From Apostichopus japonicus (lineage: Eukaryota; Echinodermata; Holothuroidea; Aspidochirotida; Stichopodidae): a DNA stretch of 64,000 nucleotides. The translations under genes were made by a program, and so were the position numbers. The notes beneath the pieces were generated by a model, which was not told where the DNA came from, ran no database searches, and saw only the letters and a program-made list of their open reading frames with translations. Of this stretch, positions 1 to 64,000 are shown one piece after another. The stretch is taken from assembly GCF_037975245.1 (NCBI RefSeq), contig NC_092574.1, positions 17,461,213 to 17,525,212 of the forward strand. Direction: 5' to 3'. Numbering within the stretch: position 1 is the first letter of the stretch; every line of letters starts with the position of its first letter.

Positions 1-1353
1 TACCAAAGCAGGTAAATAGCTGCAGTTCCCTATTAAACCAAAGTACAGACTTATCCCCCCATCCTGAACCCATCAATTACTATAATTTATAAGGGCAGCA
101 TATAGAGATCTGAAGCTGATTTTGTCAGCAATTACTCCCCAGCACTTAAAGTTAATGATATTACAAAGGTATCATTCGGTTATCTTGTTATTAAAAGATA
201 AACAGTTTTCAGTTGTAGTCTTTGATCTCATTTACCATATATAAAGTATACAGTACTGGAATTTGCCTATTAGGGCGGCAGACGATACCCACTGTATAGC
301 ATTACACACCTACTGCACTCTTATTCGTAATAGCTTAGCTGACAATGCAATTTTATATAATAATACCCCGTTGTTCAGGAATTGTTTAAATATAGAATAT
401 TTAGGTGGCAAAAGAAAATTTCCCCTCTTTTTGTTACATTGTTGAATTTATTGAAAGAATTTGCGTCAATCACTGTTCGAGTAAAAGGTTAAGTGCACTG
501 TCCAGTATGACAAAGCAAACATTGTACGTAGACCAGACCTGCTGTATTGTAAGGCCCCTCGATGTTACTCATTTGAGAGGACATAGTAGAAGCTGTTCCT
601 CCATTATAAGCAAGACCCCTTCTGGACGCTAAATATGTAAATGTCTGATGGTTTGACTAGGAATGGAGAAATATTTACAACGGTCTTTTCGGAATTAAAT
701 GATGTGTCCATTTGTAACGTACAAAAATCAGTATTTTTAAATATTTTATGTAGTAGAACTGTCACCAAGAACACAATATAATAATCACCAATTCCCTGTG
801 TACAGTAGGCCTACAGTGAAGTGAACTCAGTGAGTATCCATCATCCAACTGCAATTACTGCACATTTTATGATGCAAGGATGTCCAAAACTGTGCTACAT
901 TTTGTAAACTTTGTGTAAACCAAGCTCAAATTTACAGCATGAGGTGTAGAATTATTATCTTAATCATTTTCCATGATCTTTGCAATTTGTGAAACACGAT
1001 ATGCAGTATCAGGTGAAAGCCTGCATGGCTAACACACAGATTGAAAACGACCACATGACATTTGGCCCAGGGTAAGGGCACAGGCACACAACCAAAATTG
1101 CTCCATTTCATGTGAAACCAACTGCTCTTTCTCCATTCTATGACAGCACAACATACAATCTAACACACAAAAATGATGTGGAAAAAGAATTTTGGCACAG
1201 TTTAAAGCGTAACATATATGTAAACTTTCAAATTTTGCTGTGCACCACATGATCAGGACTGACTTTGTGCAGTTCAGTGTTTAATATGAAACACCATATC
1301 TCAGATATATATAAGAAAAAAAAAGTATGGATTGCACTAGATTAACACCCGAC
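1..1353. other. Non-coding stretch, no gene recognised
   Basis: I searched this stretch for the N-terminal NSDHL exons (a Rossmann glycine motif and a motif like HCASP) and did not find them. They may lie before the window or may have been missed. The short open frames here have no recognisable protein character. The sequence is AT-rich and looks like intron or intergenic DNA. Confidence 0.5.
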
Positions 1354-1717
1354 TTAAAGGGAGTGAAGATTTGCACACAAAGAAACGTCTGATGCCGGTA
1401 ATCTGACCTAGTTTTGAATGAGGTGTCACAGAAGTGTTTGACACCACCATCGATCCCAGAAAATACACACACACCTTGCTACCGCCGGTAATTAGACACT
1501 AGTGTACAGTCAATACACGCAGCTACGGTCATACCCACAACACAGAGTACATAGCAGCGATGGACATCTCAGGTCTAGATAAAAAATAACAAGGTATCAC
1601 GTTTCATTACTGTCTGCATTTCGTAGCGACAAGAAAAAAACTTCACTTGCAAGCAATGGAAAGTTACTTTTTTCAGAGGGAGGCAGGCGGTTTGGGACGA
1701 GTCTTCAGTGCCTTTAA
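1354..1717 (-). mobile_element. TTAA-flanked MITE, family A, copy 1
   Basis: A 364-bp element that starts and ends in TTAA, with imperfect terminal inverted repeats (AGG.ATTGAAGACTCGC type). It is one of four relatives in the window; the others, at 30642, 32374 and 63354, are in the opposite orientation. All share an internal segment reading GGGATCGATGGTGGTGT in the + orientation of the other copies. TTAA target duplications are the signature of piggyBac-type transposition. There is no transposase, so it is non-autonomous. Confidence 0.75.
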
Positions 1718-2222
1718 ATTGACCCGTGTGAAGGGCACAAGCCAACAATCCAGATCGATGATTTTATTTTTAACCTACTCCTTGGTCTCCACTCTACCAT
1801 AACACAATATCTCTCATGCACAAGAAAGATGTGGGAAAGTATATATTTTGGAACAAATATGGAACCAATAGAATGTGGTTGTCCTTTTTGTGTGTCTGGA
1901 CTTATTTTGTGGTACAGTATGGTGCAAACCTTGATAAAACTCTCTTTCTCAGAGAAATGCTTATTACAGGACCTGACTCTGACTAGATCAACTGGAATTG
2001 AGTACAAAAGTTCAGACTCTTTTGTGAGACTTGGAATGTCCTTTCTGCCAATTTTGTATTATATATTTAAGCTAGTTGGCATTGATGGATATCTTACAGA
2101 TGATTTGGCGTATTTTTGATGTTTCAACTACAAATTCAAATTATTAGTCAAAACATGAAGAATTTAAATTATTATTTAATTAATTAATTATTAAATTAAA
2201 TTTTATGCCACTTCTCCCTCAG

Positions 2223-2295
2223 AGAACTCTTTCAGAAGGTCAATTGTGAAGGGACTAGAACAATCCTACAGTCCTGTAGAGAAGCAGGTGTTAAG
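2223..2295 (+). CDS. NSDHL: NSDHL exon, VN.EGT segment
   Basis: The acceptor AG is at 2221-2222 and the donor GTGAG follows 2295. One base completes a split Lys codon, followed by 24 codons including [11 protein letters not shown] and CREAGVK, which match the helix before the catalytic serine strand in NSDHL. It joins the next exon in phase 0. Confidence 0.85.
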
Positions 2296-5200
2296 GTGAG
2301 AAATTTAAAGGAGAAGTCCAGAGGTAAATAAATATTACACTGATGAATGAAGAACATATTCTAAGCACACTGGTGACAAATTGCTACTATGCATTTTAGA
2401 TTTTCTTCATTTGTTTCATTGCATGTCTTTTTTTTCAACTTCCACACTTTTTTATTGTTTATGCATAAAGACATAAATGGTGATTTTTATTTACAAAAAA
2501 AGGTCTTTCGACTTACTGTTTTTTGTTACAACATCTCCGAAAATAATAGCAAACAAAAGCTCCATAGACAGACAGAAATGTTAGTAGTAAACAAGATTAC
2601 AAAGATAATTACACGCAGTACCGAAAATTAAAAGCCATTGGAGAAAGACTTGAACTGCTCAACCAACCAATTACTTCTATGTATTACTTTAAAATTGACT
2701 TCCATTTCTCCTACTTTCAAATTGGGATATATATGCACCCAAATCTGATTATTTTAATCTGTGTGCAGTACCATGGTTCTATTTCAAATTTCTCTTCTGC
2801 AACACAAGTGAAAAGAAAATGACAATTTTTGTAGCAGTGCCATAATTTTCAGTACTAAATGGTATTTTAAAACAAAACAAACTGCTTCAAACCTAGTGGG
2901 AAAAATTAATTCACGAAATTATTCCCTGATATGTTTACTTTATGGTGAAAGAAATGTTTCCCTTTTGCATTCTAGTATGATCAGGAAGTTACATACTGTA
3001 GCATTGTGAATTTGTAAAGGAGATAACCTTCCTCATCAAAAGTTGCACCCTATTAGTGTACCATACTTCTTTGTTGACTAGTGTGAATTAAAACCAGATT
3101 TCATCTTGCTATGCATTAAACTTATAGTTAATTCTTTAATTTTTTGTAATTTTTTTTTAAATTGATGAATAGTTTCTATCTAATCCATGAAATCCATCAG
3201 GGTGGTATTTCCTATTAAGATACCAGGATTTAACCATTCTTTTGCTACTTTGACCTTCAGAAATTCATACTGACCAGCAGTGCAAGTGTTATCTATGAGG
3301 GCACAGACCTACAAAACGGACGAGAAGAGCTTGGCTATACAGAAAAGCCGATGGATGCTTACACAGAATCTAAAATAGAACAGGAAGAGGTATTAAGATA
3401 TTTTGCCCATTTACGCCAAATAAAGTCACCACAGAATACAGCTTTAGCATACTGTAGCTCATAGGGATATCTTATGTTGTCCACAAGGGTGACCCTGTTA
3501 TGAAGAATGTATCACTAACAGGGACAAATAAGATAATTAATAGGTATCACCACCAATTAAGGCACTGGATAAATCAGTTGGCAGAGCATCAGAGTTGTAT
3601 GCCAGCAAATTATTTTTACTCCTCCAAAATTTGCCGTAAAACTGGTGACCTTTAAACACTCTGAACTGTTGTATATACTGTCACCATGTTGCCTACTTAA
3701 ATTTTTGGTTTAATGAAGGAATGATTCCAAAATGATTTGGGTTTTGATTGTTTTAATAAAGCAAATATTCCACAATTTTTATAGTTAACCAATTTTGTTG
3801 AATATTAATTAAGTAGAACAACTTTTTTAGGGGAAAATTGAAAATGAAATATTTTAGTTTAAATTTCAGATAAACATAAGGGTGTAAAGTAAGACATATT
3901 ACACAGTACAACATATTCCATTGTAACGTAGTTGAACCGCAGTCATCATTGCTACTAAATTCTTTGCAATTGTCTGCTTCTCATCGTCTCTAATCCCTAA
4001 TCTAGTCTCTAATCCCTTCACATGATATGCACAAGTTTCACATACATATCTCAATACAGTAGCCGAATAAAAGAACCGACCCTCATCATATCTAAACATT
4101 GATTGATAAAACTGCATTTATGTCCAATTTATCACAGGAAGTGCTGGAAGCCAACGACCCATCCGAAGATTTCTGTACCATCGCTTTAAGACCGCACGGT
4201 ATATTTGGACCTAGGGACCCTCATTTCGTACCTACCCTAGTGTCCATGGCCAAGAAAGGTACCACCATATTCAAGATTGGGTGAGTATTGTTTGAAATAT
4301 TATTTAAGTCATGAATAATACGTCTTGACCGAAGATAACAGATTTTTGGTCGCAAAATATTTGCAATCGTCCAACCCTCTGATTGCCCTCCGAGTTTATT
4401 TGCCGCATGAACATCTGATAGCCACTAATTAAGGACATCTCAAGCGACTTTTAACAATTTGTTGGCCGTGGCTGTGTTAAATCAGCATCCAAACAAAATT
4501 GTTTGTTTATCGTACAGGTTAACAGGTATTAACAGGTTTAACAAAGCCATGTGGTGTATCAAAATTTGTACACTATTTTGACTCAAAATATGTGCAATGG
4601 TACACAGGGCCAGACGTGTCATTTTGAAGAACCGTGTATGGTCGAAAAAATGTGGAAAACCAACTCATTGTCATGTAAATCTGCAGGTTGAAACTTTGTT
4701 TTACATGGGTGAGAAATTCCCCTTTGAAAGACGACCCTGTTCGACCACGATAGAGTTTGTGTTACTCTGGTAATTTGCGAATATAACCGTTAATTTTCGT
4801 TTATACTGAAGTCTGAAATTGACTCTGCAGACATTTATAATTTACTTTGATTCCTCACTTACCTGTCTCCCCACAACCTCAGTACTTTCAGTCTGCCGTG
4901 TTCAGAGTTAGTTGTTGACCTTTTTAGAACTCTGCACCATTAGGGACTGTCAACTTCCAATGGTTTTACTATCAGTTTTCATTCTGACCACCCAGAGTGC
5001 CTAGAACTTACTTTATTTTCAATATTTTCAGTGGTGAAGGCCTTCAATGTTGACCTCAGTTGATTTTATTATTTTAATTTTTTTTTTTGTTTCTTTGCAG
5101 GGATGGTAAAAATAAAGTAGATTTTACATATGTAGAAAATGTGGTTCATGGCCACATATTAGCGGCGGAGAAACTTACTCGCAAGTCAAGAATTTCAGGC

Positions 5201-6725
5201 AGAGTAAGTGTAGCAATCTGTAAAGACTGTGTGTGACTGCTTGACATGTTTAATTGCATATTGCATGTATAAAATCTCAGTAACATGACTATGTTCACGT
5301 TGTTAAAGGTGTACTGTCTAATGAAAAAGAAAAGAAACAAATTGATGTTATTTTATAGGCACAATGTTTGAAATTCTTGTATTTGTCTCCCAAAAACATG
5401 GAAGCATAATTCTCAAACAGATACTTCCCAGGGAAATGTAGCCAGCACTATCACCATTTTAAGCACAATGACCGAGTGTATTTAAAATTGAATGTAATTG
5501 ATTTTTTGCTTAGGATGTTAATCAAATCTCATTTAGTTAGACATTACAGCTCATAAAGTCATCTTGCCAGTTGTACCCTTCGGTATAAAATTAGTCACTG
5601 ATAGCGGTGATTACTGAGTCTTATCTTTCTGCGGTACAGTCGATATCTAAAGTTATTTTATCTTCCCAGGGTATTGTTTGCTTATCTTCTTTGTTATATT
5701 TGCTTTGATCTTCCTATCTAATGTGACCTTTAGCAGAGTGTGTGCCAAGGGGGGAGGGATACCGCCTGCCGGGAGGCTTTGGTATATGCAAAATTTGCAA
5801 GAAAAAGATATTAGAACATGATAATAATAATAATAATAAATAATAATAATAAAATAGTACTTACATAGCGCGTTCATCAGCAACGCTGCTCAAAGTGCTT
5901 TACAGGAATTGAAACTATTAAAATACAGGAAACATTCAAAAGCAAATAGAAAATATCGCCTAAAAGGTATACACCATAAAACCTATAATAGGATAGAAAA
6001 GTATCGCCTAAAAGGTATACACCATAAAACCTTTAATAGGATAGAAAAATACTTAAAGCTATGGTTATACAAAAATACTGTACAGTTCAAACATCAAAGG
6101 CAATTCTAACAGCACTAAACAGCACTCAACAGAGGTGTTTCTTTCGTAGCATGCAGTATGTTTTACAAATAGAAAGCTTGTCTTTTTCTTTAATTTCTTT
6201 CATGATCAAAATGTAGGGTAACACTGATGTGAGTTGGATTTAGACACCATATACATTAATATTGGTACATATGCTGTGTTCCAATCCTTACTCTATCCCC
6301 CCCCCCCGGCCTCCACCCCATCCTTCCTCCCTCTTACCCAGTGGGGAAGCTTTGAAAAATTTTATGCAAATCTAATACATGCTTTTCTTACTTTCCAGGC
6401 ATACAACATCACCAATTCTGAACCGGTTCCATTTTGGGATTTCATCGGAAGGACTTTGACTGGACTCGGCTACTCCGCGCCAAAGATTGCCATACCATTT
6501 TTTATCGCTTACTACTTTGCTGTCTGTTTGCAATTCCTCTGTTCGGTAATAAGTCCCATCATCACAATCAACCCCACGCTCACACCCACAAAGGTGACCC
6601 TGGCTGCGACCGTTCACTACTACAGCATCAAGAATGCAAAGAAGGATTTTGGGTACGAACCTCCTGTTTCTTTAGACGAGGGTCTCCAGAAAACATTAGA
6701 AAGTTTTTCGCATCTGAAACGATGA
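2223..6725 (+). CDS. NSDHL: NSDHL-like sterol-4-alpha-carboxylate 3-dehydrogenase (3' part of gene)
   Basis: This enzyme oxidatively decarboxylates the C4 position of sterol intermediates with NAD(P)+ in C4 demethylation, in the ER and on lipid droplets. Five exons were found: 2223-2295, 3261-3389, 4138-4280, 5101-5203 and 6399-6725. Every junction is GT-AG and the reading phase is kept throughout. They encode about 258 residues that align along the C-terminal two thirds of animal NSDHL (about 370 residues). Visible landmarks are TSSAS followed by the YxxxK catalytic motif (YTESK), the block [11 protein letters not shown], then [18 protein letters not shown], and a hydrophobic membrane segment before the end. 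The N-terminal NAD-binding exons were not found. Candidate poly(A) signals are AATAAA at 7098 and 7781. It is convergent with PAN3. Confidence 0.9.
3261..3389 (+). CDS. NSDHL: NSDHL exon with catalytic Ser and YxxxK
   Basis: This exon of 43 codons is in phase 0 at both ends (CAG acceptor, GTATTA donor). It carries [14 protein letters not shown] and the catalytic pair in YTESK. This is the short-chain dehydrogenase/3-beta-HSD active site, so the enzyme appears intact. Confidence 0.93.
4138..4280 (+). CDS. NSDHL: NSDHL exon, [11 protein letters not shown] block
   Basis: This exon of 143 nt starts in phase 0 and ends two bases into a Gly codon, before GTGAGT. It encodes the signature [13 protein letters not shown], which lines up with the substrate-side loop of NSDHL. 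Confidence 0.95.
5101..5203 (+). CDS. NSDHL: NSDHL exon, [13 protein letters not shown] block
   Basis: This exon of 103 nt follows a T-rich tract and TTTGCAG. The first G completes the split Gly codon; 34 codons follow, including [20 protein letters not shown]. The donor is GTAAGT. Confidence 0.95.
5819..5905. repeat. (TAA)n tract plus TAGCGC/AAGTGCTTTACAG motif
   Basis: In the last NSDHL intron a TAA microsatellite leads into TACTTACATAGCGC, and about 30 bases later CAAAGTGCTTTACAG. The same pair of motifs (TTATATAGCGC and CAAAGCGCTTTACA) recurs near 41780, which shows a dispersed repeat. Confidence 0.55.
5953..6048. repeat. 48-bp tandem duplication
   Basis: Two nearly identical copies of a 48-bp unit (TATCGCCTAAAAGGTATACA at the start of each) lie head to tail in the last NSDHL intron. 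They differ by one or two bases, so the duplication is recent. Confidence 0.75.
6399..6725 (+). CDS. NSDHL: NSDHL terminal coding exon
   Basis: The acceptor CTTTCCAG lies at 6391-6398. The 108 codons and TGA begin [16 protein letters not shown] hydrophobic stretch follows (about 35-60 residues into the exon), then [22 protein letters not shown] and the conserved [12 protein letters not shown] tail ending FSHLKR. The hydrophobic stretch fits the membrane anchor of NSDHL. Confidence 0.95.
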   Translation, partial: AYNITNSEPVPFWDFIGRTLTGLGYSAPKIAIPFFIAYYFAVCLQFLCSVISPIITINPTLTPTKVTLAATVHYYSIKNAKKDFGYEPPVSLDEGLQKTLESFSHLKR

Positions 6726-9261
6726 TGAGAATTTTGTCTTCCTTAGGCACTCTACTAACATAGTGAGGGTCCCATTCACTTAATTATTGCTAGCATGGTA
6801 TGGAGCTTTATGAAAACAACTTTTGCAAAAGTGTAGTCTTTAGTTTTGATAAATGAATCGCAAATTTACAGGGATATTGCTCAAAAAAAAAACATATTGG
6901 AACAGGCTGATCCCACATTTCTCAAGGTTTGTGTCACAGATTCGCTCAACTAATTCACAAACTGCAGAATAAATGATGGTTATAGCTAGATTTAATATAC
7001 AAGGAAGCTGGCTCATTTGAAATTTGCATAGATAGGTAGAAATTTTTTCCGATTTATTTACTATGACAGAGAATTTTACGACAGGTGTATTTAAAGAAAT
7101 AAAAGAAATAAGACTGGTACAGAATGTTAAGTTAATTTTAAGACCTGAAATTTAACACTCCAATATATTTTTTCAGTCTTCAGTGCTTTAATCAATATGA
7201 TGGAGAAAAAAACCAGGTGTGTTATGCATACTTATTGAAATGTTTTACAAGTACTAGTTTTCTACAGTTGTTTACAAGTACCTTGTGAAGATACAAGACT
7301 TTTAGTACCAGTATAACACATTGAGTATGTGTAAAGTAGAATTGTCTTTGGCATGAGTAAAAGACTCTAAGCGGAATTGGAGCCCTACCCATCCCCTCCC
7401 CCTCCCTAAATACGAGACCAATTCCATGAGGGAGTGTATGAGTAAAAGTCACTTTGCTACAATACAAGTACGTACAAGACTTCTGGTTCTTAAAGCCATA
7501 AACCATCCTCTAGTTAGGTAGTTTCTGAGAGGAAGAATTTTGGTATTTATTCTCCCCCCTATGATATCATTTTCCAAAAGAGCCAGTGTGTCAAGAAGTG
7601 TTATCATTACTTTCTCACTGCAAGACGACCCTCTTTCTGGCTTCCCATTGTCAGTGAGTGTGATGGAGAGATTTTTGTGCAACGTTATTGTCAAAGAAAT
7701 ATCCATTTGTGGTAATCCATACCTCTCTTCATTATAGATAGTTTAATATTCAGTTTTGAAAGGTTTGGTACTTGATGTTAAATAAATAAACTATTTTATC
7801 ATTGAAAATGTTAATTTTTTTGTTTTCCATTTCTGTCAATTGAATTTCATTTATAATTTGTAAATTTTGATCTCGGTATACTAGGGCAAGAAGTGCTTTC
7901 ATAATTTATGCCAATTTTAGATGATGTATGTCTCATTGAAGAAAGAATAAGTTTGGTGCAATATTAATCTTTTTGTCAGCTGATAAACATGTCTGAAATT
8001 ACCAAGAAATGGTTCAATTTTACCAAGGCAGACCAGCTTTTGATCGTAATTTTGGGGTGAGTTGTGGGTTGGGTTATTATGATGAAAGTTAAAATTCCCA
8101 ATTGAAAAAATTGTAGAACTTTAACCTCTTGAAGGAAAGACAGTTCTGCAGCACAATATTTGTTTGTTCATTATGCAGTGTAAATTATGTTTGTGATTTC
8201 ATTGCAGTGCCAATATGAAGATTTTATATATTTGATGTAAACAGCAAGTCAATTTCTATCAAATTTTGCACCAAAATAAAAAGCAAAAAATACAAAACAT
8301 CTCTATTTGTTGTCTAAATTTTTCCATGTCAGTTTTAACTCATTTTTAAAGTGGATTTGTTTTTTTTAAACTTATCACAGTCACAGAAAAATGTAAACTA
8401 ATGTTGTATACCTAACCATTACTTGAGTGGCTATTTAAATCTCAAGTTTTTTCCACTAGTGTCTGGAAAGTTGCGTGCAATGACTCGATTCGACCTGAAA
8501 ATGTTATCACTCTAATGTATAAATGTTGAATATATATTAGCTTATATTGTTGGGACGAAATGAAAATATACTTTAATGGTTAGATAGTTGTGTTTCCACC
8601 AACTTTACCATCCTCTCTGGCAACTTTGCTGTGTGCTCTGCCCTCAGAAACACAATATATTTAAGAAATAACCTTTGCAAGTATTTAGAGTTTCGACATA
8701 TGTGGTTCGCAAATTTAGTTTATCTTTAAAAAAAGTGAATTAACTGTCCGGAAAAAGTTTGACATAAAATGTCAGAATTTTATGGCAAATTCGAAAATGG
8801 AGAAAAATGTTGAAATTGTGACTGTGTGGGTTCTGTGTATACAAAAACTCTAATCCTTCCACACATTTGCTTTCCAAACTAACCTATATCATAGAGGACT
8901 TGGCCTATAAAGGTACCATACAGAGATTCCCTCTACTCCTCAATTTCAGCATGCTGTGACCGAGTCAGTAAGATGTGATTACCACAAGTCAATAAGAATT
9001 GCATCTTATTGTCAAAGATAAGGAAATATGAATGGGTATTTGAGAAAGACAATTCCTTTCCATGAACAACTACATGCATGTTCCTTTGCCTAATGTCCAG
9101 TTACAAAAGAAGGAAAGTTTTGTACAGATATCCGTGAGCCAAGTTGGACGACAAGCTTACTTATCCAGTTGGTGAATATAAGTGAGCTGCAGTCATTATC
9201 TGAAGAGACAGAACATGGGATATTGGTCAACCTTGGGCAGGTCCTTATTTTCACTCTAGTA
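6726..9261. other. NSDHL 3' region and spacer
   Basis: The probable NSDHL 3' UTR has AATAAA at 7098-7103 and at 7781-7790. After that comes AT-rich sequence without coding character, a recognisable repeat or an RNA gene. Confidence 0.5.
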
Positions 9262-9371
9262 AGATTGAGAAAGGAAAAAACTCTGGGCAGATTGCAAAAT
9301 GAAAAACTCTGGGCAGATTGAGAAAGGGCAAAAACACTGGGCAGATGGAGAAAGGGCCAAATCCACTGGGT
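9262..9371. repeat. Imperfect 29-bp minisatellite
   Basis: About four imperfect units share CTCTGGGCAGATTGAGAAAG. Their alignment in the reverse frame produces a repetitive open frame that should not be taken for a gene. Confidence 0.7.
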
Positions 9372-12300
9372 AAAGTAAAATGTTATAGACAGACACATAC
9401 AGATGACCATAATTGAAAACTTCACAAGAATTTCTTATTTTTATTTCCTTTCTGACTTTTCTACAACAAAAACATCTCTCTCTTAACTTACAACTTTTGT
9501 ATAGTACAATTATCATGGATTTTTAAAGCGATGATTTTGACCTTTTCAAAATTGTGTGGTAAAGTTTTATGTACAATTTTCTTTTGTACTTCCCCCCCAT
9601 AATAACTGGAGGGGAAAAATTACATTGCAAAATATTGGAAGTTGGAGATGTCAAAGCACCATGACAGGCATAAAACAAGCAAAATCTGATTGATCTTGAA
9701 GGCAAACGTTATGAAAAAATGTCAATAATCATTGAAAATGAGTGAATAATATTGATAAAATTCATTCCGATGACACATAAAACAATTCATTTGATTGGAG
9801 TTTCAATTCATCACAGTACAGTGGAATGCAAAGAGTACAAAGAAACAACGAGATAATGAGAAGTAACCTCCAACGTAGGTCTCAATATACCTCGTCCACC
9901 CCCCTATGCCCCCCTCCCAGCCCCAACCTACCCTCAAAGTTTCTATCTCTGAGGGTACGATTTTCGACTTGTGACACATAATTTTCTTTAGTCACTATCG
10001 GACAATGTAAATGAATCACAAAATTGAGTTGGCATGCCCCTCTCCTACCCCCTCAAATGCATACCAGCTAGGACCATTGAAAGCTACCCTCCATCTGTAG
10101 TCCTGCACTCCATATGCACACACCATCATTAACAATGTACTCCAAATTTTTTCATCCTAGTTCAATCTCAAAAACCAGCCTCAAAAATCAGGGGCATCAT
10201 AATTTTTGATTCCTGATTTCAGAGAATAAATGACAAGGTTACACTCCAATTTAATTACAATTGCTTCCCTTTAACGACACCTGTTTTGTTATCAAAATCC
10301 CCTTAATCTACCCTCAACCCATTTGCAGAAACGAAAAGAAAAAAATATTTGGATGGAAAAAAGCTATTATTTATGATGATGCATAAAAACTCTACTTGTA
10401 TTGCAGACCAGAAAACATATTTAAAATAACCAAAAAACATAAAATGAATATTCAATTAATTAAAAACAATACAATCATACTCCCCCTCCCTGATTACTAC
10501 TCATATTGGGAACAATACCTGGGATTGTTTATCTTTCTAAGGTGAGGCCAGCAAAGAAAATGAGTCCCACAAAAACATATTGTTAAAAGTTGCTGTTTTC
10601 AGCCTCTGTCCCTAACGGCCCAACCAATGTGATGTAGTGTTTTCATTTTGTAGGATTAAAGAAAGGTTGAAATAACAAAATTCAAGACATTCCTCTTTCA
10701 AAAAACCAAAAAAAAAACATTAAAAAGCCAGGAGAAACCCTCAGTTTCTATTGGTGCGTATAACCCTATTCATGTTTCGCATTTCCTTAATTAAAATTTT
10801 AGATGCACCATAGACAAAATTTCTGACATACCTCCACAAGTTCTCTCCCATCTTCCACACCCCCCCCCTCCCCATCCTGTCCATCATTTATATGTATCCC
10901 AATGCTAACATTTAGACCTAATGCACTAACCTTACTGCACAAATAAACCAGTGAATAGTATCAATCCACTGAATGTGATCATCAAATAATTGGTGCCTTC
11001 AGATTTAAAGAAAAAGAGAGAGAAAGATTCCCCCAAAATTATGATAAAAATTTATAGACAAGAAATAGGAATGCATGTTTTATGCAACAAACTTGTGCAA
11101 AGATTTCAAAATATGCTGCTAAATTAAATCCACTCTGAATACAGTACTGAGACCAATTAAATCTGGTGCAATATATTTAATCCGACCAATTCTAATCTAT
11201 ATATAGATCAATTAACGACAAAGTCATAGAATACTTTGGGGAAAAAAAAAATAGTAATACCATTATCTTAGAAAATGGATCTTGCCACTCCTTATTGATA
11301 TAGCTATTACTACCTTTTACAATGCTCACAAGGTTTATGTCTCTCGATTACCTCGGAATCATCTGACTAGCCTACAATCATTTTTCGAAGCTGGACCTAA
11401 TTGCCGCATATAAATACATATATATTATATACCTTCGCCATTTAACATCTGGTTTGAATGCCATCTAAAACATTCTGCTAAAGTTTGTGCAAAGATTAAT
11501 GCATCTGACAATAGTGACTATTTAAATTGAGTTCAAATCTTTTGAATCAGCAATTTTTAAAGTATGCAATCTGTTTGGTACAATGAGACATTGTTGTTTA
11601 ACTATAAGTTGATATAAAAACTAATTTTATTGTGTAGTCATCTTTAAAATCTGTAGAGTTGTTAGGAACTGCTCAAATAATTTGTTCTGTCTTTCTCTTT
11701 GAAGGAAGGGAAGAAGGGGGTGGGGGTAAGGGTTGGGAGGATGTGATTAACAACAGATTTCTGATGAGACTCTGGGCTTGAATAATGATGATTTCATCGT
11801 TTGGACAATCCATGTTTCATGTTCCCGCTGGCAAGAAAACACTATCCAAATGAGAACCTAATGAAGGAACGTGTGTGAACAATACATCAAACTCATCCAG
11901 GGGCTACCAGGTTCACAAAGAGATGACCACATTGCTCAACCCACAAATGACAGAGATGTCCACAATCGTATACCCATGGGGAAACAAACTCGGTGGTCAG
12001 AATATAAAAACTGAGAAGACAGCATTGGTACCTATTCAACATATTTTCAACAGCAGATCATCGCAACTATTTTCAAATTGTTACTACGAGTCCTTTTGTT
12101 TGTTACATTTTTGTTCCCCTTCTCAGAAAAGGAGTAAATATTGTAAACAGAAGCCCTGTAGGAAACCTGGTCGATATTGCACTTTTGTTATATATTGGAT
12201 GTACGATAGAAGTTTTGTAAGTTGTCTGTTTCATGACTCACGACTGTACCATGTGAGATTGAGAGGGTGGGTACTCCTCCTAATTTAAAATGAATTTCCT

Positions 12301-12639
12301 CTTCGGTCAGTTCTCACAAATCACATTTCACACAAATCACATGTCAGTTCTCACAATTCCAGGAATGACAATCTTAAATCATGGTGTACACATCCCCACT
12401 ACCATCTAGAAATAATCACAAGATTTCAACTACCTACACACACAAAAAACAGGACTATACAATTCCTTCTGGGATATGAATATTTTTTAAGAGATTTTTA
12501 AGAGAGAATAGTTACCAAGGCCCAAGGAATGAGATGCTTATCAAGTATGGGGTAAATTGCTTAATTTTGAATGGAATAAATCAATTATTGGCTAGGATAG
12601 GATTCAAACCATTCACCTTAGGAATACAACAAGTTTTGT
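9372..12639. other. Spacer, no gene recognised
   Basis: AT-rich intergenic DNA with several short C-runs (for example 9895-9920 and 10858-10875). An open frame at 11875-12288 has no recognisable domain and a composition typical of chance frames. Confidence 0.45.
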
Positions 12640-12912
12640 GCTATGTCATGGACATAATTGGTTATGCCATAGAGCCGATACATAATGTCATAAAGACTAT
12701 CGTTTATGTAATGGACATAATTGGTTGTCATAGAGACAACTGGTTCTGCTATAGCAACGACTGGTTATATCGTAGGGACAATCAATGATATTTCATGGAG
12801 ACAATTGATTCTGTCCTATAGACAATCTGTCATGTCATCGAGACAATCCACTACGTCTTGAAGACAATCGCCTAAATCACACAGATATTTAATTTATGTC
12901 ATACAGACAAAA
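12640..12912. repeat. Degenerate ~22-26-bp minisatellite
   Basis: About ten diverged copies of a unit close to TATGTCATAGAGACAATTGG run through this block, with period varying by a few bases. The high divergence implies an old array. Confidence 0.65.
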
Positions 12913-15203
12913 CTATAGACACTAAAAATCCCATTTACAATACAGCTGCAAATCCTCTGCAGCAAGGCTGAGTGAAATACCAAAGAGATTAAGAGATAGA
13001 GATAATCTCTGCAGACCGACCAGCAGTGACTATTAAATTGTGACACTGCTCAAAACAAAAAGATTACGTCCATCGCATCTCTAACTGCCGTGATGCTGCA
13101 GTCTAACCTTACAGTCCAACTTTTGACATTCTCTTCCTCATCACACCTGGCTCTAAAAGTGTCAAGATTGAGCTTTGAGATTCCCTAAATTGCCTAAGAA
13201 CCTTCCAGATCTGAACTCAAAAATATGACGGAGAATATACTGATTTCCTACATGCCAAAAACGTAGCCACATAATATCATAACAAAACACTTAAATACCC
13301 AGGTCATGCAAAAAATAAATAAAAAAAAACTAAAAAAAACTGGGATGAAGTTGATATCCTCTCCCAAAACCAAAATTGGATCTCATCGTTATTATTATTT
13401 GTGACTCTTCCTCCCTATATGCTAGCTCTATGTATCCAATCTTCTGGAAGCCTCGTAAACCCCCCAAACAAAAACAAAGAAAATACTGTGAGCTCCAAAC
13501 TCCCGACATTCCTCAAGAGAGTGAATGAATATATGATTTTTTGCTTTGTCCACACTTTACAAAAATAAATTTTACAAAAGTGGATAAAAGTTAGAATCTT
13601 TGTAAAGAAAACAGTAGAATGTACTATTTACATAGCTTACACGAGCGATATTCATAAACCCTTAAAAGTAAATCTCGACAGATGCCGCAAAATTTTGAAC
13701 CTATGACCTTCTTCTTGAATCTCATTCTCCGACTTCCAGCCGAGACCGATGCCTATAATTCGGACGCTCCAGGGACTGTCACAGAGATGGTCCTGTAGTA
13801 CTTGTCGCTATAGCTATCCTTCTAGAGGTTCAAGCACAAAATGTCAACTCTGGTTGGAAACAGGGCAGTAGGGAATCTCCCCATCTTGGAAAAGTTTTCA
13901 AATTCCAGTCGAAAATGTTGTATAAAATGTCAAGAAATTTTACTGACCAAACCCAGAAAAAAAAAAAAAAAAAATGACCTAAGAAATTTTTCCAGAAAGA
14001 CATAAATGATAGTTGAAGGCATGACGACGATGACGATGGTGCTATATCGGATATAAACGGAGACCCGGTCATCATCTCGAGAAGAAATGATGATTGTAAA
14101 ACCTCTTCGGATCCAACGAAGGTAAATATTTGATATTGCAGCAGAATTAAATTCCTTCAAGTAGTACCCCACGTACTTACTCTTCTGAAGTAGCTAGTAC
14201 ATGCATATTTCAGGAACAAAAATTCACGAATGGCAGCGAAACCCCTGTCGTCGTCAAGTTTGCCTTGATGTCATACTACTGCTACTACTGTTGTGCTACA
14301 TTTTACTTATTTCTTTCTTCTCTCCCCCTTTTCAAGGCAAGATTTGCTGCAATTTCCTTAAAAATGGTACAAAAGAACACAGCTCACAAAACTTCTGGAA
14401 ACAAAGTCCCAAACTCCAATGCCACTCTTGATTTCTCCAGTATTTTACCCTGTAAGAAGTGATGAAAAATGACACCATATATAAAAGAGGCCAAAAATGA
14501 AATAAAAAGAAAATTCTGCTTATAGTTGGGACAGCCATTTCACACCGACAGCAAGAACACATTAATAGATCATAAAGTGTAGGTAGACAAAAGAATAACA
14601 TTAGAGAAGAAAGCAAGGAGGATACTGGGGGGAGGGGTGGGCTCTGTTTGTGACACAAGGAAAGACTGATCATCCAGTTATGGGGGGCAAAGCGTCCATT
14701 ATTCGAGCCCCAAACCTTTTCGAGTCTATCTTCAAGCGTGGCATTGTGTCTCATTTTGACAATACCAGTCCTAATCTTGGACCATAGCTGCACTTTTTAT
14801 TCAACATGTTGAACATAAAGCAGTAGTGGTTTTGGGGGTACAGTAAAGAATATTTACACTTACAAAGATATTCGGAGTGCAAAGAAAATCATAACCTCCC
14901 AAAGGAGGCTTCAGGCATGTTGTGTTTATCCTAGTTTTATAAGAATACCAAGGCTAAAAAGCAAAAATTCTACCCACTGACTGTACCAGAATTTTTCACA
15001 ACCTATGTTACGATGCTTAAGTTACCCAAATGTCAGACGATCCTTATTGACCCAAACTGCTGGCCCGGAGACCTGGATATATATCAAACAACTTGTGACC
15101 ACTTCTTGAAGAATGCTCATATCAACAATCCCAGAGTAGCAAATATACATGTAATTGTAATCTCACAGACCTGTAACAACCATCCTGTCTGGCAAAGTCC
15201 TTT
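12913..15203. other. PAN3 3' flank and spacer
   Basis: On the - strand, AATAAA (TTTATT at 14796-14801) sits about 400 bp past the PAN3 stop and is a likely poly(A) signal. The rest holds an A18 tract near 13957 and AT-rich sequence. The 153-codon reverse frame at 14332-14793 shows no protein signature. Confidence 0.45.
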
Positions 15204-15365
15204 TCAGCCTTGTCCGGCCATTTGTTCGTTGGCTAATTGGGCAGCTTGAGTAATTTCACCAAATGTTGACATAAAGATGCGCTTCAAGTCTGTGTATGTT
15301 ACAATCAGTACGTTTTGTTCGTCGCGAGATGCCAGGCATACCTTTTCGTCCACTCCGGCATCCAG
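15204..15365 (-). CDS. PAN3: PAN3 last coding exon
   Basis: This exon has 53 codons plus TGA, after a TTTTACAG acceptor. It starts [17 protein letters not shown] and contains [10 protein letters not shown], the end of the PAN3 C-terminal knob that binds PAN2. It ends in Gln/Ala-rich sequence like the animal orthologues. Confidence 0.93.
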   Translation of the reverse strand: MDAGVDEKVCLASRDEQNVLIVTYTDLKRIFMSTFGEITQAAQLANEQMAGQG

Positions 15366-18300
15366 CTGTAAAAATTGCAATTAACAGAGATTTTCATACA
15401 ACGTGTACAACCAGTTATCGAATGTTTGATAAAATTTCTGATAAGTAGGTAACTCTGTAAATATAATATTGTAAAAATAATGTTTCAGATAAATGGTAAA
15501 ATGGCCAAATAACGTGACCACTGCTATCATCAAGGGTAACGCAGAAAGTTCAAGGCAATGAAATCTAGCATCCTGGCAGATTGCTTGTTTCAGCTCTGGT
15601 CTGCTTAACTCATGTGGCTTGTTGTTTTTTGTAGTACAGAAGAAACCTAAATTTCTTTCATTTTTATTCGCAAGTTAAATCGAAAAGTGAGTTCAAATGG
15701 TTAACCAAATTGCATTCTAGCATGAAGTAAGTATAAAATACAAGCCATTTAGTATTTCCCACATCCTTATGTGTGTGCTGTTGTCAAATTTGATACCTTA
15801 CTGGGAAATGGCTAGTATAATAATTAACTAGTTTTCTTATTTTTCTCCAATGCATGGATGATGGAGGGAGGGGAGGATCAAATGTGACCATGGTCCCTGT
15901 ACCTTCAGTAAAGTGCTGTTTTAGAAGGAAATTTGCTAGTGTCCCCTGTCCATTGTCTAGGGGAAGGAGTGATAGTGAATTACCTTGATTAATTGCACAG
16001 AACTTTGAACAAGTACTACAAAGGTATTCAAAAACGTGGTAAGACTGTACCTTATTCAGAGATTGTACAATGTGGGCAAGGTCGACCCATGGTGCACCCT
16101 CTGGTGTCACTTGGTGAAAGAGGTAATCCCTGAACAACTTCAGAAGGTACCTATCTCCAGTCTCAGACCAAGACACATCTCCATTAAATCTGCAGCGAAA
16201 GAAAGAAAAAACATAGTAACATCTCGGAAAATTCCTTGTCAGTCTTTCCTTCTATGAAATAATCGAATGAATAAATAATAATCGTGAGAATTCTTTGAAT
16301 TTCTTCCACATGGTAGCCTAACACCACACTAAGTCAATAGGGAAAATCTAGCCTAACCATCTGTATTCGCTGAAATGGTGACGCAGTTAAAAGATATCAA
16401 TGGAATACTTTCATTATTGCTGTTATCTTCGACCACATGGTTGCCTAACAGCATACTAAGTCAATGGGGTAATCTACCTAACCATCTGTATATGGCACAT
16501 TATCTAAAACGGAATAATGAAGACTATGTTGATGACTTGTTACTCACTCTGGCCGCTCATTTATGACGCCTAGCTTGGAGACTAGTCTGAAGAGTCGGCC
16601 GTTGTGCAATTCTTTGGATAGTTCGTTCTCCAGTACGTCGTTGTACATCTGCGCGGAGTCTAACTGGGTGTAGAACCTGGCCCCGATCAAAGGCATGATG
16701 TCATTGACCGACCTAGGACGGGGCTGGCTGGTCAGCAGATATCTGACCAAATAATAAGATGAAGAAGAACATTTATAACTAAGAAATAAATGAAAAGAGG
16801 ATTTAACAAAAGCAGACCTGAGATGTAACTCTTAGAAACATCAACAGTTGTGGGTCAAAGGTCAAACAAAAGTAGGTGAACTTGCAAGGGTTGTAAACGG
16901 TGGTTGTTCAGTACATATGCTACATTGGCATTTTACCTTGTAATATTATACAATAATTCACATACCCTTGTCTAAACCTGGGAAAACAACCTGGTTATTT
17001 GAGTAAAACACTAATTCCGAAGGTCATTTGATGTCTACAGTAGCGGAAAGTACAAAGGAATATCAAGAAATGGTATCGGCATCATCTGTTCGTTTCATTA
17101 CATCTATATATTCCTTGGAATTGAAATGTTTCGAGGCCCATGTGGATTTAAGGCCCTAAGCTGTAGCTTGTTTGGCATAAGTCCTCCCAAATCTGGCACT
17201 GCTCAGGACTGAATGGAATTGAAACAGCTACCCTAGGTTCATCTCCTAAATAGTGTTGTAAACTTTGACCATTCCTTGTGATCAGTGACTCCCACCTTGC
17301 TTTCCAGGTGGTATTAGTGGGCCTATCATACCTATCAGCCTTCCCACTTTTCCCTCCCGAGGAAACTTTGGAGCAATATTCGCTTGACCGTTTATACTAG
17401 AGATCCGCTCAGCAAAAACAACCAGCTGGACTGAAAAAATAAACCAATGTTTTCTTACATGATGAGATTCTTAAGGTCTGATGAATAGTGTTGAGCCACT
17501 AGTTCCATGGATGACTGAATATGTTGTCTTTGGATGGCCTGTACTGAATTACAAGCAAGCGCTAGGATGACCTTACCAAGGGATATCAGATCCTCTTGCT
17601 GAAAAACAGAACAATAAAAATGGACAAAAGAGTGTTAGCAAAAATGAGGGGGGTGGGAAGAAAATTATACAAAATAAATTAAAAAATTAAGAAACATCAA
17701 ATGTTGAAAAAGCACAAACGTTTAACAAGAAGGATGTTAAGTGTGGCAAAATTAACATTCATACTAACCATTTCTGTGCTCTCCACACTATTATAATATT
17801 TAACCTCTGAAACAAAAATTTCAACAGGTCAGCATTAAATTCTGGAAAGTGCCTGAAATGCGCTCTAATTCTTTTGTTACCGATTCAAATTTGATATCCT
17901 CTTATTTCTCTTCATCAAAAGGCTCAAAGTGATTCATGTGACAGGTGAACACACAGGTTTTTTTTAAGGTGATGTTGTCGTACCTATCAGTCAATATCCT
18001 ATATTATTATAATCGCACGGTGTGACAGTGAGGATACCAGCAATGTGTCTGTAGGTGTGTGTATGAGTGGATTTAGGATGGTAGGGCACATAATCTTGGT
18101 ATACTTTTCATTTTTTAAATGGAAGTTGGCACAATCATACCCCCCCCCCCCCCTACACACCCTACAATCTAGCCACCTTACATGTAAGTAAACACTGAAG
18201 CACACATGCCAGTAAATCTGTTTGTATGACTGCTGGATATGATTATAAAAAATGGCAAAAATGGATCACTTTGCAACAAAGTCAGTTTTCCTGAGACATG

Positions 18301-21300
18301 ATACCAGGCTATATAAAACATCATATATCCTTGGACTAGAAGTGGCAAAGAATAGAAACAAATAACTAAATGAATGGTGCCTACATCCAATTTTTTGCCA
18401 AAAACTTGCAAAACACCTTTATCCATAAAAGAACAGAACAGGACCAGCATGGCTACCAATCATCAGACCACAACAAGCTGCAATGATCGACTCAAACAAC
18501 GGATGGTTCTTTTCATGTTTTACCTGGTAGTGCGGTATCATAGTCATCGGGCTCGACTGGTTCGAGTCGTAGGTCAAGACGTCAAAGATTCCCACGCAGT
18601 TGACCAAGATTCTGGACTTCCCTTTGAGGAGTATCTTGGTAGGATCCATGACACGGCAGGCAAGCTCAGAACTGTGAATGGTCCTCAGGGCAGCACTGAG
18701 TTGGATGACATAGGTCCAGATGACCCCCTCTGGGAGGAGACGAGAGGGCATGATGGGGCCATTCATGCCTGAAGAGGAAAAGACAAGTGTAGCGTAAAGC
18801 AACTGCTTGGGTCTGCAATAGAACAAATCTTCAGCGATACATGATGGAAACTTGAGTATTATTCGAGATTGTTATTAATGATACTAGTGCTACGGTCGTT
18901 GAGTGGATAAAGGCGAAGGCATTTGAAGCAATGAAACCTAGCACCTGTGAGGAGGTTGTGGGTTTGAGCCCTGGCTGGCTAAAGGTAAGGTTTGCCCTCC
19001 GAGGGAAATCCACTGTTTTCCCATATGGCAAACAATAAATCCAATAAAACAATAAATCCAAGATGATCTACAAACACTGATTAATGTGGCTTCTTACTTC
19101 ATATGATAAATGCCACTATAAATGTCCTGGCAGCCCAATCTACTTTGCATACAAGAAATTGGGGTGAAAGCCATTCTTGTCATGAATTGTTCTTGGCTTG
19201 GGTTCAAATATCTTGTCTTTTCCCTGACAATTTCATGGAGAAGTCGAAAAAAGTAGATAAATGCAAAGTGGTACCTCCATGATGAGATCTGAAGGTTCCT
19301 TTGGGTCCTTTACCAAAGTGAGCCAAGGAACCATGGAAACCGTCAGCTTGTCCAGCTTGTCCAGCAGCTCCACCACTGAAATGTCTGTTCATGAGGGTCA
19401 TTGCACCAGCATGGTAGTCATGTACAAATATGATGGCTGTCAAGAAATGTAATATCCCATTCATAACATTTTGGAGAAATTTACTCTTAACAATATAAGC
19501 TGTACAGATCATGAAGAATTCAAACAAAAGTCTCACATTGCAGAATGCCACGACTTGATGGAATAAAGCAGTGGAGAAGTGAAAAAAAAATTTGGGCGGT
19601 GCTTGTAAGTTTCTTTTGATGTGATGAAGTGATGCTAGAATATATCTCTTGGAAAATAAGATAGTGTCTCTTGCTTTCCACTGACTTTTAATTATATTTC
19701 GACCTCCCGGTTACCCCAAAGTTCACATGCCTTCACTCTTTGCCAGCTTGACAATAAACTTTGATGGTAAACATGAACTCTTAGCTGACAAAACATATCA
19801 CATTCAGACTCAGTACATCGCTTTAAAGGCTTTAAATCAAATATAGTTGTGACAGTTACAATTTTCGTTTAGAAATTCCTTTCAACAAAACAAAAGATAA
19901 CACTTACAATGTTCACCAAAGGCCTTTGTTGAAAATACTTCTCGGAGTGATACAATATTGGAATGTTGTAGTTTCTTCCACTTGTCCACAAGGACCATCC
20001 ACTGTGTATTACTCACTTTGAATCCTACAGAGAATGAATGAAAACCGATGGGAAACGATGTCAAATAGTAACATCAACATTGTCCCAAAAACACTAAATT
20101 TCACAATATATATATTTCTGAGGCAAATGTATTTCCAGAATTAACATTTACACAGGACTAATTGAGAGCAGATGGAGCAGAGTAATAAAGATCACACACC
20201 TGCTAAAGTTTGCCTTATCTTGCATTGGATAGGCTCACAACAGCTTCAATATCTTCTCTCATTTCAGTAATTGTTTGTGTTATATTTGTACAACTGCTTT
20301 GTAGTTTACCGTGAATGTTAACATTACGTTAATTCTGCCAGTATGGCGGGAAAATGGACAAATGCACATTTCACTTGTACTGTTTTAAACAGGCGAGAAA
20401 TTGATAATATTTGTGCATAGATACAAAAGCCCCCCCCCCCTTTTTTTTCTTTGGTGGGTATAATTTAGTACCGGTGTAAGCGCCTTAATTGAATTTACCG
20501 TGAATTCTCCTCAAGCAATAGAGTTTGCCATCTTTTTTGTTGACAGCCTTGTAACATGCAGATGTAAAGCCAAAAGTACTGGTCTTATCCATAGGGTTCT
20601 TGACAGCAGGCTCTAAGGGGTACAGAGAGGTGTAGTTGTCAACTTCACTGGGTAGATCTGTATGTAAAGACAATGGAAACAAGCCTATTGTTAGCTGGAT
20701 TCTCTCCAGAGGAACTTTCAAGTTACTGACGGGAGTCCTTACAATAGCTCAGATCGAACAAAAGTTCTCACAGATCTAAAAAAGAGCAATACAACGTCAA
20801 TAGAAAAACAACAAAATGACCTTTATATATGTTTTATTGGAACTATAAGAAACTTCTGCTTAAAGTTTGCCTTTGAATAATCAGCCCAGGTTCCAGACAA
20901 GACAAAGCAGGCAATTCTTCCCTCACCTGGATATTTGCTAGCATCAATGTGAGCTAGGGCTTGTAGGTGTCTCTGGATGAGGTCCAACTTAATGTCATCA
21001 GAGGCAAAGAAGGACGGAAAATCTGATTTGGATTTAGCATAGGCCACGCTAGGCGGCACTGACGGGTAGACATGATAGTTCGGGAAGACCTGTCAAAATA
21101 TAGCAGGGACAAATATATATATGTGAAAGATAAACGGAAGAAAGAGAGATCCTCGGGAAAAAAAAAATTTAAGGAAGAAATAAATCTATTTACAGATGAC
21201 TCATTATGTAATTACTTGTTAAATTGGCCTGCCTTTGGTTATTTGCTACTATTTCATTCAAGAAAGGAATTTTTTAATAGAATGCAACCCATCATCCTCT

Positions 21301-24300
21301 GTTCAAACTGAATTTTTACATTCACTCACCCACTGGGCTACATCACATGTTAGCAGCATAGAAAGAGGGAGGTCCAGGGGGAGGGGGTGTGCTACAGTTT
21401 ACATCAATATGTGGGCCTGAAGAAATGTGGGACTCTGGTTCTCAATGTAAACGATTGTTCAAAAAAAAAAAAAAAATCAACTTAGAAATTCACAGTAACC
21501 ATTTCAGAGCAGCACTTTGTTCGTCACATCTGTTAGCTCATTGAAAAGTGTTGATAATAGCTGTACATTTTCCAGGTTGCTAACTTATGTAGGTATTAAT
21601 TCCAAAATAATTTTCCTTATTTTAATACCTCGTCTTGAGCAGGGTGTGCCCCTGGAACCAATTGGTCATCAGTTATGAAGTAAGTTGTTCCTCCGATGTT
21701 CTCTAATCTGGGCTGTTTGAACTGTTGCTGCTGCTGCTGGGAGGGCGATGCCAGGTCCAGAGGTGCTGGGATGCTGGCCAGGTCCCTCCTCCTAAGAATA
21801 GGGGAACTCCCTGGTGAATGCTTAGGAGAAGCCCCAGCTGAGAGAGAGCCTATTGAAATTACAAATATTTTTATATTGTAAATCTGCAGAAACATTTATA
21901 TACCACATTCTGAAACAAAATAACAAACAAACTTGTATACATGACAGACTCTTTGTTATCACAAAGCAATATGAGATTCTCTTTTGCAAATGTGAAAGGC
22001 GATGAGGGTGGAGAAGGGGGAATAGGGCAGGAAAGGAGCAGCAAGTATTTTCAATAATGTGACAGAGACTGTTGATGGTTTATCTCACTGAGCATTTCTA
22101 TTTACATTTTGCAATGAGCTAGTCATAATTCACACTTGGCCAGGAGACAGCAAATACGACCTGGTCAATCTTACCTGCTAAGTAGCTCTCTGAGGTAGCT
22201 AACTTCCCAGCAGTTGTTGTAACAGTAACTGAGACACGTCTCGGGACAAATTCAGGCACTGATGGCGTGAGCACGTTGGCATCACGAACATTTCGAGCAG
22301 ACGGCAGGATCTCAGCACGTGGTGGATAGGCCACCGGAGTTGGTGCTGTGCGAGGCGTGTGCATACTCGGAGAAGCACTGGTGAAGGGGCCTGAGCTGCT
22401 TGGAGTTTGTCGATCCTGGGAAGAGGACAGACTTTAGTGCTAAAATGTAAAACACTAATGACAGACTACTTGGCAAGACACTTGAGTGTTCTAGTAGCAT
22501 AACACTTTGACGGAGCTTGTCACATACAGTAATACAATGTCTCAAGCCGTTCAAATGCAACAATTGATACATCAACTGACCTTTGACCTGTAATAATACA
22601 AAAGGATTCTTCAACTTACTGTAGGGGATTGGGGGATGCCAAAACACATCTGTGACAACGGTATTTATTCTTCTACTGAAGGTATTATTTAACATGTTCT
22701 GAAGATTTGTCATCCTCTGAAGGTATTATTTAACATGTTCTGAAGATTTGTCATCCTCTGAAGGTATTGTTTAACATGTTAAACTAAATTAATTTACTTT
22801 AAGTATATCAGTTTTCAGTCTTGCCATACCCTCATTCCTGCTCTTGTTGGTAATCACCTTGACTATGTGAATTGTAACAGTGGATTACCTTATTATCTTA
22901 CCAATAGGCTACAACATGTACAGAATGCTGTTGTTAGAGGTTTATTTGATGAATCAATCTAGCATGCATGCTAGTTCTCTCCTGCAACAGGTTCACTGGT
23001 TGCTCTATCACTTACCTAATCCAGTTGAAGATTCTACTGCAACAGGTTCACTGGTTGCTCTATCACTTACCTAATCCAGTTGAAGATTCTACTGCAACAG
23101 GTTCACTGGTTGCTCTATCACTTACCTAATCCAGTTGAAGATTCTACTGCAACAGGTTCACTGGTTGCTCTATCACTTACCTAATCCAGTTGAAGATTCT
23201 AACGCTTGCCTTTAATGCACTAATGACATGGGACCTTGCTATCTTAAGGATTTTCGGTCCATTAGGAACAGTGGTTATTGCACTCGATCAGCTAATGACA
23301 TGGGACCTTGCTATCTAAGGTTTTACTCTCCATTTGGACCAGTGGGTATTGCACTCAGTCAGCTAATGATACAGGACCTTGCTATCTTAAGGATATGCTG
23401 TCCATTTGGACCAGTGGTTATTGTATTCGGCCAGCTAATCATTCTGATCTCTATGTTCCCTGGATCCACTCTAAGTTAAGAAAATGTGCTTTTAACTTCA
23501 TTGCTCCTAAACAGCTTGGAATAGTTAACCAATTAACATTTGCAGTAGTGACACCTTTTTAATAATTAAAAAGAGGTTAAAAACTTTTGCAAATTATTTG
23601 CCATTTTTCGTTTGTTTTTCTTACTGTTTTGATTTGGTATGTTTTGATTTTTATCTGTCTCTTTTGTGGCTTTGATTTGTTTTGTCTTATTTATACATCA
23701 TCTTTGACTACTCCTTTGTATAGTTGTTGCTTATAAATCTTTTTAAAAATAAATAATCATAATGACCTATATCCAACATTGACGACATTGTGTGCGTCAA
23801 ACATACCTGCCTATTACAACCAGAGATATACTGGCAAACTAAGCGAAGGCTGAAATACTGACGGCAATCCTGTAAGGTTTCATATTATTAAGGGACACAA
23901 GTTCACACAAGATTGACAACACACCTGCTCCATGCAACACTAACCAATGGATAAACACTTTGTTCTTTATCTTGATTCAATTTGTCGAAATCCTACAGTA
24001 GATGATCATAATTGTTATACTTACAATGTTCCTTGTATCAGCTATGCTCATGGCAGCAAAGCTGCCTGGTAACACTTGGTTGGCAACCATTCCTGAAATT
24101 ACATATGCAAATGAAGTTTAAAATCTAGATACCTTTGATGACATAGAGCTAATATTTTTTTTTTTTTTTTTTATAAAAGCTAGAGTGAACAATAGCCCAT
24201 GAAGACTGACATAAGTCAAGAGGTAATATAGGCTGTGAGGCACTATTTATAAGAGAAATCCACATCATGGGCCAATCGTGGTTCACAGCAGCTTAGGAAC

Positions 24301-25685
24301 TACTGACGGGTGGGGGGTCGCTGGCCCCCTCACCCCAGAAGCGGTGCTGTGGGAGGTGTGCACTATACATGGCCTAAACTGAAAGCATCCAGAGATTCAG
24401 AACAGATGGCAGATGAATAACTCTTGGTCAAGGATTGAGTGATCAGTGCCTATAAAATACACCACCCACTCCCCATTAGTCAAGGTTTAATATCCTGATA
24501 CGCTGAAAATGGATATTTCTATGCTCTTCAGACGAGAAAAATTAATTTTGATATTGTTGTAGATCATTTAAGTTACACTACCATCAGTCCAAGTTGTATT
24601 CCTATACCACTTTATCTAAATTGCAAAATGACTCTTTACACATCTATGTATCATCAACTGAAACTGCTGGACTATGTAGTCTAACACACAGTCCGTTCCT
24701 CAGATTCAAAAGTTCTGCTTTTTTTTAATAAAAAGTTAAATGAACATGTTTTTGATTGTGTTTTTCAAATTTATAAAACAAAGTAATATTAACAATGAGC
24801 ATACACTAAAGTGCTGGGGTCATCACCAATTAAGGGATTAAAGGAGCAATCCAGCATATATTTTAAAGCTGGATATCTTGAAACATGAATAGCTATGGTA
24901 TGGATACATTATCAGCACCTCCCATTTTCATTCTTATTGAAGTATGATTTCATAACCAGCACCAGAGAGAAAACATTGGTTGGAGCAATTGGTCAGACAA
25001 AATCAAATAATTACTAGGCCTAGACTGAGCCATGTACAGGGTAGTCCAATAGGATGCTGAAGCCTAAGCACCTAAATAATATCCAATGAGGGCAAAGATG
25101 GCAGTCCGCCTAGATCTGTAAATCCATGCCCTAGATCTTTGTGGCCTTTCATGCCATAGGATCATGTGCACCTAGGTAATGAAATCAAAATGAATATGTA
25201 GTCTCAGTGATTACAGTTACCTGATGAGTCCATAGATGGCATACTGTACATATGGGCATCTGGTGGAGGCTGACCTGGTTGAGGGGCATAATTCGCAAGG
25301 CCTGTGCCCACAGATTGCGAACGCTGTTAGGATTAACAGGATGGAAAGAACACGAAACACTGACATAAATTATTTTACATTTTAAAGTATAAATGAAGTG
25401 AATCACTGACAAGCAGTACTTGTTTATTAATGGTCTAAATACATGATGAGGAGGACGAGTGAGAATGAGACTCTTCTGATGTCACACAGGGAACCTTAGA
25501 AAATAGCCAGAGCTTCTAAAGTCATAGAGAAACACAAGCTTGAGTGAAGTGGCATTCTTACTTTAAAGTGTTACAATTTTTTACCTGCATTAGAGTCTGC
25601 AGTTTGCTGGTTGGAGGCCCAAAGCTGTCACTATCGAATGGAGCAGTAAAGAAGTGCTCTGGAGCCATGTGTGGGTCCGCCATTA
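15204..25685 (-). CDS. PAN3: PAN3, pseudokinase subunit of the PAN2-PAN3 deadenylase
   Basis: PAN3 recruits the PAN2 nuclease to poly(A)-bound PABP and starts cytoplasmic mRNA deadenylation. Exons, 5' to 3': 25585-25685, 25221-25323, 24025-24092, 22175-22415, 21629-21849, 20927-21089, 20499-20657, 19908-20024, 19275-19436, 18524-18768, 17459-17598, 16548-16742, 16051-16189, 15204-15365. All junctions are GT-AG and all phases agree, giving about 738 codons. Order of parts: a low-complexity Ser/Pro/Gln N-terminus with a PAM2-like motif ([10 protein letters not shown]), a pseudokinase domain with [12 protein letters not shown] in place of the HRD loop, then coiled-coil and C-terminal knob ([15 protein letters not shown]). 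The CCCH zinc finger of long animal isoforms was not found. An extra 5' exon is likely at 26774. Confidence 0.93.
16051..16189 (-). CDS. PAN3: PAN3 exon, C-terminal knob
   Basis: 139 nt. One base completes the Glu codon split across the intron; 46 codons follow with [20 protein letters not shown] and [10 protein letters not shown], nearly identical to vertebrate PAN3. The donor is GTACAG. Confidence 0.95.
16548..16742 (-). CDS. PAN3: PAN3 exon, coiled-coil and knob start
   Basis: 195 nt encoding [17 protein letters not shown], then [14 protein letters not shown], then the helix ending [14 protein letters not shown]. This is the end of the pseudokinase C-lobe and the dimerising coiled coil. 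Confidence 0.95.
17459..17598 (-). CDS. PAN3: PAN3 exon, pseudokinase C-lobe
   Basis: 140 nt encoding [18 protein letters not shown] and a helix ending YSSDLKNLI. It matches the C-lobe region that follows the degenerate activation segment in PAN3. Confidence 0.94.
18524..18768 (-). CDS. PAN3: PAN3 exon, degenerate catalytic loop
   Basis: 245 nt. It contains [20 protein letters not shown], then [12 protein letters not shown] where a kinase would have HRDLKxxN, and [13 protein letters not shown] where it would have DFG. The absence of both motifs confirms a pseudokinase rather than an active kinase. Confidence 0.95.
18886..19060 (+). mobile_element. tRNA-derived SINE in a PAN3 intron
   Basis: The 5' part resembles a Leu/Ser-type tRNA. 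A pol III A-box-like stretch reads GGTCGTTGAGTGGATAAAGG, and a B box reads GGTTTGAGCCC. An unrelated body and an AATAAATCC-type tail follow. It lies antisense in the intron between the exons at 18524 and 19275. Confidence 0.65.
19275..19436 (-). CDS. PAN3: PAN3 exon, N-lobe end with Gly/Ala-rich insertion
   Basis: 162 nt. [17 protein letters not shown] matches animal PAN3. After it comes a Gly/Ala/Gln-rich run ([15 protein letters not shown]) where vertebrate PAN3 has a charged KRKWGQHEG-type loop. The phase connects correctly on both sides. Confidence 0.92.
19908..20024 (-). CDS. PAN3: PAN3 exon, [19 protein letters not shown]
   Basis: 117 nt encoding the helix and strand of the pseudokinase N-lobe, ending STKAFGEH. 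The acceptor is TCTCTGTAG and the donor GTAAGT. Confidence 0.94.
20499..20657 (-). CDS. PAN3: PAN3 exon, start of the pseudokinase domain
   Basis: 159 nt encoding [16 protein letters not shown], then [19 protein letters not shown] and CLRRIHG. This is the N-lobe of the pseudokinase, where the glycine-rich loop is not conserved. Confidence 0.95.
20927..21089 (-). CDS. PAN3: PAN3 exon, VFPNYHVYP to ASKYP
   Basis: 163 nt. [20 protein letters not shown] and PSFFASDD followed by [12 protein letters not shown] align with the linker helix that precedes the PAN3 pseudokinase. Confidence 0.93.
21629..21849 (-). CDS. PAN3: PAN3 exon, low-complexity linker with polyQ
   Basis: 221 nt encoding Ser/Pro-rich sequence ([17 protein letters not shown]), a run of six glutamines, and the conserved GGTTYF motif near its end. 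This is a disordered linker. Confidence 0.9.
22175..22415 (-). CDS. PAN3: PAN3 exon with PAM2-like PABP-binding motif
   Basis: 241 nt of Ser/Thr/Pro-rich sequence. The run [13 protein letters not shown] fits the PAM2 pattern (L.P.A.EF.P), by which PAN3 binds the MLLE domain of poly(A)-binding protein. The usual alanine is Val-Pro here. Confidence 0.88.
22676..22780. repeat. 41-bp tandem repeat, about 2.5 copies
   Basis: The unit begins GAAGGTATTATTTAACATGT and contains CTGAAGATTTGTCATCC. Two perfect copies and a partial one lie in the PAN3 intron upstream of the PAM2 exon. Confidence 0.8.
22983..23202. repeat. 55-bp unit repeated four times
   Basis: Four nearly perfect head-to-tail copies of a 55-bp unit beginning TGCAACAGGTTCACTGGTTG lie inside the LINE relic. 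The unit encodes the segment around the HWL motif, so part of the reverse-transcriptase tail was amplified after insertion or during decay. Confidence 0.9.
23221..23435. repeat. 71-72-bp unit repeated three times
   Basis: Three imperfect copies starting at 23221, 23293 and 23364 (TAATGACATGGGACCTTGCT at the start of the first). They follow directly on the 55-bp array and represent the next segment of the same reverse-transcriptase tail. Their greater divergence implies an earlier expansion. Confidence 0.85.
24025..24092 (-). CDS. PAN3: PAN3 small exon, [15 protein letters not shown]
   Basis: 68 nt between TAATTTCAG and GTAAGT, 22 codons. The sequence is low in conservation, but the phase agrees with both neighbours and the splice sites are good. 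Confidence 0.8.
25221..25323 (-). CDS. PAN3: PAN3 exon, RSQSVGTG and Pro/Met-rich linker
   Basis: 103 nt. It begins RSQS directly after LMQ of the previous exon, as vertebrate PAN3 has an LMQ-R junction. The rest is Pro/Tyr/Met/Ser-rich disordered linker. Confidence 0.85.
25585..25685 (-). CDS. PAN3: PAN3 exon, [12 protein letters not shown] to KLQTLMQ
   Basis: 101 nt with 33 codons after a split codon. Spacing of [13 protein letters not shown] and LMQ follows the vertebrate pattern YFSTSF / GFGSP / LMQ. The first ATG at 25681-25683 could start a short isoform, but the acceptor just before it (CCACAG) and a good upstream exon make an internal exon more likely. Confidence 0.85.
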
Positions 25686-26089
25686 CTGTGGAAAGAAGTA
25701 CCCATTGATGATGGTCAGTGATGTACAGTAAATACATGTACACAAGAAATAACAGTAGTTACAGACTACAGCAGACTATAGCCGTCTACAGTCCGAGTAA
25801 AATGTACCCAGTTATCCCTCTGAAGTAAGAGCGTTAACGAGCAAGTGTCACATACACACACCCATACACACGTCATCACCATCGCATTGATTCATTCAAC
25901 CTTTCGGATATGAATAAAAAATGGTCTAGGTACACTGTAATAATTGAATTTCAACACATCAGTTTGCATACACATATTAAAAGATATTTGCATTAAAGCT
26001 TTAATTCCTGCCAAGTGTACCATAACAAATGTCTGTTCAAGCAGTTTAACAAATACCATATCCATTCATGACGTAAGACATGCATTTAT

Positions 26090-26129
26090 TGCGGCGGGGG
26101 GGGGGGGGGGTGGGGAGGGGTGGTGTCAG
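26090..26129. repeat. Long G-run
   Basis: A run of about eighteen G bases followed by TGGGGAGGGG in the first PAN3 intron. It could form a G-quadruplex on the + strand; many shorter G/C-runs occur across the window. Confidence 0.7.
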
Positions 26130-26773
26130 CTGATAATCTAATAGAATATGTTCAAGAAATGTAATAATTCTCAAAATATCATACCACCCCTAGATTCTCA
26201 AAAAAATTGCAGTTAGCCATAATGTGACATAACAACACTTAGATATTCTCTGAAAGGAACAGGCCTTTACATTATTTTAGAACCTTTGAACAGAATTCTC
26301 ATATGGAACATGTTCTTCCATGTACATATTTCGTCAAGAGTTAGTACATACTACCTACACTAACATTTAAAGGGAGGGGTGGCACTTAGGAGTCTCTCAT
26401 TGATCTGTGGGTCCTTTGTTTCAAGGATGGTCAACAGCCAAATTATACAATACTTTATCAAGAAATGAGTATTTTGTCTTAAAAAAAAAACCAATGTCAA
26501 AATCATGGGAGGTTATCTTATTATTCAGCAAATAACATCTGGCGACATTTCCGGGGAGGGTACATAAAACTTGGGGACCATTCCTGGAAAAGGACATCTT
26601 AACTTACATGCTGTCACTAAAAGTACACTTTATTTGGTGGGCTTTTCACTACCAGTATCACCGTGACTTTGGGAGTAGCCCAGGGCCTGTATAATACTAC
26701 CTATTTCAAGGAAAACACTTATCACTTGACATAAATCTAATGAACAATCTATTAAACAAGAACACAAACTTAC

Positions 26774-26804
26774 AATCCATGGCTGCAATATTTTGACTGA
26801 ACAT
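26774..26804 (-). CDS. PAN3: Likely 5' coding exon of PAN3 (start uncertain)
   Basis: On the - strand the frame ATG TTC AGT ... GCC ATG GAT T runs into a good donor GTAAGT at 26773. Its final T pairs in phase with the TA that begins the exon at 25685, giving NIAAMD then LMADPHM, which fits vertebrate PAN3 (IPGMDG...). Two in-frame ATGs exist, at 26804 and at 26780; the second has a strong Kozak context (GCAGCCATGG). The frame stays open upstream, so the exon could be longer and the ATGs internal. Confidence 0.5.
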
Positions 26805-26831
26805 ATTGTGAATGTGATGGATCTCAGCACT

Positions 26832-28260
26832 GACTTTTCCTTTTACAACAGACTTTCAAATATTGTAAGAGAAAAAATAAGGCTTATGCTAAGCAGTGTC
26901 CTGTACAAGAGGCTCGTAACGAGCCCAAACAGTCTTCGTTCCGATGAGCAAGGGACAGTTGTAGACCATATGCGATTTACAAGGTACTGTATGTAGCACT
27001 TATCTGATAGAACTTTTCTTCCTCTACTCATCTAGCCTATGCCTACAACTTGTATTAAGGCCCAAACTTAAAATTGATTTGTGGAGCTTGCGATGATCAG
27101 CATTAAAATTTCGATTCAACAACTTATTTAACATTAGACACTTTGTTATCTTGTCTTATGTCATGATGATTCACGTCTGCGAACGTTTCTATCTGTATTC
27201 GAGTCATTTCGGCTAGTAACACTCAGAGAGCAAAATTTGTGTGAAGTCATTTCGATAGGATACGAAGCCTAACCCCCGTATGGTTACAACGGAATTGTCA
27301 GTCTTTTGGGGTTCAACACATTTTTTAATTGTAATATCCAAATTTAAAAACCCTCGATAATTTGCAGATTTTCCTGGTCGAAAATATTTACAAACGAAAT
27401 TATCCTTGAAACATCGTGCTTCAACTGGGGAAGAAATATATTCATTCCGGTACAGTGGGCTGGTTGTAGTAGTTCTGTGTACTGTATTAACTATTATCAC
27501 TAGGCCTAGTATAGTAGTGCTAGCTACTATGGGTAATTTCTCCGGCGCAGTGTATGCCAAGAGTCTCACGCTCTTTCGGTGAATGTACGTATTCTGTAGG
27601 GTGATCAGTCTTCTGTGAAATTGTATTACAAAATACCTACCACATACAGGCCTCAATATCTGTTGTTGCCAAATACCGAAATTTAGAAATGCCGTTTGCT
27701 ACTTTATTTTTCGCTGGATTCTGTGTAACAATACGTTCATCATTTTACAATGCAAATCGATATAGTAATTTATTAAATATCAATCGTTTAGAGTATTAGT
27801 CTGTAAACACAACATTTTTATAGTGGTGAAAATCCTTTCAACACCGGAAGTTAATCAAAACTGCTAACATACTGCATAGAATAGACGGTGAAGCACCCGA
27901 GTTTGAACCGTGATACCACCGAAATTATACATTTCTGTGCACGATACAGCCAGTTTATAACTATTAACAGGACTAGACGGCGATTGAATAATGCTGCAAA
28001 ATGTATTTAATATTAAACTTGAACTTGAGTCAGTCTCAGTGCTTTGGTTGCAATTGAATATATAATTAGATAGCCTGTTAGACTTGAAGGCCGTCTGCTC
28101 TGAAAACTGAGAATTTTCAGCTCTTCCTTGCACGAAGCCACCTTCCCCCACTCAAAAAATAGGACAAATGGATAACCATTGGGCAAGATTAGATCCAGTT
28201 ATAGCTGCCCATCAAGGAGAAAAGAGAAAGACTGGCTGATAAGAGAGCAACAATGTAAAA
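26832..28260. other. PAN3 upstream region, no gene assigned
   Basis: This probably holds the PAN3 promoter or more 5' exons. I looked for the CCCH zinc-finger exon of long PAN3 isoforms and did not find one. A 147-codon reverse frame at 27213-27656 has no clear domain. Confidence 0.4.
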
Positions 28261-28261
28261 C

Positions 28262-28640
28262 AAGGGCGTAGAAACCGGGGGGCTGGGGGCGCCAGCCACC
28301 CCCAGTGAAAATTATGGGGGGGGGGGCGGAAGTATCATTCCAAAATTCATTCAAAATCATTTGCAAAATTATTTACAAAATGGAGTGGGTGTTGAAGTGT
28401 GCTATATTGCACCAAATTGCATCTGAGGCCACCAGGAAATGCAAAAAAAATCCAGGAGGAGGGGGACACCCAAGGGCGGCGGAAGCACTTTTAATCTGGG
28501 GGGGGGCACCGACATCAAAGGGCACTTTGCAGAAATTCGAAAAATATGCATACTTGCACTGCAATATCCAATGTGCAAATTGGGAAACAAGGAACAAGTT
28601 TTCTTTTGAGACAAAATGAGGTGAAATCATGCTAGTTGCT
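28262..28640. mobile_element. Degenerate relatives of the hAT-like MITE family
   Basis: The left edge CAAGGGCGTAGAAACCGGGGG resembles the CAGGGGCGTAGCCAGG terminus seen elsewhere, followed by a G-run. A second edge-like motif (AGGGCGGCGGAAGCAC) lies near 28472. The right ends are not clear, so this may be a composite of fragments. Confidence 0.35.
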
Positions 28641-28744
28641 AATGTAGGAATCTTCCGAATTAGAGTTTATTTCTTGTTCATATCTTAACAAATTTTTCCA
28701 TTCGAAATAGCTTTGAGTTTGACCCACAGAAATTCATTAAAGGT

Positions 28745-29106
28745 CAGGGGCGTAGCCAGGATTTGCAAAGTTGTATGCACGACTATCTGAGCGGAGCGCC
28801 ACCATCGGTTGGCGCGGAGCGTACAAGAAAATTTTTGGTTTTACAAACCCCTCAGATGGCCGGAAACGGCCCTTTCCGAGTGTTCATTCTGGTTCTCTGG
28901 CCTCTTGCTAACTTGAGACACCTCAATTTTTATGTAGAAAAAGTGCACATTTTTAACTTGAGGAAAAGTAGGGGACACGTGCCCCCTGTGCCCCCCGGTT
29001 CCGCCGCCCTTGGGGACACCCCTCCCCTTAGACCCATCCCCCGGGCCGGCCATCAGTCTTCAGCCCCCCCCCCCCCCCCACTTAAAAGTACCTTCCTACG
29101 CCACTG
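28745..29106 (-). mobile_element. hAT-like MITE, copy 1
   Basis: It starts CAGGGGCGTAGCCAGG and ends CCTACGCCACTG, an inverted repeat. Internally it carries, in reverse orientation, the family block AGCGGAGCGCCACCATCGGT and TACAAGAAAATTTTTGG. No clear 8-bp target duplication remains. Confidence 0.65.
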
Positions 29107-29696
29107 ATGTAAAATACGGTAGATATATAATTGTGAGACTGTGTTCAAATCATGCAAGGCACCTTCTATACTGACAGTATTGTACGTGGTACTCAATACT
29201 TGCCCTCGAGTGTTAAAGTGCTCGTAATTCAGCACTCGTACTCGTTACATAGCCTACTTTACTTGCTAGCCTGCTCAACCAGGACGAGTTCTTCACTATT
29301 ACTTAACAGTTATTTAATACTGACGTAGGCCTACCCCGGATCCTTTTGCATCATAGTATTACTCTGTAATACTCACGCGTCTCTTCACCCGCCGTGTATA
29401 ATACACAGGCCTATACCTCATTTATATACCACTTATACTTTGATAGGTATACATTATATAGCGATGTATGTTGCAGTGATGTATGTATTGCTAACATATA
29501 TGGAATTAGTATCGTGAGTGCAGTATTAATATATTGTTTTAGTAGAGCCGTATCATAGGGACATTATGATTTAGAGTATTAATATGTTCTTACTTTAGCG
29601 AGCAATAACAAGGTTCCAGTAATCTCTGTACATTAGTGCAAAATCGAACAACTTAGAGGGGTATCTACAAAACTAAGATCTAAGACCTAATTAAGA

Positions 29697-29880
29697 ACCA
29701 CTGCAAAACTAAGACCCCACCAACTGCAAAACTAAGTCCCTACTGCAAAACTAAGACCCCACCAACTGCAAAACTAAGACGCTATACTGCAAAACTGAGA
29801 CCCTAACGACTGCAAAACTAAGACCGTGACTGCAAAACTAAGACCCTACCAACTGCAAAACTAAGACCTCAACTTCTGTA
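29697..29880. repeat. ACTGCAAAACTAAGACC minisatellite, about eight units
   Basis: Units of about 17-24 bp share ACTGCAAAACTAAGACC, with variable spacers such as CCACCA and CTATACT. The spacers differ in length and look like decayed repeat, not CRISPR spacers. Confidence 0.8.
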
Positions 29881-29884
29881 GGCC

Positions 29885-30641
29885 TACAGCAATTGTTAGG
29901 ACTATATATTACTTCCAAATCCTTCTCATCTCAAAGTGCAACGAAAGTGTCATAATGATCAATGGAGGCTGTGTGGCAGTATGCCCAATACAATTATTAA
30001 TCCTGAAATTGATATTTTCATAGAGGTCTATGTATGGGGATGCGCTAGACACTTTCCCTCACACTAAATTGAGCTGTTTTGTCAATGGCTACGTTAGAAA
30101 TTTAAAAAGATTTAAATGTAGTCAGTATAGACTCCAAATTATAGCACGGTTTAATGATGATAGATAATGGAATCATAGGTCATGCAAGCAGAGGGTTAAC
30201 TGGGGGTAACCATGGAAACTAATAATTCCTTTGATAATTAATACATGAATAGAGGGGAGACTTGCACTGATCACATGCTCGCAGATCCTGGTGGGGACAG
30301 CGGGACGCGTCCCCACCAACTTTTTTAGTGGTGGGAACATGATATAGCGTGTCCCCACCAGTTTTGACCAAACGCTGCATTTCAAATTCCCCTGTATTGA
30401 ACTTTGGCGCAGTTTGATCCAGCATTGTGCAAATGACATGCACGCAGTTTATTATATTTTTCCACAGTTGTTAAATTTAGGACGGAAATCGCATTGGGGC
30501 AGTCTATAATTATTTTCTGGGAGAGGACCCCAGACCCATCGTATACAAAAGTCTACTTGGATTATTTTGTCCCCTGATTTTGTTTCTGCAGACGCTCATA
30601 TATTTCCCCAAATTATATTTCTAAGCTATGAGATTTTAAAC
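29885..30641. other. Spacer, no gene recognised
   Basis: AT-rich spacer. A palindrome-like repeat of GTCCCCACCA.. occurs around 30290-30365 (three near copies of GTGGGGAC or its complement). No coding evidence. Confidence 0.4.
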
Positions 30642-31010
30642 TTAAAAGCATTGAAGACTCGCCCTAAACCGCGTGCGGCCATCTGAAAAAGTTGACTTTC
30701 TGTTGCTGGCAAGGGACGTTTTGTTCTTGTCGCTACAAACTGCAGATATTAATGATACGTGATACCTTGTTATCTATAGCTGGACCTGAGATGGCCATCG
30801 CTGTATCGTTTATACACTGTGTTGTGGGTATTGACCGCAGCGGTATGTACTGACTGTACACTATAGTGTCTAATTACCGACGGTAGCAAGCTATGTCTGT
30901 ATTTTCTGGGATCGATGGTGGTGTCTAACACTTCTGTTACACCTCATTCGAAACTAGGTCAGATTACCGGCATTAGACTCTTTTTTTTGCGCGAGTCTTC
31001 ACACCCTTGA
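30642..31010 (+). mobile_element. TTAA-flanked MITE, family A, copy 2
   Basis: It begins TTAAAAGCATTGAAGACTCG and ends GCGAGTCTTCACACCCTTGA. The right TTAA has decayed to TGAA. It shares the body with the copies at 1354, 32374 and 63354. Confidence 0.78.
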
Positions 31011-32373
31011 AACTCAAAGTTTTTCGTTCTTGATTGAACCATAGCAGTGCATAGTGTGTGAGTGGGGAGCGGGGGGGGGGGCTTTGTCCTTGACTTCTTG
31101 GTTATTAATTACATATCATGTATTCATAAAGTAAACCTATAATCGTTCATTTGAGCTGGGCAGTTTTAATGTTACCCAACTGTTACCCACCCACATGTAT
31201 TAAATAACCGGTTTTAAGTTGTTGAATGACACTCTAGACCTAAAGAACCTCATCGATAGTCAATAGAACTGAAAACTATAGAGAGAGCCTTGGTAAGTTT
31301 AGCAAATCAATATGTATCACTGGTAAATTGAACAACAGCAAGTACAAAACATGTATGACATGCTTTGATTACAAATGATTTATAACAAAAAGTAATTAGG
31401 ATGTTCAGTAATGAACATGCACGTTCACCACTGAACTGCATGGTGAGCATGTGCACGTATATAGAGGCCCAGTGTGATTTGACAAGGGTGGAGGGGGGGG
31501 GGGAGAGTTGTACGGAAATATATTGCTCATTATGGTGGGGGAGTGGATGCATTTCTTACGTATATTGTTAACACAAAAGTATGTGCTTGGGATTTAGTTT
31601 TATTCTCTTGCACAAAAGGTAGATTTTACATAGTTCAATCATTAAATGCCATGAGACTTTGTATCACAATGAAATGTTTCATGTGTTGTAATTAATAGTC
31701 TTACAAATATTAGAAATGCCAAATTCTTAAACAACTTCAGTGATAATACATTGTAACTGACGTTTCCTATAAAAGTAAAATAATGTAAAATGTAGGACAA
31801 GGTGCAGTAGAATAGTAGATAATATGTGAACTTTTCGCTCGATTTTGGAGAAGGTCAAAAGGTTATTTAAGGTCAGCAAATGTTCAACCTTGCAAACACA
31901 ATATCATCTCAAGGTATAGGTAACTACAGGGTATCTTATATTTGGCTTTTGACTTCCTCATAATGAGTACAACAAATGAGTATAAGGGCTCTATGGTATT
32001 TGGGTAGAAGTCAAAGGTAATTTGGAGAAAGTAATGTTGAAAATGTGAAAATCTCAAAAAACTATAAAAGAAGGGCGTAGAAATGTTATTACAAAATATT
32101 ATTGTAAATCGTTTATATAACATTTTGTAGAAATCATATTCAAACATGAAAACGTTTTAATAACATTTTCCTAACATTTGATATAACATATTTTCCACAA
32201 ATGTTGTGAAAATGTTCTGAAAACGTTCAGAGGAAGGCATTGACAAAGCTTAAATTTATAAAATTGAAAATATGAAGCAATTTCAATTCAACACAGCTAC
32301 CTGAAGGGTAAAGCCTTTCATTTGATCAAAATATCGCTGATTTTGTTCAGAATGTCATACCGGTCCTTATGCA
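31011..32373. other. Spacer between two family A MITEs
   Basis: Contains G-runs near 31071 and 31493. Around 32090-32230 there are several copies of AACATTTT/AAAACGTT-like words, possibly an old repeat. No gene seen. Confidence 0.4.
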
Positions 32374-32732
32374 TTAAAGGCATTGAAGAATCGCCCCAAA
32401 ACTGCGTGCCGCCCTCTGAAAAAAGTTAACTTTCAGTTGCTTGCAAGTGATTTTTTTTTCTTGTCGCTACAAAATGCAGACAGTAATGAAACGTGATACT
32501 TTTATCTGGACCTGAGATGTCCATCGCTGCTATGTACACTGTGTTGTGGGTATTGACCGTAGCTGCCATGTACTGACTGTGCACTAGTGTCTAATTACCG
32601 ACGGTAGCAAGCTGTGTGTGTATTTTCTGGGATCGATGGTGGTGTCTAATACTTCTGTTACACCTCATTCGAAACTAGGTCAGATTACCGGCATGAGACG
32701 TTTCTTTGTGCGCGAGTCTTCACACCCTTTAA
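32374..32732 (+). mobile_element. TTAA-flanked MITE, family A, copy 3
   Basis: The best preserved ends of the family: TTAAAGGCATTGAAGAATCG on the left and GCGAGTCTTCACACCCTTTA on the right, with TTAA intact at both edges. It is in the same orientation as copy 2, about 1.4 kb downstream of it. Confidence 0.8.
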
Positions 32733-33189
32733 ACCTGTAGTACACAGGTTGCGCATCGCAACCGCGGCACGCCTGTTTCCAGACGGATAGGGCCATCTTC
32801 CTTCACTCTGCCTATTCTAGCCAAATGATAGCATAACAACTAATGGTGTTTTCGCCTAGTCTGTATCTTTCCCCCTCTCCGCATTCTTATAATGCAACCC
32901 GGAAGAGCCGAGAAACGGGACCGCTTAATACATTGTTCAGCAAACGCTACCTACGTTCCTTTTGGCGTTCCATACTATGCACCGTGCACAAAAATGCCAG
33001 GGGTCTAAAGATTGCGCAATGTGATATTATTAGCGGATTTGGTACAAGGCTTATTCTATGTATAGCTTTGCTAACCCCAAAACACTGACAGCTCTCCTAC
33101 ATTGTATTGGACTCTTAGTCATGCGATATTTATTAGCGGCACGGCTCAGGATATTGTTAACAACGGACCAAAAGGTTTGCAGAATAACA
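32733..33189. promoter_or_regulatory. Probable NAXD upstream region
   Basis: Locally more GC-rich than its surroundings (for example GCGCATCGCAACCGCGGCACG near 32752). This fits a promoter just before the NAXD first exon. No TATA box or defined site is claimed. Confidence 0.3.
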
Positions 33190-33196
33190 ATGTCAG
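33190..33196 (+). CDS. NAXD: Possible first coding exon of NAXD
   Basis: ATG TCA G followed by GTAATA. The single G would pair in phase with the AT at 34122 to give MSDFSTSG. The donor is weak at position +5 and the exon is tiny, so this is a candidate only. If right, the protein has no N-terminal targeting peptide. Confidence 0.3.
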
Positions 33197-33754
33197 GTAA
33201 TATTTGAAACCAAAGTCACGACATTTTTTACCTAATGGCTTGCTTCGCGACTGTGTCTCTTACTTCAATTTCTATGGTCTCTATCAAATAGGCTTAGGCC
33301 TAGCCAGCTACTAAACTAGTTCGTAGTTGTATCATGTTTGTTACTGTTACTACTGTTAGCTTAGGTTATACCAAGCACAGCCGTCAATAATGTCGGCTTA
33401 CCATTACTATAGTAAGTCCTCAATAGTTTAGATGACCTTAAGTTTATTAATTAGGTTAAAAGGACGATATTCGGGTTGATTCATCGAAAAAATACTTTCA
33501 CAAGTTCGTAATGGTCAACATGGTCGATGGTTGTGGCCATCCCAATATTAACCATTTCTTTTGTGTTGACATACCAGCTAAACTGTAATTCTTTGCATAT
33601 TGTGTAACCATGGATCGCAACCCAGGCCATTTACATTAGATATAACACAGAGAATATTAGGGAAGAGATTTCAAGAGCAATCCAGGTTTTTGTGTACCTT
33701 CTGACAGACACTTCCAACACAACAATGTTTAGCTTCGCTACCAACTAAACGCTA

Positions 33755-33830
33755 GATTAGAATAGTTCAATTGGTAGAGCACAGGACTTATGTTAGGTTG
33801 CTGAACAGCCGAAGGTTTTGTATTTTCAAA
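33755..33830 (+). mobile_element. tRNA-like relic (SINE head) in the NAXD first intron
   Basis: TAGTTCAATTGGTAGAGCAC is a near-perfect tRNA D-arm/A-box sequence. The expected B box about 35-40 bases later is only weakly present (AAGGTTTTGTATT). A decayed tRNA pseudogene or SINE is more likely than a working tRNA. Confidence 0.5.
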
Positions 33831-34121
33831 AATTTGTTATAATCTTCCAGTCAGTTTTACTTTCTTCGTTTATGTATATTTAGACAACAGTTTTTTGAAG
33901 AAAAAAAAAAAACTATTGGAGGTGTTATCCTTCGGTGGCACATTGATCATGATAGTTTGATTCATCTGTTACCTTGCGTTTAGTTTTATGCTCCCTCTAT
34001 CCCACCTCTCCCTTCTCCCTCACCTCCCCCACACCTCACTTCCTCTCCCTTTCTATCCCCAATCCTCAAAAATCCTTTGTATTAAATAATAGCCACTGCA
34101 TTGGAAACTGTTAAATTTCAG

Positions 34122-34312
34122 ATTTTTCAACTTCTGGTAGTACAATTACCAACAGTTCTCATGGAAATGAACTGTTGGCCATGATCAGAAATATAGTCCC
34201 TCCTCTGACATATGACAAGCACAAAGGACAAGATGGAAGGATTGCTGTGATAGGAGGATGTAAAGAATATACTGGAGCACCTTACTTTGCAGCAATGTCA
34301 GCTTACAGAGTG
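34122..34312 (+). CDS. NAXD: NAXD exon, [13 protein letters not shown]
   Basis: 191 nt after the acceptor TTTCAG. It encodes a Ser/Thr-rich start, then [20 protein letters not shown] and [16 protein letters not shown]. The donor is GTGAGT. Confidence 0.93.
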
Positions 34313-37300
34313 GTGAGTTCAAAGGTCACCAGTATTGGCCCCAACTGTTAACATGTCAAATTTGATATTAAAACTATGTCTTCCTGGAGGGAATGAAAGT
34401 TTTTCTAAGTTATTTCCAAACATTGAAAATTATTCAACATGAAAATTGAGTAAAAGAAAACAAAAAATAACTGAAAAGGTAAAATGCTTCAAGTGTGGCC
34501 TTTTTTTTGGGGGGGGGGGGTGGGGGCTAACCTGAGAGAAAATGTTGTGAAGAATGTGAAGTAGGACTTGAACTCATGTTAGAATAAACAACTAAATTAG
34601 CATAAATTGTGACAATACTGGACCAAGCAATAGGAATAATGAAACCTCCAATCTACTGTGCCATGAGGACTGGAAGAGTATCTCTGATAGGTAGGGAAAC
34701 TGAGATAGGCTGTGGGTACTGGGTGCAAACCACCTGAAGCTAAACGATTTTTATGTTCATTTCTTATTATCTCATAGCAATTTACAAGCACAGACAATAC
34801 ATGTCAGAAATAAAAGAGTTACTCTGAAATTTCTTTAGAATGCACAGCCTCCCTTCTTCTTAGGAAAAATTGCCATAATCACTTAAGTGCACTTAAGTGT
34901 GCTGATTGCAAAGAAGTTTCATAATTAAGGTCTTTTTAATTATACAGAGTAGCTGCATGTCAATGCCAGACTAACATACTCCCTATCTTGATCACTGCCA
35001 AATATTTTGAAACTTTTCAGCTGAATTTTGAGCAGAGTTTGACGTCTTGTAAAGTAAATTTTCTTCCTTTCTTCAAAGGGCTGTGACTTATCGCATGTAT
35101 TCTGTACAGAGGGTGCAGCACCAGTTATTAAATCTTATAGTCCAGACTTGATCGTCCATCCAGAGCTGTAAGATAATTCTCTTATTAATCTTAAGTCGTT
35201 AAGAGTGCATGTGCATTAATTAGAATTGACCCAAGCCAGAGAAAACAATAGAGCCCTGGTAGGTGGAGCTGGTAATAATAGAAATGATGTTCGAATTTTG
35301 TGCAGAATTTGCCAAAATCCGATGGTGTCATATTTAAGCTTCAAGAAATGTTCATACCGACAAAATGAAATCCCAAATGACGAGTGGAGGATAGTTTGCG
35401 AATGAAAAAGTAAACATTTTCTGGACTGAACAGCAATTATGGTGGATGAGAAACGAGCATTTTAATGCAGTAGATTAATCTTTCAGTTAAAGAGAGGAAG
35501 ATCCAGTTATATGTATACAGTATGTAAAAATGACTTGGTACAGTCACTATGATGATGTATACACACGTTTACAGCACAACACAAAATGCAAAATGGCTGC
35601 CATGTACAGTACTTACATTGTCACCGAGGGATAGGATCCTTTACTATCATATTGCTCTGCTATCCTTATTTTTTCAATCAAAGTATGAAAACATTGATTT
35701 GTACCTGCTGAAATCAATTTCAGGGGAGCTGAGCATAAGTTCTATTTTCTCTTAACACCCACAATTTCTATTTTTATTTTATTTTTTTTTAATTGAGATA
35801 TCCTTCTTGAATTCTTTGATTACCAGGGATGTTTCAGACCCTGTGGCAGCCATACAGAAATGGTTACCAAGAATGCATGGCATTGTTATTGGACCAGGTC
35901 TAGGCAGAGATGACAAGATTTTACAAACAGTGAAGGTAAAGATAGTTTGGTATATATGCCTCAATCAAGAGGGACAATGTAGCAGATAGTTGGGTATCAT
36001 CCTCAGCAGGTAAAATGATGCCTGATAGCTGGATACTGGCCCCCGGAGGCAAAATTTTCATTTTCTTTTTTTGACGTTTTTGACGATTCAAATGAATGAA
36101 ATGCAATAATTTAGAATTTCTGCATCAAATCCTGTCAAAAGATTCAAAACCTCAGGACACACGAATAGAAAAGCTGTATCAGTTATGTGAATCTTTTGTG
36201 GTAAATGTTCCTATGTTATTGGTCAGAAACATGTTTCTGATGTTATGTAACCTGAATAAGTGACTTCAACTAGGAAGAAGATATGAAAAAATAAAGCATG
36301 TTTATTAAATCTTTTATCATCTCCTGTTTAAATCAGCCACCCCCTTAACTTTAGTTCAGCCCATTTGCAGAGTCATAGCTTTAATACTTTTATAATCATA
36401 TATATCATGTATATGTCACTCTTTCTCTTTATTTTCCTTGTTCAGGAGCTGATAGGTTTAATCAAGGCTTCTAACATTCCTATGGTAATTGATGCGGTAA
36501 GTATGATTTTGTTTTGCTGACAAGAGCAATTTATCCTGTATCAAGTCAGAAAGATTATAAATAAACCAAACTTGTTTTGAGATTAGCAGGATCGAGTGAT
36601 CGACTCCAAAATTTGGATGCATCTCTTACTGTACACTATTCTCATCATTTGAACTTTTCTGTTTCTTAAAAACGACTTTTATATGTCACTTTCATTTTCA
36701 TCGTTTTCATTTATCATTAAGTTTATTCACAATTCTTTATCACAGCTTCTCCACTGCGGCCGATCAAACCGCAGAAAAAAAAGTTTCTTCTAGGAGAACA
36801 TCTGTTTGAAAACATTTCAAACATTTATATCCTTATTTCTAAAGTACTCATCTATTCAAATATTGAAAAAGCAAAGAATATATAGGCTTTAATATATCAT
36901 CTCTATAATTAGAATTAATAATTTTTCCTGTGCCTGTCCTGCTCAAGATGCATCGATATTATTCTAATTATTTTGCTATTGTCAATGTGGAATGATGTGA
37001 TATCCCTTCCACCACCATTTCAAGTCGTCGAGTACATTTGGCAATAGCAATGGTGTACTAAACTCTCAAAATTAGAGTGTTTATAACTCCTGTTGGGAGC
37101 TATTGAATTAATCAAATTCTGTTCTTTTATTACAGGATGGTCTCTTTTTGTTAGTGCAAAGTCCGGATATAATACAGGGATACCAGTCTGCAATTTTAAC
37201 TCCAAATATTGTCGAATTCAAGCATCTTTATAGGAAAATGGTATGCATGTTACATCTAATACATATATAAATGTTTGTATATTTTCTTGAATGTATGGAT

Positions 37301-40300
37301 CTGGTGACAACAGAGTGAGTCCCATCACCATGGCAACTGAGTTGAACATTTTCTTTGTTTCTTTACGATATAAAAGTCGTTACTTCACAGAGCAACAGTA
37401 ACATTTCTTATCAAACATTTGCATCTGAATCATGGTCTTGACCCTAGAGTAAGCCATCTGACCAGTGTAACAGGTTTCAAGGAGAAATCAAGAAGGATAA
37501 TTTAAAAACAAAGTGAAAATATAGAAGAACATTTGCCATGATGACATCACAGACCACTCATCGTGAACAATTTCCTACCATAAGGAAAGATTGATTTTGA
37601 CAAACAACGGTTACCTTCAACCTCCCATCTCTAGATTTAGACCACAGTTTAAGTTGTCTGAGGCCCTAATCAGAGGAACAGTAATAGGAGGTCCATTGAA
37701 CCAGGGTCTCCAAGCTTGGCCCCCAAAGGGTTGGTCCGAATTTTCGAGCCATCAGATCACAACTGCCAGTCATGCTTTTGCATGAATAATTTCATGAGTA
37801 CCAATATACCTCTCTCTGATACTGTTTTATTTCATCAACAACTGGTCGTAGCTGACAAATTCATTGCCCAGTTCACTACCAGATCAATCATGGTGCCTTT
37901 TCACTTATATTACATTATTAATAATGGCTTTGCATCAAGTGCTGTTTAGATGAAATTTTAGTCTATTGTTTATAGAGAGAAGGGCTTTCACTCTTAAACC
38001 AGGGACCCCCAAAACCCTAGCTATGCCACTGGGCCAAGTCAATTCTACTTAACATCAGATTCGAAGAGACTTTTAAAATAATTCACATCTCGATTACACA
38101 GCTTGGGAGAGATCCTGATCCATCTAATGCCGTAGCCAACGTACAGGAACTCAGCAAAGCTTTAGGAAATGTCACAGTCTGTCTGAAAGGAATGGACGAC
38201 ATCATCTCTGATGGACGAAATGGTATGCAAGCTACTCTATCTACAGTCAGAGTGGTGACTGTATCTTGCTGCTTTCATTTACTTTCTGCTTGAGGGGATT
38301 AGGGTTACCATATTTTTTTGGGGGGGTTACATTGTTAAGCCTTTATCGTTATGATACTACACAAGTTATAAACAGAAAGTTACAGAAAATTCTTGAAAGA
38401 GCAACGAAGTTACTGTCTGTGGAAGGGATTACTAAAAAAGGGTGGGTTGGTGGGGGTGGGAGATGGGGGGTGGGAGAAAGGCTCTGAACTGATCACCTAA
38501 GGATTACTAGCTGTTTATCTCTTTGGCTTCAAATCCCATTGTAGCCATTAATCTTTTGCTTTTTCAATATTTATTTTTTTATTATTACTCCCAAGACAGT
38601 TTCTGTTACCTGATTTGCTTGCTGAAAAAAGAACAGATAAAGGTTTTAAACCAGGGATCCTATGCTGGGGGAAATTCAAGGTGTGATGTGAATAACTCTT
38701 GATCCCCTTAAAGTTACGTCAGCATTATTGTTATTTTATGAATCTTTGGTAATTGAAGTTAACTTTAAATACTGTTCGTTTTCAGTGATTGTATGTGCTT
38801 CAAAAGGAAGTCCAAGGCGTTGTGGAGGGCAAGGTGACATTCTATCTGGAACCATGGGGGTATTCAACTTTTGGGCTCACCAAGCTTCTTCACAGGCCAA
38901 TCAGACAAATGAGTAAGTTAATTGATCAAAGATACCTTATTTTCTCAAAATATGGTTGCAAATAAAGTTGATAAAACTAAACACACTCTCCATACATATT
39001 CATAAAAATTAACATGAACTAGTGAGTCATTTATTATTCATAAGCTTGATTGTTCTGAACCTTTGTTGCCTTTCAACTTTCAAATTGTTCTCCCTTTTCT
39101 GAATTGTTATGAGAGAGTTTTGTGGTCAATTAGGTTAAAAGGTGATGGACTTGTGATCTAAAGTTTGCAGGTTTCAGTCCTGGACAGATCATTACTTTGA
39201 GTCCTTGGGCAGGACACTTCATCTCCATTGCCTCCATTAGGGACCTGCCAGGGTAACCTGTAAAATGTAGTTACGTGACCCCAATGGGAAGTCCCCCAAG
39301 GGGACACATAGATGTGGCACACTGTAGTGCACTGGTAATGTCTGTTTGAATTGTTCATACTTTGTTGTGTAGGTGTTACAACTTACCAGTTACTACAGGT
39401 TGTAAAGCAGGTTGAGAATGCCTTTACCTTGTACAAGACTCTAAAGGTTTCCAACTTTTGTGTTTAGTTTGTCAACTAGTATCAAAATTGTAGCAAGTGT
39501 ATATATTATTTTGTGGATCCTTAAAACAAACTGAAAGTACTGGTCATTCATATTGTTGACACTGTATCATCAACCAGCAACATACATCCCATAAAACAAT
39601 ACATATGGGCGGGGCCTGTAAGGCTGTATTATTAACCTCTTAATCAAAGATTCATATTGTTGTTGATATTGACAAGTTTGATAGGATTAGTTGGGTTTTA
39701 CTATCGATTCTCTTGTTGCAATTCTTTTCAACTGGGGAATACTCTGGATGTATTTCAGGCATTGTGTTTCCATTTCTTGAATACCTTTCGTTTTTATTTC
39801 CAGACGAAAAGGCTCCACCCTGGTAAATAGATCAATGTATGAAATGGAGTGTTTTATTTGTTGTGATGAAATAAGGTTATAGTAAACTAGCAACAACAAG
39901 AAAAAAGTGGAACTAGTGCTTGAGAAATCCACTATATATAAGTTGCAATTGTTGACATTTCTTATGGACACATGGTTCTCTTGTCCATGACAAATATTAG
40001 TCGTAATTAGTACTATCATCAGTTGATAATAATAATAATTAAAATGCTAATTAATATTGCAAGTATGTTTCTTTCCAGTAGAGTGAACTCTTTGACTAGT
40101 AGAGACCTCTCACTCGAACATCTGATACATAACTTGCCTGCAGGGAAAAGCATATGAATTGAAAGAATAAATGAATGAATAGATAGATGAATGAACTGTG
40201 TGAATGAAATGCAGGAAGGAATGGATGAATGGATGGGTGAGATGGATGGATGGGTGGGTGGTTGTGTAGGTAGGTATGTTTGTGGATAGGTGTGTTGACA

Positions 40301-40603
40301 AGTTGGCTGGTAAATGGGTCAGATGAGTTGTGTGTCTAAGAGGAGATGTTTGAAAGTTTTAGTAATTGCTCTTATCTTTGAGACTTTCAAACAATGTGTT
40401 CTCTCATATGCATTCATTTCAGTTACATTTTGTCCTCCTTTGGACCACCCTCGTGTGCTGCCTACGCTGCTTGCCTCTTGACCAAGAGAAGTTCTCATCT
40501 TGCCTTTGCAGAGCACAAGAGAAGCATGTCCACAACAGATGTCCTAGCTAAAGTACCACAAGCATTTTCTGAGCAGTATGAAACTTTCAAATCGGGACTG
40601 TGA
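34122..40603 (+). CDS. NAXD: NAXD, ATP-dependent (S)-NAD(P)H-hydrate dehydratase
   Basis: NAXD repairs hydrated, damaged NADH and NADPH at the cost of ATP and works with the epimerase NAXE. Exons: 34122-34312, 35079-35167, 35827-35935, 36446-36496, 37136-37240, 38102-38222, 38786-38912, 40423-40603. All have GT-AG borders and consistent phases, about 324 codons. Visible motifs in order: [13 protein letters not shown] and [10 protein letters not shown] (substrate site), GPGLGRD (glycine-rich turn), MVIDADGL, ILTPN, and [12 protein letters not shown], the anion-hole/catalytic Asp motif of this ribokinase-like family. The length fits animal NAXD. Poly(A) candidates are AATAAA at 41064, 41097 and 41476. 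A hAT-like MITE sits 42 bp past the stop. Confidence 0.95.
34500..34520. repeat. T8-G12 homopolymer junction
   Basis: Adjacent T- and G-runs in the NAXD intron after the HKGQDGR exon. No function is implied. Confidence 0.6.
35079..35167 (+). CDS. NAXD: NAXD exon, [18 protein letters not shown]
   Basis: 89 nt after TTCTTCAAAG, encoding [20 protein letters not shown] and PDLIVHPE. It follows the orthologue pattern GADLSHVFC closely. Confidence 0.94.
35827..35935 (+). CDS. NAXD: NAXD exon, GPGLGRDD
   Basis: 109 nt. A single G completes a split Leu codon, followed by [16 protein letters not shown] and [13 protein letters not shown], the conserved glycine turn that contacts the dinucleotide. Confidence 0.95.
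36446..36496 (+). CDS. NAXD: NAXD small exon, PMVIDA
   Basis: 51 nt, 17 codons, phase 0 at both sides: [17 protein letters not shown]. It splices to DGL to restore the conserved DADGL motif. Confidence 0.93.
37136..37240 (+). CDS. NAXD: NAXD exon, DGL...ILTPN
   Basis: 105 nt, 35 codons starting DGLFLLVQ and containing [14 protein letters not shown]. The TPN motif is diagnostic for the dehydratase family. Confidence 0.94.
38102..38222 (+). CDS. NAXD: NAXD exon, [10 protein letters not shown]
   Basis: 121 nt encoding [20 protein letters not shown] and ISDGRN. Ends one base into the next codon, before GTATGC. Confidence 0.93.
38786..38912 (+). CDS. NAXD: NAXD catalytic exon, [12 protein letters not shown]
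   Basis: 127 nt after CGTTTTCAG, with [20 protein letters not shown]. The Asp in GGQGD is the proposed catalytic base, and it is intact. Confidence 0.96.
39130..39372 (+). mobile_element. tRNA-derived SINE in the NAXD last intron
   Basis: A B-box-like GCAGGTTTCAGTCCTGG is followed by a body containing CCTTGGGCAGGACACTTCAT, a word commonly seen in marine-animal SINEs. The A box is weak, so the element is old. Confidence 0.5.
40150..40315. repeat. ATGA/ATGG-type microsatellite
   Basis: Degenerate tetranucleotide repeats (GAATGAAT, GATGGATGG, GGTGGGTGG) just before the last NAXD exon. This accounts for the His/Ser/Thr-rich reverse open frame here. Confidence 0.75.
40423..40603 (+). CDS. NAXD: NAXD last exon
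   Basis: 181 nt with TGA at 40601-40603. It encodes [18 protein letters not shown] and [16 protein letters not shown], the C-terminal helices that complete the fold; orthologues show TTTDMIAEVGAAF here. Confidence 0.95.
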
Positions 40604-40644
40604 GATCTTTGGTCAAACTGTATCGATTGAGAATGAGACATATC

Positions 40645-40933
40645 CAGGCGCATAGCCAAGGGGGGAAGGGGGCGACCGCCCCCCCCTTTGAGCATATTTG
40701 TTTGTATGTTTTTATGATATCGCTAGTAATTTCAAGCTTAGATGCAACTTACAAGGCATGGGAAGTGCCATTTCCAGCAATCTGGGAGGCATTTTCAGCC
40801 AAAATTTTCTTGTACACGTAGGGCCAACTCATAGTGGCGCTACGCTTAGATAGTTTTCATTGCAGAATCTACGGCTCTAATAGTTTGTCTACAGGTGACC
40901 CCCTCCCTTGGCAAATTCCTGGCTACGCGCCTG
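40645..40933 (+). mobile_element. hAT-like MITE, copy 2, in the NAXD 3' UTR region
   Basis: 289 bp, starting CAGGCGCATAGCCAAGG and ending GGCTACGCGCCTG. The flanks GACATATC and AGCATATC match at 6 of 8 bases, as expected for an aged 8-bp hAT target duplication. The insertion is 41 bp past the NAXD stop and before its poly(A) candidates, so it may be transcribed in the 3' UTR. Confidence 0.75.
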
Positions 40934-42324
40934 AGCATATCAAAACAATTTGGTGTTCTAAAAGGCTTCCAGAGTCTTGATATAGAGAGGAAGTAGTATT
41001 CATACAAGTCTAAGAAAGAATTATCAGTATGTTTGAAAAGTAAACATCCTAAGAGACATCTATAATAAATATGAAAGAAACCTGATAATATACTGAAATA
41101 AAACTCAGATTAATTCTCTCCAATATGGACAGTGTTGAAAGTCCAGTTTAATTGGTTTCAAAATGCTTACGTCATACTGATTGTACTTCTAAAAGAATTG
41201 AAAAAAGGAATATATAAACATGAAGGCCTTCACTGAGGTACTGACATCAGTTTAGCATATGTAGTAAGAACATTCCAGTTATTTAGCATATTTTCAAGCT
41301 GAATATCTTTGGCACTGTAATAGATAAAAAAAAAAGAGATTTACCAGCCCTCAAATCTGTCTGTTTTCTCGAACAATTGAATATTGAATATGTAATATTC
41401 TGTCGAGTGTTTATCTCTTATTAGAAGAGTAATATAACATATCTGTGTGATCACTTAACTTTTTCTTTTACTGTAAATAAAATGCCACATACCATGCAAT
41501 TTTTGAATGTTTTTATTAGTTTGTGTTTTGTCATATATAAACTATTATCAACCTCCCCCTCTTTCTACTACTCTTAAAAGTACAAAAGGACCCCAACTCA
41601 AAGAATGGGACTCACAATTGGTTATGACTTTTCTATCACTGTCTGAAGAGTAAAAGTTTGGAAGATAATGAAAATGAAACCTAGCATTCTGATTGTTTTT
41701 AATTCACATGTGCTTAGGTTGTCAATGTCGAACAGAATTAAACAAAGGGGCGTAATAAATAATAAAAATAATATGCAACTTATATAGCGCAATATGCAAA
41801 GGCTTCAAAGCGCTTTACAAAACATAATACTTAAAACTAAGTCGTAAAACATAAATACAAAACCAATACACCTAACAAAGATCAAATTACACAATGTAAA
41901 GTAGAGGAAATGTTAAAAATACAGTGTAAAACTACATCAAATATGTGAAAAACTACTCAATTAACTTTATAACTATTTTACAATATACAAAATCAATAAT
42001 TGCATAAAACACATAGCAAATATATATTGCACAAATATTGCAATTGAATTCAGTTTTGTAAAAATGGTTACACTAAAACAGCCATAAAATGAAAGATACA
42101 TTTATATGTCATAGAAATGCAGCCGGAAAAGGTGGGTTTTGATTTGGGTAACATGAAGCAACCCCCTCGCAACCCCCCCCCACTTTAAGGCATGGAATGG
42201 TGAGGGAGGGTAGTCACATGCTATATGAACGACTTAAAGGGGTTGCCTTGGGTGGAGACTTGGCATTGTGTTTACTGCCAGCGTTTCAAATATTTTCTGC
42301 AGTCTTTGATTTTTTTTTTTTTTT
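40934..42324. other. NAXD downstream region and dispersed repeat
   Basis: Contains the poly(A) candidates for NAXD. At about 41755-41835 there is a repeat with TTATATAGCGC and CAAAGCGCTTTACAAAAC like that in the NSDHL intron. No further gene seen. Confidence 0.5.
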
Positions 42325-44570
42325 GATCGTACACCATTGGAATCAGCTAGCAATTATATATCCTCTAAATGTGCTGGTTGTACAGTTAAACGTTGGTCAG
42401 GTAAACAGCCGTGCGTGGGATGTACGGAATCTGTTTAGTTCATATGTGGTCATTGTATACAACCGTGGCTTTGGAGGGGTACATATCACTTCAGTGTGCC
42501 AACGTATTGTATCTGATGTCATTCGTTAACAGCATAATAATCTATTTTTCTATTACGCCTTCGATCGATACAAGGCTTAGTGAAAGTAAAGGGGAAAAGT
42601 AAAAGTAATTTTCTGTACCAAAGAATTTTAAAGCAAAAAAGAAATAATATGGTTAATTTCAGCAATAGTCGACATGGTTTGAGTTTGACAAAATAATACT
42701 TCTCCGAGGAAAGAAGTACGTATATTAATTATTTGATTATACTATGGAACTAAGAAGATACCATACGGTGTAATCATTAGGCTTATCATAATTAACATCG
42801 GATTAGTCATGAGTAAATTATCAAAAGTATACCAGTAAATGGTACTAATTGATATTGACTGCATATATACATATCGATATAATTAGTAGATTATATTCAG
42901 GCGCGTACCCGGGGGGGGGCGTTGGGGGCGCGCGCCCCCCGGGTAAGGAAAAGAGGAGACAAAAAAAGAGAAGAAAAAGGGGGAAAAGGGGGAGAAAAAA
43001 AGAAAAGGAGGAGAGGAAGGAAGGGAAAAGAAAAAGAAGAAAGAGAGAAAAAGAAGAAAAGGAGGAAGTAGAAGATAAACGCCAAGACCTCGGGAAGAGA
43101 AAGAGGAACAGTCATAATTACAGCGCTGGATTTGGGGGCTGTAACGACTTGCCCGAAAAATATAACCAACATTTTTGTTAATATCAATATCATATAAGCA
43201 AGCATAGGTCATTACATCGCATGGCATCGTGTACCGTACGGTCCGTGAAAGTTGCGCAGTATACCGCAGGATGCTAATGTAAACAACGAAATGTCTTGTG
43301 TAGATGGAGAAAAAGCATACAGGTCCAAATATGTCAAAACTCTCTTTTACAGTAGTAATGGCGAATTAGTCTGCCAAGCTTAGAACTTTATTTTAATTAC
43401 CAAGGAGATAATTTTTAAACTTTTCTTTTATTCTCAGCATATTGCCCGAATTTTCAGGGGAAATAGTTTGGTTGGGGGAGGGGCTGCAGCCCCGCCTCCT
43501 ACGTCTATGTGTGTAGTGTTCGGTTTCGAAATATCTGATATCGGAAATATCTGGTATTTTTCATTTCCTTCAACGAAGTTTTATAATTGCCGTTATAAGA
43601 GGTTGTAATATTTGTACACCAATAAATCAACTGTGTCTGAATTTTCGAAAATTTCCTGACCAACATTCTTCATCATACTTCCCTCTACTCGTAGCAATTT
43701 GACCTGTCTGTTAGGGGTTGAAGGAGGTTTTTCTATATTGGTTGTCCATAGATTGAATGTTGTGCAACATTATGTATATGTTTTGAAGTGATTTTCTTCA
43801 CGAGAAATGTGAATTTTCAAATTCTGAACAAATAATGGGCTTTAAACTTTGAAAAGTGGGGCTTTCGGATATTGTGGGCCGTGACGTAGAATCACCTACA
43901 AAAAAAAATGATCCACAGGACATGCAATGAGGTCGAACATGATGTGTGACTGGTTACAATCTTCAAAAAGGTTATGGATGAAAAAAAAAAACTATTGGGA
44001 AATCCTTCTTCTCAGGCAAAAGTGTACATCTGGTTGGTCATTTTCAAGCCCGAGAAGTGCCATTTCCGGTGATCTAGGGGGTATCAAAACCAGAAATTTT
44101 CTTGTACGCTCCGCGCCAACCGATGGTGGCGCTCCGCTTAGATAGTAATTCGCGCCCCCCGGGTAAGAAAATCCTGGATACGCCCCTGATATTTGAAAGG
44201 CGTACAAGTTGACAGGTTGAATAGCGGGAAGCCTCTCTTCGAGAAGCAACACTAATTCAGCGTAAATTGAGGTAAGTAAGCATTTAGTTTGAAAAGAACC
44301 TTATTTGAAAGCTCGTTAATGAATGGTTTGAGGGGTCGAGGTTAAGAAGACAATATTAGGTCAACCAAGGCCTGGGCATAGCTAGACCTTTGTTGTAGTA
44401 GGGGGAGGGGGCTACAATGCTTTTAAAGCTAGGGGAAGTGGTGGGCAGGCATGAGCTCAGTTTTACAAGGAAATAATGTTTGCCATATTTTGCTTTGGTG
44501 GAGGAGATAACAGACATTTGGGTACGGGCCCTCGATCTGTGGCTATGCAACTAGGTTAAATAATTATATT
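42325..44570 (+). repeat. Tandem unit 1 (~0.95 kb), split by a hAT-like insertion
   Basis: The unit begins near TTTTGATCGTACACCATTGG and runs to about 44570 once the 1291-bp insertion is removed. It is similar along its length to the next unit (44571-50100). Shared landmarks include CGTGCGTGGGATGTACG, TACAACCGTGGCTTTG, CTCCGAGGAAAGAAGTACG, GCATATATACATATCGATAT and ACGGGCCCTCGATC. It has no coding signature. Confidence 0.8.
42898..44188 (+). mobile_element. hAT-like element, long form, copy 3
   Basis: 1291 bp. Left end CAGGCGCGTACCCGGGGG, right end CCTGGATACGCCCCTG, inverted to each other. It contains a purine-rich GA tract (42950-43075), then single-copy-like sequence, then the shared 3' block CGCGCCAACCGATGGTGGCG. 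The flanks share ATATT, but no 8-bp duplication is clear. The partner unit at about 49755 gives the approximate empty site. It has no transposase. Confidence 0.75.
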
Positions 44571-44832
44571 TTGTTTTGATCATACAGCATTGGAATCTGC
44601 TAGCAATTATACATCCTATAACTGTGCTGGCTGTTATGGGCGGCCGTTACCGCAAACACAAAATATAAAAATAAATTACACCAAAAATAAATTGTCTCCA
44701 ATCAAAATTTAATTTACTCCATCAAAAATAAATTTACTAAATCACATCAAAAATTAATTAACTCCATCAATAATAGATTTTCATCATCAAAATAAATTAC
44801 TCTGTCGACAGTAAGTTTACTCCCCGCACGTA

Positions 44833-45445
44833 TTAAAGCAGCATTTTGCGTCCTTTTCTCTGGTTTTTCTCAACCTCACTGATTCCACGATGCCATAACG
44901 ACATACATAACTAGCTTATCTATTCAAATCTTACTTCAAATGGTGGCCGAAAAGTCGAAATTGTACAACTTTCAACTTTGGGATCCAAATAAACCTCACC
45001 CATTATATGAATATTTAAAAGCTACGAAAGTCATTGGTCAATACGTAATACAACACCATGCTTGATTTGTGTAGATTGTCTATGGCAGTTGTACCAGGCA
45101 GCTGTTAAGAGTCCAGCTCGCAGGCTGGTTGTACCAAGTTACCAACTCGACGTTTTGAATCTATTTTAGCAACGGCTCATAACCAAACCTGCATCTCTGA
45201 TTGGTTGAATTCAAATTAGTGGGTTGGGGGAACTGTATGCGATTAATATTAAATGTGTAATTTGTCGGAGGACACTTTTCTCATTATCTGCATATGTCCT
45301 TGATTACTTGCCAATCAATGTTTTTGGCAGGGAAAAAAACTTGGCTTATATCTTAGTTTGCTGTTTTGTGATTGATATACGTAAAAAACTCGATGGACTT
45401 GTCAAAAAGTGGATAACGGTGACAAAACGCAAAATGCTGCTTTAA
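44833..45445. mobile_element. Nested TTAA-flanked MITE, family B
   Basis: A 605-bp element (44837-45441) with perfect 15-bp inverted ends AGCAGCATTTTGCGT / ACGCAAAATGCTGCT, flanked by TTAA on both sides. It sits in the left arm of the foldback element. The right arm is uninterrupted at the same point (CACGTATAAAATC), which gives the empty site. No transposase. Confidence 0.88.
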
Positions 45446-45784
45446 ATGCACCCCGTATATAAACTCATCCTGCATCCCGTCCTAACAAAAAAATTACACC
45501 GGAAATAGATACCGTCAAAAATAAATTTCATTAATTCCTACGTCAAAAATAAATTCACGACTGACCTCCAGTTGAATGACCACAGACTTGGCTATTTGCC
45601 AGCGATGTCCAGCACGTCATTTTTGTTTTCTAAGGCGAGTGGCGGCAACAGGTAATGTAGACTCTGCGCGCGATACTATCGAGTCTCCCTACATAAAAAT
45701 AGGCAATGCTATGGCTGTTATATTTCCGGTTATACATACGCTTCACATGAGGCCGGCACGACCACAGCAGGAATGCATCACACA

Positions 45785-46053
45785 CAGGCGCGTAGCCAAG
45801 GGGGGGGGGACGAGGGGGGCAACCGCCCCCCCTTGAGCATATATATATTTTTTATGATATCGCCAGTAATTTCAAAATAAAAAATGCTTAGATGCAACTT
45901 ACAAGGCCTGGGAAGTGTCATTTCCAGCGATCTGGGAGCATTTTCGTCCAACATTTTCTTGTGCGCTTCGCGCCAACTCATAGTGGCGATACGCTTACAT
46001 AGTTTCTCTACGGACTTCGCCCCTCCCTTGGCAAATTCCTTACTACGCCCCTG
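45785..46053 (+). mobile_element. hAT-like MITE, copy 4, with perfect 8-bp target duplication
   Basis: 269 bp, CAGGCGCGTAGCCAAGG to CTACGCCCCTG, flanked on both sides by ATCACACA. This 8-bp duplication places the family in the hAT superfamily. It lies inside the foldback element and is therefore younger than it. Confidence 0.9.
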
Positions 46054-46090
46054 ATCACACACATACATGTATTTCACAGGAACGAATCGC

Positions 46091-46351
46091 TCATAGTAAG
46101 GATCGTCCCAGCCCATTTGGCAAAGAAAAGTTGGCTGATACAGGTAATGAAAATGTGGGTGTATACAAAATAGCTGCATCTCGTCTTTCATCTTCAACTT
46201 CTATCCAATGAAATTTGTCGGTTAGTATAGGCGAATGCTTAACCACAGATGAGCTTCCGTTCTGAGAAACGAAGCTGTCACTGCGCTGTGAAATGTACAT
46301 TTTCTGCGCGGTACACACCCGATTTCCGACGTCCGACAATGTGCGTACCAC
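46091..46351 (-). CDS. Unidentified reverse open frame inside the foldback element
   Basis: 86 codons starting MVRTLSDVGNR, with no recognised domain. It starts 64 bp from, and divergently to, the forward frame at 46415, which would fit a shared promoter. An overlapping frame (46197 downward) also reads protein-like (GWDDPYYERFVPVKY), so which frame is real is unclear. Could be chance. Confidence 0.2.
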   Translation of the reverse strand: MVRTLSDVGNRVCTAQKMYISQRSDSFVSQNGSSSVVKHSPILTDKFHWIEVEDERRDAAILYTPTFSLPVSANFSLPNGLGRSLL

Positions 46352-46414
46352 ATTCGTATTTTAATAATGAAGTAAGAATTTGCATGTTGGGTCTTAGGGC
46401 TGCGAATCGGCAAC

Positions 46415-46759
46415 ATGGATGGATCAAATTCACAACAGACTGTGCAAGATTATTGCCAGCTGTTAATGTCCCACTTACAGCCTGCTATTGACATCGTGCA
46501 CAGGGTTCTTGTTAGCAACCAGGATTTGCCCCGACCAGTAGCCGTGCATAGTTTCGTCGTTGGGCCTAGCGCCGGTCAAACACAGACAGACAGTGACATG
46601 CCAAGTACTATAGTACTGGGCCTGCTTGCCCTAGTACCAGTGGTAGGTCTAACACATTTTGCAGACCAGCCAGCCACTCAATTTTCAAGACCAGCCCTGG
46701 CCATATCTGCAAATCAGACACCACGCATTGGGCCTTTCAGCGCGGAGGAGCAAGAGTGA
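46415..46759 (+). CDS. Unidentified exon-like frame inside the foldback element
   Basis: 114 codons beginning MDGSNSQQTVQDYCQLL, with an adequate start context (GGCAACATGG). At its end GAGCAAGA is followed by a perfect donor GTGAGTA at 46756, which suggests a first coding exon rather than a complete gene. The C-terminal half is Pro/Ser/Thr-rich. I do not recognise the family. Confidence 0.35.
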   Translation: MDGSNSQQTVQDYCQLLMSHLQPAIDIVHRVLVSNQDLPRPVAVHSFVVGPSAGQTQTDSDMPSTIVLGLLALVPVVGLTHFADQPATQFSRPALAISANQTPRIGPFSAEEQE

Positions 46760-47459
46760 GTATTGCCTATTCCTAAACAAAATTGGCCTTTGTATTTTTA
46801 TTATCTTTGCGGTCATAGGTTAGACGTAGAAAGCAAATGTTTGAAAACTTCAAATTTGTAGATTTTAAAGGCCTAACGTTCAAGTTAGGCAATAAGCCAA
46901 TCAATAGACACATGAAATAAAAAAATGACAAACAATAAATAAAAACAACCACAAAATGGAGTAAAAAAGCTTCAATACTAAGCTGGCGCATGCAGAGACA
47001 GGAAACATGGACATATCAACTTTTTAGACACATGCCTACAGTTATTTATTTCATTTCAAACATTTCAGTAAGCTTAAAGGTATGTTGTATTGGCCCCACA
47101 TTCGCCCGATTTTCAAATATGGTCAAATTCAGTCTAAAAATTCAGAAAGTGTGTTATTAGCACTCTGGCGGAAATAATAGGGATATAATAACATGCTTTG
47201 TTTGTTGGAGGAGTATAATTGGATGCATGGAAGCTTTCTTGACAGAGTTACTCAATCTTCCTCTTTGTGAGATTCTTCATTTAAATATACACAAGTATTA
47301 CTTGTACAAGTAGTACTTACACAAGTATACACTGCTGTATCTTGTTCACCTATAGCTGAATATTTCATAGTTTTGGAACTCTCTTAAATAGAAATATTTT
47401 TCAGGAAATCTTACTTTACTTTTGTTGTGTCCTTTATACGTCCCCTACACTCCAAAGAC

Positions 47460-47632
47460 TACGGAAGCTTAAATGTGCCAAAATTGTTCAATTGCTCAGA
47501 TGGAATGAAGTGAACAATTGAACATTTTGCAGAAAAATGTTGAATTGACGAGATATGTTAAGTTGCAAATTAAACATTTTGCAGAAAATTGTTCAATTGC
47601 TCAGTTAAAGTAACTGAGCAATTTAACATTTC
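47460..47632. repeat. Hairpin-forming repeat cluster
   Basis: The word TTGTTCAATTGCTCAG occurs twice (about 47484 and 47588), and AACATTTTGCAGAAAA occurs twice. The segment 47587-47631 is an inverted repeat with a ~20-bp imperfect stem around the loop AAG (CAATTGCTCAGTTA / TAACTGAGCAATT). It lies inside the foldback element. Confidence 0.7.
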
Positions 47633-47927
47633 TCTGAGTTTTGATAAGATATTATCTTGTTATCTAATAAACAGTTTACTGAAAAATGTCAACTTATGGG
47701 GCAAAGTTTTTCTAATGTTGATGGCACTTTTCAGCTTCCGTAAAAGACTGATTGTTTGTGCAAAATTTTATCTATATAACCTAGAAATATGATAGTGACA
47801 TCATAGATCCCATGGAGTTCTTGAATGACACACCCAAAATATGGTCCAAATTTCTTTAATTGCAGGAAAGCACAATTTTATTCTATTAAATTGATCAAAT
47901 AGGGGTTTACTTGTACTTAATTCACAG

Positions 47928-48136
47928 GTCATGCATTCGGGAGAGTGAGTGGTGGTGGTTGCAAGAGGCAACGTAAGCATATATTTTATGATTACTGGAT
48001 GGCAGAAAGCACAGTGAATCATTATCATTGTAGTGTTGGGATGTGTGTATGTGATAAACCTTGCATCACTGGTGAGCATGATATCTTTAGGCACCAGCCT
48101 AAACCTGTAAAAACTCCAGTTTTTGTTCACTTTTAA
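47928..48136 (+). CDS. Unidentified exon-like frame with Cys/His spacing
   Basis: After a possible acceptor (TTAATTCACAG at 47917-47927) a frame reads HAFGRVSGGGCKRQRKHIFY and later HCSVGMCVCDKPCITGEHD before a stop at 48134. Cys and His residues are clustered as in zinc-binding modules, but no family is recognised. It does not join in frame with 46415-46755 by the simplest splice. Confidence 0.3.
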
Positions 48137-49199
48137 TAAGGTGGTCTTCCCGGCAAACCTGTCCGACAGATTGGTGATGAGAATGAGTTACTCAAATCTC
48201 TCTCACTTGCAGTAATACCCATAGAAAATAGACGATTTGCTTCAATTATGCTTTGAAGGACACCGTCAGGGAGTATTGCCTCGTATTCGCAGTATCTCGG
48301 CCATAAACTATCTAAACGGTATTATACTAGTATAAAATCTGATCCACGGTCAGTTATGTAGTTTTCAAACTGTTGCAGAACAAACATTAAACGTTCGTTT
48401 ATACTAGCGAATACATTTTGCTAGCTATATAAGTTGAAGATCAAAGACGAGATGTTGCCATTTTCTATGCACTAACAGGACGTTTGACAACGCTAATATC
48501 GCTGGTGGTCTATTCAATTGGAGGTCAGTGGTGAACTTATTTTGGACAGGAGAAATTTATTTTGGACGGGAGATATTTATTTTGGACGGGATTTATTTCC
48601 TGGGGTAAGTTTTTTGTAAGGACGGGATGCGGGATGAATTTATATCGGACGGGGTAGATTTTATACGTGAGGGGTAAACTGGGTGTCGACATAGTCAACT
48701 TATTTTTGATGATGAAAATTTGTTCTTGATGGAGTAAACTAATTTTTGATGTGATGTAGTAAATTTATTTTGATGTGATTTAGTAAATTTATTTTGATGG
48801 AGTAAATCAATTTTTTGATGGATAAAATTGTCCTTGAAGAATTTTTTTGGGGATGGAATAAATATTTTTTAATACAGTACATTTATTTTTAATGGAGAAA
48901 ATTTATTTTTGCTGTAATTTATTTTTATAATATGTTTTTGCGTTCATGGCCGCCCATAGTATGATATACAGTTATAAGTAAGTCAGAAAAACAAGAACCG
49001 TGCGTGGGATGTACGTTGCAAATCTCATGCGGAATCTTTTTAGTTCATTTGCGGTCATTGCATACAACCGTGGCTTTGAAGGGGTAATTATCACTTTAGT
49101 GTGCCAACATATTCTTTACCTGATGTCATGCGTTAATATAAGCATAATAATCTATTTTTTCTATTACGCCTCCGGTCGATACAATGCTTAGTGAAAGTA

Positions 49200-49222
49200 G
49201 GGGGGAGGGGGGGGGGGGGGTA
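49200..49222. repeat. G-rich run in tandem unit 2
   Basis: A run of Gs (GGGGGGAGGGG then about a dozen more). Unit 1 has only AAAGGGGAAAAG at the matching place, so the run expanded in unit 2 after duplication. Confidence 0.7.
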
Positions 49223-50100
49223 AAGAAAGGAATTTCTGTACCAAAGAATAAGGCAAAAAATATACAATTGTAGATACTGAAATATATTGAAATATATAGT
49301 TTTAGAGACAGAAAATAAAAAACGAAACGTTAATATTATAACCAATTATAATAAGAACCGTATATAGATTATAACAACTTTGACATGAACAATTTAACTG
49401 TGACATTAAGGCCAATAAATGTATTTTCAATGTCATTCTTGCCTTTTTTCTCTTTTCGTAGCAAGACAGGTGGGTGCGGGGTGGGGATGGAGGTGGTTGG
49501 ATCCGAAGTAATACTAAGAACTTATAATTTTAAAGTAAAAAAATAAGAAAAATTGACAATAAAATAATAATTCTCCGAGGAAAGAAGTACGGTATACATA
49601 TATTTAATATTTGTTTATACCATGGAACCAAGAAGATACCGTATGATTCAATCATTAGTCTTATCATTATTAACACCGGATTGGTCAAGAGTGGATTACC
49701 AAAAGTATACCAGTAACTGGTACTAATTTAAATTAACTGCATATATACATATCGATATACTATTTGAAAGGCGAACCAGTTGACAGGTTTAATAGCCGGA
49801 AGCCACTCCTCGAGAAGCAGCACTAATTCAGCGCAAATTGATGTAAGTAAGCATTGAGTTTGAAAATAACCTAATTTGAAAGTTCGGTTAATGGATGGTA
49901 TGTGGGTTAAGAACACATAAATGATATGATGTCAACTAAGGCCGGGACAAAGCTAGACCTCTGTTGTAGTAGGGGGAGGGGGTCCTATGCTAGGGGAGGT
50001 GGTAGGCAGAAATTAGCTAAGTTTTAAAAGATTTTTTTTTGGCCATTTTTGCTTTGGTGTGGGAAGGGGATAACAGACATTTGGAGTACGGGCCCTCGAT

Positions 50101-53100
50101 CCGTGTGGTACTCCCGGGCCGTTGTTCGACGTAGATTTTTATTGATTGTTGCACTGGCAGGACTTTATGCCGAATTGGCACAAAATTGTGTATTAGTAAG
50201 GTCATGCCTGCCTACAGGACACAGAGACTATTTAAGATGTAGCCTCTACATGGTTAGTGTGCAGGCCGGGTGCACGTATATCAGGTTTACTAGTGACCGT
50301 GAGAGGGAGTTGCAGAAAACTATATAGCTACATATCGATAGTACTGAAACTTGATACCGAAATAGCGGCGCATAAGATAAGATTGTGAAAAGGTTAAGAA
50401 ATCCAGCGAGCCACGAAACGTGCCAATTAAATTTATCCACTCACAAAAACAGCTTATTATGAGCAAAATTATATTTGCCAAACAGAAAAACAAAACTCGA
50501 GAAGCTAGGGCCGTCCCTCGATCTACCCCTTCCTTGTATTTGTCAGTGCGGTTCAGTAAACCTTAACAAGTAGGCTCGTTCGCGGTGTTTAATCTTCGTG
50601 TACTTATATTTGGTTTCCTACGAGGTAATTGTAGAAACAACAGCCGTGGCATATACGAAGATTGATCTACGTTTTTTTCCACTCCGTTCAACTACTTCAA
50701 AATAATACACCAAAATAGACAAAATATTTAACAGATACGGTACAGTTGTGACTTATTTCAAATTTCTAAACTCATACCTTCAATGATTATTAAATAACAT
50801 TTAATAGCAGCAACATAAACTTAAACTTCATCAGTCACAGGTCAGTTTATATATTCAGCATGATATTATATAGAACAATACATATATCCCATTTCAAACA
50901 TCATTTTAGGCTTTCGAACTTGCAAACATTTAAAAAAATATGTGTACAATACAGAACTCTTGAATCCAAGAAATAAAGTTAAGCAATGAATTCTGATAAA
51001 AAAAACTTCGTATCACCTAAATGCAGTTTCAACCATGGAAATGGTCTGTATAAGCTTCCGTCATAAGCTACACGTTGACAATTTACACGTAAACACGTGA
51101 ACACGCAGCCCCTTAACAAAGATATGTTATAATGTCGAGAGTACTAGACACCTGACATTATGTAATAAAGCGCAGCTTTATGTTTAAAATGGCGGCCATG
51201 AAGATTTTCGTTTTCCTTTAATGTATAAACAATTGCGATCATATTTCTAATATTATCAGTGATAAGATGAACATCAAATATCTTTGTATGAAAGGACAGA
51301 ATGTTACCGATAAAAGAGATTGGATGATGGCTTTGAAATATAAGATAGATCAAGGCTACATCTGTCGCATTCTTGCATGCGTTAAATATAACAGTGATCC
51401 ATCTAGCTTCTCTGATGTTAACAAATCATTGGGAGTACTTGTACAACACCACTGTTAGTGTAGATCAGTGTACAACACAGGTACCCATTGCCAACTTGAA
51501 GTTATTTTGTTGTCTTGACGTAACCATAAGTGTAAGCACTACAGTACAATTGAGAGCTACATTTGATTGTTTTCCACAGAAGCAATGTAGCCGAAGTTCT
51601 TCTTAGCAGTACCTTTCAAAATTTGTACTTAATTATATTACGGCATTTGTAGTTAAATTCTGCTCGAGGATTTGTAAGTATTAACAGTTCTATTTAATTT
51701 AAAGCAAATACATTCTAGACTAGGTCTTCGCAGAACTGATACGTGCACAAACAAATCATATAAACTATCCAGTCCTAATGATATAATTGTATGTATGTAT
51801 TTATTATGTATTTTAGATCCTCCTGCAAGCAGGAACTCGCAAAGAAGCCATCATTGACTTATCAAAGCCGCAAGCTGACCGAACTCAGTCTCTTAGATTC
51901 ATATTTAACGTCCATGATTATGAATTGTCAATTGTCAACAACTCTGTAACTGGACGGCATACATGATAATCTTGGAGTAACTTGAACCCGGGACATTATG
52001 AATGTGGAATGTATGCAGCTACTGTAGGCCAGAGCCAAATTTTATTATTTGTCACAGAAGACCACAAACATTATGAACATGAATTTTAATTACTACACAA
52101 TGGAATAATGATACCTGTCATGAAATCTTCAAATAAATTTGTCTGGTCATAAACACTGGAGTTAAAAATTCTGGAGGCTGCCTTGATTTATTCTTTAGAA
52201 TTTCTCGATGGAGCCCAAATTGTTAAATGCAAATTTGTGAATCAAGGCAAGTATCGGACCCCAACTCACCTGGCTTTACTGGCATTCTCTTAAAATCTTA
52301 GGGAATTTAACGCTCTCCCATTTTCATGTAGCAATCTACCTGCAAAATTTGATTTCTAAAATGTTGTCTTTATTGTGATCAGAAACGGGCAGTGCACAAT
52401 GTATGTTTTAAGCCTGTGGTAGCTCTAAACTTGGAGAAAATTCAAATTTTGGGGAAGAATTTTGTATAAATGCCTATGCCATTGTGTTCTGCTGTGTCCA
52501 GGTAAGCATGACAATTAATTGTAAATAGCCCAAAAATGTTTCTATGGTACAAGTTTTTTAAAGTTTTCTCTTCATCATGTTTTAGTTGTGATTTGCCCAA
52601 GTGCCCATGTTTTATGCTAAATCTCCCTATTTTGTGGGAAGGAAAATTTTAATCCCCTTATTATTGTGAAAGACATTTCTGGCAGGTCTGAAAAGTTATA
52701 TTTCGCTGGACATCAATGATTTGCAATGACTTTTATTTTCATATTTGATTTTGTCAGTTTAAAGGCAAAAAGGGTACAAAGTCAAAACCGTATGTAATTT
52801 TGCAATTTATATGTTTGACTTAATCAATTGTGAACTATTGTACAGTAATAATCTGCTCTTTTATCGATGTATTTATGTATTTATCGATACTTGTTCCAAT
52901 TCCCTGAACTGAATAGATCTGCATTGTCATTGAGAAACCATTTACAGTCCGATGAATTCTGCTCAGTTTTGAAGCTCACTTTGAAACAAAGTTATTACAC
53001 AGAAACAAGAAATGATTTAATAGTACCTGGCTTACTAGTATCTACAACTCCATTTTTTTTAAGTTAAAGAGTACAGTATGGCCAAAGGAGATTGGGGTAT

Positions 53101-53459
53101 TAAATCAACAATTGTCCCCTTTCATTGGACTTATTGTGGCATAAACTGTAATGGGAAGGGGGTGGGTATTCATTCTTACAAGCCCATCCCATCCCCCCCC
53201 AAGAAAAAATAATTATAAGTACACCCAAAGGTAATCGCCCATATTGTGATAATATTATATCATATTGTAAATTTTTACATGGTATAGTAATTATGTATAT
53301 ATGTTAAATAAATAGTGGGGTTTTGCAAATGCCTACCAGCAGAAGACCAATATACCATGGATTAAGTTACCACCGTGATCTAAAGTACTTAGTTAACTGC
53401 AAATCTGTGTTATCTGATACCTAGCTTTAATAATATGATCTTCGTTATCTTGCTATATA
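50101..53459. other. Spacer, no gene established
   Basis: Mostly AT-rich DNA. One segment at 51816-51966 is open and exon-like (see findings). No domain, RNA gene or complete repeat was recognised in the rest. Confidence 0.4.
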
Positions 53460-55208
53460 CAGGCGCGTATCCAGGGGGGGGGGCGTTGGGGGCGCGTGCC
53501 CCCGGGTAAGAAAAAGAGGAGAGAAAAAAAAGAGGAGAAAAAAGAGGGAAAGAAGGGGAGGAAAAAAGGGAAAAGAAAAAGACGAAAAAAGGGAGAAAAG
53601 GAGGGAGTAAAAGAAAAACGTCAAGACACCGGGAAGAGAAATAGGAAGAGTGTCATCATTACAGCTCTGATCCCTATGATATGCACATGGTCGGGTAGCA
53701 TGTGACGGATCGAAGATTTCGGAAGGGGCGTGCGCCTCACCCTAACCCTTACACCGACAACTCTATTTTTGACGTTTCCATTTTTCCTCTCTCACTAATG
53801 TATCTATATATATACTATAAATGGTCAATCATAACGTGTGTGTGTATGGACGCCTTAAACAATTGTGCTATGAAACCAACTGTGGCTGGTCTCGAACGAG
53901 TCGTCGGGAACATGACGCATTTCGGGAAGGGGCGACCGCCCCCCCCCCCCTCCGAGCATATTTTTATGATATCGCTAGTGATTTCAAAATAGAAAATGCT
54001 TAGATGCAACTAACAAGGCATGGGAAGTGTCATATCCAGCGATCTGGGAGGCATTTTCGGCCAAAATTTTCTTGTACGCTTCGCGCCAACTAGTGGTGGC
54101 GCTACGCTCAGATAGTTTGCCTACAGGCTTCGCCCCTCCCTTGGCAAATTATTCGCTACACGCCTGTTCGTATTTGTAAAGCAAACAGCAGATATCACAT
54201 CATTTCAGTGAGCATCAAAATGGAGGTTCCAGGATGAACAGCTTCAAAACTGTCGATGTGTGTAGTCATAGGAACCCAATTTGAGTTGGGGGGGATGTAA
54301 CGACTTGGCCGAAAAATATAACCTAACCTAGTACGTGGAAATTGCGCAATATACCGCGGGATGCTAATGTAAACAACAAAATGTCTTATGTAGATGGAGA
54401 AAAATCATGGAGGTCCAATTATGTCAAATTATCTTTTACATTAGTAATGGCGAATTAGTCGGCCAAGCTTAGAACTTAATTTTAATTATCAAGGAGATAT
54501 TTTTTAAACTATTCCCCCCCCCCCCCCGCCTCCTACGCCTATGTGTGTAGTGTTCGCTTTCGGAAATATCTGGTATTTTTTTCATTTTCTTCAACCAGTT
54601 TTATCATAGCCGTTATAAAAGGATTTAATATTTGTACACCAATAAATTAACTGTGTCTGAATTTTCGAAAATTTCCTTACCAACATTATTCATCATATTT
54701 CCATCTACTTGTGTGATTTTGACCGGTCTGTAAGGGGTGAAGGAGGTTTTTGTATATTGGTTGTCCATAGATGACATTTGTTGCAACATTGTGGGTATGT
54801 TTTGAAGTGAGTTTATTCACGAGAAATGTGAATTTTCAAATTCTGAACAAATAATGGGCTGAAAACCTTGAAAAGTGGGGCTGTCGGGTATTGTGGGCCG
54901 CAACGTAGAATCACCTACAAAAGCAATGATCCAAAGGAAATATGATGAGGTCGAACATGATGTGTGACTGGTGACAATCCTCAAAAAGGTTATGGATGGG
55001 GGAAAAAAAACTATTTGGAAATACTTGGTTCTCAGGCAAAAGTGTACATCTGGTTGGTCATTTTCAAGCCTGAGAAGTGCCATTTCCGGTGATCTGGCGG
55101 GTATTAAAACCAGAAATTTTCTTGTACGCTGCGCGCCAACCGATGGTGGCGCTCCGCTTAGATAGTAATTCGCGCCCCCCGGGTTACAAAATCCTGGATA
55201 CGCCCCTG
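53460..55208 (+). mobile_element. hAT-like element, long form, copy 5, with nested insertion
   Basis: CAGGCGCGTATCCAGGGG at the left and ATCCTGGATACGCCCCTG at the right, flanked by ATATA on both sides. It shares the GA tract and the sequence CGACTTG.CCGAAAAATATA with copy 3, and the same 3' block. About 600 bp (53680-54288) is absent from copy 3 and includes another short family member. A 177-codon reverse frame here is element sequence, not a host gene. Confidence 0.78.
53921..54166 (+). mobile_element. hAT-like MITE, copy 6, nested in copy 5
   Basis: Shares ATTTTTATGATATCGCTAGT and the CGCTACGCTCAGATAGTTT block with copies 2 and 4, and ends CTACACGCCTG. Its left terminus is lost: the sequence begins GGGAAGGGGCGACCGCC. 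Confidence 0.65.
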
Positions 55209-56053
55209 ATATATATATAGTGTATTGTACTTTATAGTTTAAGATAACAGAATGAAGCTCGTTAAAAACAACTTGGTTGCACTTTTGAAGAACATTGTAC
55301 TGTATGTAGAGCAGATCTGTGTTAGGGGATGTATCTTCTGTGAAAAACAATCTTTGCTGAAATTCAAGCTGTTTCTTTCTGTTGAATTTTGATCAATGTC
55401 AAGAACTATAACCCCATAAAGATGAAGCTCATTGTGAGCAAGACAATTTTCAAGGAATTTTAGATGCGTAAATTTTTAAAAAAAATAAATAAATTTCCAG
55501 ATAAAGGAATGTGGTAAATGCTTACATAAATATGCATCTAGAAGATAATATATTTAGAATTGATGTTATTATCAACAATTCTCTTTTGGAAACAGACCTA
55601 TGTGAATAACTCTTTCGATGCTGTTCTATTTACTACAGTATACTGTAATAGAATTCTCTAACAAAGTATTAACAATGTCATTTGTTCCACTTGAAGTCTG
55701 AAACAAAGGGTTGAAATTGATTTCATTTGCTCTTTGCACAATTGCTATGAAGACAACACTGGGAAAAAAGTGTCCTGGGCAATGAAACGTTGGATGTCAA
55801 ATCAAGTTTATCATTTACATGCTGATAAACCTTCACTTAAAGGGTATCATAGAACTTGTATGATGGAATGCGATCTTATTTAATCACTGCAAAATTTCCC
55901 GCTTCGCAATTTGACAGTCACTTTGTTATTGTATATTAGTCAATGGTTTCATCGTTTGATTTTGTACATGCACGTTATAGGAATACTGTATCACTACATG
56001 CTTCTGTTGCGCACAAGCCAATGTGATGTCAGGTTTCATAATAACTAAGTATT

Positions 56054-56198
56054 GTGTGTTCCTGTAAAGGTATTTCAAAGTGCTTGTTTTTCACAGAGGA
56101 CTGCAGAGGATGCAAGTCTTTCGGTGTGGACGCAAACAATTTTTAGGATGTTGCGTTCTATGGATGCAAGTGTTAAAATCTTAGAAAAAATACTGCCC
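56054..56198 (+). repeat. Direct repeat, left copy (flanks ZIP gene)
   Basis: About 145 bp similar to 59048-59197: GTGTGTTCC, AAAGTGC.TGTTTT, GATGTTGCGT and GGTGGATGCAAG-type words occur in the same order in both. Confidence 0.55.
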
Positions 56199-56263
56199 TA
56201 CTTTAAGTTATAGTAGTCCAGGGCTCATTCTACTGTATGTACATCCACTATATATACTGTAAA

Positions 56264-56365
56264 TACTATATATAGCATTCATGTACATACATATGTGTAC
56301 ATGCACATATACACACACACACGTACACGCATTCATGTACATGAATGAATGCTATATAGTGTAGT
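56264..56365. repeat. Inverted repeat with CA-rich loop
   Basis: CTATATATAGCATTCATGTAC is mirrored by GTACATGAATGAATGCTATA about 60 bp on, with ACACACACAC between the arms. It can form a long hairpin or cruciform. Confidence 0.7.
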
Positions 56366-56994
56366 ACAGTAGTTCTGTACTATTGTTATCACACAGTCTG
56401 GAATATACTTTGAAGTATTCCTATTTTGTGCAGCAATTTGAAGTTTCTTAAATATCTCTTAATATAATACCATGGTCTCTGTATATCTTCCCTGCTATAC
56501 GTCTTTGAATCAAACAGAATAAGAGATGGTAAAGGTTGCTGGGATCACATGCCATAATGCCCCGACCATCAGAGTCTGCCATTTGTTTAAAAATCGTAAC
56601 TAAGGTCTGCGGAGTCTAAATATGTGAGAATGACACAACAGCCTGCCTTATTGTAATTGTGTAAAAATCTCCAACCAGTGGGTACGGTAACAGGTCCTGT
56701 GCTCTTCAAACTATCAAGCTGTTCTATCATACACCTTCAGTGTATTAATACTTTCTGTGCACTGTAAATCAGCAAGCCATAGAACGCTGTGCATCTCATC
56801 TATATATATATATGTCCATGGTATATTAACAAAATATACCAAATTTCTATTTGCAGGGTGAAATGAGCTAACTTTTGTGTTTTCTTGTCATCAGATTTAC
56901 AGATTGTGCTTGAATATTATTTTGCAGTTTTAGTAGCAATAATTTATTACTTTGTTTTTGTTCATTTTCAGAATTTCAACTACTTTGAATCAAG

Positions 56995-58053
56995 ATGGAG
57001 GATTCATTTAAAGTCGAACCTACAGGGCATCCAGGCTACCAAAGTACCATCAAAATAAAGGTGCTGTCGTTGTTTTTACTCCTCTTAATCTCTCTGATAG
57101 GTGGCGCCATACCCCTGTACCTGGTCCGAGATGTGGAACTCAACACACCGCGCACCATCAGAAGGAACAGACGCATTAGGCGTGTGGTCAGCATAATGAA
57201 CTCCTTCTCGGGCGGGGTGTTCCTGGGCATAGCGTTAGTTCATCTTTTGCCGTCGGTACGTGTCCTGCTCACAGATGCACTGAAGGCTAAGGACCCTGAA
57301 CATGGTGTTTCAGAGTACCCTTGGGCTGAACTTATTGCCTCTGCTGGGTTTTTTCTAATTGTCATGGTGGAACAAGTTTTGCTAGCATTTGAAGAGAAAC
57401 TAGGCTCGTCTTCGGGGAACTCGAGTCTGGCTGTCGTCCATCATGCTCACGGCCACATGGATACCCACACACCAGTCCGAACAGTGGCAAGCAGCTCTCC
57501 ATCCCTGAAGGAGGAAGAAGCTGAAATGATGGATGTGGACTCAGAAAAGCCAGCAATATCGGGTGGCAAGTCCAGAGGACAGAAAGCTCTCACAATTTTA
57601 AATGCTTGTATCCTTCTTGTAGCCCTTTCCATTCATTCAGTCTTGGAAGGCCTAGCCCTGGGGCTACAGCTCACCAGGACCGCCACTCTCGATCTCCTCA
57701 TCGCTCTCTCATTGCACAAAGGGATCGAAGCCTTCACAATCTCGTTGAGCATAGTCCAGACACCGGCTAGCCGTAAACTTAAATACCTGACATTCATCGT
57801 CTTCAGTTTCACGTCGCCCATCGGCATCGCGGTCGGCATACCCATCACGTCGCAGGAGAATGCGGAGAGCGTCACCATGTTACTGGTGAACGGTGTCCTA
57901 CAGGGACTGGCAACGGGAACGTTCATCTTTGTCACATTCATCGAAATACTGCCCCAAGAATTGAAGGCCAGAGGTGATCGAATGATCAAATTTGCAGTCA
58001 TGCTTATAGGTTTTGGTATCATTGCTGGTGTCACAAGTTTAGAATTTAGTTAA
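56995..58053 (+). CDS. ZIP-family zinc transporter (SLC39A1/A3-like)
   Basis: A 352-residue membrane protein that should import Zn2+ into the cytosol. Eight membrane segments can be seen: about 22-44, 64-87, 111-131, 199-222, 231-254, 264-285, 295-320 and 332-350. Segment 4 has HSVLEGLALGLQ (214-225) and segment 5 HKGIE (241-245), the metal-site motifs of ZIP subfamily II. Segment 7 ends FIEILPQEL. The long loop after segment 3 has a His cluster HHAHGH (149-154) and an acidic stretch. The start at 56995 follows a 3' splice site at 56971 by 23 bases, so the coding region is intronless but a 5' UTR intron exists. No poly(A) signal is close to the stop. Confidence 0.95.
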   Translation: MEDSFKVEPTGHPGYQSTIKIKVLSLFLLLLISLIGGAIPLYLVRDVELNTPRTIRRNRRIRRVVSIMNSFSGGVFLGIALVHLLPSVRVLLTDALKAKDPEHGVSEYPWAELIASAGFFLIVMVEQVLLAFEEKLGSSSGNSSLAVVHHAHGHMDTHTPVRTVASSSPSLKEEEAEMMDVDSEKPAISGGKSRGQKALTILNACILLVALSIHSVLEGLALGLQLTRTATLDLLIALSLHKGIEAFTISLSIVQTPASRKLKYLTFIVFSFTSPIGIAVGIPITSQENAESVTMLLVNGVLQGLATGTFIFVTFIEILPQELKARGDRMIKFAVMLIGFGIIAGVTSLEFS

Positions 58054-58091
58054 AACACTGACGATGTAGTTTTGTTTGTGACCAGTGTTTG

Positions 58092-58500
58092 TAGTCTTCT
58101 TGTAGCCCTGTCCATTCCCTGTCCATGCATGGTCAGAGTGAAAGACCTGTTCGAGCGGTGCAAGGCATGGCTCCTGCAGGTTCATTCCACTTTGGGAGGC
58201 CTCACCTTCTTATAATAACTGCCACTCTCTATCTCCTTATCGCTCTCTTTGCACAAAGGGATTGAAGCCTTCACAACCTCGTTAAGTATAGTTCAGACAC
58301 CAGCTAGCCGTAAAAACTTAAATACCTCACATTTATTTATTTAGGCCTTGGTATCATTACAGGTGTCACAAGTTAACAATTTAGTTGAAAAACTGACAGT
58401 GGAGGTTTTGTTTGAAATCAGTGTATGTAGCCTTCTTTTAGCCCTTTCCACATCTTGGAAGGCCCCGTCCTGGGACTACAGCTTATATGGACTGACACAT
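58092..58500 (+). pseudogene. Decayed tandem fragments of the ZIP gene
   Basis: Sequence matching the segment 4-5 coding region (TTGCACAAAGGGATTGAAGC, CAGACACCAGCTAGCCGTAA) recurs at 58092-58345. It joins directly to a copy of the gene's end (TTGGTATCATTACAGGTGTC at 58348) and its 3' flank, and then a second start of the segment 4 region (58430-58500, CTTGGAAGGCCCCGTCCTGG). The segment 6-7 coding part is missing, and frameshifts and stops are present, so it is not functional. Confidence 0.85.
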
Positions 58501-59047
58501 GAATGTGTATATACAAGCTTACATTGGTAAAGTACAATGTTTCTCATACTCACTAAAAGCACCTGTTTGAGTTTAAAAATTAGTTTTGAAAAAATTCTTT
58601 ATGTTATTCCATACTAAGAGTCCCATAACAACACAGTTTTTCTAGCTTGGTTTTTTTTGCCATGTGGTTTAGACTATTATAATGAAAGGGTTGAGATTTG
58701 AATTACCACAGCTTTATTAGGAACGCAGGATTCTGCATTCGGGAGGCAAGGTTTTAGCCAGGGATGCAAAATCTTCAAACTGCTTGCACCCACTGCACGC
58801 AAGTTTTTGGTTGAGGAAAAAAAAAACCAAGTACACACACTAATAACTAGGCCTATACAAAGCATAACAAAACACAATTATTAATTGAATTAATTTTTTT
58901 TTTTCCTTAGAAGAAACCGAACTTCAAATTTAGCCAAGTAGGTGGTGTATTTTAATCTTCATTGCCTAAAAAGTTATGACATGCAGTAATGGAAAAGGGC
59001 ATTTATGTCGGGTCATTAGAACTACTAGTTATGGTAATACTTTGATG

Positions 59048-59197
59048 GTGTGTTCCAGTGGAGGTATATTAAAGTGCATGTTTTCGTGGAGCACTGTTAG
59101 AACGCATGTTTTTCTGAGCAGACACAAAACATTTTTCAGATGTTGCGTCCGGTGGATGCAAGTTTTAAAAAGCATCCTAGTAACAAAACTATTGCCC
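59048..59197 (+). repeat. Direct repeat, right copy (flanks ZIP gene)
   Basis: About 150 bp, diverged, matching 56054-56198 in the same orientation. The two copies bracket the ZIP gene and its pseudogene fragments, about 3 kb apart. Confidence 0.55.
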
Positions 59198-60294
59198 TTT
59201 TTGCTTTTCATTTTTCTCGCTCTCTAAGCTGAATCTAGAAGGGTGCTCCTGAGTGATCTTCGGTAAGGTTTGCTATAACTGTTGAAGAAACGCAAAATGC
59301 TGTTTGGCTTTTTGGTTGTTGTCATTTTGGTGAGGATAATATTATGACTTGATATATGGTCGGTGTGCCGGAAAGTATGTAAGAGGCTCCAGGAAAAAGC
59401 ATAAATACTATCGTTTAAGTTTAGTGAAATTTGTAAGATGAAGTCCAAACAACATTAGAAGAGTAAGCTTGTTGACACAACGATGATATTAATAATTATT
59501 CATAATTCTATAGCTGACAGAATTGGTGCAATTGTCAATTTTATGTGCTTTCAGTTCAGGAAACCAAGTAGTGTACACCTTTACTCTGTTTATTGAATTT
59601 TTCTTCGAATTTTCTTTGATCTTTAATGAATCTTAATTAAAAAAAAAGAAAAAAAAGGTTGGTGGTGGAGATTGTGGATGACAATTAACATTAATATTTA
59701 TTAAATGAATACAATGATTTACTCTGTTTTACTTTATAATGCATGTTTACAACATTAGCACCAGGCTGACCACAGCCAGGATATTAAGGTTCTTATTGGT
59801 TCGTTAAATGATGGTATAACTTTCAGGAGGATTTGTTTTAGAGAGGGTCAGTGGGTGGTTTAAACTGAAAGTAGCATAAAGTTGATATCACCAGTTTCTT
59901 AATATTTAGAGAAATAATACCATATACTGATCTCATTTTGCCAACTTTGCCAAGTAAATATTATTTGTTATCTTTTTTTTTGATGTTTGTTTACAAGTTT
60001 GGTTGATTTTGTTTACATGCTACCGTATGTTGTCAGTCTGCCATTTTGTCGCAGTCAGTGTTTTTAAATAAAAATGCCGCCGTGCCCTTAAAAGAAATGA
60101 TCGTACCACAACGACTCGCTGTGATATAAAATTTATTTTTGTGAGATTGTCTTGGATTGGAGACAGTGATGTGAAACCAGGAAGCTTGTAGGTGACTAGG
60201 GTAAAGTGTAGGGTGAAGGAAGAAAAAAGGAAGTAAAAGTTACAGACTTGCTCTTGACTTGTCTGATTCAGGCCAATGGGCTTGCTCCTTTAGG
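59198..60294. other. Spacer, no gene recognised
   Basis: AT-rich DNA with T-runs; AATAAA at 60067 is too distant to be the obvious ZIP poly(A) site, though it could serve a long 3' UTR. Confidence 0.4.
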
Positions 60295-60438
60295 TAGATG
60301 TAATGGATCAAATGTTAACATCATTCAAAGTAGATATAATGCATCAAATGTTAACATCATTCAAAGTAGATATAATGGATCAAATGTTAACATCATTCAA
60401 AGAAGATATAATGGATCAAATGTTAACATCATTTAAAA
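60295..60438. repeat. 36-bp unit repeated four times
   Basis: Four nearly identical head-to-tail units containing AATGGATCAAATGTTAACAT and CATTCAAAG. There are no unique spacers, so this is a minisatellite. Because 36 is a multiple of three it keeps an open frame, which explains a repetitive predicted peptide. Confidence 0.92.
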
Positions 60439-63353
60439 GTGTCAAAGTTCATGGATCATTGCAATGGGCAGACACATGAGGACTCGAATTGTCTTTTGAA
60501 GAAACATAATGGGGATTGAGAGTTGAATGAAAGTTTAAAGTTGCTTGCGTTTAACCATAACTTGAAGAATCGCTGCAGAGCTGATATGCGGAGACTTGTA
60601 TTCACAATGCACATCATAAGCTATACTTGGATCAAATAATATATATATAAATAATATATAGATCTGAACTTAACGGGAACTGCTCAGGATCAGTATCAGT
60701 CAACGTTGAGTGACCAACATCATACAAAACACAGGGCTCAAATATAAATTGGAAGTGATTTAATGCTTTCCATTCAAATTCTTGACAATATTTTTGACAA
60801 AATTTACATTTCGTTATAAATTTAAACCATGCAGTTTTGTTTTCGTTACATCAATTGTGCAATAATTCTGCGCGAACTCTCTCTTCTGCTGTACGTAGGT
60901 CACCTGATTTAAATATGGACATTCCATTTTCTTCAGTTATGTTTGGCATTATATATACACCAATGAATGGGATACATTTGATTTAAATGCAAAAACACAC
61001 TCAGGGTACAGAACATGTGTGAAGTGAATCAATTTGTGTTGAAAACATTCAATCGATTATTACCTGTACAGTATAAACCAAAACTATTCTTGGTTTGGTT
61101 GGTAATGTTAGATAATGGTTAGAATTTGCAGTTTTACTAAGTGATTATTGTTGAATCGATCATTAAGGCAGACTTTATGTGCATGTTAAGGTATTTGGGG
61201 TGTAGTAGGTGGGGAGGGGGGGGGGTGTTGGAGGGGTTTTAAGGGATAAATTATGAGGGGAGGAGTTCATTTATCCCTGGAGAGTATGAGCTGCTTTATA
61301 ATACAATGATTAAGAATAATTTCACTGAGTTACAAAACTTTTTGCACTTTCAGAGATTTACTAGTAAATCAATAATCATGTTCATTTTAATATGTTGTTA
61401 TTCATAGATGAATTATAGAATATCCCTACCATGTTCATAACCCTGGCAAGAATTCTAAGTCTATAAGTTAAGTGAGTCAACTGCATCATAACCTTTTGTA
61501 GTAATATCTAAACAATAATTTCATCAGTTTATATATTCTGTGCCAGATTAACACCCTGTTGGGCCCTTAGGTAAAATATGCTAGCCCCTCTCCCCTTTAT
61601 TAACTGTTTTGCAGGTAGGACCCCTTCCTCCTCCCCCCCCCCCCTCAAATGGTATCCCTTGTCTAGAATTATTCACAGAGATTCCTAGACCTTGTACAGT
61701 ACTGCCCCTTGGCCTTGGACATCTTCTAGGCATTGCCTCAACTGTGTACATATTGCATTAATCTGGCACTGAATGTATTGCAAAGACTTCTATAAGGTTG
61801 GTGTAGATTGCTGATTGGCTATTTTGACTATAATCGATAATAGATTATAATAGACTATAATAGATTGCTGATTGGCTACGTAATGTCGATTGGATACGTT
61901 GACCATAACCTAGGTTTGCAATTGGCTATGTTGACCTTAGCTCTTTCTACTGTGCATAGTATAAAGAATTATTTATCATTTCATTAAAATCAGCAATCAG
62001 CTGTTTATCTGGATGTAATGCTACTAATGCTGGTCGATTCTGACCCTCCAAATTTATTCACAGACTTTCTAGAGTGTTAAATAAGACAATTTCTCTGTGA
62101 TATCAAATTGCTTTCAAGGATGGTTTAAAATGTTAAATTTATAGCATAAATTATCTGACTGACATTTGGCATTCCAGCATATTTGGGGACTAGGCTGATG
62201 GCCTCTCTAGCTTCTTGTCACAATAGTAGAGGTTTCATGTTGCAGATATTGTACTGTTGTCTTTCCTCTACCTCATCGATTAGATAATCATAAAAATGTG
62301 TAAAAGTAATAAAAGAAAAAAAGATATTTATTACTGCTTCTCACCATCCCAAGATGAGAGCAGTAATAAATTAGACAATCACTTGCACCAGAACAGTGAT
62401 TTGTGATGTTTATCGTTGAAACAAGAATCTGTATTGATTTAGGTATTAACCATTCTGCTCTCCTTCATAGGACATTCGGTTGCAATACAAATGATTTAAA
62501 TTATATAATTTGATATGCAGGGAGTTATTTTGTGATTGTGTGAATTCAAATTAAAGTCCATATAAAGTAATTGGAATATGCTTGGAGATAATGCTTCCAA
62601 GTTGATTGACACCAAAATGAACAGTTTTAGCTCATTTTGTTATTAGTCTTTGCTATTTTGTTCAATATTAATTTATGCTATTTTTGAAGATTATTTCAGA
62701 ATGAAAAAGATGTAGATTATTCCTGTTGTTTTGTATCATCTTGTTGATAACAGGGTCACTTTGTTCAACTTTAATCCATCACTGAGGCTGAGTCTAAAGA
62801 GCAAAATTGTCTTGAAGATTGTTCATGACAAAACTGTGAAAAAAGAAGAATGCATTGTGAAAGAGACAAGTGTTTTATAGTCATATGTAGTGAATGATGA
62901 TGTGTAACCATGCAGTCACTTAAACTTAAAATCCTATTTTGATTAGCTTCTTCAGGAGGCTTCTTTTTTATTCAGAGTTAACTGACTATTTAGTTATATG
63001 TAATTAATATTTAAGTAAACAGTAGTTTCTTGTCTGTTTTAATTAATTTTGTTATTATGAAGGAAGTTTTCTTTTTCTACAGTAGGATTTTCTTGATTAA
63101 AGAATTACGAAGTTAAGCGTCAGATATTGAACATAATTACAATTAGTACATACAGTGTACTGCACGTGACATGGTGCTCAAGGATACCAGTGTTTTTATT
63201 TGTACTCGATATTTCTATGAGTTTGTTGACATAGTGTTTTATCTATCGGTGTTAGAAATTGTAACTCCTCAGGTTCAACTTAATTAACTATTTAGGTAGA
63301 TGTACTTAGTGGGCCATATTATGTGGTTATGATGATAATGAATATTATGGTGT
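60439..63353. other. Spacer, no gene recognised
   Basis: AT-rich sequence with G- and C-runs near 61210 and 61630, and a short direct repeat of ATAATAGATTATAATAGACT-type words at 61830-61875. No coding or RNA gene seen. Confidence 0.4.
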
Positions 63354-63722
63354 TTAAATAGGCATTGAAGACTCGCCCCAAACCGTGTGCGGCCATCTGA
63401 AAAAGTTAACTCTCTGTTGCTTGCAAGTGACGTTTTGTTTGTGCCACTACAAAATGCAGACAGTAATGAAACGTGATACCTTGTTATCTTAAGCTGGACC
63501 TGAGATGTCCATCGCTGTATCGTTTATACACTGTTGTGGGTAATGACCGCAGCTGTATGTACTGACTGTACACTAGTGTCTAATTACCGAAGGTAGCAAG
63601 CTGTGTGTGTATTTTCTGGGATCGATGGTGGTGTCTAACACTTCTGTTACACCTCATTCGAAACTAGGTCAGATTACCGGCATTAGACGTTTCTTTTTGT
63701 GCGAGTCTTCACACCCTTTTAA
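63354..63722 (+). mobile_element. TTAA-flanked MITE, family A, copy 4
   Basis: 369 bp with TTAA at 63354-63357 and 63719-63722. GGCATTGAAGACTCGCCCC starts and GCGAGTCTTCACACCC ends it. It is the copy most similar to the one at 30642. Confidence 0.8.
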
Positions 63723-63726
63723 AGAA

Positions 63727-63830
63727 AGAAATGGTGGTGTTGAACTGCCTGGTGTTGTTGAACTGCATGTTGTTGAACTGCATGGTGTTGTTAAACTGCA
63801 TGGTGGTGTATATGGTGTTGTAATGAGTAA
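63727..63830. repeat. GTTGAACTGCATGGTGTT-type minisatellite
   Basis: Five or so irregular units of about 15-24 bp with GTTGAACTGCATGGTGTT start directly after MITE copy 4. Confidence 0.75.
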
Positions 63831-63844
63831 TGACTTGAGTCCTA

Positions 63845-64000
63845 ATTCTTGAATACAATTACAATGACCTCTCTATGATAAGAGACTACAAATGTACAAT
63901 TACCTCTGCATATTAAGAGACTACAAAGGTACAATTACCTCTCTGAGACTACAAATGTACAATGACCTCTCTATGATAAGAGACTACAAAGGTACAATTA
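63845..64000. repeat. ~38-bp minisatellite running off the window end
   Basis: Units with GAGACTACAAATGTACAATT and ACCTCTCTATGATAAGA repeat about four times and continue past the last base, so the full array length is unknown. Confidence 0.85.

Follow-up and report, generated by a model that had tools for sequence, protein, structure and literature searches.

How did two similar stretches of about 0.95 kb come to lie next to each other in the genome of Apostichopus japonicus, and when in their history was each of them split by a transposon? The question was approached in a window of 64,000 nucleotides (contig NC_092574.1, positions 17,461,213 to 17,525,212 of the forward strand), and all coordinates below count from its first letter. 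The G+C content of the window is 37%, and 24 of its open frames reach 100 aa or more, up to a maximum of 352 aa. The single clear gene is a ZIP zinc transporter in one frame at 56989-58050 (Pfam PF02535, E 4.3e-55). Parts of 57607-58114 in this region recur at 58218-58483 with 80-88% identity, which may reflect a partial duplication of this gene. A roughly 365-bp dispersed repeat is present in four copies, 83-92% identical (1354-1720, 30639-31013, 32374-32734 and 63353-63722), with the copy at 1354-1720 oriented opposite to the other three, and two tandem arrays lie adjacent to each other at 22978-23201 (55-bp units, 99% matches) and 23220-23439 (72-bp units).

Tandem arrangement of the two units

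An earlier note on this DNA had described two tandem, collinear copies of a unit of about 0.95 kb, each interrupted by a different element. Self-alignment of the 42-51 kb region bore this out: self-BLAST found collinear similarity outside the inserts in four plus/plus blocks between 42316-44541 and 44569-50105, namely 42316-42381 with 44569-44634, 42381-42648 with 48967-49268, 42690-42881 with 49561-49759, and 44190-44541 with 49761-50105. Unit 1 comprises a left part at 42316-42897 (plus strand, 582 bp, matching 44569-44634 and 48959-49759) and a right part at 44189-44541 (plus strand, 353 bp, matching 49761-50105). Unit 2, in the same orientation, comprises a left part at 44569-44634 (plus strand, 66 bp, 88% identical to 42316-42381) and a right part at 48959-50105 (plus strand, 1147 bp, matching 42381-42881 and 44190-44541). 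Overall identity is 88.5% across 851 gap-free columns. The joined units gave a top local score of 505 bits, compared with a maximum of 31.9 bits when unit 2 was replaced by order-1 Markov copies of itself (200 copies, 198 of them with any match), so the similarity is far beyond chance.

The coordinates given earlier were accurate to some tens of bases, with small corrections at both edges. The match begins within a T run at 42316, the sequence becoming unique near 42325, and its right edge fades out near 44541 in unit 1 and near 50105 in unit 2. Between the units lies a junction of about 27 bp (44542-44568) with a clear match to neither unit edge. Without its insert unit 1 measures 935 bp and unit 2 1213 bp, the latter falling to 962 bp once a net 251-bp difference (see below) is also removed. 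When the left flanks of the two units were compared with each other, 0.46 of background pairs scored equally high, and for the right flanks the fraction was 0.07.

Assemblies of heterozygous marine animals often contain false tandem duplications, and the pair might accordingly represent two haplotypes of one locus, misplaced side by side by the assembler. This is highly improbable here, since 11.5% substitutions together with many indels are high for alleles, and the sequence beyond the units is not doubled.

Character of the repeated unit

The divergence between the units is uniform. Kimura two-parameter (K2P) distances in the four blocks were 0.132, 0.120, 0.131 and 0.125 (pooled 0.125, 95% range 0.099-0.151), and this equality fits one duplication event. 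The 98 substitutions in 884 aligned columns were evenly spread (chi2 15.8, df 16, p 0.47, in 17 bins of 50 bp, with the final 34 columns omitted). The longest identical run, 32, was reached in 1834 of 2000 shuffles, and the substitutions fell on the three phases as 28/294, 36/296 and 34/294, a codon rhythm being absent.

A functional piece kept twice, whether an exon, an RNA gene or a regulatory element, has some features in its favor: both units begin with short open stretches that have residues in common, among them Cys-x-x-Cys pairs, and the right parts of both units carry a donor-like GTAAGT. However, most differences in the common frame alter residues (counted by eye), and insertions broke both units. 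Translation of 42001-50302 in all six frames gave no Pfam match at E 0.01, and a coding unit was rejected on this result together with the even substitutions and the missing codon rhythm. A structured RNA is not supported either, as there was no Rfam match at the gathering threshold and no tRNA. Retention for function is thus the least probable of the explanations considered, and the unit behaves as neutral noncoding DNA with no sign of function.

A more serious competitor derives the unit from a dispersed mobile element not described before, or from a satellite whose monomer it would be, and makes the pair a dimer or the remnant of an array. The two copies have nearly the same end points on either side, and the T run left of unit 1 could be read as a poly-A tail on the minus strand. 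Precedents are at hand: the account of KolobokP includes tandem multimers formed by some transposons (PMC9587614), and that of foldback elements includes repeats able to seed satellites (PMC4079207). Against it, inverted ends of the unit did not exceed chance (0.46, 0.98 and 0.74 of 3000 background pairs scored equally high), nor did a direct repeat flanking the unit pair (0.13), taken as a target-site duplication. The lack of a Pfam match also counts against a mobile element. Only two copies are present in the 64 kb, a search with an nhmmer profile of both units and with word-4 BLAST having given no third one; the next-best matches in the window were at chance level (BLAST E 0.019 over 34 bp; nhmmer E 2.1). 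Little weight attaches to the lack of matches for exact unit patterns in viral_contigs or genome_contigs, which are mostly microbial and viral, or for 48959-50105 in distant blastn against phages and plasmids, since the collections searched hold almost no animal DNA. We regard the mobile or satellite origin as possible but unlikely, and somewhat more doubtful still is its narrower version, in which the unit belongs to a family of short repeats of the host, dispersed or satellite and not described before, and is present here as a dimer, with ends unlike those of known transposon types.

Three further candidates were rejected. A pair of LTRs or other terminal direct repeats does not fit units that lie about 27 bp apart without an internal region. 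Towards the right edge of the unit, at about 44374-44563, a supposed decayed MITE amounted to a 7-bp inverted match, equalled by 0.13 of background pairs, and the best match for a third decayed unit to the right of 50105 was equalled by 0.07 of them.

The hAT-like element in unit 1

The insert in unit 1 (42898-44188, 1291 bp) carries inverted CAGGSGCGTAYCC ends, CAGG-type termini whose score is equalled by only 0.0033 of background pairs. A second, longer copy lies at 53460-55208 (K2P 0.097 over 1068 columns); it has extra sequence at 53669-54290, including a small hAT-like MITE fragment at 53924-54169. The insert had been called hAT-like, an assignment which is supported by its ends, by the second copy and by a small relative with an 8-bp duplication (see below).

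It resembles hAT nonautonomous elements in the CAGG...CCTG inverted ends and in having several relatives in the window, and differs from them in its flanks and in the transposase. hAT elements produce 8-bp target-site duplications, whereas the two sides of the 1291-bp element share only the 5 bp ATATT, which is no better than background. The six frames of the element gave no Pfam match, and the lack of a transposase is as would be expected of a nonautonomous element. Scanning the window for CAGGGGCGTAGCCAG with at most three mismatches gave 12 matches against a shuffle mean of 0.42, so this hAT-like terminal type is common here. The same terminal type is seen at 28745-29106, with CAGGGGCGTAGCCAG at the left and an inverted end with three mismatches at the right, and this stretch partly matches the 1.29-kb element. 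A pattern made from the latter had no match in collections of mostly microbial and viral DNA.

The foldback-like element in unit 2

Unit 2 is split by a larger insert (44635-48958, 4324 bp) with long inverted repeats that start with TATGGGCGGCC. Its left arm lies in three pieces, 44635-44837, 45444-45583 and 46159-46242, which face 48387-48958, and short tandem subrepeats occur within the arms. The terminal 40 bp outscored 3000 of 3000 background pairs. A single frame of 127 aa (46376-46756) is present, without a Pfam match. Foldback elements are described as having long inverted repeats of this kind, with tandem subrepeats (PMC4079207), and in this the insert is like the foldback or sea urchin TU type; it is unlike them in having no clear target-site duplication, as its flanks share nothing beyond chance, and the family assignment is tentative.

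Two smaller elements are nested in it. One, in the left arm (44833-45445, 613 bp), is flanked by TTAA and carries TTAAAGCAGCATTTTGCGT at both ends, inverted. The rule stated for Kolobok combines a TTAA target with RR/YY termini (PMC9587614); the TTAA duplication and the 5'-AG...CT-3' ends of this element agree with it. In contrast to Kolobok proper, the 613-bp element has no transposase, and it is assigned to Kolobok from its ends only. The other is a hAT-like MITE (45785-46053, 269 bp) with CAGGCGCGTAGCC ends, a perfect 8-bp repeat ATCACACA on either side and relatives at 40645-40933 and 53924-54169. Another nested MITE may lie at 47460-47742 within the 4.3-kb element, where two inverted arms of 21 nt with 90% complementarity are separated by 241 nt.

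Mid-unit length difference and empty sites

Besides the large insert, an extra of about 275 bp had been reported in unit 2. The extra is present, and its size needs correction: between the BLAST blocks, 292 bp of unit 2 (49269-49560) face 41 bp of unit 1, a net 251 bp. Terminal repeats typical of an element were not seen in 49269-49560, and the difference may reflect either an insertion in unit 2 or a deletion in unit 1.

The proposal that each unit approximates the other as it was before insertion is right, provided that no more than an approximation is meant. The quoted sites are present, but 16 bp left of the element in unit 1 have no counterpart in unit 2, and 9 bp right of the element in unit 2 have none in unit 1, so the empty sites are only approximate mirrors.

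Origin of the pair and order of events

The explanation that we favor, at a probability of roughly two in three, is one local tandem duplication of noncoding DNA, followed by decay and by independent transposon insertions. A single event, such as a repair or replication error, would have produced a second copy of a noncoding host segment of about 0.95-1.2 kb, in tandem with the first and similarly oriented, and both copies would then have drifted unconstrained to a substitution difference of 11.5%. Later, a hAT-like nonautonomous element presumably entered copy 1, and an element with long inverted repeats, of foldback-like type, entered copy 2, itself receiving two smaller elements. As each large insert is found in one unit only, both should postdate the duplication, unless one of them was cleanly excised. 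The K2P values for the copies of the 1.29-kb element (0.097, 95% range 0.077-0.120) and for the arms of the 4.3-kb element (0.144, 0.095-0.187) have ranges that overlap with each other and with that of the units, so the divergences agree with this order but alone are no proof of it.

The pair is like other local tandem duplications of eukaryotic noncoding DNA in its adjacent, same-strand copies, its even divergence and its lack of terminal repeats. It is unlike them in that both copies were later split by transposons and that the short junction is unexplained; the latter, together with the lack of a clear mechanism at either breakpoint, speaks against a single duplication.

Overall, the feature is ordinary genome wear and opens no new question. 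The locus preserves a duplication and the transposon insertions that came after it; the two units serve as approximate empty sites for both elements, and it helps to order the insertions in this part of the genome.
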